Shown here: positions 1 through 64,000 of the stretch, one piece after another
Layout of the letters: each line of letters starts with the position of its first letter
Numbering within the stretch: the stretch's first letter is position 1
Assembly (NCBI GenBank): GCA_023374045.1
Contig: CM041777.1
Coordinates: 464,657,827 to 464,721,826 of the forward strand
Direction: 5' to 3'
Length of the DNA: 64,000 nucleotides
DNA from: Limonium bicolor
Lineage: Eukaryota; Streptophyta; Magnoliopsida; Caryophyllales; Plumbaginaceae
Notes under the pieces: model-generated
Seen by the model: only the letters and a program-made list of their open reading frames with translations
Databases searched by the model: none
What the model was told of the DNA's origin: nothing
Translations under genes and position numbers: made by a program

Positions 1-2170
1 AATGTATCAGTATGGTACCCCACATATGTATACGAGTGGAGTCCGAAACACGGGAGGTAGTTGACTCCGTCTACGGTCAGCAGTATAAGTCAAACAACAG
101 CTAAGGATTACCATGAATGGTTGAAGTTAAGGAACTTAGTTAAGTTAACGAGACTAAAAGGATTAGTGAATTCCTTTCAAGGAAATGTTTAAGAGTTAGG
201 AAGTGCGAAGGGCACAAACTGTTATGTAAAGACATCACATATGTCTTAAGGATCCTTAGGGATAAACATGATAGCTGGAACGGAGACCCAGCCTGTGCAT
301 GGCAAGGCAGATGCCTAATGTGGACACATTAATGTGCAATGGACGGGATGAAACTCCCAGAATGAGTACCTACACTATCAGGAAATGTTGATCTTCACAG
401 AAGAAGATAATAACCAGTTAAGAACGCAAAAAGGCGTGGCTAACTGAATGTACCAATAAGTGTGAACTAAATGTAAAGGCATAACTTAGCAACACCCAGG
501 AGCAATCCTTAAAGGGTGTTCGCATCAACAATTGTTGCACGAAATAACGTGACAGAAACACGAGGGTTGAAACTAACACCCAGTTTAGACATAAGTTGAC
601 AGGAAACGGACTGACAAACCTAAGGGGCATCCCATGAAAGGAAACGGAATGCAACGACCTTGTCATGGAGCTCAATATAGTATCCAAACCATATAATACA
701 GTACAGAGAAGTATATGTGTGTGGACAGCCTACAATGAGCCCAGCTCAAGGCAAATAAGGCTCATAAGCCATAAGCAAGATATGTTATATAAATTCGATT
801 GGTTGCAGAAGTTTATGTTGTATAAGTGAATAGAGTGGTAAACGAACCACTACATTAAGAGTGGGGATACCTCTCGATATTCTGAGAACGCAGGAGCGGT
901 AGTTATGTGGATCAAGTTCAAGAAATATGTTAAGGATGGACGATGTTATTATTGAAAGAGAGCAGTTAGCTTAGTAGTATGTGTGTATAAAGTGAAACAC
1001 CGAGCTAAATAACGTCGGTTTGAGACTCGAATGATCAATGCTCAAGGAGCATTCAGTAGTCATCCAAATGAGTGATGAACCATAATGATGTAAGCATATG
1101 CGTGGAAGTCAATGTGACAGTAAATACCATGTAAAATACAATGAGTAAGAGCACGGTTCGCAGCTAGCGACCGTTGTATAAGTATTGTTAAACGATAATG
1201 TAGCAGATAAGACCAGTTATGAGTTAAACTCAGTGGAGATGCAAGATAAGTGATATTAAACAGACTGGGCAATAAGCCAGTGATAGGTACTGTGTGTGAG
1301 GAGTTCAGTGTGAATTCCATGGCGAATCGCATAAGGGATTTACTGTCAAGAGTTAGCCTCTGCACTGTATGACTGAGTGTTTTGGTATTGCGCTGCGCAG
1401 TAATGATCGAGTGGGATAGCTAGGAATTGGAAACATGTTAATTGTGGACAAATAATGTTATAATGGCCGATGCATAAGAAATGCAAAGCCGCACCAATAA
1501 AAGAGTACTTGTACAAAACCAAATGTGGAGGCATGATTAACAGTAAGTGACTACAGTAGCACTAACTGCCAAATAGCGGTATGGAATATACCACAAATGT
1601 TGTAAATAGCTGAGAGAGCACTACATACTAGGTAGTAGCTCAATCTCAACCGACAGTAAGTCGGAAGGAAACAAGTCAATCATTGTGAAATACACAGCTG
1701 TATATACAGTAAATTACTATGGAAGTGGATAGAAAGTTTATAACTCACCAAATTCACTAACGGTAAAAGATACCACGCGTCGGTTGAGAAACCATTGTTA
1801 CCAAGATGAAGGTGACAATTGGAGATGTACAATACAGTAAGAATAACAAAAAGGGGCAATTAAGCTCTACAGTTACTAGAGTTTCGCAGTAGAAACTAGT
1901 GAGCCAGTGATTCAAGTGTTGAATGTACATGGTGAACATGAGTGAATGGCTAATTATTAACGCTTAGAAGCCTAACAGGCCAGAATCGAAACCAACTAAG
2001 AGTTTAAACAAACTCCAATGAGAATTCTTGGTTTAGGAACTAAACCGCCAATATGGTTAAGATCCTCTAATCAGAATCCATTGTGTAATAGACCGCGTGG
2101 AAGTTAAAACACTTCACGACGGCAGAACATTTAAGCCAATGTTTAGTGATTGATTACGTGGGCGTAATCC
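1..2170 (+). pseudogene. E1: heavily decayed Ty3/gypsy pol (integrase end)
   Basis: No open frame survives, but the end of this stretch aligns by eye with the integrase C-terminus of the intact element E4 further right. Bases 2008-2032 match the E4 codons for the E-T-P-V-R-I-L segment, and 2053-2080 match the M-V-K-V-L-W-S-N-H segment just before the chromodomain, with Trp codons turned into stops. Further upstream I only see weak resemblance to the integrase zinc-finger region near 245-330. The part that can be read belongs to the same chromovirus group as E2-E4, on the opposite strand. The 5' part of the element (gag and any AlkB) is left of the window. The changes seen are mostly G to A on this strand, as expected from old methylated DNA. 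Confidence 0.7.
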
Positions 2171-2187
2171 CTTTTAAGGGGGGTAGA
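2171..2187 (+). promoter_or_regulatory. E1: internal polypurine-tract-like site
   Basis: The bases CTTTTAAGGGGGGTAGA lie just after the decayed integrase end. The same motif occurs after the integrase stop of E3 and E4, and again directly before each 3' LTR. It probably served as an additional plus-strand primer. Confidence 0.6.
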
Positions 2188-3385
2188 GCGCAAAACCACT
2201 TAGTGTGTATTACCGTACAAGTGTACGTGACTTATCCTGTGCATAGCACAAATAATTGTTTTGATGATTGGTGTGTGTGTGTTACGTAAACATACACATT
2301 CATTCATGGTTTAATTGTGGTAATTGCGCACAGAAGATGCGAATACCATTGTGATAAGTGTGTTTATTTGTTAATAATACAAGTGTGGGGAGTGGAGAAA
2401 CTCTCGGGGAACAAAACCCCGACAGTGTATAAATGTGAAACGGTGTGTTGTATTTTGATAAAATATATGTGTATATATATTATATAGTGATTCATGAAGG
2501 GTATGAGACCGATATAAAACCTAATGAGGATAAGGTTCCCTAGGTAACAAAATTAAGTGGATGGAGGTAACTGATAGGCGGAGTTCTATCCTTTGGAGAT
2601 GTATGATCATGACTAGAATGATTTAAAAGATAGAAAATTGGAAATGAGTGATTTAATTGATGCTTGAAAATGAAGTGGGAGGTGGAACTTGATTTGCATG
2701 TGATCAAGGGAAGCCGAACACAAATTGGAGTGGAAGGATAGTTCTACACTGATGCTGATCACATCAGGGTTGGATGATTCTTGAAGCTCCCTATAAGTGG
2801 TCACAATTAACCATGCTAAGAAAAGAAGCAAAGAGCTTAAGTTGGACTTGGAGTTGTGTGTGTTTTCAAAAGGATTTTCAATTGGTATTTATAAAACGTT
2901 GATAGATACTTTACATAATTAAAGTTCTCTTACTTAACCTCACAAGGAAATTTTAAATTTAAGTGATTGTTTTGATCTCCCAAAGGCACGGGGACGGAAG
3001 ATGTCCATCGCGACCGGGTTCTACGGGATAACAGTGTATATCAAAGATATTTTTGTTTGCTATACATGCTATGACATGTTGTGTGGTATGTGTGATAAAT
3101 GTTATTTTGGCTTTGATCTTCTAAATGTTGTTGTGTTACCCAAGACCAGTGAGTCAAAGGGGTTGTTATGTATGTGTAAATGTTGTTAAGATACCCGGAC
3201 CATTGAGTCCGAGGTTATCATGTGAGTATGTTATGTTATGTATGGATGTGAATATGTTACCCGGACCATTAAGTCCGAGGTTGTGATGTAAAGTGTGTTT
3301 GGTTATGGAAGTTTTATGGCTATAAGTAATCCCCGTATTCTAATCTAATGATGTGTGGGAAATGTGAACTTCGAGGACGAAGTTC
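2188..3385 (+). other. E1: noncoding 3' internal segment
   Basis: The segment between the two polypurine-like tracts holds no credible gene. It has an approximately 65 bp direct repeat with the core CCGGACCATTRAGTCCGAGG near 3195 and 3260, and a weaker third copy near 3138. It is about three times longer than the matching 0.37 kb segment of E3 and E4. Confidence 0.5.
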
Positions 3386-3401
3386 TTTTAAGGGGGTAGA
3401 T
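3386..3401 (+). promoter_or_regulatory. E1: 3' polypurine tract
   Basis: CTTTTAAGGGGGTAGAT-type purine run placed directly before the LTR start TGAAATACCCC. Its position and sequence match the tracts next to the 3' LTRs of E3 and E4. Confidence 0.75.
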
Positions 3402-6400
3402 TGAAATACCCCAAACCTTGATATGTGGTTTAAATATTAAACTATGGTATGTAAAGGCTAAAAAGTGCCTTAGAAACATCAGTGAACAATTTAAACCATA
3501 GTAAATGCAATAAAGCACTAAGACACAGTTTGAGCAAAAACATGCTCTAAGCTATGAGTGAACTTGGTTAGGACCCAAAGAGCCTACCAAGACTTAATAA
3601 TATTCAAGTATGATTTAATAAGGCTAATTAAGTCCTTAGGAAGCTTTGGTAGACAGTTAAACCAAATAAAACACAAGAAAATACCTTAAAGGCAATATAA
3701 GCTAAAATGTGCTCTAAGCTTGGGATAAATTTGTAAAAGACCTAATGGTCATACCTATACCTTATAAATATGTTAATGAACATATTAAATCAATTACCAA
3801 AGAAAACCAAGCTTGAAAACAAGTTAAAACACAAAAAGTGCTTTAAGGAGTCTTAAAGCACGTTTTTGAAAAATTGTCTTGTAAATGAGTTTTGAATGGC
3901 TAAATGTCCATCATTACTCTTTAATTAACATGTGTACTATATAGTATCACATTTAGAAGTCTATATCAATGGGAAATCAAAAATTTCACAACAATGTGCC
4001 TTGTTTTTGTGAATAGTGATTTTTATAAGCTAGTTTGTAACATATGTTATCATAAGTAGTTAAATTGACAAAAAAAGACTAAAATACCCCTTATGTAATA
4101 AAGGGGGCCGGTTTTTAAGTGTGGTGACTCACCACTCTTGTTAACATATCAAATAAGTAAAGAATGACTAGTTAAGGTACTATTTGCTTTATAAGTTACA
4201 AATATCTTCTAAAAAGCAAGTCTATCTTCATTCTCCCTTCCTTTCTCATTTCACACGGTTCCAACCTCCTTCTTCCTCCCTTCTTGCTGTTCTCTCACGG
4301 TAATACAGCACCACCACCATGGAAGTCCATCTTTAATCTCTTGCAAAATCTAGCTCACTTATCCAAATCAAAAACAAACACCACCAATCTCTTCCTCTCA
4401 TCAAGCTCTTCAATTCTATCCTTTCAAAATCCCAAGAGCTCCATTTCGGTGCCAAGAGGAATCACCATGGGAGGAGCTTGAGCTTGTGTTTCTACATATT
4501 ATTACTCTCCTTTGCTTCAAGGTAAGGAAACTCAAAGAAAAATGAAGTTTCCTCCATGTTTTTACCTTGACCGAAAATCACCATTAATGGTGCTCATTGT
4601 GTTGCTTTTTTCTAGCTCCATTTGAATCTTTCAAGGACTTGGTGGAGTCCTCTTTTGGTAGATATTCCAATTCCCTTCAAAGACCAAGGTAAAACAACTA
4701 TCTTAATGCTCTTTGAACAATGTAAAACCTAGGGTTTACAATGAGATTAAGCTTGGAGCTTGAATACTCATCACATTGTTTGTGTAATGTTTAGAAGTTG
4801 ACAAGCAACTAAGCTTAGCCGATTTTAAACAAGGAAACAAGAAAGAAGTTTGTGAGGAAAAGAGGTAAATATGCTATCTCAATGTGGTTTAATGCCTTAG
4901 GAGAAATGAGCTTATAATGCTTGCTAAAACTACCTAAAGAGCAAATGGTGAATGACTTAGTGAGGTGTTCTCAAGGAGACTAGTAAAAAAACATATGTCT
5001 TGGTGTGTGTAATTGCAGGTCAAAGGCTTATATTGTGGAAATTCAGTGTTTAAGGTTTATGTTATTTAAGGGCCTAAGAGCCATGTTATTTAAGGGCCTA
5101 AGTGCCAAGCAATTTAAATTGTGCACTATATTGTGATGTAGTGTAAATTTGGTGAAGTCTTGTGTATAAAATGTGTTTGATGGATTTTAGGTGTTCTTGA
5201 ATGAAATAAGGTAAAAACCTAAGTGTTTGGATGTGAGTATATACAAGAGAAGCTATGGCCAAATTTGGGAAAATGTGTAAGAAGTTCTAAGTGTTTTAAA
5301 TGGTTTTGGTGAACTAGGAAGTGTGAAAGGTGAACAAATGTTTTACTTGGGAAGAGAACATGTATTAAAGTGATTTAGAGTGATGCAAGGATTTAGGTGT
5401 TATCTTGGAAGTTTTAGGAATTCAATGTGTGTTGAGAATGTATTTAAGTCTTGGAGAAGTTTGTTTTAGGTTTAGGAATGTTGATGTACAAGGAAGAAGT
5501 GATGTTTAGGTAAGATGTGAAAAAGGAGATTTAGTTAGTAAGAAAAGAAGTTGAGAGATGATGTTAAGGTGCAGAGGAAACACCTTGGTATAGTGGTCAT
5601 TATTGGTGAAATACCACTTAGAAATCTTAAGGAGGAAATTCCAAGTGCTAAGAATTTTGTAAGAAATTTGTGAATGATAAGATGGTTTTTGGTGTGTGAT
5701 TTAAAGAGTTTAGTACATGGCTAAAGATGTGTTTGAAGTGCCCAAATGAGGTTAGGACATATTAGGATATATGAGGTAAAGTTTGGAGTTAAATGGGCAA
5801 TGGAAAATAAAGGTCTGGGGCAGACCGACCTTGCGACCGAACTTGTCAAGGTCGGTCGAGCCCAGTTTACCCTGCGAGAATTAGTTTCTGGAATGGACCG
5901 ACCTTGGGGACCGGACTTGCAAGGTCGGTCGGGCTTGTATTTTGTGTACGAATGGAGTTTCTGGAATCGACCGAACATGGGACCGGACTTGACAAGTTCG
6001 GTCGGGCCTGAATTTTCAAAGGGAAGAAACTCTCGGGAATGGACCGAACATGCGACCGAACATACAAGGTCGGTCGGAGTAGAAATTTTTGACGGTAATG
6101 TGTTCTGGAATGGACCGACCTTGTGTAAGGTCGGTCGGTAAGGTCGGTCGGACCAAAAACATTGTTTAAGGTTATAAAATGATATGTAATGATGGGGATT
6201 GACTAGTAATGATGTTATAAGGTTGTTTAAGACATGTTAGGTGGGTTATAATGACAATTTAGTGGGGGAGAAGATGTATTAAAATGTAAAAGTAAAACAA
6301 GTTAAAAAGTGAAGTTATGTAACTAAGTTAACGGGGAAAAGTTATAAGCATTAGACATTAAATAATCATGCTACCCCGATGTTAATAAAAGTACATGTAA

Positions 6401-8049
6401 TGTTATCAGTTGTTCGAGAATTGCTCGAGGAACATAAGTGGACGTGGTAAAGTGGACTCTGGTGACAGGTATGGTTTTCTTGCAACCTGTGTCCTACCGG
6501 ATTACACCGGCTTGTATGCCAATGTGTTTTTCTGTATGTTTGCCACGTTGTAAGATTAAACATGTAATGAGTTTACAGTAATTCATTTATGTGGCGTGTG
6601 CAACTCCGATACCATTTAACCTCGGCAGTGTTAACCTTAGTTAACTGAGTCTAGGATCACATGAGAGTTCGGTATTCGGAGTAAACGACCCGAACTTGGG
6701 CGTTCTACCACGGCTATGCGTGTGTTAATTGTGTGATATGTGTATGTGAATGTAGAGATCTCCCTTGTATGTTTAACCCAGTTGTAATACTGTATGTGTT
6801 GTCATGTGATAGGCTCCATAGTGGGGTTCTAACTAATATCTAAAGTAATTATGTACTAACAGTGGTGAGGAATCCGGTTTGGCCGGTCGCGCGTTGTTTG
6901 GGAGAGGGTATCCTTCTTAGCCTTACCCTTCTCTTTGTTATGGTTGTTTCCCTCACGGGTTATGATCTCCCATTAGCTTATTCCAAAGCTTAGCTATTCT
7001 GACTTATGATCGGTTTAGGGGGAACATGTGTTTGTGTGGTGTGTTCGGGCCTCCAAACCCGAACCATCTTAACTTAAGTTACTTGTCCGACTATTAGGAC
7101 GGTAATGAGTGTTGTTGTTGTATAACGAGCTTACCATGAGGGTGACACCATTCTCTAGGCTCACCAGTGAATTAACTATGTTAGGGTCGGTTCCTAAGAG
7201 GACCGTTCCCGTTATGTTATGTGATGTTATTGTAAGCAATTCCTATTGCGATGTTATCATGTGCACGTCGATACGTGAAAGTGTTGTTAAGTTTTGCTAT
7301 GTGAGAAATGATATATGTTGTAAGATATGGAGTGTGTGGATCATGGATATGAATCCCAGTTTGAGGAAATAGGCGTTTAAGGATAACCCGATTTAAGGGT
7401 AAGTGTCGTCTATTAAGGAAGTAGCTCCATTAGAGGAGGAACACTCTAGGGATAATGAATACCATGAGTGACTTATCAAGTAAGAATGTATTATCCGTTG
7501 TTGAGCCCGTTGAGGCAAAATGTTATGTGTTGTGTGTTTACAGTTGCATGCATGATTTAAATATAATCAATCGCATGCTAAGACGACAATTAGTTGTGCG
7601 TGGCCCGGTAGCATGTGGGCTGCGGGATTACCATACCAGCAAAGGTGCTGAGCCCCTTGGGGGCCACCCTTTCTCTTCTTTTCCTATTTCAGGTACAAGG
7701 AGCTGAAGCCGTTCGAGAGTAGGACGGGGTAGTCGTAGTACCTGGGTAATCGTTTATGTTGTGTATATATACAGTAGGTGTAGTAAGACCGAAATTGTTA
7801 TCGGCATCAGTTTATAAATACTCGGTATAGTTGAAAGGTGTATGTTGTTGTTGTTGTTAGTGGAAAGGGATAGTAATGTGTAGTCGCTCGGGAATTTAGC
7901 CCATCAGACCGGTACAATATATATGTATTAGCCTTGTTAGCCACGTGGGTGGTTAACGGCGTGTAACACCAACGAGTTAAGTTATTTGATGAGGTGTGTA
8001 TTCCGCTGCAGATTGTTGTTATGTGTTTGTTGTTGGATGGGGTGTTACA
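3402..8049 (+). repeat. E1: 3' LTR (4.65 kb)
   Basis: The LTR starts TGAAATACCCC right after the polypurine tract and ends GGGGTGTTACA. The same termini bound the LTRs of E3 and E4 on the other strand. Length (4648 bp) is close to the E3 LTR (4644 bp), but the bodies are widely diverged. A block GCTGAGCCCCTTGGGG near 7648 also occurs in the E4 LTRs (near 38510 on the minus strand), and TTCCGCTGC near the 3' end is shared as well. A five-unit palindrome array lies at 5823-6155. Long open frames inside are incidental. The partner 5' LTR is outside the window, so the target duplication (expected ATAGG) cannot be checked. Confidence 0.8.
5823..6155 (+). repeat. E1 LTR: five-unit GACCGACC/GGTCGGTC palindrome array
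   Basis: GACCGACC or GACCGAAC starts at 5823, 5896, 5969, 6042 and 6113, a period of 71-73 bp. Each unit runs GACCGAMC, a short loop with a second GACCGRAC, then AAGGTCGGTCG, so every unit can fold into a hairpin. The spacers are related but diverged. The E4 LTRs contain an array with the same unit number and period. Confidence 0.9.
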
Positions 8050-8272
8050 ATAGGTTTCGGTAAATTAACGCCATTGTTTCGGTAAATTAACACTATTGTT
8101 GGTGGGCTGAGGAGACCGACTATCAGCATAGGAATCCAATAATGTTTTGTAGTGGGTGTCCCGGAATCTGTCGCTTTGAATTTTCCACTAGGTTCTGGCT
8201 AAGGATTTTCCTAACCTTGTAGACCGGTCCTCGGTCATTGTTCCGCTAATGTGTAGCCCCTTATAAAAAAAA
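8050..8272. other. Short stretch with TCGGTAAATTAACG repeats, no gene
   Basis: I see no gene. The motif TCGGTAAATTAAC occurs at about 8056 and 8081, again at about 8589 in the duplicated region, and at 14113 on the far side of the copia element. Confidence 0.5.
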
Positions 8273-8930
8273 TACTATTGCTCGTCTAGTATTGCCTATT
8301 TGCTATCTCCACCATTAACGTGTTCGATCACCCGTACTTGGAGCAGCGCTAGTCAAAATATTTTACCTCTCCAGTCATCTGGTGATTGGTTTGCGAATCT
8401 TGTTGTCTGTTTAAAATTGCTTGAAAAATCAATAAAGTATTAGCACCGAACACACTCAAACTTCAATTGCAATTGGTGATGATATGTTACTTGACGAATT
8501 AGCTGATTTGAGTATCTGTTCAGAGAATAGCTTCAGCCACCAATTGATACATAATTCTCTTTAATCGCATAGGAAAGGAGGATAGGATTTCGGTAAATTA
8601 ACGTTATTGCTTGTCTAGTGCTGCCTATTTTCTATGAGTATCATCTCCGCCATTAACGCGTTCAATCACCCATACTTGGAGAAGCGGTAGTCAAAATAAT
8701 TTACCTCTCCAATCATCTGATGATTGGTTTGCGAATCTTGTTGTCTGCTTGAAATTGCTTAAAATATCAATATAGTATTAGCACCGAACACACTCAAATT
8801 TTGACTGCAATTGGTGATGGATATGTTACTCGGAGAATTAGCTGATTTGAGTTTGGTATGTTCTGAGAATAGCTTCACCCACCAATTGATACATAATTCT
8901 CTCTAATAGCAATAGGAAAGGAGGATGAGG
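8273..8930. repeat. Tandem duplication, period about 330 bp
   Basis: Two diverged direct copies start at 8273 (TACTATTGCTCGTCTAGT) and 8603 (GTTATTGCTTGTCTAGT) and end in GGAAAGGAGGAT. The copia element sits exactly at the end of the second copy. What follows it (14115) begins again with TCGGTAAATTAACG, so a third unit may have started there. Origin is unknown; a LINE 5' region is possible because LINE sequence follows. Confidence 0.7.
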
Positions 8931-8933
8931 AGT

Positions 8934-9234
8934 TATTGGCGAGTTGGGCTATTTATCCCACAAGCCCTGTTTTAGTTACATTAATAAGCTGTTAATTTGT
9001 TTCTGCATTATCTAGGGTAGTTGAGATTCTTAGAGATTTTCTAGCAAAGCAGTTTATATCTTCTGTTTCTATATAAGCCTTAGAAACAATAAGATTGTAA
9101 TCAGATAACAATTCTTATTGATTGATGAATACAAAAATGCCGCTTACACAAAGTCCACTCTTTACACCTTCACATCTTAATGATGCTTACACAAAACTCA
9201 CGCTTTACACTTACACAAACCTAGAATTCTAAGA
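8934..9234 (+). repeat. Copia 5' LTR
   Basis: Begins TATTGGCGAGTTGGGC and ends TTCTAAGA, directly next to the primer site. The 3' LTR has the same unusual TA...GA ends in place of TG...CA. A TATA-like CTATATAAG lies near 9070. Confidence 0.9.
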
Positions 9235-9246
9235 TGGTATCAGAGC
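9235..9246 (+). promoter_or_regulatory. Copia primer-binding site (initiator-Met tRNA)
   Basis: TGGTATCAGAGC abuts the 5' LTR. It is complementary to the 3' end of plant initiator-Met tRNA, the common copia minus-strand primer. Confidence 0.9.
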
Positions 9247-9281
9247 TACAGGAAGTTTAATTCATTCAAAGAATTACAGTC

Positions 9282-10592
9282 ATGACAGACGGAGCTGGAA
9301 AGGGGAAGGCAGATGTGAATTCTGCTTCAAGAACTGCAAATTCAGTCATAGATGTGAACGACCCAATCTTCGTTCACGCTGCAGAAAACCTGGGACTGAA
9401 TCTTGTTTAGAAGTTCGAAGGCACCGACTTCCTTGGTTGGAGGTTTGACATGGTGGCCGCTCTGAAAACAAAAAACAAGTACAGTTTCGTCATGGGAAAG
9501 GTTAAGAAGCCTAATGAATCAGATTTAATACGGTACTCAACTTGGGAAAGAGCGAATTCACTTGTTGTTAGATGGCTGAAGAATTCGCTTGGTGGCAGTG
9601 TGCTCGACAGTGTTTGTTTCATGGATGATCCTAAGGACATATGGGATTCACTCAGTTTCAGGTACCAACATAGTAATCTAGCTGTTATTCATGCTTTAAA
9701 GCGGGAACTAGTAGAAATTAAACAGAGCGATGAGTCAGTAGCTGAATATTTTAACAAGCTAAAAAGGGTTTGGGGAGAGTTAGAACAAGCCAAACCACCA
9801 GATTTCTGCACTTGTAACAGTTGCACTTGCAACATCAACAAATCCATCAGAAAAGCCATAGACGAGGAAAAACTGATCCACTTTTTAATGGGGCTCAATA
9901 GAAAGTATCTATCCATTAGAGGGCAGATATTGGTATTATCAGAAATACCGAGTTTGGAGAAGGCTTTCTCCTTGGTCATACAAGAAGAGGAACAAAGGGG
10001 AAAGCAGGTTTCATCAGAAGAAGCCACATCTTTTTACAGTCACAGGCAAGCGCAGGCAGGAAAACCCACAAGATTCGAACACAACAAAATCGAAACAGTC
10101 AGAAAGAAGATTACCTGCACTTACTGTAAAAAGGCCGGTCATCTTAGCGAGCAATGTTACCAGAAGTTACAGTGTAACTATTGCAAGAAAAACGGGCATG
10201 TCGAAGTAGATTGCTTCCACTTACATGGCAGAGAAAACATTCTCTCTCGAAAGAAAAGAAGTTTTGCCAACAATGTAAAGTCAGAGGAACAAGGAGAACG
10301 AAGTGAACTCCCAAGCTCAGACAGTGGGTTCACGGCAAAGCAAATGCAACAACTTTCGGAAATGATCAGAAGTGCAACCATGAAATCAGAGGATTTGAGC
10401 TATAACAATTTTTCAGGTAATCAAACTTTAGAGTTTTGCCTTACCAGTTCCTGTAATTTGTTCGAAGGGAAGTGGATAATTGATTCAGGATCCACCGACC
10501 ATATTACCGGAATTAAATCTACTTTTGAAACCCTAAGGGTTTTGCGTAATGGAAAAAACGTACTCTTACCAGCTGGAACTCCATATAAGGTT
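9282..10592 (+). pseudogene. Copia gag and start of protease
   Basis: Gag forms the particle and packages element RNA. The natural start is probably the ATG at 9282 (M-T-D-G-A-G), which reaches a TAG at 9408; the frame then stays open to about 10592. It contains the plant copia gag core (W-x-S-L-x-x-R-Y near 9645), two CCHC zinc knuckles (C-T-Y-C...H...C near 10120 and C-N-Y-C...H...C near 10172) and the protease site I-D-S-G-S-T near 10480. A one-base insertion near 10592 moves the rest of the polyprotein to another frame. Defects: one nonsense codon and one frameshift. Confidence 0.9.
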
Positions 10593-11904
10593 AAACCTGG
10601 TTGGTGATATTCGGTTGAGCAATCGGCTGCTGCTGAGAGGAGTTCTTTTCGTTCCGGAATTCCGATTCAATTTACTCTCAGTGAAGAAGGTTGTAGAACA
10701 CTGTGGTTGCGCTTTGATTTTCGACCGTGGTATTTGTTTTCTGCAGGACCAGTCGACAGGGATGAATAATGTCTTTGGGCAGGAGTTTCACGGTCTGTAT
10801 GTTCTGGACTTATCGGAGGCAAATGAAGCTAAGGCGGGGCGTGCTCTCTCAAGCGTGGACCAGGCCGATGTTACCTTGGGCCTACCGGTAGCAAGCGAAC
10901 TGGGCCGTAGCAACTCACAACAGTGTCGGGTTGAGGGAGTGAATAAGCAGAGCCCGATTTCCTTTTGTAATAAGGCCACCAACTCAGAAGTGGGCCGCAG
11001 TTTTTTTATTTCTCCTAAGGCTAAGGCAGTACACATTAAACTTGGGCATGTACCTTTTCTAAAACTTGTTTCAATGGGTTTGATTAAACAGTTAGATTTT
11101 TCTGTTGATTATGCTTGTGATATCTGCTACAAGAGTAGGGCTCAGCATTTACCGTTTGATGATTAGTTTATAAAAACTAAGCGTGCTTTTGAAATGATCC
11201 ATGTTGATGTGTGGGGCCCGTTTAAAGTTGAAACACACAACGGATACAAGTATTTTGCTTGTTTAGTGGATGATTTTACAAGAACAGCTTGGGTGAATCT
11301 TTTGAGGCAAAAGAGTATGGCTTGGGAAGCAGTAGTTAATTTCATCACCATGGTAGAACGGCAATTTGATGCAAGAGTTAAGATTGTACGGTCCAATAAT
11401 GCAAAGGAACTAGGAAGTTCTAATGACGGGAACAGTTTCTTTACTGCAAAAGGAATCATTCATCAAACTACTTGTGCACATACGCCTCAACAGAATGCAG
11501 TGGTAGAAAGAAAGCACAGGTACATTCTTGAAACAGCCAGAGCTTTACTTTTCCAGTCTAATATTTCTCTTGCTTATTGGGGAGAATGCATTTTACCCGC
11601 CGTCTATTTGATCAATCGATTGCCGTCCAAGGTGTTGGGCGGGGAGTCCCCATTTGCTCTTTTACATGGGGGTAAGGTTCATTATGACAACAATAAGCCT
11701 TTTGGCTGCCTGTGTTACAAGACGATTGTTCCTAAAGACAGTAAGTTCAGTCCTAGAGGAGAGGCATGTGTTTATCTTGGTGAAGCACCACAGAAAAAGG
11801 GACACAAGGTCTTGGGGCTTAATTCCCGCATTGTGGAGGTTTGCAGAGATGTACGTTTTCATACGGACGTTTTTCCTTTTGCTAGCATGATGCAAGCTGA
11901 GTGA
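10593..11904 (+). pseudogene. Copia protease end and integrase
   Basis: Continues the polyprotein after the frameshift. The integrase zinc finger is visible as H-I-K-L-G-H near 11032 and C-D-I-C near 11116. The catalytic core starts at H-V-D-V-W-G near 11200 and reaches the E of the V-V-E-R-K-H segment near 11503. The second catalytic Asp is replaced by Asn (R-S-N-N-A-K-E near 11390), which should inactivate strand transfer. In-frame stops at 11164 (TAG) and 11902 (TGA) cut the frame. Confidence 0.9.
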
Positions 11905-11994
11905 CCCTATATTCTGAATTCGGATACTGGGCCTATCCTTTTTGATGAAGAATCACCAACACCAGCACCACAGGAGAGTTCAACTGACAACCTT

Positions 11995-13776
11995 GTGGAT
12001 CCAGTTGTTCCAGTTCATCGTTCAACTAGAGAGTCACATAGACCCAGTTATTTGACTAATTTTGTCTATAACAATGCTTTCAGAGATGTTCTCGATGACA
12101 GGGTTTACCGAAATGAAGATTCTACTGTCAATCTTATCTCAGGTTGTGAAAGTCTCACTGATCTTCCACCAGCAACTTGTGTGGCACTGTTGTCTAATAC
12201 TCAGGTTGGTTCTTCTGTTGATATGAAGGAGCCTCTGCATTATAAAGATGCCTCTCAGCACGCTCATTGGCGTAAGGCTATGGATGATGAGTTGCAAGCT
12301 CTTGAACGGAATGCAACATGGACGATTGTTGATTTACCACATGGCAAGAAGGTGGTTGGTTGCAAGTGGGTTTATAGGGTTAAGCTCAAGTCTGATGGTA
12401 CTCTCGAAAGATATAAGGCAAGGCTAGTTGCCAAAGGCTTTACCCAGTGCCATGGGTTAGATTACACTGAGACTTTTTCTCCTATTGTTAAGCTTACAAC
12501 AATTCGTGCTCTCATTGTTGTCGCTCTCAACAAGGGATGGGTCATTAATCAGCTTGATGTGAATAACGCTTTTCTTCATGGCGATTTAGATGAGGAAGTC
12601 TACATGCGTATTCCGGATGGCCTTGCGGTGCCCGGTAAAAACAAAGCCTGTCTGTTAAAAAAATCTTTATATGGGCTTAAACAGGCTTCCAGACAGTGGT
12701 TTTCTAAGTTGACCAGTTTTCTTTACACCCTTTCTTTCCAACAATCTAAGAATGATTACTCTTTGTTTTACAAAGACATATCCAATGGAAGAATGTTTCT
12801 CGCTGTTTACATGGATGATATTCTGGTTGTGGGAGCTTGTCAAGATGAGATCAATAAGATCAAACATGCTTTGGATCACACTTGTAAAATTAAAGACCTG
12901 GGGTCGCTTCATTATTTCTTGGGCATCGAGTTCCTTCCTACCAAAGAAGGTTATATTTTATCTCAACGCAAATATTGTCAGGACCTCATTGAAGAATTTG
13001 AGTGCCACAAGCGACGTGTTGCGCAAAGACCAATGCTAGTGGGCAAACCTTTGTTGGCAGATGAAGGGAATTTCTTATCAGATCCTACTGTCTATCGACG
13101 GCTTGTTGGCAAACTCAATTATTTGTCTAACACACGACCCGACATCAGTTTTGCGGTTCAAAATCTGAGTCAATTTATGCAGCGCTCTACAGACACTCAC
13201 ATGGAGGCCGCACTCCATACCCTTTGTTATATCAGGGGGACGGTAAATTATGGTCTCATGCTTACTGGTGAAGGACCTTCCTCTTTACAACTCGTTGCTT
13301 ATTGTGATTCCGACTGGGCTGCTTGTCCTAATACCAGAAAATCTGTTTCTGGATACTATATTTTTTTGGGTCTTAGTCTTATTTCTTGGAAGACTAAGAA
13401 ACAAGGTTCTGTTTCTCTCTCCAGTGCAGAAGCAGAGTATCGTTCCCTCTGTCGGGTTACTACAGAACTCACGTGGCTTACCTGCTTATTGTCTAAACTT
13501 TGTGTTGATAATATAGTTCCGATTCCAGTCAAGTGTGATAATCAGTCTGCTATCCACATTGCTCGCAACCCTGTTTTTCATGAGCGAACGAAGCATATTG
13601 AAATCGATTGTCACTTTGTTCGTGAACAGATACAACGAGGTCTGGTTGATGTTGTTTATACCCCCTCTTCTACACAGTTGGCCGACATGTTAACCAAGGT
13701 ACTGCCAGGTACAAGATATCAGCAACAGCTTCCATTAATGGGGATGCGTGACACACACGACTCCAAGCCTTGCTAA
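11995..13776 (+). pseudogene. Copia reverse transcriptase and RNase H
   Basis: A 593-codon open stretch in the same frame as the integrase, separated from it only by the TGA at 11902. It holds the copia RT landmarks Q-L-D-V-N-N-A-F-L-H-G, Y-M-D-D catalytic box (near 12810) and S-L-Y-G-L-K-Q-A. RNase H follows with Y-C-D-S-D-W, S-S-A-E-A-E-Y and C-D-N-Q-S-A. This is the best-preserved part of the element. It would convert element RNA to DNA in the particle, but upstream stops mean it is not made as part of a full polyprotein. Confidence 0.93.
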
Positions 13777-13790
13777 ACAAGTTCATCTAC

Positions 13791-13807
13791 AGCTTGGGGG
13801 GGGGGGG
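13791..13807 (+). promoter_or_regulatory. Copia polypurine tract
   Basis: AGCTT followed by a run of twelve G directly before the 3' LTR; it primes plus-strand DNA synthesis. Confidence 0.85.
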
Positions 13808-14109
13808 TATTGGCGAGTTGGGCTATTTAGCCCACAAGCCCTGTTTTAGTTACATTAATAAGCTGTTAATTTGTTTCTGCATTATCTAGAGTAGTTGAGA
13901 TTCTTAGAGATTTTCTAGCAAAGCAGTTTATATCTTCTGTTTCTATATAAGCCTTAGAAACGATAAGATTGTAATCAGATAACACTTATTATTGATTGAT
14001 GAATACAAAAATGCCGCTTACACAAAGTCCACTCTTTACACCTTCACAATCTTAATGATGCTTACACAAAACTCACGCTTTACACTTACACAAACCTAGA
14101 ATTCTAAGA
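13808..14109 (+). repeat. Copia 3' LTR
   Basis: Nearly identical to 8934-9234, with the same TATTGG start and CTAAGA end, followed by target duplication GGAGT. Confidence 0.93.
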
Positions 14110-14409
14110 GGAGTCGGTAAATTAACGCCATTGTTTTCTGAATCTACTAACTGCTTCGAACAAGGTACCCATCTTGTTCTTCCCTCTGACTCCAATTGCA
14201 GTCCCTCTCCGGTGAGGAATCCATTGACCTTGCTTATCCTCTCAGAGAAGACCCTGTTCAAAAATTGAGGAGAGAAGTGGTCTTGTGAATATTAAGACGA
14301 GCAACCAACAGTTTGTGGTGTGTGAAACTTTAAATCTCGGTAGCGACCTTTGAATTTCTGAATTTGGTCCTATTTTTGTAACTATTGCATTTCCTCACCA
14401 CATTTGAAG
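14110..14409. other. Flank between copia and LINE, no gene
   Basis: Starts with the copia target duplication and the TCGGTAAATTAACG motif of 8050-8930. I see no coding signal. It could be the 5' leader or a remnant upstream of the LINE. Confidence 0.4.
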
Positions 14410-15021
14410 CATGCAATCTGCTAGAGCTAATGACTTGCTTGGCATTAACTGTCGCGGTCTGGGCGAGCCTGAAGCAGTTTAGGATCTCATGGATCTTGTT
14501 CGGGGGGAATCACCTAATTTAGTTTTCTTAACTGAAACTATATCAACTGAAGAGACGAGGAGGTTTAGAAGTTCTTTGAAGGATTACTAGAGGTGGTGGT
14601 TGACTCAGCACATAAGAGTGGTGGTTTATGTCTGCTTTGGAATAATAGAGTGAAAATCCAGGTTTTGTCTCAATCTCTTCATCATATTGATTTTTGGGTA
14701 AAGGGAGGAGAGTTGGGATGCGGGTGGAGGAGCACTGGTTTTTACGACTGGCCAGATCAAGGGGAGAAACATCTTTCATGGCAGCTTCTTCGTCACAGTT
14801 ATTGCGATGTGAGTGAGCTATGGATGGTGTTTAGAGATCTGAATGAGATTATTTTTCAATCAGAGTATAGTAGCGGTGGGAGAAGGAGCTGCAAGGCAAT
14901 ATGGAAGATTTTAGGCTTTTTGTTGAACAACGTGGTTTATCAAACTTGGGGTAGGGGATATGTTCACATTTACAAATCTGTGGGATGGTGATCGTTGCTC
15001 TAAGTGTAGACTTGATAAGGG
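14410..15021 (+). pseudogene. LINE (L1-type) endonuclease, first part
   Basis: Non-LTR retrotransposon ORF2 begins here. The start L-G-I-N-C-R-G-L-G near 14440 is the plant LINE version of the N-C-R-G-L-G endonuclease motif, followed by F-L-T-E-T near 14528. From 14593 come the G-G-L-C-L-L-W segment, S-W-x-L-L-R and a degenerate D-L-N-E-I (normally G-D-F-N-E-I). The endonuclease nicks target DNA for target-primed reverse transcription. There is a stop at 14479, and a CACTA element splits the domain at 15022. No ORF1 is visible upstream. Confidence 0.8.
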
Positions 15022-16143
15022 CACTAATACAAAATAAGTCTATTTCGGCAGTTGTTTTGGGCCTATTTCGACGGTCGAAATAGGTGTGCAATCCTATTTT
15101 GGCGGTTTTTAGCTAGGAACTACCGAAATAGACACATTTTTAGAATAAAAAAACACACCTATTTCGGCGGTTCCTAGCTAACAACCGCCGAAATAGGTGT
15201 AATTTTAAAAAAATTGTTACTGTTGCCCTGTCTTCAACCTCGCCAGTTAGGGTTGCAAAATTACAGTGAGGCGTAGAGAGATATTCATTGTTCGCCAGTT
15301 AGGGTTGTAAAATTACTGTGAGAGGCGCATAGAAGGGAGGCGCGCAGATCATGTTCCTTGTTCTCCAGTTGCAAAATTACCGTGAGTGAATAGATTGTAG
15401 GCGTAGAGCATGTTCCTTGTTCGTCAGTTCGGGTTGTAAAATTACCATGAGACGCAGAGCATGTTCATTGTTCGCCATTTAGGGCACACAAAGAGAGGCG
15501 CAGAGCATGTTCCTTGTTCTCTAGTTGCAAAATTACCTACAATGAAGAAAATGAATATATTTGTAGACATAAAGAAGAGAATGAAAATGTACATAGCGTG
15601 TATGCATTCCTTGTTCACATGAGAGAATAAGATAAGTATGAGTATATTACCGGTTCAGAATGAACAACAGCCCCGTCTTCATTCTGGTGAGCAAGATGCA
15701 GTAGTTGGGGTGATTTATCACTCCATAGGCATAGACACAAGAAGAGAATGAAGGGGGAGGAAGAGGCGTAAACATGAAGAGAATGAAAAGAGAGAGAGGA
15801 AGCATCAGAAAAAGAAGGCGGAGGCGGGCACAATTATTATAAAATTTCGTCTATTTCAGTGGTTTTTAGCTAGAAACCTCCGCAATAGACTAAAAAACCG
15901 GTAATGTGAAAAATTGAACAGGGATGACTCTATTTCGGCGGTTCCTAGCAAAGAATAGCCGAAACAGGTGTATTTTTTTACACACACAATATTCGTTGAC
16001 CCTATTTTCGTGGTTCATAGCTAAGAAACGCCGAAATATGTGTCTTTTTTTTACGCGAAGAAGGTTTTTGGGGCCCTATTTTGGTAGTTGTGAGAACAAC
16101 AGTCGAAATAAGGGCGCCGAGATAGGCGTTTTTTGTACTAGTG
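15022..16143. mobile_element. Non-autonomous CACTA DNA transposon
   Basis: The 1122 bp element starts CACTAATACAAAA and ends TTTTTTGTACTAGTG, the inverted CACTA terminus, and is flanked by a 3 bp duplication GGG (15019-15021 and 16144-16146). The subterminal parts carry many copies of CTATTTCGGCGGTT and its reverse complement, which would be transposase-binding sites and form hairpins such as that at 15160-15200. No transposase is encoded. It interrupts LINE endonuclease sequence, so it is younger than the LINE. Confidence 0.9.
15235..15540. repeat. Degenerate tandem repeats inside the CACTA element
   Basis: About five imperfect units combine GTTGTAAAATTAC, GAGGCGCAGAGCATG and TTCCTTGTTCGCCAG, each roughly 55-80 bp. 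They are internal filler of the non-autonomous element. Confidence 0.7.
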
Positions 16144-16146
16144 GGG

Positions 16147-17750
16147 ATAGGGTACAGAGGATTTGGTGATAAAGTTTCCAAAGGCAAGGGTATTTAACTT
16201 GAAGTGGGTTTTCTCAAATCATCGCCTGATTCAAAATAAGCTTGATGCTCTTACAGGTGCGGGTCCTAGGTTTTTAAATTTGAATATTGTTATGTGGATA
16301 AGTAGGAATGTCACAACGCAGTCAACGTGGTGTGGGTAGCGATAGATGTAGGAATGAAAACTATGTGGAAAGAGTACTGAGATGTGGACAACTCCTAAAG
16401 GATTGGGGAGGAAACAAAAGAGAGAGGAAAAGAGGCAGCTGGCGATGAAAAAGCTGGAACTAAACAAAATGGTTATGGAGGGCCAGAAGGAAAAGAGAAG
16501 GGAGGTCTTGGCTGAAATAGATGATGTGTTTCTTAGAGAAAATATTGGATGGGTGCAAAGAGCCAGAAGTAAATATTTGGTGGAAGGGGATAAGAACACT
16601 ATATTCTTTTTCCTTAAGGCCAATGCTAAGAATAGAAAGAATGAGATTTGGAGTTGATGGATAGATCGGGAGTAATTAAGAGGGAGTGGGCAAAGATTGA
16701 AGAAGTTTCTAGAAAGTATTTTATGGATCTGTTTGCCTCATTTAATCCGTAGAGCAATAATCTTTTGTTGAGTTGTGTGGAGAAAAAAGTTTTTCCAGAA
16801 ATGCTGGAGGTGATGAAAAAGAAGTTTGAGGTAAAGAAATTGCTCGATGTAGTGAAGAAAATGAACAAAAGGAAGGCACCGGGTCCAGATGGTATTAACT
16901 ATACTTTTCTTGTTTCCTCTTGGCATACTATGGGTGATATGTTTATTGCGGTGGCTCTGAAAGTTGATTGAAGGCATTTTTCAGGATAGGATTAACCGCA
17001 CACATATTGTGTTGATTCCAAAGTTCATTGCGCTTAAAAATATGAGAGACTTCAGGTCAATATCTCTGCCTACTATTATATACATGGTGATGGCAAAAGT
17101 ATTAGCAAACATGTTAAAAGGTGTGATTCATGACCTCATTTCGTATGACCAGACCGTCTTAATTTCAAACAGGTAGAAATCTGATAATATCATGGTTGCT
17201 CATGAGACTTTACATGGTATGAAGTACTCTAAGGCAAGAAAGAGGGGTTTGTTTACTTTGAAGCTGGACATGGCAAAAGCTAATGATAGGGTGAAATGGA
17301 GCTTCTTGTTTGGGATAATGGAGGCGATCAGTCTTAGAGGCAGATGGTTGAACATAGTGAAATGGGCGGTGACTTCATCCATGATGGCTGTCCGAATAAA
17401 TGGCCATCCAAGAAAGTGTTTCAGCCTAGGTAAGGGTTGAGACAAGGGAATCTACTATCACCCTTGTTCGTATTCGTTATGAAGGCGATGTTAGCAAGTC
17501 TTTAGAATACAAGACAAGTGGGCTTGGTTAAGGGCGTTAAAGTAGGGCTCCATGGGTCAGAGATTAGTATTTTGAGCTTCACAAACGGCTATGTTTTATT
17601 TGGGAAAGCTTTAGAGGATAATTTTAGGAATATGAAGGATATCCTATTCGATTTTCAGGAGGCATCAGGGCAGGCCATAAGTGAAGGTAAGTCTAGTCTA
17701 ATCTTCTCTAGAGGTATGGATCAACACAAAAAAGCATGATTGGTAATTGT
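16147..17750 (+). pseudogene. LINE endonuclease end and reverse transcriptase
   Basis: Continues the LINE after the CACTA insertion. D-R-V-Q near 16150 is the end of the endonuclease. The segment from 16382 includes E-G-D-K-N-T-I-F-F, the linker motif before LINE RT. RT follows with R-K-A-P-G-P-D-G near 16875, I-P-K and R-S-I-S-L near 17020-17070, K-L-D-M-A-K-A near 17262 and S-P-L-F near 17457. The catalytic Y/F-A-D-D box is lost: the matching segment near 17575 reads S-F-T-N-G-Y. Several frameshifts and stops make this a dead copy. Confidence 0.85.
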
Positions 17751-18740
17751 TTCGGTATCGAGGAGGTGGATGATTGGGGCTTTTACCTTGGTTTCCCATA
17801 AAAAATGAGTCAGAGTACAAGGCATATTTTTTGATACATTAAAGAGAGAGTTCAAAGAAGGGTGCAAACATGGGCGGGGAAAATCTCCCAGGCTGGGAGG
17901 ATGACCCTCATTAAGAGTATCTTGCAAGCGATTCATTCCTATGTTATGGTGTTATGAAATTGCTCAAAACGTTGTTAAAAGGGATTGAAGATTTGATTAG
18001 AGATTTTAGTGGAAATATATGTAAAGTGGGAAGGGTGTAAAGGCAAAGATGAAGATGGGTTGAGTTTCTGAAAGTCAGAGGACTTCAATCTTACTCTACT
18101 GGCAAAGCAAGGATGAAGAGTGTTAACCAACCCTGGCCTCCTTGTTTCGCTGATGTTTAAGGAAAATTATTTTCCTTCTACTCAGTTACTTGAGGCTCAA
18201 CTTGGCCACAGACCGAGCCCAATCTGGAGATCGATTCTTGCTTCGCCGAGTTTGATTAAACGTGGTACAAGGAGATTGATAGGGGATGGAAAGTCAACTT
18301 TGGTCAGAGACAGATGGATTCCTCATAAGCCAGGAGGGGATTCTTGAGGGTGGGAGAATGAGATTGGAGAAGACTGCAACTCGAAAGTAAGTGATTTTAT
18401 TATGGAGGATGAAAGGAAATGGGATGAGGAGATAGTGAATGCTTGTTTTTTAGAGGAGAACACGAGGCTCATTTTTGGCATTCCTTTCGTACAAGTGTCT
18501 AGCCCAGATAGCCAACGAAGGAGTTTATGTCTGAGTTCCTTGTGTGGGGGAAGTGTAGGGAAGGTGTTTAAAAAGGTGAGGAATTGTACGCTGCATCTGC
18601 GTTTAGAGCTTTTTGTGTGGAAGCTGTCTAAAGTGGAGCTAGTTCGGAGATGTGGTGATTACAGATGCCCATTATGCGGTGGTTGGGAGAGCCATGCTCA
18701 TATTCTTTTCTCTTGCCTGCAAGTCCACTGCTTTTAGGTT
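17751..18740 (+). pseudogene. LINE RT thumb and zinc-finger C-terminus
   Basis: Fragments of the post-RT region in changing frames. The stretch 18120-18340 resembles the conserved W-R-S-I...G-I-R-W-x-I-G-D-G segment (here R-L-I-G-D-G-K-S). The stretch 18560-18735 contains the reverse-transcriptase-associated zinc finger C-P-L-C-G...H-x-x-x-x-C. Nothing intact remains. Confidence 0.75.
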
Positions 18741-19189
18741 ATTGACTTTGTCCTCTCTTAGTAAGCCTCAAAATGTCTTGAGTTGGTCTTACACCTTTGA
18801 GCCATATGGTTCATTAGGTGTCAGGTCGTTCATGGCGAGGCTCTATCGTTGGAGTGGGGGTGGATAGAGCTTGGAGTTTTTTGGGAACTGTAAGTTTCAG
18901 ATTGACGGAGGAGAAGGGTGGAGCAAATGAGGAGGTGTTTGACGACGATCTCGCTCAGGTGTGGGTGGATGGTAGTGTGCTCAGGTGAGATGTGGTGGAT
19001 AGGGAGCAATATGTAGAGATGCGAGGGGTGAGATATGTGCTTAGTCCGTGATGGGGTTACCACATGGACGTTCCAGTGGCGAAGAAGACTATTTGAATAC
19101 AAATAAGGTAGTCTCTCCGAGTTGATGACCAAGCTGTAAGGAGTACTCACTGATCCTACCAAAAGCGACACTATTATTTAGGACCTATT
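18741..19189. other. Unassigned sequence between LINE fragments
   Basis: I cannot recognise a coding signal. The open frames on both strands are short and unlike known families. It may be more decayed LINE sequence. Confidence 0.35.
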
Positions 19190-20390
19190 AGGGGATAAAT
19201 GCTACTCAGTTGGTATGGGAACAAGACTAATGCAGCGTTCTATTGTTACCTCGCCGTGGGGAAACAGGAAATTGGTATGGTCGTAGCTTGCTCCACCACG
19301 AGCTAAGATCTTACTCTTCCTGCTGTCATGGGAGAGACTATGCACTAGAGACCTTCTATTCGAGAGAGATATTGTGAGCATATCCGAGAGTATGTGCCCA
19401 AGATGTAAGCGAGGTATGGAATCAGCACATCACGCGGTATGGTGTAAGCATGCCTACAGCTTGTGGAGTAGGGTCCTCCAATGGTGGGGTGTGTATATTA
19501 CACTTCCTTTTGACGTTAAAAATATACTCCAAGTGTGGGACTATGCGGTTAGTGGGAGAGATGAGCGGTGGATGTGGGGAGCTACACTTCGTATCCTACT
19601 TCTACTGTCATGGGAAACAAGAAACAAAGCATTGTTAAACCGGAAGAGGTGGAGAAATTTGATGTGTTTGAGCTGCTCAAGGTAAAGGTATGGAGAGGGA
19701 TATTCTCAAATGGGATAAGACCACCAATGGAAATGCACTCATTCCTTCACAACAAGGACCTTCTACGAGCTTGGAAAATGTTGAAATGAAGTTGTACTCC
19801 GATGGTAAACGATGGAGCTGTCCGCTCTGAGTATGTAATGGTATGGTGTTAGTTGGGTTGTATTATTTTGATGGTAATATCCGGAAGATTTATGCTGGTC
19901 GGTTATACCTGTAAGGATCATTCTATTTGTAAATTTTCCATTTATAGAAGGCCCGATGCCACACCTTACAAATAAAAAAAAGTGGTGGGAGCGGCCATGG
20001 GCAGTTCAAGAGGGATGTTTCTTCTTAGCGTGAAGGAAGCGAAAGCCAAGGTGTTGGGGCTTAAATTGGCGCGAGAGTTGGGTTTTAGGAAAATTAAAAC
20101 TGATGAGCGATTCGTTAGAAGCATTAAATTTACTAAAGAAGGGGGATTTCTTATGGCCACCAGCAAAGTGCGTCTTGTTGGATATAAAATGGTTGTTTGG
20201 TTTGTTTGACTTTGTTTCCTGGAAATATGTCAATATAAATTTAAATGTGGAAGCTCATATGCTTTCTAGAAAAGGTATAATCGAGAAGTGGGATCTTTGG
20301 TTGTTGGGGGCGTCAATGAACGATATTTAGTACATGTTGATTTGAATTAATATAATGTTTGGTTATAAAAATATGAAGATTGTAGCGTGC
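19190..20390 (+). pseudogene. Second LINE fragment: zinc finger and RNase H end
   Basis: A second reverse-transcriptase-associated zinc finger appears at 19388-19450 (C-P-R-C-K-R-G...H-H-A-V-W-C), preceded by A-P-P-R-A-K. A terminal RNase H-like segment follows at 19982-20330 (E-A-K-A-K-V-L-G-L-K-L-A-R-E-L-G). A second finger behind the one at 18670 means this is a different LINE copy or a duplication. Frames are broken. The A/T-rich end near 20390 may be the 3' end of the LINE. Confidence 0.7.
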
Positions 20391-20671
20391 GATTTTGACA
20401 AGTGTGTGTTCGTACATTGTCACAATGAGTGACGAGTGTATGAAAAGAGGCTTTTCAATTATATTAATGAAAGAGTTTTCATCTTGATATGTTGTACTGT
20501 TAGTTTCTTATTATCACACTTTATCTTATTGAACTTTTAGCTTCCACGCCTATCTAAATCTGCTAGCTCTTATAAATTAATGAAAAAAATTCTGAAATAG
20601 CCTTCTGAAACAAAAATATTACTCATATTAACCTCCTTCCGAAACTAATTCCTAAAATAGCACTCCCGGGA
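20391..20671. other. A/T-rich spacer, no gene
   Basis: I see no gene, terminal repeats or target duplications here. Confidence 0.4.
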
Positions 20672-21058
20672 GAAATCGTCTCTTGAAGAGATGATTTCAT
20701 TAAGTATCAAAGTAGAAATCGTCTCTTGAAGAGACGATTTCTCTTATCCCCGCGCCACGTTAGTCGCTGACTCAGCGGGACGGAGGGGAAGGAGAAATCG
20801 CCTCTTGTAAAGATGATTTCTTGAAATCATCTTTGCAAGAGACGATTTCTCCCTTCTTCGTACACCGCGGCTCTTTTGTTTTAAACAAGTGAAATGTCTC
20901 TACAAGAGACAATTTTGTGATTCATAAACAAAACCTCTCTGGTCCAGGCTGCCCCAGGGACCGCCCCGCAGTGGTTTTTTTTAAGAGGTCAAATTGTCTC
21001 TTGAAGAGACGATTTCTTTTGAAGTCAATATGAAATCGTCTCTTCAAGAGACGATTTC
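20672..21058. repeat. Seven copies of a 27 bp palindrome (GAAATCGTCTCTTGAAGAGAC...)
   Basis: The palindrome core CGTCTCTTGAAGAGACG flanked by GAAAT/ATTTC occurs at about 20672, 20714, 20793, 20823, 20891, 20990 and 21032. Copies at 20714 and 21032 are nearly perfect and the others carry a few changes. The spacers are unrelated. No recognised element boundary explains it. Confidence 0.85.
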
Positions 21059-21324
21059 ACTTGTTCACAACACTTGGGCAGATTTTCCAAGTGTTGGAAC
21101 ACCACAAATTCATTACAACCCACATGTACATATTATGAACTAGCACACAATCACGATACTCAGAATCCAGTCAAAACATTTGTAACATTACAAAAACACA
21201 AGAAATCAAAATGTGAACCAAATGTAATAGTTTATAAGATAGAAAACATAAAAAAATAGTAATACAATCTCAAAATCAAGTTGCTTACAAAATGTAACAA
21301 CCTACATCATCTATGTCCACGTCG
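21059..21324. other. A/T-rich spacer, no gene
   Basis: No gene seen. The sequence is A-rich on the + strand with scattered ACATTACAAAA motifs. It would be the 3' flank of the gene tail at 21325-21800 if that reads on the minus strand. Confidence 0.35.
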
Positions 21325-21800
21325 TACATATGTCCTAGTCCCACATAGGTGTAGGATCCTCTACCGTTGATGCGATAGTAGGATCTAGGACACAACCACT
21401 AAGATCTGCTACATCATAATGATGTCGGGAATCGTTATCCCTAAGCGGTGCTCCAGGAGTGGATGTAGAAGCTAAAGCTAAGTTTGAAGACGGCGTGGTG
21501 ATGTTAAAGTCTATGCTTGTCCCACCACCGGAGGATGATGCCCCATGACCACCTGAGCTACTCGCAAAACACGCAAACCTAGTGGTGGTGACCTGCTGCG
21601 TAGGATCGATGACCTGAGACATGGTCATGCTACCGGTGATGTCAAACTCCTCCTGATGATCTACTGGCTTAGCAGCTTGACCATGTGCACGTCCTCTACC
21701 TCGACCACACAGACGATGACCACGCCCTTCTCTTCCACCTTGATCTGCAACGGCATTTGCATCTTTATCGTCAGGGGCAACTGTTGGGACATGCTGTGGT
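21325..21800 (-). pseudogene. C-terminal tail of an unrecognised protein
   Basis: Reading from about 21780 down to the stop near 21335, one minus-strand frame runs through a Gly/Arg-rich segment (C-G-R-G-R-G-R-A-H-G), then an acidic and Ser/Gly-rich tail with many Thr and Ser, ending D-P-T-P-M-W-D. I do not recognise the family. Low-complexity tails like this occur in proteins of plant DNA transposons, but that is a guess. The frame is lost at about 21800-21840 where E2 integrase begins, so this sequence marks the break of E2. Confidence 0.4.
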
Positions 21801-21839
21801 CATGGGAGGACGTAGTACGTGTTGTTGTACATGTCCTCT

Positions 21840-22300
21840 TCCAGATGTCCTTGATAGGAATGAATTTTGCCACTTTCGTCTATTTGTCAACGATAACCCA
21901 TATGGTGTTCGAACCTCCCTTAGTCAATGGAAGGCCGACAATGAAGTCCATGGATAAATCCTCAAACTTCCAGTACGGAATGGGCATAGGATGCACAAAC
22001 CTCTTGGTCTTCTGTGCTCGAACTTGACTTTCTGACAAGTCAAGTAGCAGGTAACAAACTCTACTACAACCTTCTTTATGTCACTCCATCAGAAGTGTAC
22101 CTTCAGGTCTTTGTACATCTTCGACGATCCCGGGTGGATGGACAAGGAAGAGCAATGAGCTTCCTGCTGAATCTTTTCCTTCTATTCTGGGCTGGACTCT
22201 AGAATGCATAATCTGCCATTCAGTCTTATCAACCCATAATCACTGAGTCTGAAATCATACTTCTGCCCCTCGAAGGTGCCGTCAACCAGCTACTGCCCAA
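21840..22300 (-). pseudogene. E2 integrase (zinc finger and start of core)
   Basis: The minus-strand reading contains the integrase zinc finger (H-P-G near 22130, C-x-x-C near 22030) and the start of the catalytic core around D-F-I-V-G-L-P near 21945. It ends with D-K/R-L-T-K-V-A-K-F near 21880. Several stops break it. The second Asp and the Glu of the catalytic triad are not present because the element is truncated. Confidence 0.75.
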
Positions 22301-23745
22301 TGGTCTGTATGTACTGGTCGCTCTCCTGAGCACAGCATACTTCCTCGACTAAACCACTGCTCACTGACATAGCATGTAAGGAGTGAGATCTCCAGCACAG
22401 GGCATTGGCTACTACATTCGCCTTCCCCTCCTTGTACTTCAGGTCGATGTCGTTGTCTTTTAGAAACATGACCCATCGCCTCTACCTCATATTCAGCTCC
22501 TTTTGTGTGAAGAGATGCAGAAGGCTCTTGTGGTCGGAGTAGATCGTCATTGTGACTCCGTACAAATAATGGGGCCAAATCTTCAAAGAAAATACTACTG
22601 CACCCAACTCTAAGCCGAGTGTCGGGTAGTTCTCATCATGTTTCTTTAGCTGTCAGGAAGCATAAGCAACCACCTTGCCATGCTGCATGAGTACACACCC
22701 TCACCCCGTACCTGAGGCATCACAATACACTTCGAACTCGTTGGTCCCTTCAGGGATGGTAAGTATTGGTGCGGATGTCAGAAGGTCCTTCAGTGTTTGG
22801 AAGGAACACTCGTAATCATCAGTCCATATAGACTGAGCGTCCTTCTACATCAAGTTCATAATGGGCTTGGCTACCTTGGAAAAGTCATGAATGAACCTCC
22901 TGTAGTAACCGGCCAAACCCAAGAAACTATGGATATCTGTCACCGTCTTTGGCCTCGGCCAACTCTTGACTGCCTCGATCTTCGTAGGGTCGACAGATAT
23001 ATCGCTGGCTGGAATAAGATGTCCAAGGAATACCACACTATCTAGCCAAAACTCTCACTTTGAGAGCTTGGTGTAGAGCTGGTTCTCTCTCATAATCTCT
23101 AGGACTCATCTCAGGTGAGCCTCGCGCTCCCCCTTAGTCTTAGAGTAGACTAGGATGTCGTTGATGAACACAACTGCTGATGTGTCGAGCTGCTCTCTAA
23201 ATGGATGGTTCATGAGATCCATGAATATGGCTGGTGCATTCGAGAATCCAAACGGCATCACGGTGAACTCGTAGAGTCCATAACACATCCGGAAAGTCGT
23301 CTCCTCGATGTCTCCCTCTGCTATACGTATCTGATGGTAACCGGATCTATGGTCGATCTTTGAGAATACTGAAGCTCCTCTCAACTGGTTGAATAGGTCG
23401 TCGATGCGTGGGAGAGGATACTTGTTCTTTACTGATACAATGTTTAGCTCACAGTAGTCGATACAGAGTCGCATGCTCCCATCATTCTTCTTCACAAACA
23501 ATACCAGCGCTCCCCATGGAGACACGCTCAGTCTAATAAATCCCTTGTCCAGTAGATCCTCTAGCTGGACCTTCAATTCTCTCATCTCGGCTGGAGCCAT
23601 CCGGTAGGGTGCCTTAGCAATAGGCCCCATTCCCGGCATAAGGTTGATGGTGAACTCCACCTCTCGTACTGGCGGCATACCTGGGAACTCGTGAGGAAAC
23701 AGATCAGGGAAGTCTGACACAATGAGGATGTCCGACTCCATCTAC
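22301..23745 (-). pseudogene. E2 reverse transcriptase and RNase H
   Basis: Reading down from 23741, RT shows [20 protein letters not shown] and the catalytic box near 23150 changed from F-I-D-D to F-I-N-D. The connection V-F-L-G-H-L-I near 23030 and [10 protein letters not shown] near 22920 follow. RNase H remnants (C-D-A-S-G near 22710, S-D-H-K-S-L near 22530) lie in broken frames. The Asp to Asn change would remove polymerase activity. Confidence 0.88.
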
Positions 23746-24208
23746 TCCTCGTGCCTCATGTCCTGGACATAGCACATGTAGGCTGTCTGGCCCTTCCTCA
23801 CATCTTTCATCAACGCCATGGCCGATACAAGTTTGATGAAGGGATCCTTCGGTATACTACGGTAGGAAACTACTTTACCCCCCGGGCTCTTGAGCAATAG
23901 TCAGTGCTTGGCACAATTTAGCCTGCCCTTTTTCTTCTACAACCAATCCATACTGATGATAACATCGAAGCCCAACCCTTTGAACTCTATCAAGTTGTCG
24001 GGGAAAGTATCGTCTTGTATGATAATCTGGAGGTCGGTGTAGCATCCCGTGCATCGCACACTCTCTCTAGATGGCAAGGTGACTGAGAAGTCAAAGAGGT
24101 GCTCCGGGGTCGATCTCAACTTCTTTGCAAAAGAAGAGGACACGAAAGAGTGAGATGCCCCTGATTTGAACAAGACTGATGCATTGGTGCCATTAACATG
24201 AAAGGTAC
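23746..24208 (-). pseudogene. E2 protease and linker to RT
   Basis: Retropepsin-like domain reading from 24208. The segment before it begins T-F-H-V-N-G, followed by L-F-K-S-G-A-S-H-S-F near 24165. The active site should be L-F-D-S-G; here Asp is replaced by Lys, which should abolish cleavage. A G-F-D-V-I-I-S-M-D-W-L segment follows near 23945. A separate small exon upstream (24285-24362) carries the linker I-L-D-M-G-Q-A-K-E, separated by intron 6. Confidence 0.85.
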
Positions 24209-24284
24209 CTATGGTTGTTCGGTTTATATCAGCATCACGTTTATAACTCTTATATGGATTAATTCGATTTGTTACGAGTCTTAC
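24209..24284 (-). other. E2 intron 6 (76 bp)
   Basis: Donor G|GTAAGACTCG and acceptor ACCATAG|GTACC. Splicing joins I-T-G to T-F-H in frame (phase 1). E3 has an intron at the same codon; E4 reads straight through T-G-T-F. Confidence 0.8.
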
Positions 24285-24362
24285 CCGTAATCACATTGCC
24301 AATCTCCTTGGCCTGTCCCATATCAAGGATATTGAGGATTCCTCCCTTCTCGGGTTCACGGC

Positions 24363-24501
24363 CTGGATTAAAGAATTGCATGAGAATAGTTTGAAACATA
24401 TGTGTAAAAGAACTCAAAAACACCACTTTTATTCATTCATCAAAGCATTACAATATTCATGCATCCATAGCTTGTAGCTTTACAACATTACACCAAAATT
24501 A
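24363..24501 (-). other. E2 intron 5 candidate
   Basis: Acceptor CTTTAATCCAG|GCCG is clear. The donor is damaged: the place of GTATT in E3 and E4 reads TAATTTTGG. The junction does not obviously keep the frame, so the stop after the AlkB domain may be genuine and the segment simply intergenic. Confidence 0.4.
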
Positions 24502-25231
24502 TCTAAAAGTCAAAATTAAACGCCCCGGTCGGATATGGGTAGCATTAACTAAAGCTGGTGGTGCGGTGTTCAACTTAATCCGCTTGATCCCGTGGTATAC
24601 TAACTTCAAATCCCTACCGAATATCAGCACATCCCCGGACTTCAAGACTAGCTTGCTAGCTAAGTCCATTCTCTTCTCATCACCATAAAGAAATTCCGCC
24701 TCGTCGCCAATGGAGAACGACACTACAAGGATACCCTTAGTGATGGACTCGGGTGTTTCATCCCGGTCGTGGTGTAAACCCGGTCGCCCTCCTTTCTCGT
24801 AGAAGTTCACAATGCAGATGTCGGCATCAATGCCACGTACTGGGTCTTCTTCAAGCTGTTGTGCGGTCTCCACCGCCTTCTTCACTAAGATCTTAAATCT
24901 CTCAGGTATCCTAGATACTCTCTCCCTGTCTAACCTCCTCACTTCCTGGTATGTCCTAGTCTGCGGGTCCCAATCCTGCCTAGGCACATCATGTGCAGCT
25001 TCATCTTAGATCCACTAGTGCACCCCGGAATGTAAAACCCTCATAAGTTTCTACCCAAGGCTCTACATGCAACTATGATGTCGGCTTGCTCGTTGAGGGT
25101 CAAGAATTCCTTAAGTAGAATCATGCCCGGTTGAATGACTTGGCACTTCTCGCCTGGATGCTCCCGTTCTTCATCTACAGGTCTACGTGATCTTGGCCTT
25201 GAAGGTAGGGGGTAACAAATGTCGTAACTAC
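24499..25231 (-). pseudogene. E2 AlkB-like Fe(II)/2-oxoglutarate dioxygenase domain
   Basis: AlkB-family enzymes remove alkyl groups from nucleic acid bases by oxidation. Reading from 25231, the domain opens G-S-Y-D-I-C-Y-P, continues C-Q-V-I-Q-P-G-M-I-L-L-K and K-M-K-L-H-M-M-C-L-G, then enters an open 162-codon stretch (24987-24499). That stretch holds N-F-Y (2OG contact), the iron motif H-H-D-R-D-E, V-S-F-S-I-G-D-E-A-E-F, the second iron His in V-Y-H-G-I, and the final R-L-I-L-T-F-R with both 2OG-binding Arg. Breaks: one in-frame stop near 25040 and a one-base deletion near 24990. The catalytic residues are all kept although the rest of E2 has lost key residues in protease and RT. Confidence 0.92.
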
Positions 25232-25358
25232 CTAAGATGTGAAAGTTCTCCTAGGGTAAGTCTATTACTAAATTCGGTTTTAATTCATAGAACATGCTTC
25301 AAAAGCGTTTAACATACAAACATGCGTCAAAGCAATCACATTCAGGTTTTAGGATTAC
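25232..25358 (-). other. E2 intron 4 (127 bp), gag to AlkB
   Basis: Donor ATAG|GTAATCC and acceptor CACATCTTAG|G. Using this second AG joins the gag tail to G-S-Y-D-I-C-Y-P in frame (phase 1). The same choice restores the frame in E3 and E4, which strongly supports a real intron. An upstream AG (25251) would not keep the frame. Confidence 0.85.
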
Positions 25359-25692
25359 CTATAGCGCGCTGGGCCCCCACCTCAGCGCCCGAGGCTCTTG
25401 CGGAGTTTAGGGTGCTCCTGCCCTGATCGACTCCTTTCCCTTTCTTGAATCTCGTATCAGTGAACGTAGCCTTCATGGTCGCCCCGTGGTGCTCTAGATC
25501 CTCCAGTTAAGGTCTTTTGAGTAGTCCGTGGTGGATTGTAGTTCCGGCTGTCGGGGTTCGTGTAGCACTCAAAGTCATGATGCCCCTCTTTCTTACAGAA
25601 CCGACACTCCACCTTGCGGCTGCTGCAGTCGACCCCTGGATGGTTCTTCCCACAACGCTTGCAGTAGTAGTGGCGCTGGGACTGTCCGGTGC
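25359..25692 (-). pseudogene. E2 gag exon 4: two zinc knuckles
   Basis: Nucleocapsid part of gag. Reads G-T-G-Q-S-Q-R-H-Y-Y, then knuckle 1 C-K-R-C-G-K-N-H-P-G-V-D-C (C-x2-C-x3-H-x4-C) and knuckle 2 C-R-F-C-K-K-E-G-H-H-D-F-E-C (the usual C-x2-C-x4-H-x4-C). A basic stretch and a Gly/Ala-rich tail follow before intron 4. It would bind element RNA. A frame change is needed after knuckle 2 to reach the tail. Confidence 0.88.
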
Positions 25693-25774
25693 CTGATTAT
25701 GACAATTACTTAGGTTAATATTGGAAAGTACAAGGCTAAGGTTACAAGTCAAATTAAGAGGATGGTATTCTTAC
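25693..25774 (-). other. E2 intron 3 (82 bp)
   Basis: Donor CCTAAGG|GTAAGAA, acceptor CATAATCAG|GCACC. Splicing keeps the frame into G-T-G-Q. The exon end CCTAAGG|GTAA is identical in E2, E3 and E4. Confidence 0.85.
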
Positions 25775-25901
25775 CCTTAGGAGGCGGGGATCTCAGAGGC
25801 TGGGCATCGATCGGCGGGCCGGTCAACCGAGGGGCGGGATCCTTCCCCTTGGACCTTGGTGACTCTGCTGCCCTTGCTGCACCTTCTTCTTAAAGAATTT
25901 C

Positions 25902-25978
25902 CTATTAAAGGATTCGGGGCCAGCAATCACAACATACATGTAACACGGTAAACAATTTAAAACGGGATAAGTTCTTAC
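25902..25978 (-). other. E2 intron 2 (77 bp)
   Basis: Donor GGAAA|GTAAGAAC, acceptor CCTTTAATAG|GAAA. Position matches E3 intron 2. E4 has no intron here. Frame in E2 is off by one, consistent with indels nearby. Confidence 0.7.
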
Positions 25979-26117
25979 TTTCCTTTCTTCGAGCCTCGCC
26001 CTGAGTCGCTCCTCCATCCTCAGACTCTCTCTCCGGGTTCTTCCTCTTCTTCTGCCTGAGAGTCTCATCCTGAGTCTGGAGCATCAGCTCCATCCTCGAG
26101 GCAGCGTCATAGAACTC

Positions 26118-26197
26118 CTGAAATCTCATTCATAAGTTTTCGCATGATCAATTGATAATTTAAGCAAGTATGGTATTAATGGTATTCTCACTTATAC
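26118..26197 (-). other. E2 intron 1 (80 bp)
   Basis: Donor ATTCAG|GTATAAG, acceptor GAGATTTCAG|GAG. Phase 0, joining T-I-Q to E-F-Y-D-A-A. Same place and phase in E3 and E4. Confidence 0.85.
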
Positions 26198-27043
26198 CTG
26201 AATGGTCATGTAAAGTGTAGCACCCATCGCTGCCTGGATGCGAAACAGTAGTTCCCCCCGGAACGTCTCGACCTTAACGGTATCGGAGTAGTCGACTATG
26301 GGGATGAAGTCCAGTAGACCGATGAATCGAGCGTAGTACTCATCCACGGTCAGACCTCCCTGGGAGAGTGTCTCGAACTCCTAGCGCTTCTTCTGCTTGA
26401 GGTGAGAGGGGTAGTACTTCCCTCGTAGTAGCTCGACAAATGCAGCCCACGTAAAGTTGGGAGTAGCTAGGTGATGGTCATTGACCAGCCTCCACCAAGT
26501 GCTGGCTGCATTCTTCAGGTGGAATGCAGTGATGACAACTCTCTGATCAGCAGGCACTCGTAAGGCTTTATAAGCCTTCTCGTGCTTGATAATGAAGCGC
26601 TCTAAGGAAACGGGGTCCGGCTCCCCTGAGTAAGTAGGTGGTCGGGTCTCGGAAACTGACTTCTACCAGTTCATCTCCCTGGGCTATGGCGGGTTGGCTG
26701 GTGCCCCTCCATTCTGAGCCCCTAGCTGGGCGAGGACGGTAGCAACTGTCTCTGCTAAACCTGGAGTCGCAGGGCCACCACCACCCCCTCGGCTGGCACC
26801 GCGGTCTCTAGCTTTAATTGACATTTGTAATACAGAATGTAGCATTACTACTTGGTAAATTACCATATAACAACCAGTGGATATTGAATTGCCATTAAGG
26901 CTAACATATCACGCATTTAGCGTTACTAAATTGTAATCTCATTAAGACAAGTTGTCTGGAACCTCACAAATGTTTCTCGTTTTCCCATAGTCCTCTAAGC
27001 TCACTATCTTAATCCTAATATCTCGTCATCAGAGCGGTACTCC

Positions 27044-27055
27044 GCTCTGATAATA
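27044..27055 (-). promoter_or_regulatory. E2 primer-binding site, damaged
   Basis: Minus strand reads TATTATCAGAGC, two changes from the initiator-Met tRNA site TGGTATCAGAGC found in E3 and E4. The adjacent GAGCGG...CCGCTC inverted repeat is shared with E3. 26867-27043 is gag leader with nothing else visible. Confidence 0.65.
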
Positions 27056-27724
27056 CCTAGAAGTTGTCTAGGTCATATTCATGTTCGAGTCCATGCTCTA
27101 GAGATTGGTAATACCAAATCTTGTTCCTAAGTCTTTTACTTAGGTTGATTAGGAAGGTATAATAGTCGTCGTAACTTTAACACGTAACGTTATTTCCTAA
27201 TCTTGCTTGTATCTTGAGTCGAGTGATAATCGGTATCACTTTAGTCCGATAGATGTTCGCGCACAGTTAAATAACACGTGAAAGATTAGTAGTAAATCAC
27301 ATAAACACATGCATATATCAAACATATCGCTCTTAACAATTAAGGCGCACAAACATGTCAGAACCCAAGGAAACCCTCAGGATGTTCAGACCATATAGTA
27401 ACATACCATTCACCGTCATAAATGCTAGCGTGAAGTATCACGCTCGCCCTATACTTTCATAGCTCTTGTCTCATAACTCTGGAACATACCGTAAGTATTA
27501 ATTTCTATAATCCAATTGATCCGGTATACCAAGTAGTGCTAATCCCCCCAGTAATTAACCCCTTAATTGGTTTGTTGTTGTTACTCGGGTTTTTGAATGT
27601 TTTCAGGATTAGTTTAAATCATACTTTATTTATGTTATAAGTAGTATGTAGTATTAGTTTACTACTTATGATTCTAATCCATGTGACATTCCACTTAATT
27701 ATCAGTGATTACCCTTGTATATAT

Positions 27725-27726
<2 letters not shown>
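27056..27726 (-). repeat. E2 5' LTR fragment
   Basis: The order of short blocks matches the E3 LTR near 29320-29730: a TCAGA...CCCTCAG segment, the CATACCRTTCACCG block near 27410, a GTTACTCGGGTTTT segment and CATGTGAC...ACCCTTGTAT near the right end. The terminal TGTAACACCCC expected beside the primer site is deleted. The fragment ends at the CA microsatellite. Confidence 0.65.
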
Positions 27727-32717
<4,991 letters not shown>

Positions 32718-32737
32718 GTCTACCCCCCTTAAAAAGG
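32718..32737 (-). promoter_or_regulatory. E3 3' polypurine tract
   Basis: Minus strand reads CCTTTTTAAGGGGGGTAGAC directly before the LTR start. Confidence 0.85.
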
Positions 32738-33100
32738 CTTCGTCCCGAAGTCCTTAACCCTCTACAGTTCACCTAAGGAATCAAGTTCCACTAAGTAACC
32801 AAACAGTCCATTGCTAGGGAGTAACTCCCACTAGGTTCAGACCTAGTCTATACATACAGCATATATAAATAATAAACTCATGGTATAAACTCATTCATAT
32901 CACAGCACTAAACAAGGTGCACATCCAAATCAACCAAAAGTACTCAGCGGTACTATGTATATATTCAACCAGGTGCACTAAGGCACATACATAAAATGTA
33001 TCAACATACAATCATCCAAACAACATGTATGACGCAGCATACAACAACAAAACACACACAAAAACAAGACCTAATGCAAACATGCGCAAGCCAAGTGGTG
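32738..33100 (-). other. E3 noncoding segment between two polypurine tracts
   Basis: About 363 bp without a gene. E4 has a segment of nearly equal length (365 bp) in the same place, though the sequences differ. Confidence 0.6.
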
Positions 33101-33120
33101 TCTACCCCCCTTAAAAAGGG
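33101..33120 (-). promoter_or_regulatory. E3 internal polypurine-tract-like site
   Basis: Minus strand CCCTTTTTAAGGGGGGTAGA, a near copy of the tract at 32718-32737, placed about 40 bp past the integrase stop. Confidence 0.7.
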
Positions 33121-33161
33121 TTTGACCACGAACCCGTACAAGTATCACAGCTACTACTCGA

Positions 33162-34487
33162 AGAGTGCTGGGTACTTCGCTCTCATGGAGTCCTCTAACT
33201 CCCATGTAGCCTCCCACCTCATGGTTCGACCAGAGAACCTTGACCATGCTAACGGTCTTGTTCCTAGTCTGCCTCGTCTTCGTATCGAGAATGCGGAGTG
33301 GTACTTCCTCATATCGTAGAGCGGGGTCCAACTCTAAAGTCTCTGGCTGCAAAACGTGCGATGGATGGGGCACATACTTCTTCAACTGTGAAACGTGAAA
33401 GACGTTGTGCACCCTCCCGAGCTCTGCTGGTAATCCAGTCTGTAGGCTAACGGGCCCACTCGCTCCCTAATCGCATAAGGTCCAACATACTTTGGGCTCA
33501 ACTTGCCCTTCTGCCCAAACCGGAATATTCCCTTCATGGGTGACACTCTGAGGAATACCATATCGTCGGTAGTGAACTCAATGTCCCTCCTCTTGGTGTC
33601 TGCATTTGCTTTCTGCCGGTCCTGAGCTGCCCTCATGTTCTTGCGAATCTGTAGGACATCCTCCTTAATCTGCTCTAGGTACTCGGTCCTAGAAGCGTAG
33701 TCTCGCTGGCCTCATCCCAGCATAAAGGAGTCCTACACGGTCTACCATAAAGTGCCTGAATGGTGGCATCTGTATCGAGGAGTGGTAGCTGTTGTTGTAG
33801 GCGAACTCTATCAAGTGTAGACGCTCTAACCAACTCCCCTGGAAATCTAAGGCACATGCTCTCAGCATGTCCTCCAGTGTCTGGATGGTCCTCTCACTCT
33901 GACCGTCGGTCTGTGGATGGAACGCCGTACTAAGCTTCAACTTTGTACCCAAGGCTTCCTGAACCTGTCCCCAGAATCTGGACAAAAATCGAGGGTCCCT
34001 ATCAGAAACAATAGTCTTTGGCACACCATGGTGCCGGATCACCTCCTTCTGGAACAAGTCCGCTAACTTCGGGACGTTCCAGGTATCCTTCATAGCAACA
34101 AACTTTGCCACCTTCGTCAGACGGTCCACAATGACCCAAATCGTGTTCAGTCCTCCCTTAGTCGGTGGGAGACCGACAACGAAATCCATCGAGATGTCCT
34201 CGAACTTCCAACAAGGAATAGGCATAGACTGCACTAAACCTCCGGGTCTCCTATGCTCAAACTTAACCTTCTGACAGGTCAAGCATCTAGCCATACTCAG
34301 CTACATCCTTCTTCATCCCGCTCCACCAGAAATGAACCTTCAAATCCTTATACATCTTCGAAGAACCAGGGTGGACGGATAAGGACGAGCAATGAGCCTC
34401 CTGGAGTATCTTCTCCTTCAGATCAGGAGACGACTCCGGAATACATAATCGGCCATTCAGTCGTAACATGCCATCATTACACAGTTC
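33162..34487 (-). pseudogene. E3 integrase with chromodomain
   Basis: Inserts element DNA into the genome. The zinc finger is seen in two frames: H-C/S...S-V-H-P-G near 34380 and C-L-T-C-Q-K near 34280. The catalytic core is open at 34294-33689 with D-F-V-V-G, V-S-D-R-D-P-R-F and G-Q-S-E-R-T, so the D,D-35-E triad is intact. The C-terminal part (33636-33382) has G-K-L-S-P-K-Y-V-G-P-Y, the GPY/F module of chromoviruses. The end carries W-S-N-H-E-V and, after a one-base shift, E-A-T-W-E-L-E, a Tekay-type chromodomain. Frameshifts lie near 33680, 33400, 33220 and 34290. Confidence 0.9.
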
Positions 34488-34491
34488 GAAA

Positions 34492-36142
34492 TCATACTTC
34501 TGTCTTCAAAACAACCTCTACATTTTCTGTTTGATACTCTGCATATAGATCACTCTCCTGTGCAGCTCGTATCTCATCAATCATACTGCTGTTTGCTACT
34601 AGTGTAAACAATGAATGAGCTCTGCGGCTCAGGGCGTCGGCAACTACATTTGCTTTGCCCTCTTTATACCTCAGGTCTATGTCGTAGTCCTTCAAGAACT
34701 CGACCCATCTTCTCTGTCGCATGTTCAGCTCCTTCTGAGAGAAGAGATGCTGTAGACTCTTGTGATCAGAGTAGATAGTGACTGTCACACCATACAAATA
34801 ATGTCGCCAGATCTTCAAAGCGAAGACTACTGCGCCTAACTCAAGGTCGTGTGTGGGGTAATTCACCTCATGCTTCTTCAGCTGTCGGGATGCGTAAGCA
34901 ACTACCTTCCCGTGCTGCATAAGCACACAGCCTAGACCGGTTCCAGAGGCATCACAATATACCTCGAACCCATCGGTGCCCTCAGGGATAGTAAGAACGG
35001 GCGCCGATGTCAGGAGATCCTTCAGCGTCTGAAAGGACTGCTCACACTCTGCAGACCATAAGAACTGGGATTCCTTCTTCATTAGTTAGTCATTGGTTTG
35101 GCTCTTGGAGAAGTCCTTCACGAATCTTCGATAATACCCTGCCAAACCCAGAAAGCTACGGACGTCTGTGACTGTCTTCGGCCTTGGCCAACTCTTCACT
35201 GCCTCAATCTTAGCAGGATCTACAGATATGCCGCTAGCTGATATAATGTGTCCTAGAAATGACACGATGTCCAACCAGAACTCACACTTAGAGAGTTTGG
35301 CATACAGCTGGTTCTTTCTCATAATATTCAACACCTGTCTCAAATGCAACTCATGGTCTTCCTTGGATTTTGAATAGATCAGAATATCGTCGATGAAGAC
35401 TACAACTGAACTATCAAGATGCTCTCTAAAAAGCGGTTCATCAATCCATGAATATGGCTGGCGCATTCGTCAATCCGAATGGCATAACGGTGAACTCGTA
35501 GTATCCATACCGTGTCCTGAAAGCTGTCTTCTCAATATCACCCTCTGCAATCCTAATCTGATGGTAGCCAGATCTGAGATCTATCTTCGAGAACACACTG
35601 GCCCCTCTCAGCTGATCAAATAAATCATCTATCCGTGGTAATGGGTACTTGTTCTTGACTGTAACCGCATTAAGCTCGCGGTAGTCGATGCAGAGTCGCA
35701 TACTGCCGTCCTTTTTCTTGACGAACAGCACTGGAGCACCCCAAGGAGAAACACTAGGTCGAATGAATCCCTTGTCGAGGAGGTCCTCCAGCTGTAGCTT
35801 CAGCTCCCTCATCTCAGCCGGTGCCATACGGTAGGGTGCCTTAGCAATAGGGCCCGTACCTGGCAACAAGTCGACGGCGAACTCAACCTCGCGCACAGGC
35901 GGCATGCCTGGCAGCTCATCAGGAAATAAGTCGGGAAAATCTACCACGACTGGAATGTCTACGTCCGTCACGTCGCTCTGTCTCGTGTCCTGTACATAAC
36001 AGAGGAAGGCTTGTCGGCCCTTCCTAACATCCTTCATCAGGGACAATGCTGACACGATCTTGACAGTCGGCTCTCTCCTCACACTGCGGTATGACACTGT
36101 CTGCCGCTCGGCCCCTTCAGTAGTAGTCGATGCTCTGCACAA
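34492..36142 (-). pseudogene. E3 reverse transcriptase and RNase H
   Basis: RT is open at 36142-35441 with [23 protein letters not shown] and M-P-F-G-L-T-N-A. The catalytic F-I-D-D is at about 35390 in the next frame. The [10 protein letters not shown] connection lies near 35120. RNase H (35082-34492) has C-D-A-S-G, D-L-E-L, S-D-H-K-S-L and V-A-D-A-L-S-R. Frameshifts near 35450 and 35085 break an otherwise complete domain set. Confidence 0.92.
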
Positions 36143-36434
36143 TGAAGGCGGCCCCTATGCTTCTGCAGCCAATCCATGCCCACTATGATGTCAAAACCCA
36201 AGTTCTTGAACTCAATCAGATCAATGGGGAAGGTCTCAGTCATAATGCTGATCTCTAACCCTGTATACTGTCTGGTGCAACCTACTTTCTCCTTCGAAGG
36301 AAGGGTGACTGAAAAGTCTGAAAGCTGTTCGGGGGTGGCCCCCAGCTTCTTAGCAAATGCCGAGGAAATAAAAGAATGCGAAGCCCCTGAGTCGAACAAT
36401 ACGGAAGCACTAACACCATCAATAGGAAAGGTAC
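36079..36434 (-). pseudogene. E3 protease
   Basis: Retropepsin-like domain that would cut the Gag-Pol polyprotein. After intron 6 it reads T-F-P-I-D-G, then the active site [10 protein letters not shown] near 36395, and G-F-D-I-I-V-G-M-D-W-L near 36175. The small exon 36582-36507 upstream carries I-L-D-M-A-Q-A-K-E. The Asp-Ser-Gly site is intact, unlike E2. A frame shift to RT occurs near 36110. Confidence 0.9.
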
Positions 36435-36506
36435 CTGAGATCACCTCTCGTATTAGCATCGAGTCCCAATAAATCACTAATTTACTGTTGTTTGTAATTG
36501 TCATAC
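36435..36506 (-). other. E3 intron 6 (72 bp)
   Basis: Donor ACAG|GTATGAC, acceptor GATCTCAG|GTACC. Phase 1, joining V-I-T-G to T-F-P in frame. The retained sequence also happens to be open, so both spliced and unspliced forms could be read. Confidence 0.75.
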
Positions 36507-36582
36507 CTGTGATGACATTACCAGACTCCTTGGCTTGCGCCATGTCTAGGATGCAGATGGTACCCTCCTTTCCATTTCTAGC

Positions 36583-36705
36583 CTGAAGTTATGAATTATC
36601 GGTATCAACAAAACTGAACACATACTTGAAGGTAAAACTCTTATTTCATTCATCCAACTGTATTATACAAGGTTACACACTTAGCTACTGCTATTACATC
36701 AATAC
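36583..36705 (-). other. E3 intron 5 candidate (about 123 bp)
   Basis: Donor CAGACA|GTATTG lies at the AlkB stop (F-R-Q-Y-stop). The acceptor is CATAACTTCAG|G, or a nearby CTAG 5 bases on, which would keep the frame. E4 has the same donor GTATT at F-R-K-Y-stop. Confidence 0.5.
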
Positions 36706-37436
36706 TGTCTGAAAGTCAAGTTTAAACGGCCGGGTCGGATGTGGGTATCGTTCACTAGGGTAGGTGGTGCGGTATTGAGCTTAATGCTCTTAATACCATG
36801 ATATACAAGTCTCGACTCTCCACCAAATACCAATACATCCCCAGACTTGAGGATGATCTGCTTGCTAGATCCATCCTCTTCTGGTCTCCATAGATAAACT
36901 CAGCATCATCGCCGATGGAGAATGACACAACCGGTATTCCTCTGGTGATGGACTCGGTCGTCTCATCACGGTCCTGGTGCATTCCAAGCTTTCCTCCCTG
37001 CTCATAGTAGTTGATGATGCAAACGTCAGGTGTCATGTCGGGTAATGGATAAGTCTCACAGTCTTGAGCAATATCCATTGCGTTTCTCACCAAGGTAAGG
37101 AAACTCTCAGGTATCTAGGTATAGATACGTCACCTACCATCCTCACCTCTCGATAAACCCTAGCTTGTGGATCCCAATCTTTCCCTAAGCACATCATGTG
37201 CAGTTTCATTCTAGAACCACTATTAAATACAGGGGTATAAAAACCTCCTATGCCCTTACCCAAAGCTCTACACTCATTCACTATGGTGATTTGCTCATCT
37301 AGGGTTAGGAACTCTCTGAGAAGTATCATGCCCGGTCTGACTACATGACACAACTCACTAGGGTACTCCCGTCTTTCTTCCACGGGTCTAGGTGATCTCT
37401 GTCTTGTAAGTGTGGGATAGCAGATGTCGAAATCTC
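36699..37436 (-). pseudogene. E3 AlkB-like Fe(II)/2-oxoglutarate dioxygenase domain
   Basis: Reads from 37436 as G-D-F-D-I-C-Y-P, then [27 protein letters not shown] and, after a shift near 37090, N-Y-Y, iron motif H-Q-D-R-D-E, V-S-F-S-I-G-D-D-A-E-F. After a second shift near 36870 come V-Y-H-G-I and the closing R-L-N-L-T-F-R. All catalytic and 2OG-binding positions of the AlkB family are present. The two frameshifts are single-base, so they may be recent or assembly errors. It is flanked by gag zinc knuckles on one side and protease on the other. Confidence 0.92.
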
Positions 37437-37566
37437 CTAAGAGGTAACAGGTTTCCTAGGTAAGTTGTTCATCTAAAGCGGTAACTTAAACACACATTCA
37501 TGCTAAGGTAAAGCGTTTAACACTTAGTCATGCTCTCATACAATGGTTAAGGTTTCAAATGCTAAC
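37437..37566 (-). other. E3 intron 4 (130 bp), gag to AlkB
   Basis: Donor GTGAAG|GTTAGC, acceptor TACCTCTTAG|GAG. Phase 1, giving G-E joined to G-D-F-D-I-C-Y-P in frame, as in E2 and E4. Confidence 0.82.
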
Positions 37567-37921
37567 CTTCACCGCGCTGGGTACTAGTGCCAGCGCCTGA
37601 AGCTCCCGCTGCATTCAGCATACGGTTGCCCGGCGGGTTCCTCTGGTTCTGGTTTGCTGCTGTGGCTGCTGATGCTGCTGCCCTCTCTGGGCTTGGGGCG
37701 CCGGCCCCCTCTGGCCACCTCGAGCTCCACCTCCTCCAGTAGGTGCGCTCTGAGTCCCCTTCTGCGGGCGGTACGCTCGGCTATCTGGATTAGCAAAGCA
37801 CTCGAACGACCTGTGGCCCTTCTTTCCACAATGGTGGCAGTCCACCGCTTGCCCGGTGCAGTCGACACCCGGGTGGTCTTTACCACACGCTTGCAGTGAA
37901 AGTGGCGCTGGGGTGCAGAAC
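37567..37921 (-). pseudogene. E3 gag exon 4: two zinc knuckles
   Basis: Starts G-S-A-P-Q-R-H-F-H. Knuckle 1 reads C-K-A-C-G-K-D-H-P-G-V-D-C after correcting for a one-base deletion near 37890, and knuckle 2 C-H-H-C-G-K-K-G-H-R-S-F-E-C. A Gln/Gly-rich tail follows (near 37750-37640). The exon ends in T-Q-R-G-E before intron 4. Knuckle 1 has the short C-x2-C-x3-H-x4-C spacing seen in E2 and E4. Confidence 0.88.
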
Positions 37922-38005
37922 CTATTATCATATCACACTCAGGTTAATACAAGGATGGCAATGGGTAGTGTAGTACTCAATTTATTCACAAGGTTAGATG
38001 CTTAC
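37922..38005 (-). other. E3 intron 3 (84 bp)
   Basis: Donor CTAAGG|GTAAGC (the exon bases now on the far side of E4), acceptor GATAATAG|G. Phase 1 in the reconstructed order. E4 inserted only a few bases upstream of this donor. Confidence 0.8.
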
Positions 38006-38006
38006 C

Positions 38007-38011
38007 CTTAG
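38007..38011. other. Target-site duplication of E4 (CTTAG), left
   Basis: CTTAG precedes the E4 end TGTAACACCCC and is repeated at 52231-52235 after the other end. Confidence 0.95.
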
Positions 38012-41000
38012 TGTAACACCCCAACCGCTAATCCCATGCTTACCGTCTAATCGTCCTATTAATTCTACGAGTTCGCAGCGGAATTATTACATACTTACTA
38101 CGGGGGTGAAACAATGCCGCTAACCGCCCATACGGCTAGCTAGGCTACTAATACTTACAGTCACGGTCTGATGAACATAACGTACCGAGCTACTAGATAC
38201 TTACCAAAATAACGTATATCAAATACTTACATCCTGGATCACCGAGTATTAAAGTACATTCATTTGCAACCTTTCAAGCTTACCAAAAGAATGAGTTTCT
38301 AAAGCTACTCATCTATACCCCAATCCAATACTCCCATTATCCAAAAAGGTGTACCCCATGGTACACCGGCTAATCAAAACTGTAGCCCTGTACTACTTAG
38401 TACACCCATCATAAATCCATTGTTTACATTCCAAAAAGCAGATAAAAGAAGTGAGACTCGATCTTCACATCTTCATCAATCTCGAGTACCTGCGTGTAGT
38501 AAAAATGGTGCCCCAAGGGGCTCAGCAAACGCTGCATATGGACTCCGCATATACCGCGTGCTAGCTAGGGCACGCCGACTATTTGACGTCCACTAAACAT
38601 GCCATTCATTATTCATACATACATGCTCTTCATACAATATACATGCTATACAATTCAGTACACAATCAAGGCAACATTACAAGTACACATCTTACTTACC
38701 TTCACAAGGTTAGCCAAATTATGCATCCGGGTTAATCGGAATGCTTTACTCTTTTACTCATTACTTACTTCTTCTTACTTACGATTACTACTTTCAATTA
38801 CTTTACTTACTCATTCTTACTTACTTACTTATACTCAAGTCAAGTCGTCGGGACCTCCGGCCTTGGGGACTACACCGTCCCACATCCGGGATTTACTTGA
38901 CTCACTAATCCGGGATGCTACCCACTTAAGGGATTTGGGCCGCGGACCAGTTTAAGAGTCAGGAATTGGAGCCAACCTCTCGTGACTCCGCATCCTCACG
39001 CGTGGCCGAAACTATATCGGACTTCTACTCATTCCAATTTAATTACCATTTTAAGTTAGGATGGTTAGCTTGCTAGGAACAAGTTAGAAGTCCAAACACA
39101 AGAATTAATCGGTCACAGTGCAATACAACATACATACCCACATTCTATTCATCCAAACATTTCATGAAGTATACAAACTAAGAATTTAAGAAAATATACA
39201 ACATCATAACACTACATATTCACAAGTATGCATATTAACTCCGATTCGTGCATTTATCTTACTTGGTGATCAATTAGCACACAACACACAAATCAGAGTA
39301 ACCAGATAGCACCCGGGGCATGAGGAATCCATACGTTCACCGTTGTACGTACTTCCAAACGTCCTTCCGGTGTCACAAATCAAATCCTATTATATACATA
39401 CAATTAAATGATTAATCTAACTATCATTGCTTAACTCACACCTACTATGTCCTTATACTTCTTACACTTACACTTTACTTACTCATTTTCATTACCTAAT
39501 TTTACTTTCTTACTTAGCTTTGGCATGCTTTCATACATGTACATATATATATATATATGTATGTATATACATATATATAGTATATTATTATTTAATTTAA
39601 ATAAATTTTTTTTTATTGACCCGACCGACCCTCCCTGGGTCGGACCCATGGGTCGGTCGGGTGCAGAGACTTCGATTACAGACTTTTCAAGTTCGACCGA
39701 CCCAGCCAGGGTCGGTCCATTGGGTCGGTCCGTTGCAGAAGATATCCTACTCACAATTTCTTCTCGACCGACCCAGGCAGGGTCGGTCCCCTGGGTCGGT
39801 CGGATGCAGAAACATTTCCGACCAAAGTTTCCCACTCGACCGACCCAGGCAGGGTCGGCCCACTGGGTCGGTCGGATGCAGAAGCTCCCGAGGTTACAGA
39901 TTTTTGGGTCGACCGACCCTGCTAGGGTCGGCCCTAGGGTCGGTCCAGCCCAGTACTTATTTTTAATTGCTCCTTTTGAACTCCAAATCCTTCTCAATTC
40001 ACATCCAATCTTTTCCTAATCATTTTCCCAAGTTTCCTACATGCTTAGGCACCCTAAAACACTCCTTAACTCATCTACTAACTCATCACCCTTTTCTATA
40101 TCCCAATTCACCCTTTGTCTCCTACATTTTCATTTCAGCACTCATATTATATCCTTCCTTAGACACTTTTGCTACAGATTTTGATACTAACACTCCCCTT
40201 CTACAACTCCCTCTTCTAATGTCATTTCTAACACCTCTAATACATTAGAATCCATTATCTATCTCTCTCAACTTACCCTCTATTATTTAAATCAAAATCT
40301 GTTACACACTCACCTTAGTCACCTAGTTTAATTCTCTAAGTGTTCTAATCCTAGGCAAATTTTGCCATAGTCTCCCCTATATTTTGTACTCTCACCACAT
40401 GTTCTAGTTCACATCTTCAACACTCATTTCACCTGTTTTCAACAATCAAAATACACAAGCTCCCATTTACAACACCCATACTAAACAACACTAAAAACAC
40501 TACAAAATTCCTGCACTCAAGATACCATTCCCAATCTGTTTTAAATGAGTTTTACCCATCTTTTAAAGCTTCCAAAATACTTATATTCTCCTACACATTA
40601 CACTACTAATACATTACCATTTTTCAATACCAAATTCATTATTATTATTAAATCTGTTACATATGAAATTACAAGACTACACAAAGGTGAACATTCCTTA
40701 CCTTGCTTTACTTCTAGATTTTCTTTCTTCTTCTTTCTCCTTCCTTCTCCCTCTACCGGTTTTGGTATTCAACAAATCTAACATTATCACCCATATATAC
40801 ACACACATTCAATACCAAAACTACTCTTAATATTATTTAAGCTTTCAATGTAGATTTCTAGGGTTTAGAATCCATATTACCTCTCAAGAGTGCAAATGAA
40901 GCTTGGAGTGGTTCAAGAACAAGGTTTCCAACTCCTTCAACAAGCCAAAATCGGCTAGAACACAAGAGACCAAACAAGGGTTTAGTCTAGATTTTCGTTT

Positions 41001-41840
41001 TGCCCACAAGAGCTAGAAAAAGATGGAGTTTTCAAAATATTTTTACCTTAGAAGAACAAGGAGAAGGAGGGCCTTCTAATGGTGGTGTTGAAACTCCAAA
41101 TGGGATATACCCTCAAAATCGAAAATGGTTGTTTTTGGATTTTGGAAAGATGAAAATGTAGCTCTTGAGGAGAGGATTACAATGGTGTAATTTTTATAAT
41201 TTTTGGAAGAGTGTGGAGAGAGTTACAAGGGAGAGAAGATGGAGTTTGTGTTGTTTTCTTGTTTCACCATTGAAATCGTGAGGTAGGGGAAGAAGAGGAA
41301 AAGAGAGAGTGAGGGGGCTGCTGCTTCACGTGAGGAAAGGAGGGAATGGGTAGGAGAGAGAAAAATATTAGAGTGGGGGTTACTTTATTGTTTTTGTCTT
41401 TTGTAAATAGAGAGGAGTGTGTGAGAGAGAGTGAGAGGGGGAGTCCCCATCGGTCACACACACACATATATTACTTTTGCTTTTTATTTTCAAAGTGGAC
41501 ACATAACTTTTGTTTATTTATACTTCTACCCCACAATTTCCCGTTTTTGACAGTTTTTACTAATTTCTCGTTTTCTTGATTTTATTGGTCCTACAGCCTC
41601 ACTAATATTTATTAATGAATATTTAGTTGCCTAAAACTGTTACGAGTCTATTTGACCCGCCTAAAGACACGTTTTCCCGGTTACCTCGAGAAACGCGCTT
41701 TAAGGTTCGGTGATGTTTTTAAACCGTTTTAAAGGTCCTTTTCTTCGGGATTTGTTCCCTCATAATTATTTACACTTAATTAAGCTTCTAAATTACTTAT
41801 TAGCCTAATTAATCACTATTTTTAATTACGGGGTATTTCA
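38012..41840 (-). repeat. E4 3' LTR (3.83 kb)
   Basis: Minus strand from TGAAATACCCCG (41840) to GGGGTGTTACA (38012). Contains the palindrome array at 39623-39950, the GCTGAGCCCCTTGGGG block near 38510 and a CATACGTTCACCG block near 39330. An (AT)n run lies at 39540-39585. Open frames such as 39447-40019 are by-products of the array. Confidence 0.97.
39623..39950 (-). repeat. E4 3' LTR: five-unit GACCGACCC/GGGTCGGTC palindrome array
   Basis: GACCGACC starts at 39623, 39695, 39766, 39838 and 39911, period 71-73 bp. Each unit has GACCGACCC, a 5-7 base loop, GGGTCGG, then a second GGGTCGGTCGG and a short spacer beginning with TGCAGA. Same unit number and period as in the E1 LTR. Confidence 0.95.
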
Positions 41841-41856
41841 ATCTACCCCCCTTAAG
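41841..41856 (-). promoter_or_regulatory. E4 3' polypurine tract
   Basis: Minus strand CTTAAGGGGGGTAGAT abuts the LTR start. Confidence 0.85.
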
Positions 41857-42221
41857 AAACTTTGCCCTCAAAGTTGCTCAAGGTTAATAGTTTTATAATT
41901 CTACTCATTATGCACACCAATAGTCATAATGTGTCTTACTACACCTATGAGGTGTTTACTTCATTCCACATTGCAAGCATACACATTTCAACATCATACG
42001 CAATTCACATACACAATGCATCATTTCCATTCATACCGTACCGCAATACAAAATACATCATTACCATCCACAATACACATTACACCAATACACCATACAT
42101 TACACATACACATCATTCATTACACATTACACATACATACACATCCATACTAAATTCACTCGCACTACATGTGCCATACAAAATGCAATGCTTACCCCGA
42201 AGCAATGCTAAAGCAAAGGGT
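41857..42221 (-). other. E4 noncoding segment between polypurine tracts
   Basis: 365 bp without a gene; its + strand is rich in ACACATTACA-type short repeats near 42080-42150. Confidence 0.6.
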
Positions 42222-42240
42222 TCTACCCCCCTTAAAAGGG
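42222..42240 (-). promoter_or_regulatory. E4 internal polypurine-tract-like site
   Basis: Minus strand CCCTTTTAAGGGGGGTAGAA, 36 bp past the integrase stop, matching the sites in E1 and E3. Confidence 0.7.
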
Positions 42241-42276
42241 GTACGACCCGTACCCGTATACTAAATACTAGACTCT

Positions 42277-45200
42277 CTAGTCTATGAATAACTGCGGGTA
42301 TTTAGCCTTCATGGCATCTTCCAACTCCCATGTCGCTTCTTCGACATCATGGTTAGACCATAGGACCTTCACCATTCGTATAGACTTATGGCGAGTGTCT
42401 CTGGTCTTCCTATCAAGGATTCTCACTGGGGTTTCGACATATCTCATGTTTGGCTCAATGGATAGTCTCTCGGGCTCCAACACATGAGAAGGATCAGCCA
42501 TATACTTCTTGAGTTGTGACACATGAAATACATCATGGACACGTCCCAAGTCCTCAGGTAGTGCTAACCTGTAGGCTACTGAACCAACTCTTTCGGTGAT
42601 AGTGTACGGCCCTACAAATTTTGGGCTTAGCTTGCCCTTCTGACCAAATCTGAAGACACCCTTCATAGGTGAAACTCGCAAGAACACTTGGTCGCCCACG
42701 GCGAACTCGAGGTCGCGTCGTCTCACATCCGCATAGGATTTCTGTCTATCTTGGGCTGCCTTCATGTTAGCTCGGATTTGTTGCACTTCGGCTTGTACTT
42801 GCTCAAGGTACTCCGGTCCTATTATGACCGCTTCACTTGACTCATCCCAACACAAGGGTGTACGGCAAGGTCTACCGTATAGAGCTTGGAAAGGCGACAT
42901 CTTAATCGAGGCGTGATAACTATTATTATACGAGAACTCGATAAGATGGAGCTTATCTAACCAACTCCCCTGAAAGTCCAAGGCACATGCCCGAAGCATG
43001 TCCTCCAGTGTCTGGATGGTCCTCTCTGTCTGACCGTCGGTCTGAGGATGGAAGGCGGTACTCAACTTCAGTTCTGTACCCAACGCTTCCCTTGTAGCTC
43101 TCCAGTATCTCGAAAGAAATCTGGTATCGCGGTCAGATACTATGGTCTTAGGGACTCCGTGGTGTCTGATAATCTCCTTATCAAAAAGCTCAGCTAGCTT
43201 TACTACCTTCCAGGTGTCCTTCATCAGTATGAATCTGGCAACCTTGGTAAGGCGATCTACTACAACCCAGATCATGTTGAGTCCTCCCCTAGCAGGTGGG
43301 AGTCCTACAACAAAATCCATGGAGATATCATGAAATTTCCACTCCGGAATTGGCATTGATTGTACCATTCCGCCCGGTCTACGGTGTTCAAATTTTACCT
43401 TCTGGCATGTCAAGCATCTCAATACGAATTCTGTCACATCTGACTTCATTCCAGACCACCAGAAGTACCTCTTCATGTCTTTGTACATCTTGGAGGCTCC
43501 CGGATGGACTGATAATGTAGAACTATGTGACTCTCGCAGGATGCGATCCCTTAGCTCAGCATTGCTTCGGGGGACGCATAGCCTGCCATTCAACCGAATC
43601 AACCCATCTTCATGAAGCTTAAAATCATACTTTTTCTTCTCAAATGTACCATTCTCGATCTTGTGTCTGATTTCTGTTAGGTAAGGGTCGCTCCACTGAG
43701 CGTCTCGCACCTCGTCAACCAAGCTAGAAGAAGCGAGTAGCGAATGGAGCGAGTGTGCTCGACGACTCAGGGCGTCGGCTACAACATTTGCCTTCCCTTC
43801 CTTATACTGTAAGTTGATGTCGTAGTCTGAGAGAAACTCCATCCACCTTCTCTGTCTCAAGTTGAGTTCTTTCTGAGTGAATACATACTGTAAGCTCTTA
43901 TGATCGGAGTAGATGGTGATGCTTACCCCATAGAGATAGTGTCGCCATATCTTCAAGGCGAAGACAATGGCTCCTAACTCTAAGTCGTGAGTCGGGTAAT
44001 TCTCCTCATGTTTCTTCAGCTGGCGGGAGGCATAAGCAACAACCTTGCCATGCTGCATGAGTACGCATCCCATTCCCTTGCCTGATGCATCACAGTATAC
44101 CTCAAATCCCTCTGTGCCCTCTGGAAGAGTAAGGATGGGCGCTGAGGTCAATGAGTCTTTCAATTTCTGAAATGATAATTCGCACTCGTCTGTCCATACA
44201 AACGGTGCATCTTTCTTCATCAATGTAGTCATGGGCTTGGCGACTTTCGAGAAGTCCCTTACAAATCTCCGGTAGTAACCGGCTAGACCAAGAAAGCTCC
44301 TAATGTCGGTAACCGTCTTGGGTCTAGGCCATGATCGTACAGCTTCTACCTTAGAAGGGTCAACTGAGATACCTGCGCTCGAGATGACATGTCCAAGGAA
44401 TGATACCTGATCAAGCCAAAACTCGCATTTGGAGAACTTCGCATAAAGCTGGTTCTCGCGCAGTGTCTCAAGCACTTTCCTCAAGTGAATTTCATGTTCC
44501 TCTGGTGATTTAGAATATACAAGGATGTCGTCGATGAAGACCACAACCGAAGTGTCCAACTGCTCACTGAATAGTCGATTCATGAGGTCCATGAATTTTG
44601 CCGGTGCGTTTGACAAACCGAATGGCATCACTGTGAATTCATAGTGGCCATATCTGGTACGGAATGCCGTTTTCTCAATGTCTTGCTCTTTGATTGCAAT
44701 CTGATGATACCCTGAACGGAGGTCGATCTTGGAGAAGACTGAGGCTCCCTTCAGCTGGTCGAACAGGTCGTCGATGCGTGGTAGTGGGTATTTGTTCTTG
44801 ACTGTGACCGCATTCAGCTCGCGGTAGTCAATGCAAAGGCGGAGGCTACCGTCCTTCTTCTTCACGAAGAGGACCGGTGCTCCCCAGGGTGATACGCTCG
44901 GGCGTATAAACCCTTTGTCAAGTAAGTCTTTCAACTGCTCCTTTAGTTCGGTCATTTCAGCAGGTGCCATGCGGTACGGTGCCCTAGCAATGGGACCGGT
45001 ACCTGGCAATAGATCAATTTCGAATTCCACTGCTCTCGGTGGTGGCATGCCGGGTAGCTCCTTAGGGAATACATCGGGATACTCGGATACAATAGGTACT
45101 TCGTCGCTGAACTCTGGATCTCTCTCCAGGTCTTGCACATAACACAGATACACTTCTTGGCCCTTTCTGAGCTCCCGGTACATAGCCATGGCAGATATAA

Positions 45201-45656
45201 GGGTGGTCGAAGGCTCTCTCGGTCTTTGGCGGTAAGATACTGTAACCCCAGAAGGACTCTTGAGCAGCAAACGGTGCTCGGCGCAGAGGATTCTACCCTT
45301 GTGCCGCTCCAACCAATTCATCCCAATGATTACGTCGAATCCCAATCCATTGAATTCGATGAAGGAAAGGGGAAACGATTCGCCTTTGATTTGGATTGTG
45401 GCTGATTGATAGTATTTGGTGCACTTTACTCGCTCCTTCGATGAGAGAGTAACCATGAAGTTCGGTAGCTCATCCGCATCTAGCTTCAACCTCTTCACGA
45501 AGGATGGTGATACGAAAGTGTGAGAGGCGCCGGAGTCGAATAATACATTGGCATCAATGCCATTTACTGGGAAGGTTCCCGTTAGAATGGTGCCGCTTCT
45601 GCCGGCTTGTGCTTCGGTGAGGATGCTCAGGTTACCTTCGGTACCGAGCCCACAAC
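42277..45656 (-). CDS. pol: E4 Pol: protease-RT-RNase H-integrase-chromodomain
   Basis: An unbroken frame (open from 45744, 1155 codons) with all domains of a Ty3/gypsy chromovirus. Residues counted from the first ATG at 45744: protease Asp70-Ser-Gly; RT with F403-I-D-D406; RNase H Asp552, Glu589, Asp614, Asp657; integrase zinc finger His740, His747, Cys777, Cys780; catalytic Asp810, Asp871 and Glu907 (35 residues between the last two); GPY module at 1045-1047; chromodomain at about 1121-1155 with W1129-S-N-H and A-T-W-E. The first ATG is probably not the true start: residues 1-30 fall in intron 5 or in spacer before the linker [10 protein letters not shown]. No intron 6 is present; T-G-T-F reads through. 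This is the only intact pol in the window and is likely functional in cis or trans. Confidence 0.96.
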
Positions 45657-45803
45657 CTATTGGATTCACAATTGGATAAGTATTGATGGTGGACACAAGT
45701 GGAATTAAATCAACACTGCTCTTTATTGATAAACCAACCATCATACATGTCGTGTCTCTAATACACGTTACTAATGGATTACATGATACTAGGAATTTAA
45801 TAC
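45657..45803 (-). other. E4 intron 5 candidate (about 147 bp)
   Basis: Donor AGAAA|GTATTAAA at the AlkB end, acceptor ATCCAATAG|G. Splicing here would remove the AlkB stop but not put AlkB in frame with Pol. An alternative acceptor further on (CTGAG|C) would. Evidence is therefore mixed. Confidence 0.45.
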
Positions 45804-46536
45804 TTTCTAAAGGTAAGGTTCAGGCGTCCTGGTTTCATGTGTGTGGCATTGATTATTGCCGGCGGTGCCGTATTCAACTTGATCTTGTTGATCCCGTGAT
45901 ACAGCATCCGTGAGTTTCCACCCATGATGAGGACATCTCCTGATCTCAATACCAGTTTCTGTGCGAGGTCCACACGCTTCTGCTCGCTATACAGGAATAT
46001 GGCGTCATCACCAATGGACCAAGACACTACGGGCACTCCTTGTTCAAGAGATTCCGCTGTCTCGTCCTTGTCTTGGTGTAACCCAAGTCGTCCTTCTTTT
46101 TCATAGAAGTTGACGATACAAAGGTCCGCTTCAAGTGCGGGGACTGGTTCAGATTCACATTGTTGTGCAAGTTCAACTGCTTGAGTGATGAGGGTCTGAA
46201 ACTCTGGTGGTATTGTCGGTGGCGTCGCTCCATCTTGTGTTCGTGTCTCCTGGTATGCCTTGGTATAAGGATTCCAGTCCTTTCCCAAGCACATCATCTT
46301 CAGCTTCATCTTCGCTCCACCGGGGAATTCGGGTGTGTAAAATCCACCTTGACCCATTCCTAGCTCGTTGCATCGTCGGATGATTGAGATTTGCGCTTCG
46401 GGTGTCAGGTATCCCTTTAATAAGATCATCCCTGGGCGGATGACCTGACACTGTTTGTTGGTGTAGTCGTGGTTGGTGATGTCGATCTCTTCTTGGTTCA
46501 GGTTAACCGGTATCGGATAACAGATACTAAAGCTTC
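45797..46536 (-). CDS. E4 AlkB-like Fe(II)/2-oxoglutarate dioxygenase domain
   Basis: The only unbroken AlkB copy. The frame is open through an ATG at 46555, but that ATG lies in the end of intron 4; the exon starts at G-S-F-S-I-C-Y-P. Numbering from that ATG (252 residues): N149-F-Y151 (2OG contacts), His160-Q-Asp162 (iron), W-S-I-G-D-D-A-I-F at 179-187, His220 in L-Y-H-G-I (iron), Arg244 and Arg250 in R-L-N-L-T-F-R (2OG salt bridge). The spacings are those of AlkB proteins. The likely substrate is alkylated nucleic acid, perhaps the element's own RNA or cDNA; this is inferred. It is expected as part of a Gag-AlkB protein. The stop comes two residues after L-T-F-R. Confidence 0.95.
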
Positions 46537-46695
46537 CTAAGGTTACAAATTTCATCTACGGTGAGTACTAATTCCATTCTCGACTGCTCCATTTCGTGCT
46601 TAATATACACTTCATTGATTTACTCATGCATTCACTCATACAATTACTCTACTACTAGACATGCTATTGCAAGGATTAAAGGTTTAGGTGATTAC
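46537..46695 (-). other. E4 intron 4 (159 bp), gag to AlkB
   Basis: Donor GGCCAAG|GTAATCAC, acceptor GTAACCTTAG|GAAG. Phase 1, joining S-G-Q to G-S-F-S-I-C-Y-P in frame. Confidence 0.82.
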
Positions 46696-47033
46696 CTTGG
46701 CCGGATTTCGAACCGGGCCCATCGCGGTCAATCACATGGAGACAGGCTGCCTCGAGGTGCGCCTCTCTGAGGGCCCCGGGATCCCTGTCCCTGAGGTGCC
46801 TGCTGGGCCGGTGCATCGCCAGATGCCACCTCCTTGCCCTCTCTCTGCTTGTAGTTCTGGAAGGTACCCTTCGGCTTTCCACTCTCCGGGCACTTTGCTG
46901 TGTGTCCCAGCTTCTGGCAGTTATAGCATTTGATCTCCCTCCCGTAGCAGTCCTTACCAGGATGGTCCTGGTTGCACTTTCTGCACACATAGGTGCGGCC
47001 GTCGGAGAAGGTTTGGCGGCTCCGAGCTAGAAC
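46696..47033 (-). pseudogene. E4 gag exon 4: two zinc knuckles
   Basis: Knuckle 1 C-R-K-C-N-Q-D-H-P-G-K-D-C and knuckle 2 C-Y-N-C-Q-K-L-G-H-T-A-K-C are in one open frame (46988-46728). A Gln/Gly/Arg-rich tail follows. The frame stops at a TGA near 46730; the neighbouring frame carries D-G-P-G-S-K-S-G-Q to intron 4. Entry from exon 3 is also off by one. Two single-base indels explain both, and given the youth of E4 they may be assembly errors. Confidence 0.85.
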
Positions 47034-47116
47034 CTGAGGTTAGAGGGTTAGCACATGTGTGCGTGGGTATACTAGAAATGATACTTATACGAATACAAAT
47101 TGGAAGTAGAATTTAC
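47034..47116 (-). other. E4 intron 3 (83 bp)
   Basis: Donor CCTAAGG|GTAAATT, acceptor CTAACCTCAG|GTT. Same place and nearly the same length as in E2 (82) and E3 (84). Confidence 0.82.
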
Positions 47117-47390
47117 CCTTAGGAGGGTGTGATCTCAGTGGCTTAGCTGCCACCGGTGCAGAATAACCAAGCTGAAGGATCTCAGCTGGTTTGCCCTGCT
47201 CAGCATGGGCACTGCTCTCACTTGGGGACTTCTTCTGAGAAAAGAAGTTCCCTTTCTTCTTCTTCCAGCTTTTACCCTGGTTCTGCTCCTCAGTGCTGGT
47301 ATTTTTGTTATTGGCCTTGCGCTTCAGCGCGGTTTCTTCATCCCTCAGTTGGCAAGTGATCTCAACGCGAGAAGCCGCGTGATAACACTC
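47117..47390 (-). pseudogene. E4 gag fused exon 2-3
   Basis: Reads E-C-Y-H-A-A-S-R-V-E, a Lys-rich S-W-K-K-K-K-G-N-F-F segment and ends L-R-S-H-P-P-K before intron 3. In E2 and E3 an intron divides this exon exactly between W-K and K-K-K; E4 has none. The frame is open throughout. Confidence 0.85.
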
Positions 47391-47507
47391 CTGAAATTTC
47401 AGGTATTAGCCGGGATTCTTATTTAAAAAGAAAGGATAGGGAAAGATTCAAAGAATTCAAGGAACTTAAGGAATTGACATGATACTAAGGGTTAACCGTT
47501 TATTTAC
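47391..47507 (-). other. E4 intron 1 (117 bp)
   Basis: Donor CTTCAG|GTAAATAA, acceptor CTGAAATTTCAG|GAG. Phase 0, joining S-L-Q to E-C-Y-H-A-A, as in E2 and E3. Confidence 0.85.
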
Positions 47508-48163
47508 CTGAAGGGAGGTAATCTGGTGTAGCCCATACCGTACCGAAGGCGATGGCTCAGACCGCCATAGAAGCGATCGACCACACCTGGCCGGTGTATC
47601 CAAGATCAGGGAGGAGACGGAGAATGGAGGTGAAAGTCCTATAGTACTCATCCACAGACATCTTGTCTGTCATCTTTAGGCGTCAAGTTCAAGCCTCTTC
47701 TTGGTCTTGACATGTTCCGGATAGTACTTAGATCGGAGAAGGGATGCAAAGAATCCCAGTCGAAGGTGGGGTCGCTTACATGCTCGTGCTTCACCAATTT
47801 CCACCAATCCATGGCCGCATCCTTCAAGTAGTAGGCGCTACTCTGACTCGAACTCCAGCAGAGCTTCGAGGGTCTCAAACGCCGTCTCCATTTCGGAGAT
47901 GTAGGCTTCTAGCTTAGCCGGATCACTCTCGCCCCTAAAGCAAGGAGGGCGGAGTTCCGCTACAGCTTTTACCCAGTTAGCTTCTCTGGGTGGAGGGGGA
48001 GGGATTGGCCCCGTTTGAGTTTGGTTCTGCTGAGTTGTTGTACAGCTTGGATTACTTGGGGTAGCATCTGAGCTACCGTGGCGGCGACGATCTCAGCTAT
48101 CGTCTGCGCGCCGGTTCCATCTGAGGCTTCGCCTCTAGGTCGGCCTCGGCCTCGTCCTGACAT
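47508..48163 (-). pseudogene. E4 gag exon 1 (capsid), frameshifted
   Basis: Starts at ATG 48163 with M-S-G-R-G-R-G-R-P-R-G, about 210 bp inside the primer site. The capsid core shows A-N-W-V-K-A, then Y-Y-L-K-D-A-A-M-D-W-W-K (47840-47800), but in changing frames with several single-base indels (near 48040, 47830, 47700). The E3 gag exon 1 is open over the same region. Broken gag beside intact pol in a young element is notable. Confidence 0.8.
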
Positions 48164-48373
48164 CTGAATGTTTAACAGTTACATTAGGCTTTGCAAGATA
48201 GGACTCAAAGGTCTTGGAATTTAAGCAAGGTATCGTTCATAAGAACGTTAAGGGTATCCGTCGTTAACAACGGTAGTTCCTAGTTAGGTTTCTAAGTATC
48301 CGTCTTAAGACGGTTGAAATCCTAACTCGGTAATCTCCTATGCTCGGTACTATGGACATCAGAGCGTAACTAC

Positions 48374-48385
48374 GCTCTGATACCA
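48374..48385 (-). promoter_or_regulatory. E4 primer-binding site (initiator-Met tRNA)
   Basis: Minus strand TGGTATCAGAGC, 5 bases from the 5' LTR end. The following GAGCGTAGTTACGCTC is an inverted repeat, as in E2 and E3. 48164-48373 is the untranslated leader. Confidence 0.92.
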
Positions 48386-48390
48386 CTTTT

Positions 48391-51300
48391 TGTAACACCC
48401 CAACCGCTAATCCCATGCTTACCGTCTAATCGTCCTATTATTCTACGAGTTCGCAGCGGAATTATTACATACTTACTACGGCGGGTGAAACAATGCCGCT
48501 AACCGCCCATACGGCTAGCTAGGCTACTAATACTTACAGTCACGGTCTGATGAACATAACGTACCGAGCTACTAGATTACTTACCAAAATAACGTATATC
48601 AAATACTTACATCCTGGATCACCGAGTATTTAAAGTACATTCATTTGCAACCTTTCAAGCTTACCAAAAGAATGAGTTTCTAAAGCTACTCATCTATACC
48701 CCAATCCAATACTCCCATTATCCAAAAAGGTGTACCCCATGGTACACCGGCTAATCAAAACTGTAGCCCTGTACTACTTAGTACACCCATCATAAATCCA
48801 TTGTTTACATTCCAAAACCAGATAAAAGAAGTGAGACTCGATCTTCACATCTTCATCAATCTCGAGTACCTGCGTGTAGTAAAAATGGTGCCCCAAGGGG
48901 CTCAGCAAACGCTGCATATGGACTCCGCATATACCGCGTGCTAGCTAGGGCACGCCGACTATTTGACGTCCACTAAACATGCCATTCATTATTCATACAT
49001 ACATGCTCTTCATACAATATACATGCTATACAATTCAGTACACAATCAAGGCAACATTACAAGTACACATCTTACTTACCTTCACAAGGTTAGCCAAATT
49101 ATGCATCCGGGTTAATCGGAATGCTTTACTCTTTTACTCATTACTTACTTCTTCTTACTTACGATTACTTACTTTCAATTACTTTACTTACTCATTCTTA
49201 CTTACTTACTTATACTCAAGTCAAGTCGTCGGGACCTCCGGCCTTGGGGACTACACCGTCCCACATCCGGGATTTACTTGACTCACTAATCCGGGATGCT
49301 ACCCACTTAAGGGATTTGGGCCGCGGACCAGTTTAAGAGTCAGGAATTGGAGCCAACCTCTCGTGACTCCGCATCCTCACGCGTGGCCGAAACTATATCG
49401 GACTTCTACTCATTCCAATTTAATTACCATTTTAAGTTAGGATGGTTAGCTTGCTAGGAACAAGTTAGAAGTCCAAACACAAGAATTAATCGGTCACAGT
49501 GCAATACAACATACATACCCACATTCATATTCATCCAAACATTTCATGAAGTATACAAACTAAGAATTTAAGAAAATATACAACCATACAACACTACATA
49601 TTCACAAGTATGCATATTAACTCCGATTCGTGCATTTATCTTACTTGGTGATCAATTAGCACACAACACACAAATCAGAGTAACCAAGATAGCACCCGGG
49701 GCATGAGGAATCCATACCGTTCACCGTTGTACGTACTTCCAAACGTCCTTCCGGTGTCACAAATCAAATCCTATTATATACATACAATTAAATGATTAAT
49801 CTAACTATCATTGCTTAACTCACACCTACTATGTCCTTATACTTCTTACACTTACACTTTACTTACTCATTTTTCATTACCTAAGTTTTACTTTCTTACT
49901 TAGCTTTGGCATGCTTTCATACATGTACATATATATATATATATGTATGTATATATACATTATATATGTATATATATTATTTAATTTAAATAATTCTTTT
50001 TTTTTATTGACCCGACCGACCCTCCCTGGGTCGGACCCATGGGTCGGTCGGGTGCAGAGACTTCGATTACAGACTTTTCAAGTTCGACCGACCCAGCCAG
50101 GGTCGGTCCATTGGGTCGGTCCGTTGCAGAAGATATCCTACTCACAATTTCTTCTCGACCGACCCAGGCAGGGTCGGTCCCCTGGGTCGGTCGGATGCAG
50201 AAACATTTCCGACCAAAGTTTCCCACTCGACCGACCCAGGCAGGGTCGGCCCACTGGGTCGGTCGGATGCAGAAGCTCCCGAGGTTACAGATTTTTGGGT
50301 CGACCGACCCTGCTAGGGTCGGCCCTAGGGTCGGTCCAGCCCAGTACTTATTTTTAATTGCTCCTTTTGAACTCCAAATCCTTCTCAATTCACATCCAAT
50401 CTTTTCCTAATCATTTTCCCAAGTTTCCTACATGCTTAGGCACCCTAAAACACTCCTTAACTCATCTACTAACTCATCACCCTTTTCTATATCCCAATTC
50501 ACCCTTTGTCTCCTACATTTTCATTTCAGCACTCATATTATATCCTTCCTTAGTCACTTTTGCTACAGATTTTGATACTAACACTCCCCTTCTACAACTC
50601 CCTCTTCTAATGTCATTTCTAACACCTCTAATACATTAGAATCCATTATCTATCTCTCTCAACTTACCCTCTATTTATTTAAATCAAAATCTGTTACACA
50701 CTCACCTTAGTCACCTAGTTTAATTCTCTAAGTGTTCTAATCCTAGGCAAATTTTGCCATAGTCTCCCCTATATTTTGTACTCTCACCACATGTTCTAGT
50801 TCACATCTTCAACACTCATTTCACCTGTTTTCAACAATCAAAATACACAAGCTCCCATTTACAACACCCATACTAAACAACACTAAAACACTACAAAATT
50901 CCTGCACTCAAGATACCATTCCCAATCTGTTTTAAATGAGTTTTACCCATCTTTTAAAGCTTCCAAAATACTTATATTCTCCTACACATTACACTACTAA
51001 TACATTACCATTTTTCAATACCAATTTTCATTATTAAGAATCTGTTACATATGAAATTACAAGACTACACAAAGGTGAACATTCCTTACCTTGCTTTACT
51101 TCTAGATTTTCTTTCTTCTTCTTTCTCCTTCCTTCTCCCTCTACCGGTTTTGGTATTCAACAAATCTAACATTATCACCCATATATACACACACATTCAA
51201 TACCAAAACTACTCTTAATATTATTTAAGCTTTCAATGTAGATTTCTAGGGTTTAGAATCCATATTACCTCTCAAGAGTGCAAATGAAGCTTGGAGTGGT

Positions 51301-52230
51301 TCAAGAACAAGGTTTCCAACTCCTTCAACAAGCCAAAATCGGCTAGAACACAAGAGACCAAACAAGGGTTTAGTCTAGATTTTCGTTTTGCCCACAAGAG
51401 CTAGAAAAAGATGGAGTTTTCAAAATATTTTTACCTTAGAAGAACAAGGAGAAGGAGGGCCTTCTAATGGTGGTGTTGAAACTCCAAATGGGATATACCC
51501 TCAAAATCGAAAATGGTTGTTTTTGGATTTTGGAAAGATGAAAATGTAGCTCTTGAGGAGAGGATTACAATGGTGTAATTTTTATAATTTTTGGAAGAGT
51601 GTGGAGAGAGTTACAAGGGAGAGAAGATGGAGTTTGTGTTGTTTTCTTGTTTCACCATTGAAATCGTGAGGTAGGGGAAGAAGAGGAAAAGAGAGAGTGA
51701 GAGGGCTGCTGCTTCACGTGAGGAAAGGAGGGAATGGGTAGGAGAGAGAAAAATATTAGAGTGGGGGTTACTTTATTGTTTTTGTCTTTTGTAAATAGAG
51801 AGGAGTGTGTGAGAGAGAGTGAGAGGGGAGTCCCCATCGGTCACACACACACACATATATTACTTTTGCTTTTTATTTTCTAAGTGGACACATAACTTTT
51901 GTTTATTTATACTTCTACCCCACAATTTCCCGTTTTTGACAGTTTTTACTAATTTCTCGTTTTCTTGATTTTATTGGTCCTACAGCCTCACTGATATTTA
52001 TTAATGAATATTTAGTTGCCTAAAACTGTTACGAGTCTATTTGACCCGCCTAAAGACACGTTTTCCCGGTTACCTCGAAGAACGCGCTTTAAGGTTCGGT
52101 AATGTTTTTAAACCGTTTTAAAGGTCCGTTTTCTTCGGGATTTGTTCCCTCATAATTATTTACACTTAATTAAGCTTCTAAATTACTTATTAGCCTAATT
52201 AATCACTATTTTTAATTACGGGGTATTTCA
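48391..52230 (-). repeat. E4 5' LTR (3.84 kb)
   Basis: Near-identical to 38012-41840, same termini. Differences include single-base indels near 48440 and 48480 and a different (AT)n run at 49930-49980. The palindrome array recurs at about 50014-50340. Confidence 0.97.
50014..50340 (-). repeat. E4 5' LTR: five-unit palindrome array
   Basis: Second copy of the array at 39623-39950, unchanged in unit number and spacing. Confidence 0.95.
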
Positions 52231-52235
52231 CTTAG
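52231..52235. other. Target-site duplication of E4 (CTTAG), right
   Basis: Matches 38007-38011 and rejoins the E3 gag exon 3 sequence. Confidence 0.95.
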
Positions 52236-52354
52236 GGGGTACAGATCTAAGAGGCTGCACATCGTAGGTAGGCCCGGTCAGCAACGAGACCTTGTCCTTC
52301 CCCTTTTGGCTGGCCTGCTCCTTCTTCTTCTCCCTCCAGGAGAACTTTTTCTTC

Positions 52355-52446
52355 CTGTGATCGTCAAAGTGTCAGGAATAGCAGGTATAAAAGCAGGCAG
52401 TAAGTAAGTAATTTAAATGGATTAAATAACTTAAGGTGGTTCTTAC
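52355..52446 (-). other. E3 intron 2 (92 bp)
   Basis: Donor GGCTGGAA|GTAAGAAC, acceptor GACGATCACAG|GAAG. Phase 2, joining W-K to K-K-K in frame. Present in E2, absent from E4. Confidence 0.82.
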
Positions 52447-52577
52447 TTCCAGCCCTTACTGCCTCCGCTTCCAGCCTCAGTCTCCGCCTCTTTCTCTGGG
52501 GCCTTACGCTTTTGCCCCTGGCCGTCCTCCCGGCTGTTCACCATCATCTCAGTCCGAGAAGCAGCGTCATAACACTC

Positions 52578-52655
52578 CTGTAATACATCAATGAGTTCCC
52601 CGAACTTGTAATAAATCAAACTGAGTTATAGGTATAACTGTCAATTAATTTTTAC
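52578..52655 (-). other. E3 intron 1 (78 bp)
   Basis: Donor GTCCAG|GTAAAAAT, acceptor TGTATTACAG|GAG. Phase 0. Confidence 0.87.
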
Positions 52656-53487
52656 CTGGACCGTAGGGTACAAGGTAGCACCCATGGCGGCCTTAATAGC
52701 ATATCTCAACCCGCCTCTAAATTTCTCCACCTTCACAGCATCAGAATAAACAACTCCTGGGACGAAGTCCAAGAGCCCAATAAACAAGGAGTAGTACTGA
52801 TCTACTGTCATACTACCCTGCCTCAGGGACTCAAACTCCTCCCTCTTCCTCTGCTTCAAATGAGCAGGATAGTACTTCTCTCTCAACAATTCTACAAAAC
52901 CAGTCCATCCAAAACCCTCTATAGCAAGATAATGTGCCTTCACGGACCTCCACCACGTACTGGCAGCGTCCTTCAGATGAAAGGCTGCTATGCTAACTCG
53001 GTGCTCAGCAGGCACATGAATGGCATCAAACGCCTTCTCGTGCTCAACAATGTATCTCTCGAGGACAGTGGGGTCAGCAACACCATCATAGGTAGGTACT
53101 CGCGTGTCAGCTACGCTCTTCAGCCAATTCGGCTCTCTAGGTGCGGGTACGGGTGGGACTACCGGTGGTGCTCCAATGTGGATACCTCCCATCTGGGCTA
53201 GCTGAGCGAAGACGGCAGCTACCGTCTCAGCCACGCCCACGGCTGGGCCCCCCGGAGGACCTGCTCCAGGCCCGCCGCCTCTTCCACCACCTCCTCTACC
53301 TGCTGATCGCCTTCCAGAAGACATCTGAAGAATTCAGAACCAAAGTCAGCTCTTAGTATAAATACTGTACTTTTCCCTACCGTAACTTAACTCTAATTAT
53401 TTACAACTATCTTCCTGGTACCGGTGTGTGAAAAACCTAAGCTCACGGTACTTAAACTACTATCTCTTGTAATCAGAGCGGTACTCC

Positions 53488-53499
53488 GCTCTGATACCA
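53488..53499 (-). promoter_or_regulatory. E3 primer-binding site (initiator-Met tRNA)
   Basis: Minus strand TGGTATCAGAGC, 4 bases from the LTR end, followed by the inverted repeat GAGCGGAGTACCGCTC. 53325-53487 is leader. Confidence 0.92.
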
Positions 53500-53503
53500 C
53501 TAT

Positions 53504-56500
53504 TGTAACACCCCTACTAATCCTGCTTCTAAAAATAATATAATCGCAGCGGTAAATAACAGATTGTCGTTCTAATGGTGTCACAGTTATCACTCACCCA
53601 TACGGGTGATAACGAGTTACCTGATAATCAACATGCGAAACGTATTCCCGCAGTGACCACAAGAGATAGATGGTAGTACTTAAACAATTTAAACAAATCT
53701 AACAACAACCAATTATTACAGACCGTGAGCATCTAAACCAAATACACCTCGGTTAAACAACCCGAGTCCAAAACAACCTGAGTATCACACCGTACCAAGT
53801 CTAAACAAACAGTAATATCACAATAGTCACGCCTCGCTGCAACCCACCAGCTAGTCACCTGCACAAAAATGGTTTGTGGTATGGAATCAGCCCCTGCTGA
53901 GTATGTCATCACATGCCCCGTCATGCCCCCAAAGACCCCTCAATTATTTGGTCGAGAGCATGAGGTTCATTACAGGCAATACCGTTTTAATATTTAAAAT
54001 TGTAAAATAATTAACAGTAACATCCATACAATAAACACAACCATCACCATATATAATATAACCACAAGTATAACCAATGAACAACCAAGCGAAACAACGA
54101 GAACAATAAACAAGTACTAGTTCTCGTCCATGGTGTGGAAACCAATATCGTTCGCCACTGTATAATTCTTAACTGTATTATTTGTTCAGTTATACCTAGT
54201 GACAATGTCTCGTTAAAACGACATGTCTCTAGTTACCCATAGATTATGGCGGGTCACCCACGGCAGTAGCCACTCCAACGGTAGAGTCTCCGACCAACGA
54301 GCCATTCTAGCTCACGGGAAATTTTCTTGATACTTGCGGACCAGTACGCGGACATCCTGGTATCGTTTTTGTGATCACAGCGCGCACCAAGAGCCACATC
54401 CTCTTGGCTTTACTTCCATTCCATTAATTAATTAATTATTCCATCGCATCGCATTACCAAATTTTCCTAACACAGCAGACTAAGGTCATTAGTCCAATCC
54501 GGAGTCTGTAAACTCGGGATCCAGCGTTAGATACGAGAGCGGCGTATAGAAAGGCCAATGCTCCGTATAAAAGTCTCGGATAATATGTATATCTTATTAT
54601 CCTAGTGCTACAATGTTTTTCTGACGATCCTTATATTTCATATAAGATAGCACCATAGCCGCTAGTTCGTTTTATATATATAGGTCCATATATACGAACC
54701 GGTACTGTTAACTCGACAACAGTAATAATAAGCAGCTATAAATATACAATTTATGCATATTGATTATCACATTCAGACAAACAATCTTATCACAGATCAC
54801 ACAGAAGTATGAACTGAGGAAGCCCTCAGAGACAATCAGAGACACATAACAACATACCGTTCACCCTGATGTATTACGGTGGAGTATGAATCAGCGAGAT
54901 CCTATGCTCCTTGTGTAGTCTCTAACAGTCTAAACAATACATAAAGCTACTGATTAGCATACCGTATAACAACACAATTCTACGGTACCCCGTACCGTCA
55001 CTAACACCTCCCGGTTACCCCCTGTTATTCGCTATCAACATTTGTCGGGTTTTAGGTTTAACTCGAGATTGGAAAAGTGTTATATTTCATGCGTAGTTTG
55101 TCTTGTATATTAATATACTTATTGTTGAACTCGTTATCGCATGTGACTTAACTCACCCTTGTATGTCGTATAGTTTATTTCATTATTGCATGTGTGATCC
55201 TTTGTCATGCATTATGCATCTCACTTTAGTATTTATTTTCCTAAGGTTTGTCTCTTTTTTTTTAAATTCAATGTGGTATAATTCATTTGTAAACAATACT
55301 TTGAATGTATAAATTCTTATTATCCCATGTATACTCCTAACATTAGAATTCCACATCTAATGTTTGTAATTCTTTTCCCTTTTATCATATGTCATTTTTC
55401 ATTATGAAAACACATGGTCTTTAAACCATATTATATTTTTCCACCATAACATATATTTATTTATGTGTATGTATTATGGAACTATTCCTTATATGGTAAG
55501 TCTTATAATATATATTCATTCTTTCTAATGAATACCTCTTATATTATAAATGTTATAATCCTTATAACATCAAAACCATATTATAAATTCCATTTAAAAA
55601 TATTAATATTTCCGAACAGCACCTATGTTCTTAAATATTTACAAAACCCACCACTTAGTTAATATAATGTTACATTATTGTTATATAACATATCTTATGA
55701 CATTTAAGTCATTTAAAACAATTATAACCTATAGTTATATTTTGTTTATAAAATACCAAATAGCCCCTTATATTTTCGGTTTCCATTATACACCACTAAA
55801 ATTCTATAAATCACAATTCCATCCCAATTTATAATACATAGTTTTCTAATTCCCTTAAACTATATATTATACATATATCTTTCTAAAACCTTATATATCA
55901 TTTCAAAAATTACCAAACTATACCAAAAGGTTATAAATATTATTCCTAACCTTATACTCCTTTTAAATCTCGGTTTTCACCCCTTTGTTTCCCATTTGTA
56001 ACAATGTTATAAAGTATCTTATATTATACTTATATAACTCATATAAACTCCAAATTTAACCAAATAAATTTCTAAAAATTCCTAATAACCTAAGGTTTGT
56101 ACTAAACTCCATTTAGTACCCCAAGTTTTCGGAAATTACATTATAGCCCCATCTCTTTTAAATCTTTTACAAATTAATACTTATCTTAATATAAGGTAGT
56201 ATTTTAATTTCTTAAATTTTCCAAACTTGGTCAAAGTCTCCTATATAGTCAACTTTGACTTCTAATACCAAATGGGAACCAATTTTTCGGTAATCACTAA
56301 TAATAACCTATACTTTTCTATTTTTACAATTTTGACCCAAAACTTTATAAAATGTTATAATTTTTATTAAATTCATTTAAAAACCCTAAATTGCTCTAAA
56401 TTAAGCCCACGGCTTTCTAATTTCCTAGTAATTACGAATTGGCCCCAATTTTAATTATAAGCATAAATAAAACTAAATAAGCTTATAAACTTAAATTAAA

Positions 56501-56746
56501 ATGGCCTAATGACATGGCCTTATTACAACCTTGAACTTGCAAAATAAATTACACAATAAATGTCTCAAAATATAGCATATATTCTCGGCCTCACTTTGGT
56601 TTAATTATTTTTCCACATAATGTCATAATTTGACCATTATGTTAATTAAATCTCTTAAATGACTAGCTTAATTTATCTTAGCCATTTTTTCCCATTTTTA
56701 GGTCAATATGACCTATATATGTAATTTCACTCTCGGCCATATATAT
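53504..56746 (-). repeat. E3 5' LTR, visible part (3.24 kb)
   Basis: Matches 28074-31290 almost exactly. It is cut at TCGGCCATATATAT by the array that starts at 56747. The remaining 1.4 kb of the LTR should lie beyond the right edge of the window. Confidence 0.93.
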
Positions 56747-58399
56747 TGATAAGTGTCCAAATGAGCATGTTTTATAGGTGTATTTCAATTATAATATTAG
56801 CACTTTTCTTGCTCATTTCTCCACTTCGGTTAGTTTTCCTCTAGTTTATGTTTTATTGTTTATGTTACAAATTTATTGGTTTAACATGAGGAAAACCAAG
56901 CTGGGAATAAAGTAGACGAAGAGATGAACGCATAGACGCAAACGGCTCAGAAAACGGAGTCCAAACGAAGAATCTAGAGCCGGTCAAAGTTGGAAGAAAA
57001 TGGGTCACGACCACACTTGTGACCGCATGGATATCGGGCGGACGCAAGTGCGGACGCAAGAGACGACCGCATGAAAACCAGGCGGACGCTTGGCGGACAG
57101 AGGAACGGAGAAGAGACAGAGACGACCGCATGAAAACCAGGCGGACGTGGGTGAGGTTGCTGAGCGGACGCGAGAGAGGAACAGAGACCGTCCGCGACTA
57201 AAGCGGACGCAGAGGCGGACGCTTGTAAGATCTGAGACGCGAACAGTTTTCTTCTTCGCGCGCCGTCTGCAACTTGCCTTCGCCGACTTCTGCAACTCGT
57301 CCACTCGTCCACTGTCTGCAATTATCCATCTACTCTGCACACGTTCTGTCCCCTGCAATAAATGATCAATCAGTCTGCAAATCTTATCCAGCTTCTTCCA
57401 CCGCCTCAATCCATCACGCGTCTGTTATCTTCATTTTCTCTGTTGCCTCTTCCCTTCTCTATATAAACCCACGAGCCTTCTGCTCAAATACAATCGACCA
57501 CCCATACAATCCATCACCGTACCACTTCACCACCCGTCACACGTTCATCTCATTTCTCTCCTCCCGCCTTCTCCATTTTTATTTCACTTTCCACCATATT
57601 CACCTCTAGTCCTACGTATACAAAATAGCAGAGCGAGCTGGAGTGATTACAGATGATTTCTATTACTCTTGTTTCTGTTTATCTATTTAATATGTTGGGC
57701 TAGAATACGTACGCTCTGGGAATGGTTATTATGAGTTTGTATTAATTATGCAATATTTTTACTGGGTTTATTTAAATACAGTTTGTTACGTTTTAAAGGT
57801 TATCTCGCACCTTTTTAATAAATGTCATGAGTTTATTAAATTGCTTTCCTAAGTCTATTTTGATCAGACCGGTGATAAATAGATAGGTTAATTAAGACGT
57901 AAAACTGGAGGAAACTTGTTATGATTTAATAAGTTAGTATTCAGTTGCAAATGTAATTCCTCAAATACTCCTCTGCCGTTTACAGGCATTTTGCTTGAGT
58001 TTTCATCGGACCTTGCATTACAGGTAAACGAGTTCTTTTGAGTCTATGACTTAGACCTTAAGAAAATAACAGGAACCTTGCCAAATTATTAAACCAGTAG
58101 AGATAGCTTAATTATGCAGATTATAATAACCTGACCCAGAGTTCCATTTAATTTATCTGTCAACTTAGTTTATTTTATCTTTTCTTTTATTTATTTTACA
58201 AGTCAATTAATCCCCCCTCCTGTGACACGCTTAGGTACTATTATATGTATATTAGTCCCACGGTTCGACATCCGGTCGCTTACATTTTCACTATACTACT
58301 ACGACCGGGATTTGTTTGCAGCCCGACGTTTATTTTGAGTTTTTAATTTCTTTTCTTTTATTTTACACCAGTTTAACCACTCACGATATAACGTCTGCA
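56747..58399 (+). repeat. Array LTR 1 (1653 bp)
   Basis: Starts TGATAAGTGTCCAAATGAGC, ends ACGTCTGCA, three bases before the primer site. Contains several copies of GGCGGACG and CATGAAAACCAGGCGGACG at 57010-57225, and a TATA-like CTATATAAAC near 57460. The frames on both strands here are not genes. Confidence 0.88.
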
Positions 58400-58402
58400 A
58401 AA

Positions 58403-58420
58403 TGGCGCCGTTGCCGGGGA
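58403..58420 (+). promoter_or_regulatory. Array unit 1 primer-binding site (tRNA-Asp)
   Basis: TGGCGCCGTTGCCGGGGA, complementary to the 3' end of tRNA-Asp. Confidence 0.9.
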
Positions 58421-58619
58421 CTAGATTTATTCTAGTCCCTAAGCCCCGGATTATTCACTTGTTATATTAGAATATTTTAGTTATATTATTTTTGTTTGTT
58501 GTTTATATTAATTATCTTTTATATTTTGTTTATATTATTATTATGTTTGTTTCTAATTATTTTATTTTCTAATCTGTTCAGTAGTTTTGTTTTATATACA
58601 AAAAAAACAAAAACAAAAA

Positions 58620-59218
58620 ATGGAAATGGAACAGGTGTTTGAGCAAGAGTTCTGCTATTCAGAGTATTTATACTGCTCCGTATGTGGGGGAGCTCATGAT
58701 TATGAGGATTGTCTCATATTACAAGAACAACTCTGGTTAGAAGATCAACCAGATTACCTGGAGAGACTCGCTCAACCAGAACAGCAACCAAAGAGCGAAA
58801 TAATTCATGAGGTAGAACACCCCACTACGGACGTAAGTTTGCTCTCTCTCTCATAGTCACCTACCGCCAGTTTCCATCCTTCTCTATGCTCTACCCAGAA
58901 AATGAGGATATTTATATCCTCGAAAATGAAGAGAAGGAATTGCCATCACCTCCCGCCAATATATCCAAACAAAACGCCACTATCACCTTTAAAGAATTAA
59001 CTTTTTCTGAAGATGATTTTAATCAGCGTTCTTTCTATGAGCCTCACCTACAAGAGGAGGATGTTTACATCCTCCAAATTGAGGAAGAAAAATCATCATC
59101 GCCGGGTCTTCTGTTAGAACTACGTTCCCGGCAGTACCTCCGCAAACACCAGATTTTGTGGAGTATTAATTTTCTTATTTTATATGCCGAGGTAACATTT
59201 TGTTTTGATCCAGGATAA
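58620..59218 (+). pseudogene. Array unit 1 small gag-like ORF, frameshifted
   Basis: Starts M-E-M-E-Q-V-F-E-Q-E and contains C-S-V-C-G-G-A-H-D-Y-E-D-C, a zinc knuckle with C-x2-C-x3-H-x4-C spacing. The rest is acidic, with the doubled motif D-I-Y-I-L-E-N-E-E and D-V-Y-I-L-Q-I-E-E. A small change near 58840 ends the frame at T-D-V-S-L-L-S-L-S, and the second half reopens at 58886. Unit 2 has it intact. It may be a reduced nucleocapsid protein. Confidence 0.75.
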
Positions 59219-59433
59219 CAAAGCAGGCGTCTAGCCAAAGACGTTAAAGAAGGGCAGCTTCCCGGGAGGCAACCCGGATGTACTTTTATTTTATTTTGCT
59301 TTTATGCTCTTTTAATTTTCAGGTTCTCTTTAAATTTTGTTTTTGCTAACTTTTAACCCCGTTTGTAGTATGGTTGCTTCTAGTGTCTTATGCAGGTGCA
59401 AAATCATGTCTACACTGCAACCAAGCTACGCTA

Positions 59434-60423
59434 CTTGAGGCTGAAGCTCAAGTTTGGGGGAACTCCTTTAACAAATAGCAAAAATAATATCAGGGGAGTA
59501 CCAGTTCTTTAATTATGCTTTTATTTTTAATAAAAACTGCAGAGGAGCGTTTATGTGCTTAAATGTTTATTTGTGATCTTTGTGTTATCTCTATTTTATC
59601 TACTTACCGAAAAGGTCTTCTGAAACCTTCCCTTGTTTTTCTGGTGAACAATGAGGACATTGTTCAATTTAAGTGTGGGGGAGTGTACCCTTTCGGTAAC
59701 ATTTTGTGCTTAAATGTTTAATCTCTCTCCTTATCATGCGTTTGTCCAATTCAAATATTATGGACCCTTTATATGTGGGTTGTTCTCTTTAAGAATAAAT
59801 ATTGTTATGAATTGTAGGATAAATGGTACAAATTTTAAAATTTTGATTACTTTTGAGGAGCATTTTATATGCGGTGTGACCAAACAATCTGCAAATGGTT
59901 GGATTTTATTGCTCAGGGTTTCTTTCTGTCTTCTCTCTTAGGGATTGCTAAGGGGTGCTTCTCTGTTTAAAAAAAAAAAAAAAGAAAAAAAATATACAAA
60001 ATAATAAGGGACTTGCGAGACACCATTGGTAACCAACAAAGAGAGTTGAGTGTTCTTAAATACAAAGGCGTGATACCTACATTTTCTCATCTATTATGCA
60101 AAAGCGAAACAAATGCATGAATCTATTTTTCCTTTTGTTTTCTCCTCAATTCCCATTCTTGAGAGAAGTTGGCCATGGTAAAAGTTCTCGGAGTCGCCTA
60201 AACAAAAGAAACATTGAAGTACCTTAGATCATACCCCGAAACTCTATATTTTATTTTTACCCTGAGCACACCTATGCCACCAGCAGTTGATTTTCACACT
60301 CCTCGAAAAGTTTGAAGATCATGTTTATCCTACCCTTCATAATAATATTTGTATTGAGCATTTCCTACTTGCTTAGGTACATGGTTTTGCTTGAGGACAA
60401 GCAAAAAGATAAGTGTGGGGGTG
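59434..60423 (+). promoter_or_regulatory. Array unit 1: three hairpin-plus-G5 modules
   Basis: Three polypurine-like G5 tracts each follow a hairpin: stem CTTGAG/CTCAAG (59434-59452) before TTTGGGGG; stem GAACAATG with loop AGGA (59646-59665) before AAGTGTGGGGG at 59671; stem TTTTGCTTG with loop AGGA (60385-60406) before AAGTGTGGGGG at 60411. The last abuts the next LTR and should be the true polypurine tract. No gene lies in between; an A-rich run sits at about 59970. Confidence 0.75.
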
Positions 60424-62083
60424 TGATAAGTGTCCAAATGAGCATGTTTTATAGGTGTATTTCAATTATAATATTAGCACTTTTCTTGCTCATTTCTCCA
60501 CTTCGGTTAGTTTTCCTCTAGTTTATGTTTTATTGTTTATCTTACAAATTTATTGGTTTAACATGAGGAAAACCAAGCTGGGAATAAAGTAGACGAAGAG
60601 ATGAACGCATAGACGCAAACGGCTCAGAAAACGGAGTCCAAACGAAGAATCTAGAGCCGGTCAAAGTTGGAAGAAAATGGGTCACGACCACACTTGTGAC
60701 CGCATGGATATCGGGCGGACGCAAGTGCGGACGCAAGAGACGACCGCATGAAAACCAGGCGGACGCTTGGCGGACAGAGGAACGGAGAAGAGACAGAGAC
60801 GACCGCATGAAAACCAGGCGGACGTGGGTGAGGTTGCTGAGCGGACGCGAGAGAGGACAACAGAGACGTCCGCGCGGGACTAAAGCGGACGCAGAGGCGG
60901 ACGCTTGTAAGATCTGAGACGCGAACAGTTTTCTTCTTCGCGCGCCGTCTGCAACTTGCCTTCGCCGACTTCTGCAACTCGTCCACTCGTCCACTGTCTG
61001 CAATTATCCATCTACTCTGCACACGTTCTGTCCCCTGCAATAAATGATCAATCAGTCTGCAAATCTTATCCAGCTTCTTCCACCGCCTCAATCCATCACG
61101 CGTCTGTTATCTTCATTTTCTCTGTTGCCTCTTCCCTTCTCTATATAAACCCACGAGCCTTCTGCTCAAATACACATCGACCACCCATACAATCCATCAC
61201 CGTACCACTTCACCACCCGTCACACGTTCATCTCATTTCTCTCCTCCCGCCTTCTCCATTTTTATTTCACTTTCCACCATATTCACCTCTAGTCCTACGT
61301 ATACAAAATAGCAGAGCGAGCTGGAGTGATTACAGATGATTTCTATTACTCTTGTTTCTGTTTATCTATTTAATATGTTGGGCTAGAATACGTACGCTCT
61401 GGGAATGGTTATTATGAGTTTGTATTAATTATGCAATATTTTTACTGGGTTTATTTAAATACAGTTTGTTACGTTTTAAAGGTTATCTCGCACCTTTTTA
61501 ATAAATGTCATGAGTTTATTAAATTGCTTTCCTAAGTCTATTTTGATCAGACCGGTGATAAATAGATAGGTTAATTAAGACGTAAAACTGGAGGAAACTT
61601 GTTATGATTTAATAAGTTAGTATTCAGTTGCAAATGTAATTCCTCAAATACTCCTCTGCCGTTTACAGGCATTTTGCTTGAGTTTTCATCGGACCTTGCA
61701 TTACAGGTAAACGAGTTCTTTTGAGTCTATGACTTAGACCTTAAGAAAATAACAGGAACCTTGCCAAATTATTAAACCAGTAGAGATAGCTTAATTATGC
61801 AGATTATAATAACCTGACCCAGAGTTCCATTTAATTTATCTGTCAACTTAGTTTATTTTATCTTTTCTTTTTATTTATTTTACAAGTCAATTAATCCCCC
61901 CTCCTGTGACACGCTTAGGTACTATTATATGTATATTAGTCCCACGGTTCGACATCCGGTCGCTTACATTTTCACTATACTACTACGACCGGGATTTGTT
62001 TGCAGCCCGACGTTTATTTTGAGTTTTTAATTTCTTTTCTTTTATTTTACACCAGTTTAACCACTCACGATATAACGTCTGCA
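60424..62083 (+). repeat. Array LTR 2 (1660 bp)
   Basis: Same start and end as LTR 1, with small differences (for example near 60860 and 61875). It serves as 3' LTR of unit 1 and 5' LTR of unit 2. Confidence 0.9.
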
Positions 62084-62086
62084 AAA

Positions 62087-62104
62087 TGGCGCCGTTGCCG
62101 GGGA
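62087..62104 (+). promoter_or_regulatory. Array unit 2 primer-binding site (tRNA-Asp)
   Basis: Identical to the unit 1 site. Confidence 0.9.
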
Positions 62105-62296
62105 CTAGATTTATTCTAGTCCCTAAGCCCCGGATTATTCACTTGTTATATTAGAATATTTTAGTTATATTATTTTTGTTGTTTATTAATTATCTTTTAT
62201 ATTTTGTTTATATTATTATTATGTTTGTTTCTAATTATTTTATTTTCTAATCTGTTCAGTAGTTTTGTTTTATATACAAAAAAACAAAAACAAAAA

Positions 62297-62896
62297 ATGG
62301 AAATGGAACAGGTGTTTGAGCAAGAGTTCTGCTATTCAGAGTATTTATACTGCTCCGTATGTGGGGGAGCTCATGATTATGAGGATTGTCTCATATTACA
62401 AGAACAACTCTGGTTAGAAGATCAACCAGATTACCTGGAGAGACTCGCTCAACCAGAACAGCAACCAAAGAGCGAAATAATTCATGAGGTAGAACACCCC
62501 ACTACGGACGTAAGTTATGCTCTCCCCTCTATAGTCACCTACCGCCAGTTTCCATCCTTCTCTATGCTCTACCCAGAAAATGAGGATATTTATATCCTCG
62601 AAAATGAAGAGAAGGAATTGCCATCACCTCCCGCCAATATATCCAAACAAAACGCCACTATCACCTTTAAAGAATTAACTTTTTCTGAAGATGATTTTAA
62701 TCAGCGTTCTTTCTATGAGCCTCACCTACAAGAGGAGGATGTTTACATCCTCCAAATTGAGGAAGAAAAATCATCATCGCCGGGTCTTCTGTTAGAACTA
62801 CGTTCCCGGCAGTACCTCCGCAAACACCAGATTTTGTGGAGTATTAATTTTCTTATTTTATATGCCGAGGTAACATTTTGTTTTGATCCAGGATAA
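62297..62896 (+). CDS. Array unit 2 small gag-like zinc-knuckle ORF (199 aa)
   Basis: Intact 199-residue frame from ATG 62297. Upstream codons stay open to 62204, but are an A/T-rich leader. Knuckle C-S-V-C-G-G-A-H-D-Y-E-D-C lies at about residues 17-29, followed by an acidic, Gln/Glu-rich body with Y-I-L-E-N-E-E and Y-I-L-Q-I-E-E repeats. No capsid core, protease or RT is visible. It is followed by F-D-P-G-stop at 62896. Function is inferred only from the knuckle and its position after the primer site. It may be an untranslated remnant of a larger gag. Confidence 0.65.
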   Translation: MEMEQVFEQEFCYSEYLYCSVCGGAHDYEDCLILQEQLWLEDQPDYLERLAQPEQQPKSEIIHEVEHPTTDVSYALPSIVTYRQFPSFSMLYPENEDIYILENEEKELPSPPANISKQNATITFKELTFSEDDFNQRSFYEPHLQEEDVYILQIEEEKSSSPGLLLELRSRQYLRKHQILWSINFLILYAEVTFCFDPG

Positions 62897-64000
62897 CAAA
62901 GCAGGCGTCTAGCCAAAGACGTTAAAGAAGGGCAGCTTCCCGGGAGGCAACCCGGATGTACTTTTATTTTATTTTGCTTTAATGCTCTTTTAATTTTCAG
63001 GTTCTCTTTAAATTTTGTTTTTAACTTTTAACCCCGTTTGTAGTATGGTTGCTTCTAGTGTCTTATGCAGGTGCAAAATCATGTCTACACTGCAACCAAG
63101 CTACGCTACTTGAGGCTGAAGCTCAAGTTTGGGGGAACTCCTTTAACAAATAGCAAAAATAATATCAGGGGAGTACCAGTTCTTTAATTATGCTTTTATT
63201 TTTAATAAAAACTGCAGAGGAGCGTTTATGTGCTTAAATGTTTATTTGTGATCTTTGTGTTATCTCTATTTTATCTACTTACCGAAAAGGTCTTCTGAAA
63301 CCTTCCCTTGTTTTTCTGGTGAACAATGAGGACATTGTTCAATTTAAGTGTGGGGGAGTGTACCCTTTCGGTAACATTTTGTGCTTAAATGTTTAATCTC
63401 TCTCCTTATCATGCGTTTGTCCAATTCAAATATTATGGACCCTTTATATGTGGGTTGTTCTCTTTAAGAATAAATATTGTTATGAATTGTAGGATAAATG
63501 GTACAAATTTTAAAATTTTGATTACTTTTGAGGAGCATTTTATATGCGGTGTGACCAAACAATCTGCAAATGGTTGGATTTTATTGCTCAGGGTTTCTTT
63601 CTGTCTTCTCTCTTAGGGATTGCTAAGGGGTGCTTCTCTGTTTAAAAAAAAAAAGAAAGAAAAAAAATATACAAAATAATAAGGGACTTGCGAGACACCA
63701 TTGGTAACCAACAAAGAGAGTTGAGTGTTCTTAAATACAAAGGCGTGATACCTACATTTTCTCATCTCTTATGCAAAAGCGAAACAAATGCATGAATCTA
63801 TTTTTCCTTTTGTTTTCTCCTCAATTCCCATTCTTGAGAGAAGTTGGCCATGGTAAAAGTTCTCGGAGTCGCCTAAACAAAAGAAACATTGAAGTACCTT
63901 AGATCATACCCCGAAACTCTATATTTTATTTTTACCCTGAGCACACCTATGCCACCAGCAGTTGATTTTCACACTCCTCGAAAAGTTTGAAGATCATGTT
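62897..64000 (+). other. Array unit 2 internal noncoding region, cut by window edge
   Basis: Repeats unit 1 from 59219 to about 60329, including the first two hairpin-G5 modules (near 63115 and 63325-63358). The third module and next LTR would lie just past the edge. Confidence 0.85.

Follow-up and report, generated by a model that had tools for sequence, protein, structure and literature searches.

What is an AlkB-type dioxygenase frame doing between the gag and pol genes of an LTR retrotransposon? The question was raised by a first-pass annotation of a 64,000-nucleotide stretch of the Limonium bicolor genome (contig CM041777.1; hereafter the window), which marked such a domain at 45797–46536 in what it called an intact element copy, E4. 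It proposed that the element may repair or demethylate its own RNA or cDNA, with the enzyme packaged as a Gag-AlkB protein.

Element E4 and its AlkB domain

E4 is a Ty3/gypsy LTR retrotransposon, with LTRs, a target-site duplication, a primer-binding site (PBS), a polypurine tract and the order gag, protease, reverse transcriptase (RT), RNase H, integrase. Its features are as follows:

38012–52230, minus strand: E4, LTR retrotransposon of 14.2 kb with Ty3/gypsy gene order, inserted within the gag of element E3
48391–52230, minus strand: 5′ LTR, 3840 bp
48374–48385, minus strand: PBS, TGGTATCAGAGC, separated from the 5′ LTR by 5 nt
46729–48161, minus strand: gag with zinc knuckles and several frame changes, traced by matches to the E3 gag and by three-frame translation
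46537–46695, minus strand: putative intron d, separating the zinc-knuckle exon from the AlkB exon, 159 nt, GT...TTAG
45797–46536, minus strand: AlkB exon, ALKBH1-type Fe(II)/2-oxoglutarate (2OG) dioxygenase with its own stop codon
45657–45796, minus strand: spacer past the AlkB stop, with the putative pol acceptor AATAG at its end
42277–45744, minus strand: pol ORF, 1155 aa, with protease, RT, RNase H, integrase and a chromodomain-like end
41841–41853, minus strand: polypurine tract, AAGGGGGGTAGAT, adjoining the 3′ LTR
38012–41840, minus strand: 3′ LTR, 3829 bp

The LTRs have TG...CA ends; indels aside, 10 of 3817 aligned positions are mismatched between them. The 5-bp target-site duplication CTAAG is present on both flanks. 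Short tandem repeats of ∼72 bp are found in both LTRs (39622–39945 and 50013–50336). We take the PBS to be the complement of the 3′ end of initiator tRNA-Met; a PBS that fits this tRNA is common in elements without AlkB. Within pol, the protease, RT, RNase H and integrase zinc-binding domains score above their Pfam cut-offs. The integrase core (rve) reaches 23.3 bits, under its cut-off of 32.6, and the chromodomain (PF00385) 20.2 bits against a cut-off of 25.1, with 17.8–19.5 bits in the pol relatives P0123, P0131 and P0134. The AlkB domain was placed correctly between the gag zinc knuckles and protease-RT: CCHC zinc-knuckle sequence lies on its 5′ side at 46731–47039 (Pfam zf-CCHC, 20.4 bits, just below the 20.8 cut-off) and pol on its 3′ side (45744–42277).

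The AlkB ORF runs unbroken for 252 aa on the minus strand (46555–45797). In a profile search, residues 42–250 matched the Pfam domain 2OG-FeII_Oxy_2 (PF13532) over its full length (1–194 of 194) with an E-value of 4e-45 and a score of 154.8 bits, far above the cut-off of 31.2. The ligands of iron and 2-oxoglutarate are all present, as N149-x-Y151, H160-x-D162, the distal H220 and R244-x5-R250. In a 42-row alignment made up of E4, four TE-type rows and 37 other rows, every row keeps N149, Y151, H160, D162 and H220, and R244 and R250 belong to the residues conserved in ≥90%. The C-terminus reads LTFRKY, as the L-T-F-R ending noted in the first pass had indicated. These results confirm an AlkB-family Fe(II)/2OG dioxygenase domain, with its ligands kept, in a Ty3/gypsy element. 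Structure prediction returned a high-confidence model with an AlkB-type double-stranded beta-helix, for which rice ALKBH1 was the top structural match; the predicted fold thus gives no sign of the missing beta-helix that would have spoken against the assignment. The limits of the domain needed a small adjustment. While 45797–46536 holds as the span of the exon, 46536 is the first base past a putative intron and the ATG of the ORF, at 46555, is intronic.

Calling E4 intact is accurate for AlkB and pol, where 1407 codons are open in this young element, whereas gag shifts frame several times. Between 47516 and 48157, gag matches that of E3 in alternating frames despite the 10 mismatches in 3817 positions of the LTRs. 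This suggests either that Gag provided in trans mobilized E4 or that there is a local sequence problem there. Because its gag is broken, the E4 copy itself could not make a Gag-AlkB protein.

Copies, relatives and selective constraint

A tblastn search placed AlkB in three elements of the 64-kb window, in two frames in E1, in three in E3 and whole in E4. The further copies and their elements are:

28074–56746, minus strand: E3, the outer element holding E4, with LTRs at 28074–31291 and 53504–56746 that are 98.3% identical
52641–53324, minus strand: start of the E3 gag
36699–37436, minus strand: E3 AlkB exon with two frame changes (PF13532 E-value 1e-16 on one of three pieces)
21838–26800, minus strand: coding region of E1, a decayed third element with gag, AlkB and partial pol; LTRs not identified
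24499–25231, minus strand: E1 AlkB exon, interrupted by a single frame change and a single in-frame stop (PF13532 E-value 5.2e-33, longer piece)

A second E3 AlkB piece matched PF13532 below the cut-off (E-value 0.0024), and the E1 pol carries in-frame stops. Over aligned codons, amino-acid identity of AlkB is 0.66 between E1 and E3 (239 codons), 0.56 between E1 and E4 (248) and 0.55 between E3 and E4 (241). E4 lies within one base of the border between exon and intron c in the E3 gag (CCTAAG then GGTAAGC; 38007–38011 and 52231–52235). A long (TG)n tract (27702–28232) adjoins the E3 3′ LTR. Elsewhere, the window holds a Ty1/copia-type element at 8934–14109, which has plus-strand gag-pol frames and direct repeats of 302 bp (98%), and a 3.58-kb direct repeat (56747–60325 and 60424–64000; 99.2% identical, 98 bp between) that reaches the window end.

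The first-pass annotation had allowed that a host gene might have been transduced only once. This is ruled out by the three copies in the window together with the four TE-type database proteins that group with them. In a 32-row tree of pol sequences, E4, E1, two E3 pieces and P0123 form a group with 100/100 support. P0123 and the AlkB protein P0002 probably lie on one contig, since both source contigs are 26561 long. No AlkB domain is listed in any of 120 pol relatives (the best 120 of 7946 scored), and the relatives P0131 and P0134 lack AlkB, with gag, a zinc-knuckle match and pol in a single ORF.

Constraint was estimated by the Nei–Gojobori method for each frame piece, with stop codons excluded. 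The E1–E3 pair, the only one of three for which AlkB could be computed, gave dN 0.22, dS 2.1 and dN/dS 0.10, a rough ratio because this dS is near saturation, and one that later decay of E1 and E3 would raise; the ratio for pol was 0.06. AlkB differences between E1 and E3 at codon positions 1, 2 and 3 number 52, 45 and 126, and a third-position excess is also seen in pol. Synonymous sites are saturated in both pairs that include E4 (pS 0.79–0.82), which hence yield pN/pS only: 0.34 and 0.38 for AlkB, 0.25 and 0.28 for pol. These codon patterns indicate that purifying selection has kept AlkB, under constraint somewhat weaker than that on pol, the ratio being rough. A recent capture of AlkB by this lineage is excluded, because synonymous sites between copies are near or at saturation.

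Comparisons with known proteins place the domain nearest to ALKBH1. Its best PDB match is OsALKBH1 of rice (5xeg/5xoi). At E-values up to 1, 22 distinct PDB sequences were matched, comprising one OsALKBH1, 15 AlkB, five ALKBH1 and one unrelated protein; ALKBH5 is absent from these 22. The host matches that name a subclass, among the matches listed (best 120 per search), are ALKBH1C, ALKBH1D or abh1. Bacterial AlkB, as in E. coli, is a more distant likeness, with E4 scoring only 111.4 bits on the NCBIfam equivalog against its cut-off of 267. By sequence, the element AlkB thus groups with ALKBH1/AlkB and not with ALKBH5.

A search of 5.8 billion proteins with the E4 AlkB gave 1713 matches, of which the best 120 were used. 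Within these, three 'ena' proteins and one 'lgn' protein (71, 60, 70 and 63% identity) take the top ranks, above the first named plant protein. A 97-row tree combined four window rows, rice ALKBH1 and E. coli AlkB with the 91 of the 120 that remained after thinning. It divides eight TE-type rows plus E. coli AlkB from the 88 others (support 96/100, branch 0.77) and leaves the basal forks among the TE-type rows open. A second tree omitted E. coli AlkB and used 38 hand-picked other rows; its bootstrap had not fully settled. Here six TE-type rows stand on their own side at 100/100. The phylogeny proposed in the first pass thus sets the TE-type rows apart from plant ALKBH1 (rice OsALKBH1, and ALKBH1D in other plants) across a 100/100 branch, but does not single out donor plants: of four donor groupings (grasses, orchids, legumes and all monocots), none was rejected (p-AU 0.30–0.50). 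A scan of IMG/VR with the E4 AlkB gave five pattern matches, none of which encodes a relative. Host ALKBH1 differs also in its long N-terminus, which E4 lacks, Gag exons preceding the domain instead. On these sequence comparisons, we recognize an AlkB-bearing Ty3/gypsy lineage whose domain, located between gag and protease, is most like plant ALKBH1. Its plant-type pol and its host relatives point to a plant origin.

Putative introns and expression of AlkB

The copies of this lineage can be aligned as exons separated by short gaps that resemble introns. In addition to intron d of E4, these are:

Putative gag intron a, minus strand: E1 26118–26197; E3 52655–52578; E4 47507–47391
Putative gag intron b, minus strand: E1 25902–25978; E3 52446–52355; absent from E4
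Putative intron c, upstream of the zinc knuckles, minus strand: E1 25693–25774; E4 47116–47027; the E3 copy is split by the E4 insertion
Putative intron d, at the same place as in E4, minus strand: E1 25358–25232; E3 37566–37437
Putative intron f, at the protease start, minus strand: E1 24209–24284; E3 36506–36435; absent from E4

Exon limits were set by visual inspection, with GT/AG sites and conserved peptides as guides. The number of GT-AG gaps therefore follows from how they were chosen. The contrast in composition does not: GC content is below that of the flanks in 12 of 12 listed gaps (medians 34 vs 55%). For intron c of E4, the second of two close AG sites was used because it preserves the frame. 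Coding sequence is continuous in E4 where gaps b and f are missing, as expected if introns were lost via spliced RNA or gained in E1 and E3. Frame changes surround intron b in E1, and phase agreement across it could not be shown.

Intron d leads directly into the domain. The gap measures 127 nt in E1, 130 nt in E3 and 159 nt in E4, with GT-AG in all three, and every copy of the AlkB domain is preceded by ...TTAG|G. Host homology in E4 begins at that acceptor: the BLASTP alignment with a Phalaenopsis host protein starts from residue 7 and pairs GSFSICYP with GPFDICQP of the host. In the Phalaenopsis host ALKBH1-type protein P0041, a repeated segment with GPFDIC occupies residues ∼90–190, which hints at a host exon border where the TE exon begins. 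The peptide ahead of the intron d donor is conserved between E1 and E3 (LNSARASGAEVGAQRAI and LNAAGASGAGTSTQRGE) in a phase that matches the AlkB exon, and that of E4 is unlike both.

At its other end, the exon carries the AlkB stop in all three copies, with a C-terminus that is the native host one. An AG before the pol exon follows 116–140 nt past this stop (116 in E3, 140 in E4). The pol acceptor has phase 1 in E1 and E4 and reads as phase 0 in E3. One donor could thus in principle serve either AlkB or pol, which is the basis of the splicing switch proposed below. An AATAAA lies 65–69 nt past the AlkB stop in E4 (within 45657–45796) and E1 (within 24363–24498) but not in E3; it could be a poly(A) signal for a short Gag-AlkB mRNA, a leftover from a captured 3′ UTR, or a chance product of AT-rich sequence.

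How the AlkB frame is entered can be judged from the three copies together. An overlap of ∼22 nt between the E4 AlkB ORF and the pol open frame (45797–45819) prompted the idea of a link by translation, with a start at the intronic ATG 46555 and a +1 shift from the end of AlkB into pol. This idea ranked low once E1 and E3 were read, and we regard it as very improbable. The lone E4 ATG stands directly behind a TAG, and neither E1 nor E3 has an ATG from the in-frame TAG to the AlkB domain. The start of host homology at the acceptor, and the native host C-terminus and stop in three copies, likewise weigh against a start within the intron and a shift into pol. Of the routes into the AlkB frame, splicing from an upstream gag exon alone appears consistent with E1, E3 and E4 alike, and our best reading is that splicing would select between Gag-AlkB and Gag-Pol. 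The Gag-AlkB protein proposed in the first pass therefore keeps a candidate splice route, whose exon phases agree in E1 and E3, but frame changes lie between the zinc knuckles and the intron d donor in E1, E3 and E4, and the stretch is open in none of the three.

Relation to known elements and possible function

The first-pass annotation knew of no described Ty3/gypsy lineage with an AlkB domain. One has in fact been reported, the Phalaenopsis 2-ODD Gypsy (Gypsy_Pa_2799), whose enzyme has demonstrated m6A demethylase activity (PMC9289625), where that of E4 is predicted from sequence. Both are Ty3/gypsy elements that encode an AlkB-family dioxygenase with complete cofactor residues and occur in multiple copies (many in Phalaenopsis). 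The Phalaenopsis element is 25.5 kb long with 6.4-kb LTRs, has an RT sister to Ogre within Tat, and combines an ALKBH5-like domain in a separate 565-aa ORF2 with a PBS for tRNA-Arg and gag-pol in one ORF (PMC9289625). In contrast, E4 is 14.2 kb long with 3.8-kb LTRs, its AlkB is ALKBH1-like and forms an exon between zinc knuckles and protease, its PBS is TGGTATCAGAGC, and its gag is split by putative introns and followed by a pol with a sub-threshold chromodomain match. We infer that the two captures were independent, from differing AlkB subfamilies, the Phalaenopsis element being known here by its published description. Of 121 plant assemblies, only two, both of Phalaenopsis, yielded the Phalaenopsis-type domain, and its enzyme was proposed to act outside the particle (PMC9289625).

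Other systems share single features with this lineage. Ogre/EVADE elements, described with a functional intron in a December 2025 review (PMC12786077), likewise use splicing for subgenomic RNAs; the elements of the window differ in having up to five putative introns and an enzyme-bearing cassette exon, whose splicing we propose from sequence. The passages of that review considered here cite just the Phalaenopsis case of AlkB. Plant RNA viruses of the Alpha- and Betaflexiviridae and Closteroviridae (cited in PMC9289625) are also mobile genetic elements with AlkB, but they do so without reverse transcription, and the likeness is drawn by description, not sequence. In the open-access literature on AlkB and retroelements, we found no ALKBH1-type AlkB in a retroelement. 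AlkB in a gypsy element is thus known; what appears new is an ALKBH1-type AlkB in Ty3/gypsy, with a different subfamily, PBS, gene order and size and with putative introns.

What might such an enzyme do? We lean, if only modestly, towards a Ty3/gypsy ALKBH1-like AlkB that is under selection, probably becomes fused to Gag through splicing, and would demethylate the element's own nucleic acids; splicing, Gag fusion, packaging, substrate and benefit are the steps that we infer. Unspliced full-length RNA would be the genome for reverse transcription and also the source of spliced mRNAs. Splicing of the zinc-knuckle donor to the AlkB acceptor would give a Gag-AlkB protein ending at the AlkB stop, while splicing to the farther acceptor would skip the AlkB exon and give Gag-Pol. 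Gag-AlkB would then be incorporated in the virus-like particle, where an ALKBH1/AlkB-type site could oxidise N-methyl groups on the RNA template, the primer tRNA or single-stranded cDNA. The simplest targets would be marks or damage such as m1A and m3C, which block RT, or N6-methyladenine.

Reverse transcription yields single-stranded DNA and RNA-DNA hybrids and uses a tRNA primer. In vitro, the rice enzyme ALKBH1 reportedly removes 6mA from ssDNA. Against a role on this mark, losing ALKBH1 in rice altered total 6mA to a limited extent (PMC10469495). ALKBH1 is also described as an eraser of m1A58 in tRNA, a mark that matters for the stability of tRNA-iMet (PMC7475180). Set beside the nucleic acids of reverse transcription, these substrates would favour demethylation or repair in the particle, with relief of m1A and m3C blocks as the simplest benefit. 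The in-particle repair or demethylation of element RNA or cDNA suggested at the outset is plausible as a prediction. A fuller proposal combines an independent second capture of AlkB, of the ALKBH1 kind and at the nucleocapsid-protease site, with a cassette-exon switch between Gag-AlkB and Gag-Pol and a particle demethylase that clears RT-blocking marks; it is tentative, and we doubt it somewhat more than we credit it.

Several other roles can be weighed against this reading. AlkB might work in the cytosol on host or element mRNA, as a separate protein or a cytosolic Gag fusion, erasing m6A to free the element RNA from repression. The Phalaenopsis enzyme does demethylate m6A in ssRNA in vitro (PMC9289625), and ALKBH9B is reported to free ONSEN RNA from stress granules (PMC12786077). 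We nonetheless consider such a role unlikely, given that the element sequence goes with ALKBH1/AlkB and not ALKBH5 among the 22 PDB sequences, and that the domain sits between zinc knuckles and protease, not in a separate ORF. Within the particle, the main target might be the primer tRNA, with the Gag-borne enzyme stripping m1A58 from tRNA-iMet and so altering annealing or the plus-strand stop. In retroviruses, m1A58 contributes to the termination of plus-strand synthesis, so its removal could harm the element; a PBS that fits initiator tRNA-Met is also common where AlkB is lacking. Even with a suitably placed PBS, 5 nt past the 5′ LTR, and the m1A58 activity of ALKBH1 (PMC7475180), the tRNA as main target seems to us quite improbable. 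That AlkB is a passenger, a captured host exon copied without use, was already disfavoured and deserves hardly any weight: two of the three copies in the window are broken, yet the E1–E3 dN/dS of 0.10 and third-position excess resemble those of pol (0.06), and E4 keeps all catalytic residues.

An enzyme carried by Gag and acting on the element's own nucleic acids would have implications beyond this locus. If a second AlkB subfamily has entered another Ty3/gypsy lineage, methylation of retroelement nucleic acids is likely a general point of conflict for plants and their transposons, beyond one orchid genus. A Gag-linked ALKBH1-type enzyme, if true, points to marks on template, primer or cDNA inside the particle and not to m6A in mRNA. 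Finally, if an LTR element so rich in introns does carry an enzyme in a cassette exon, it would have an unusual means of control over the balance of Gag fusions.
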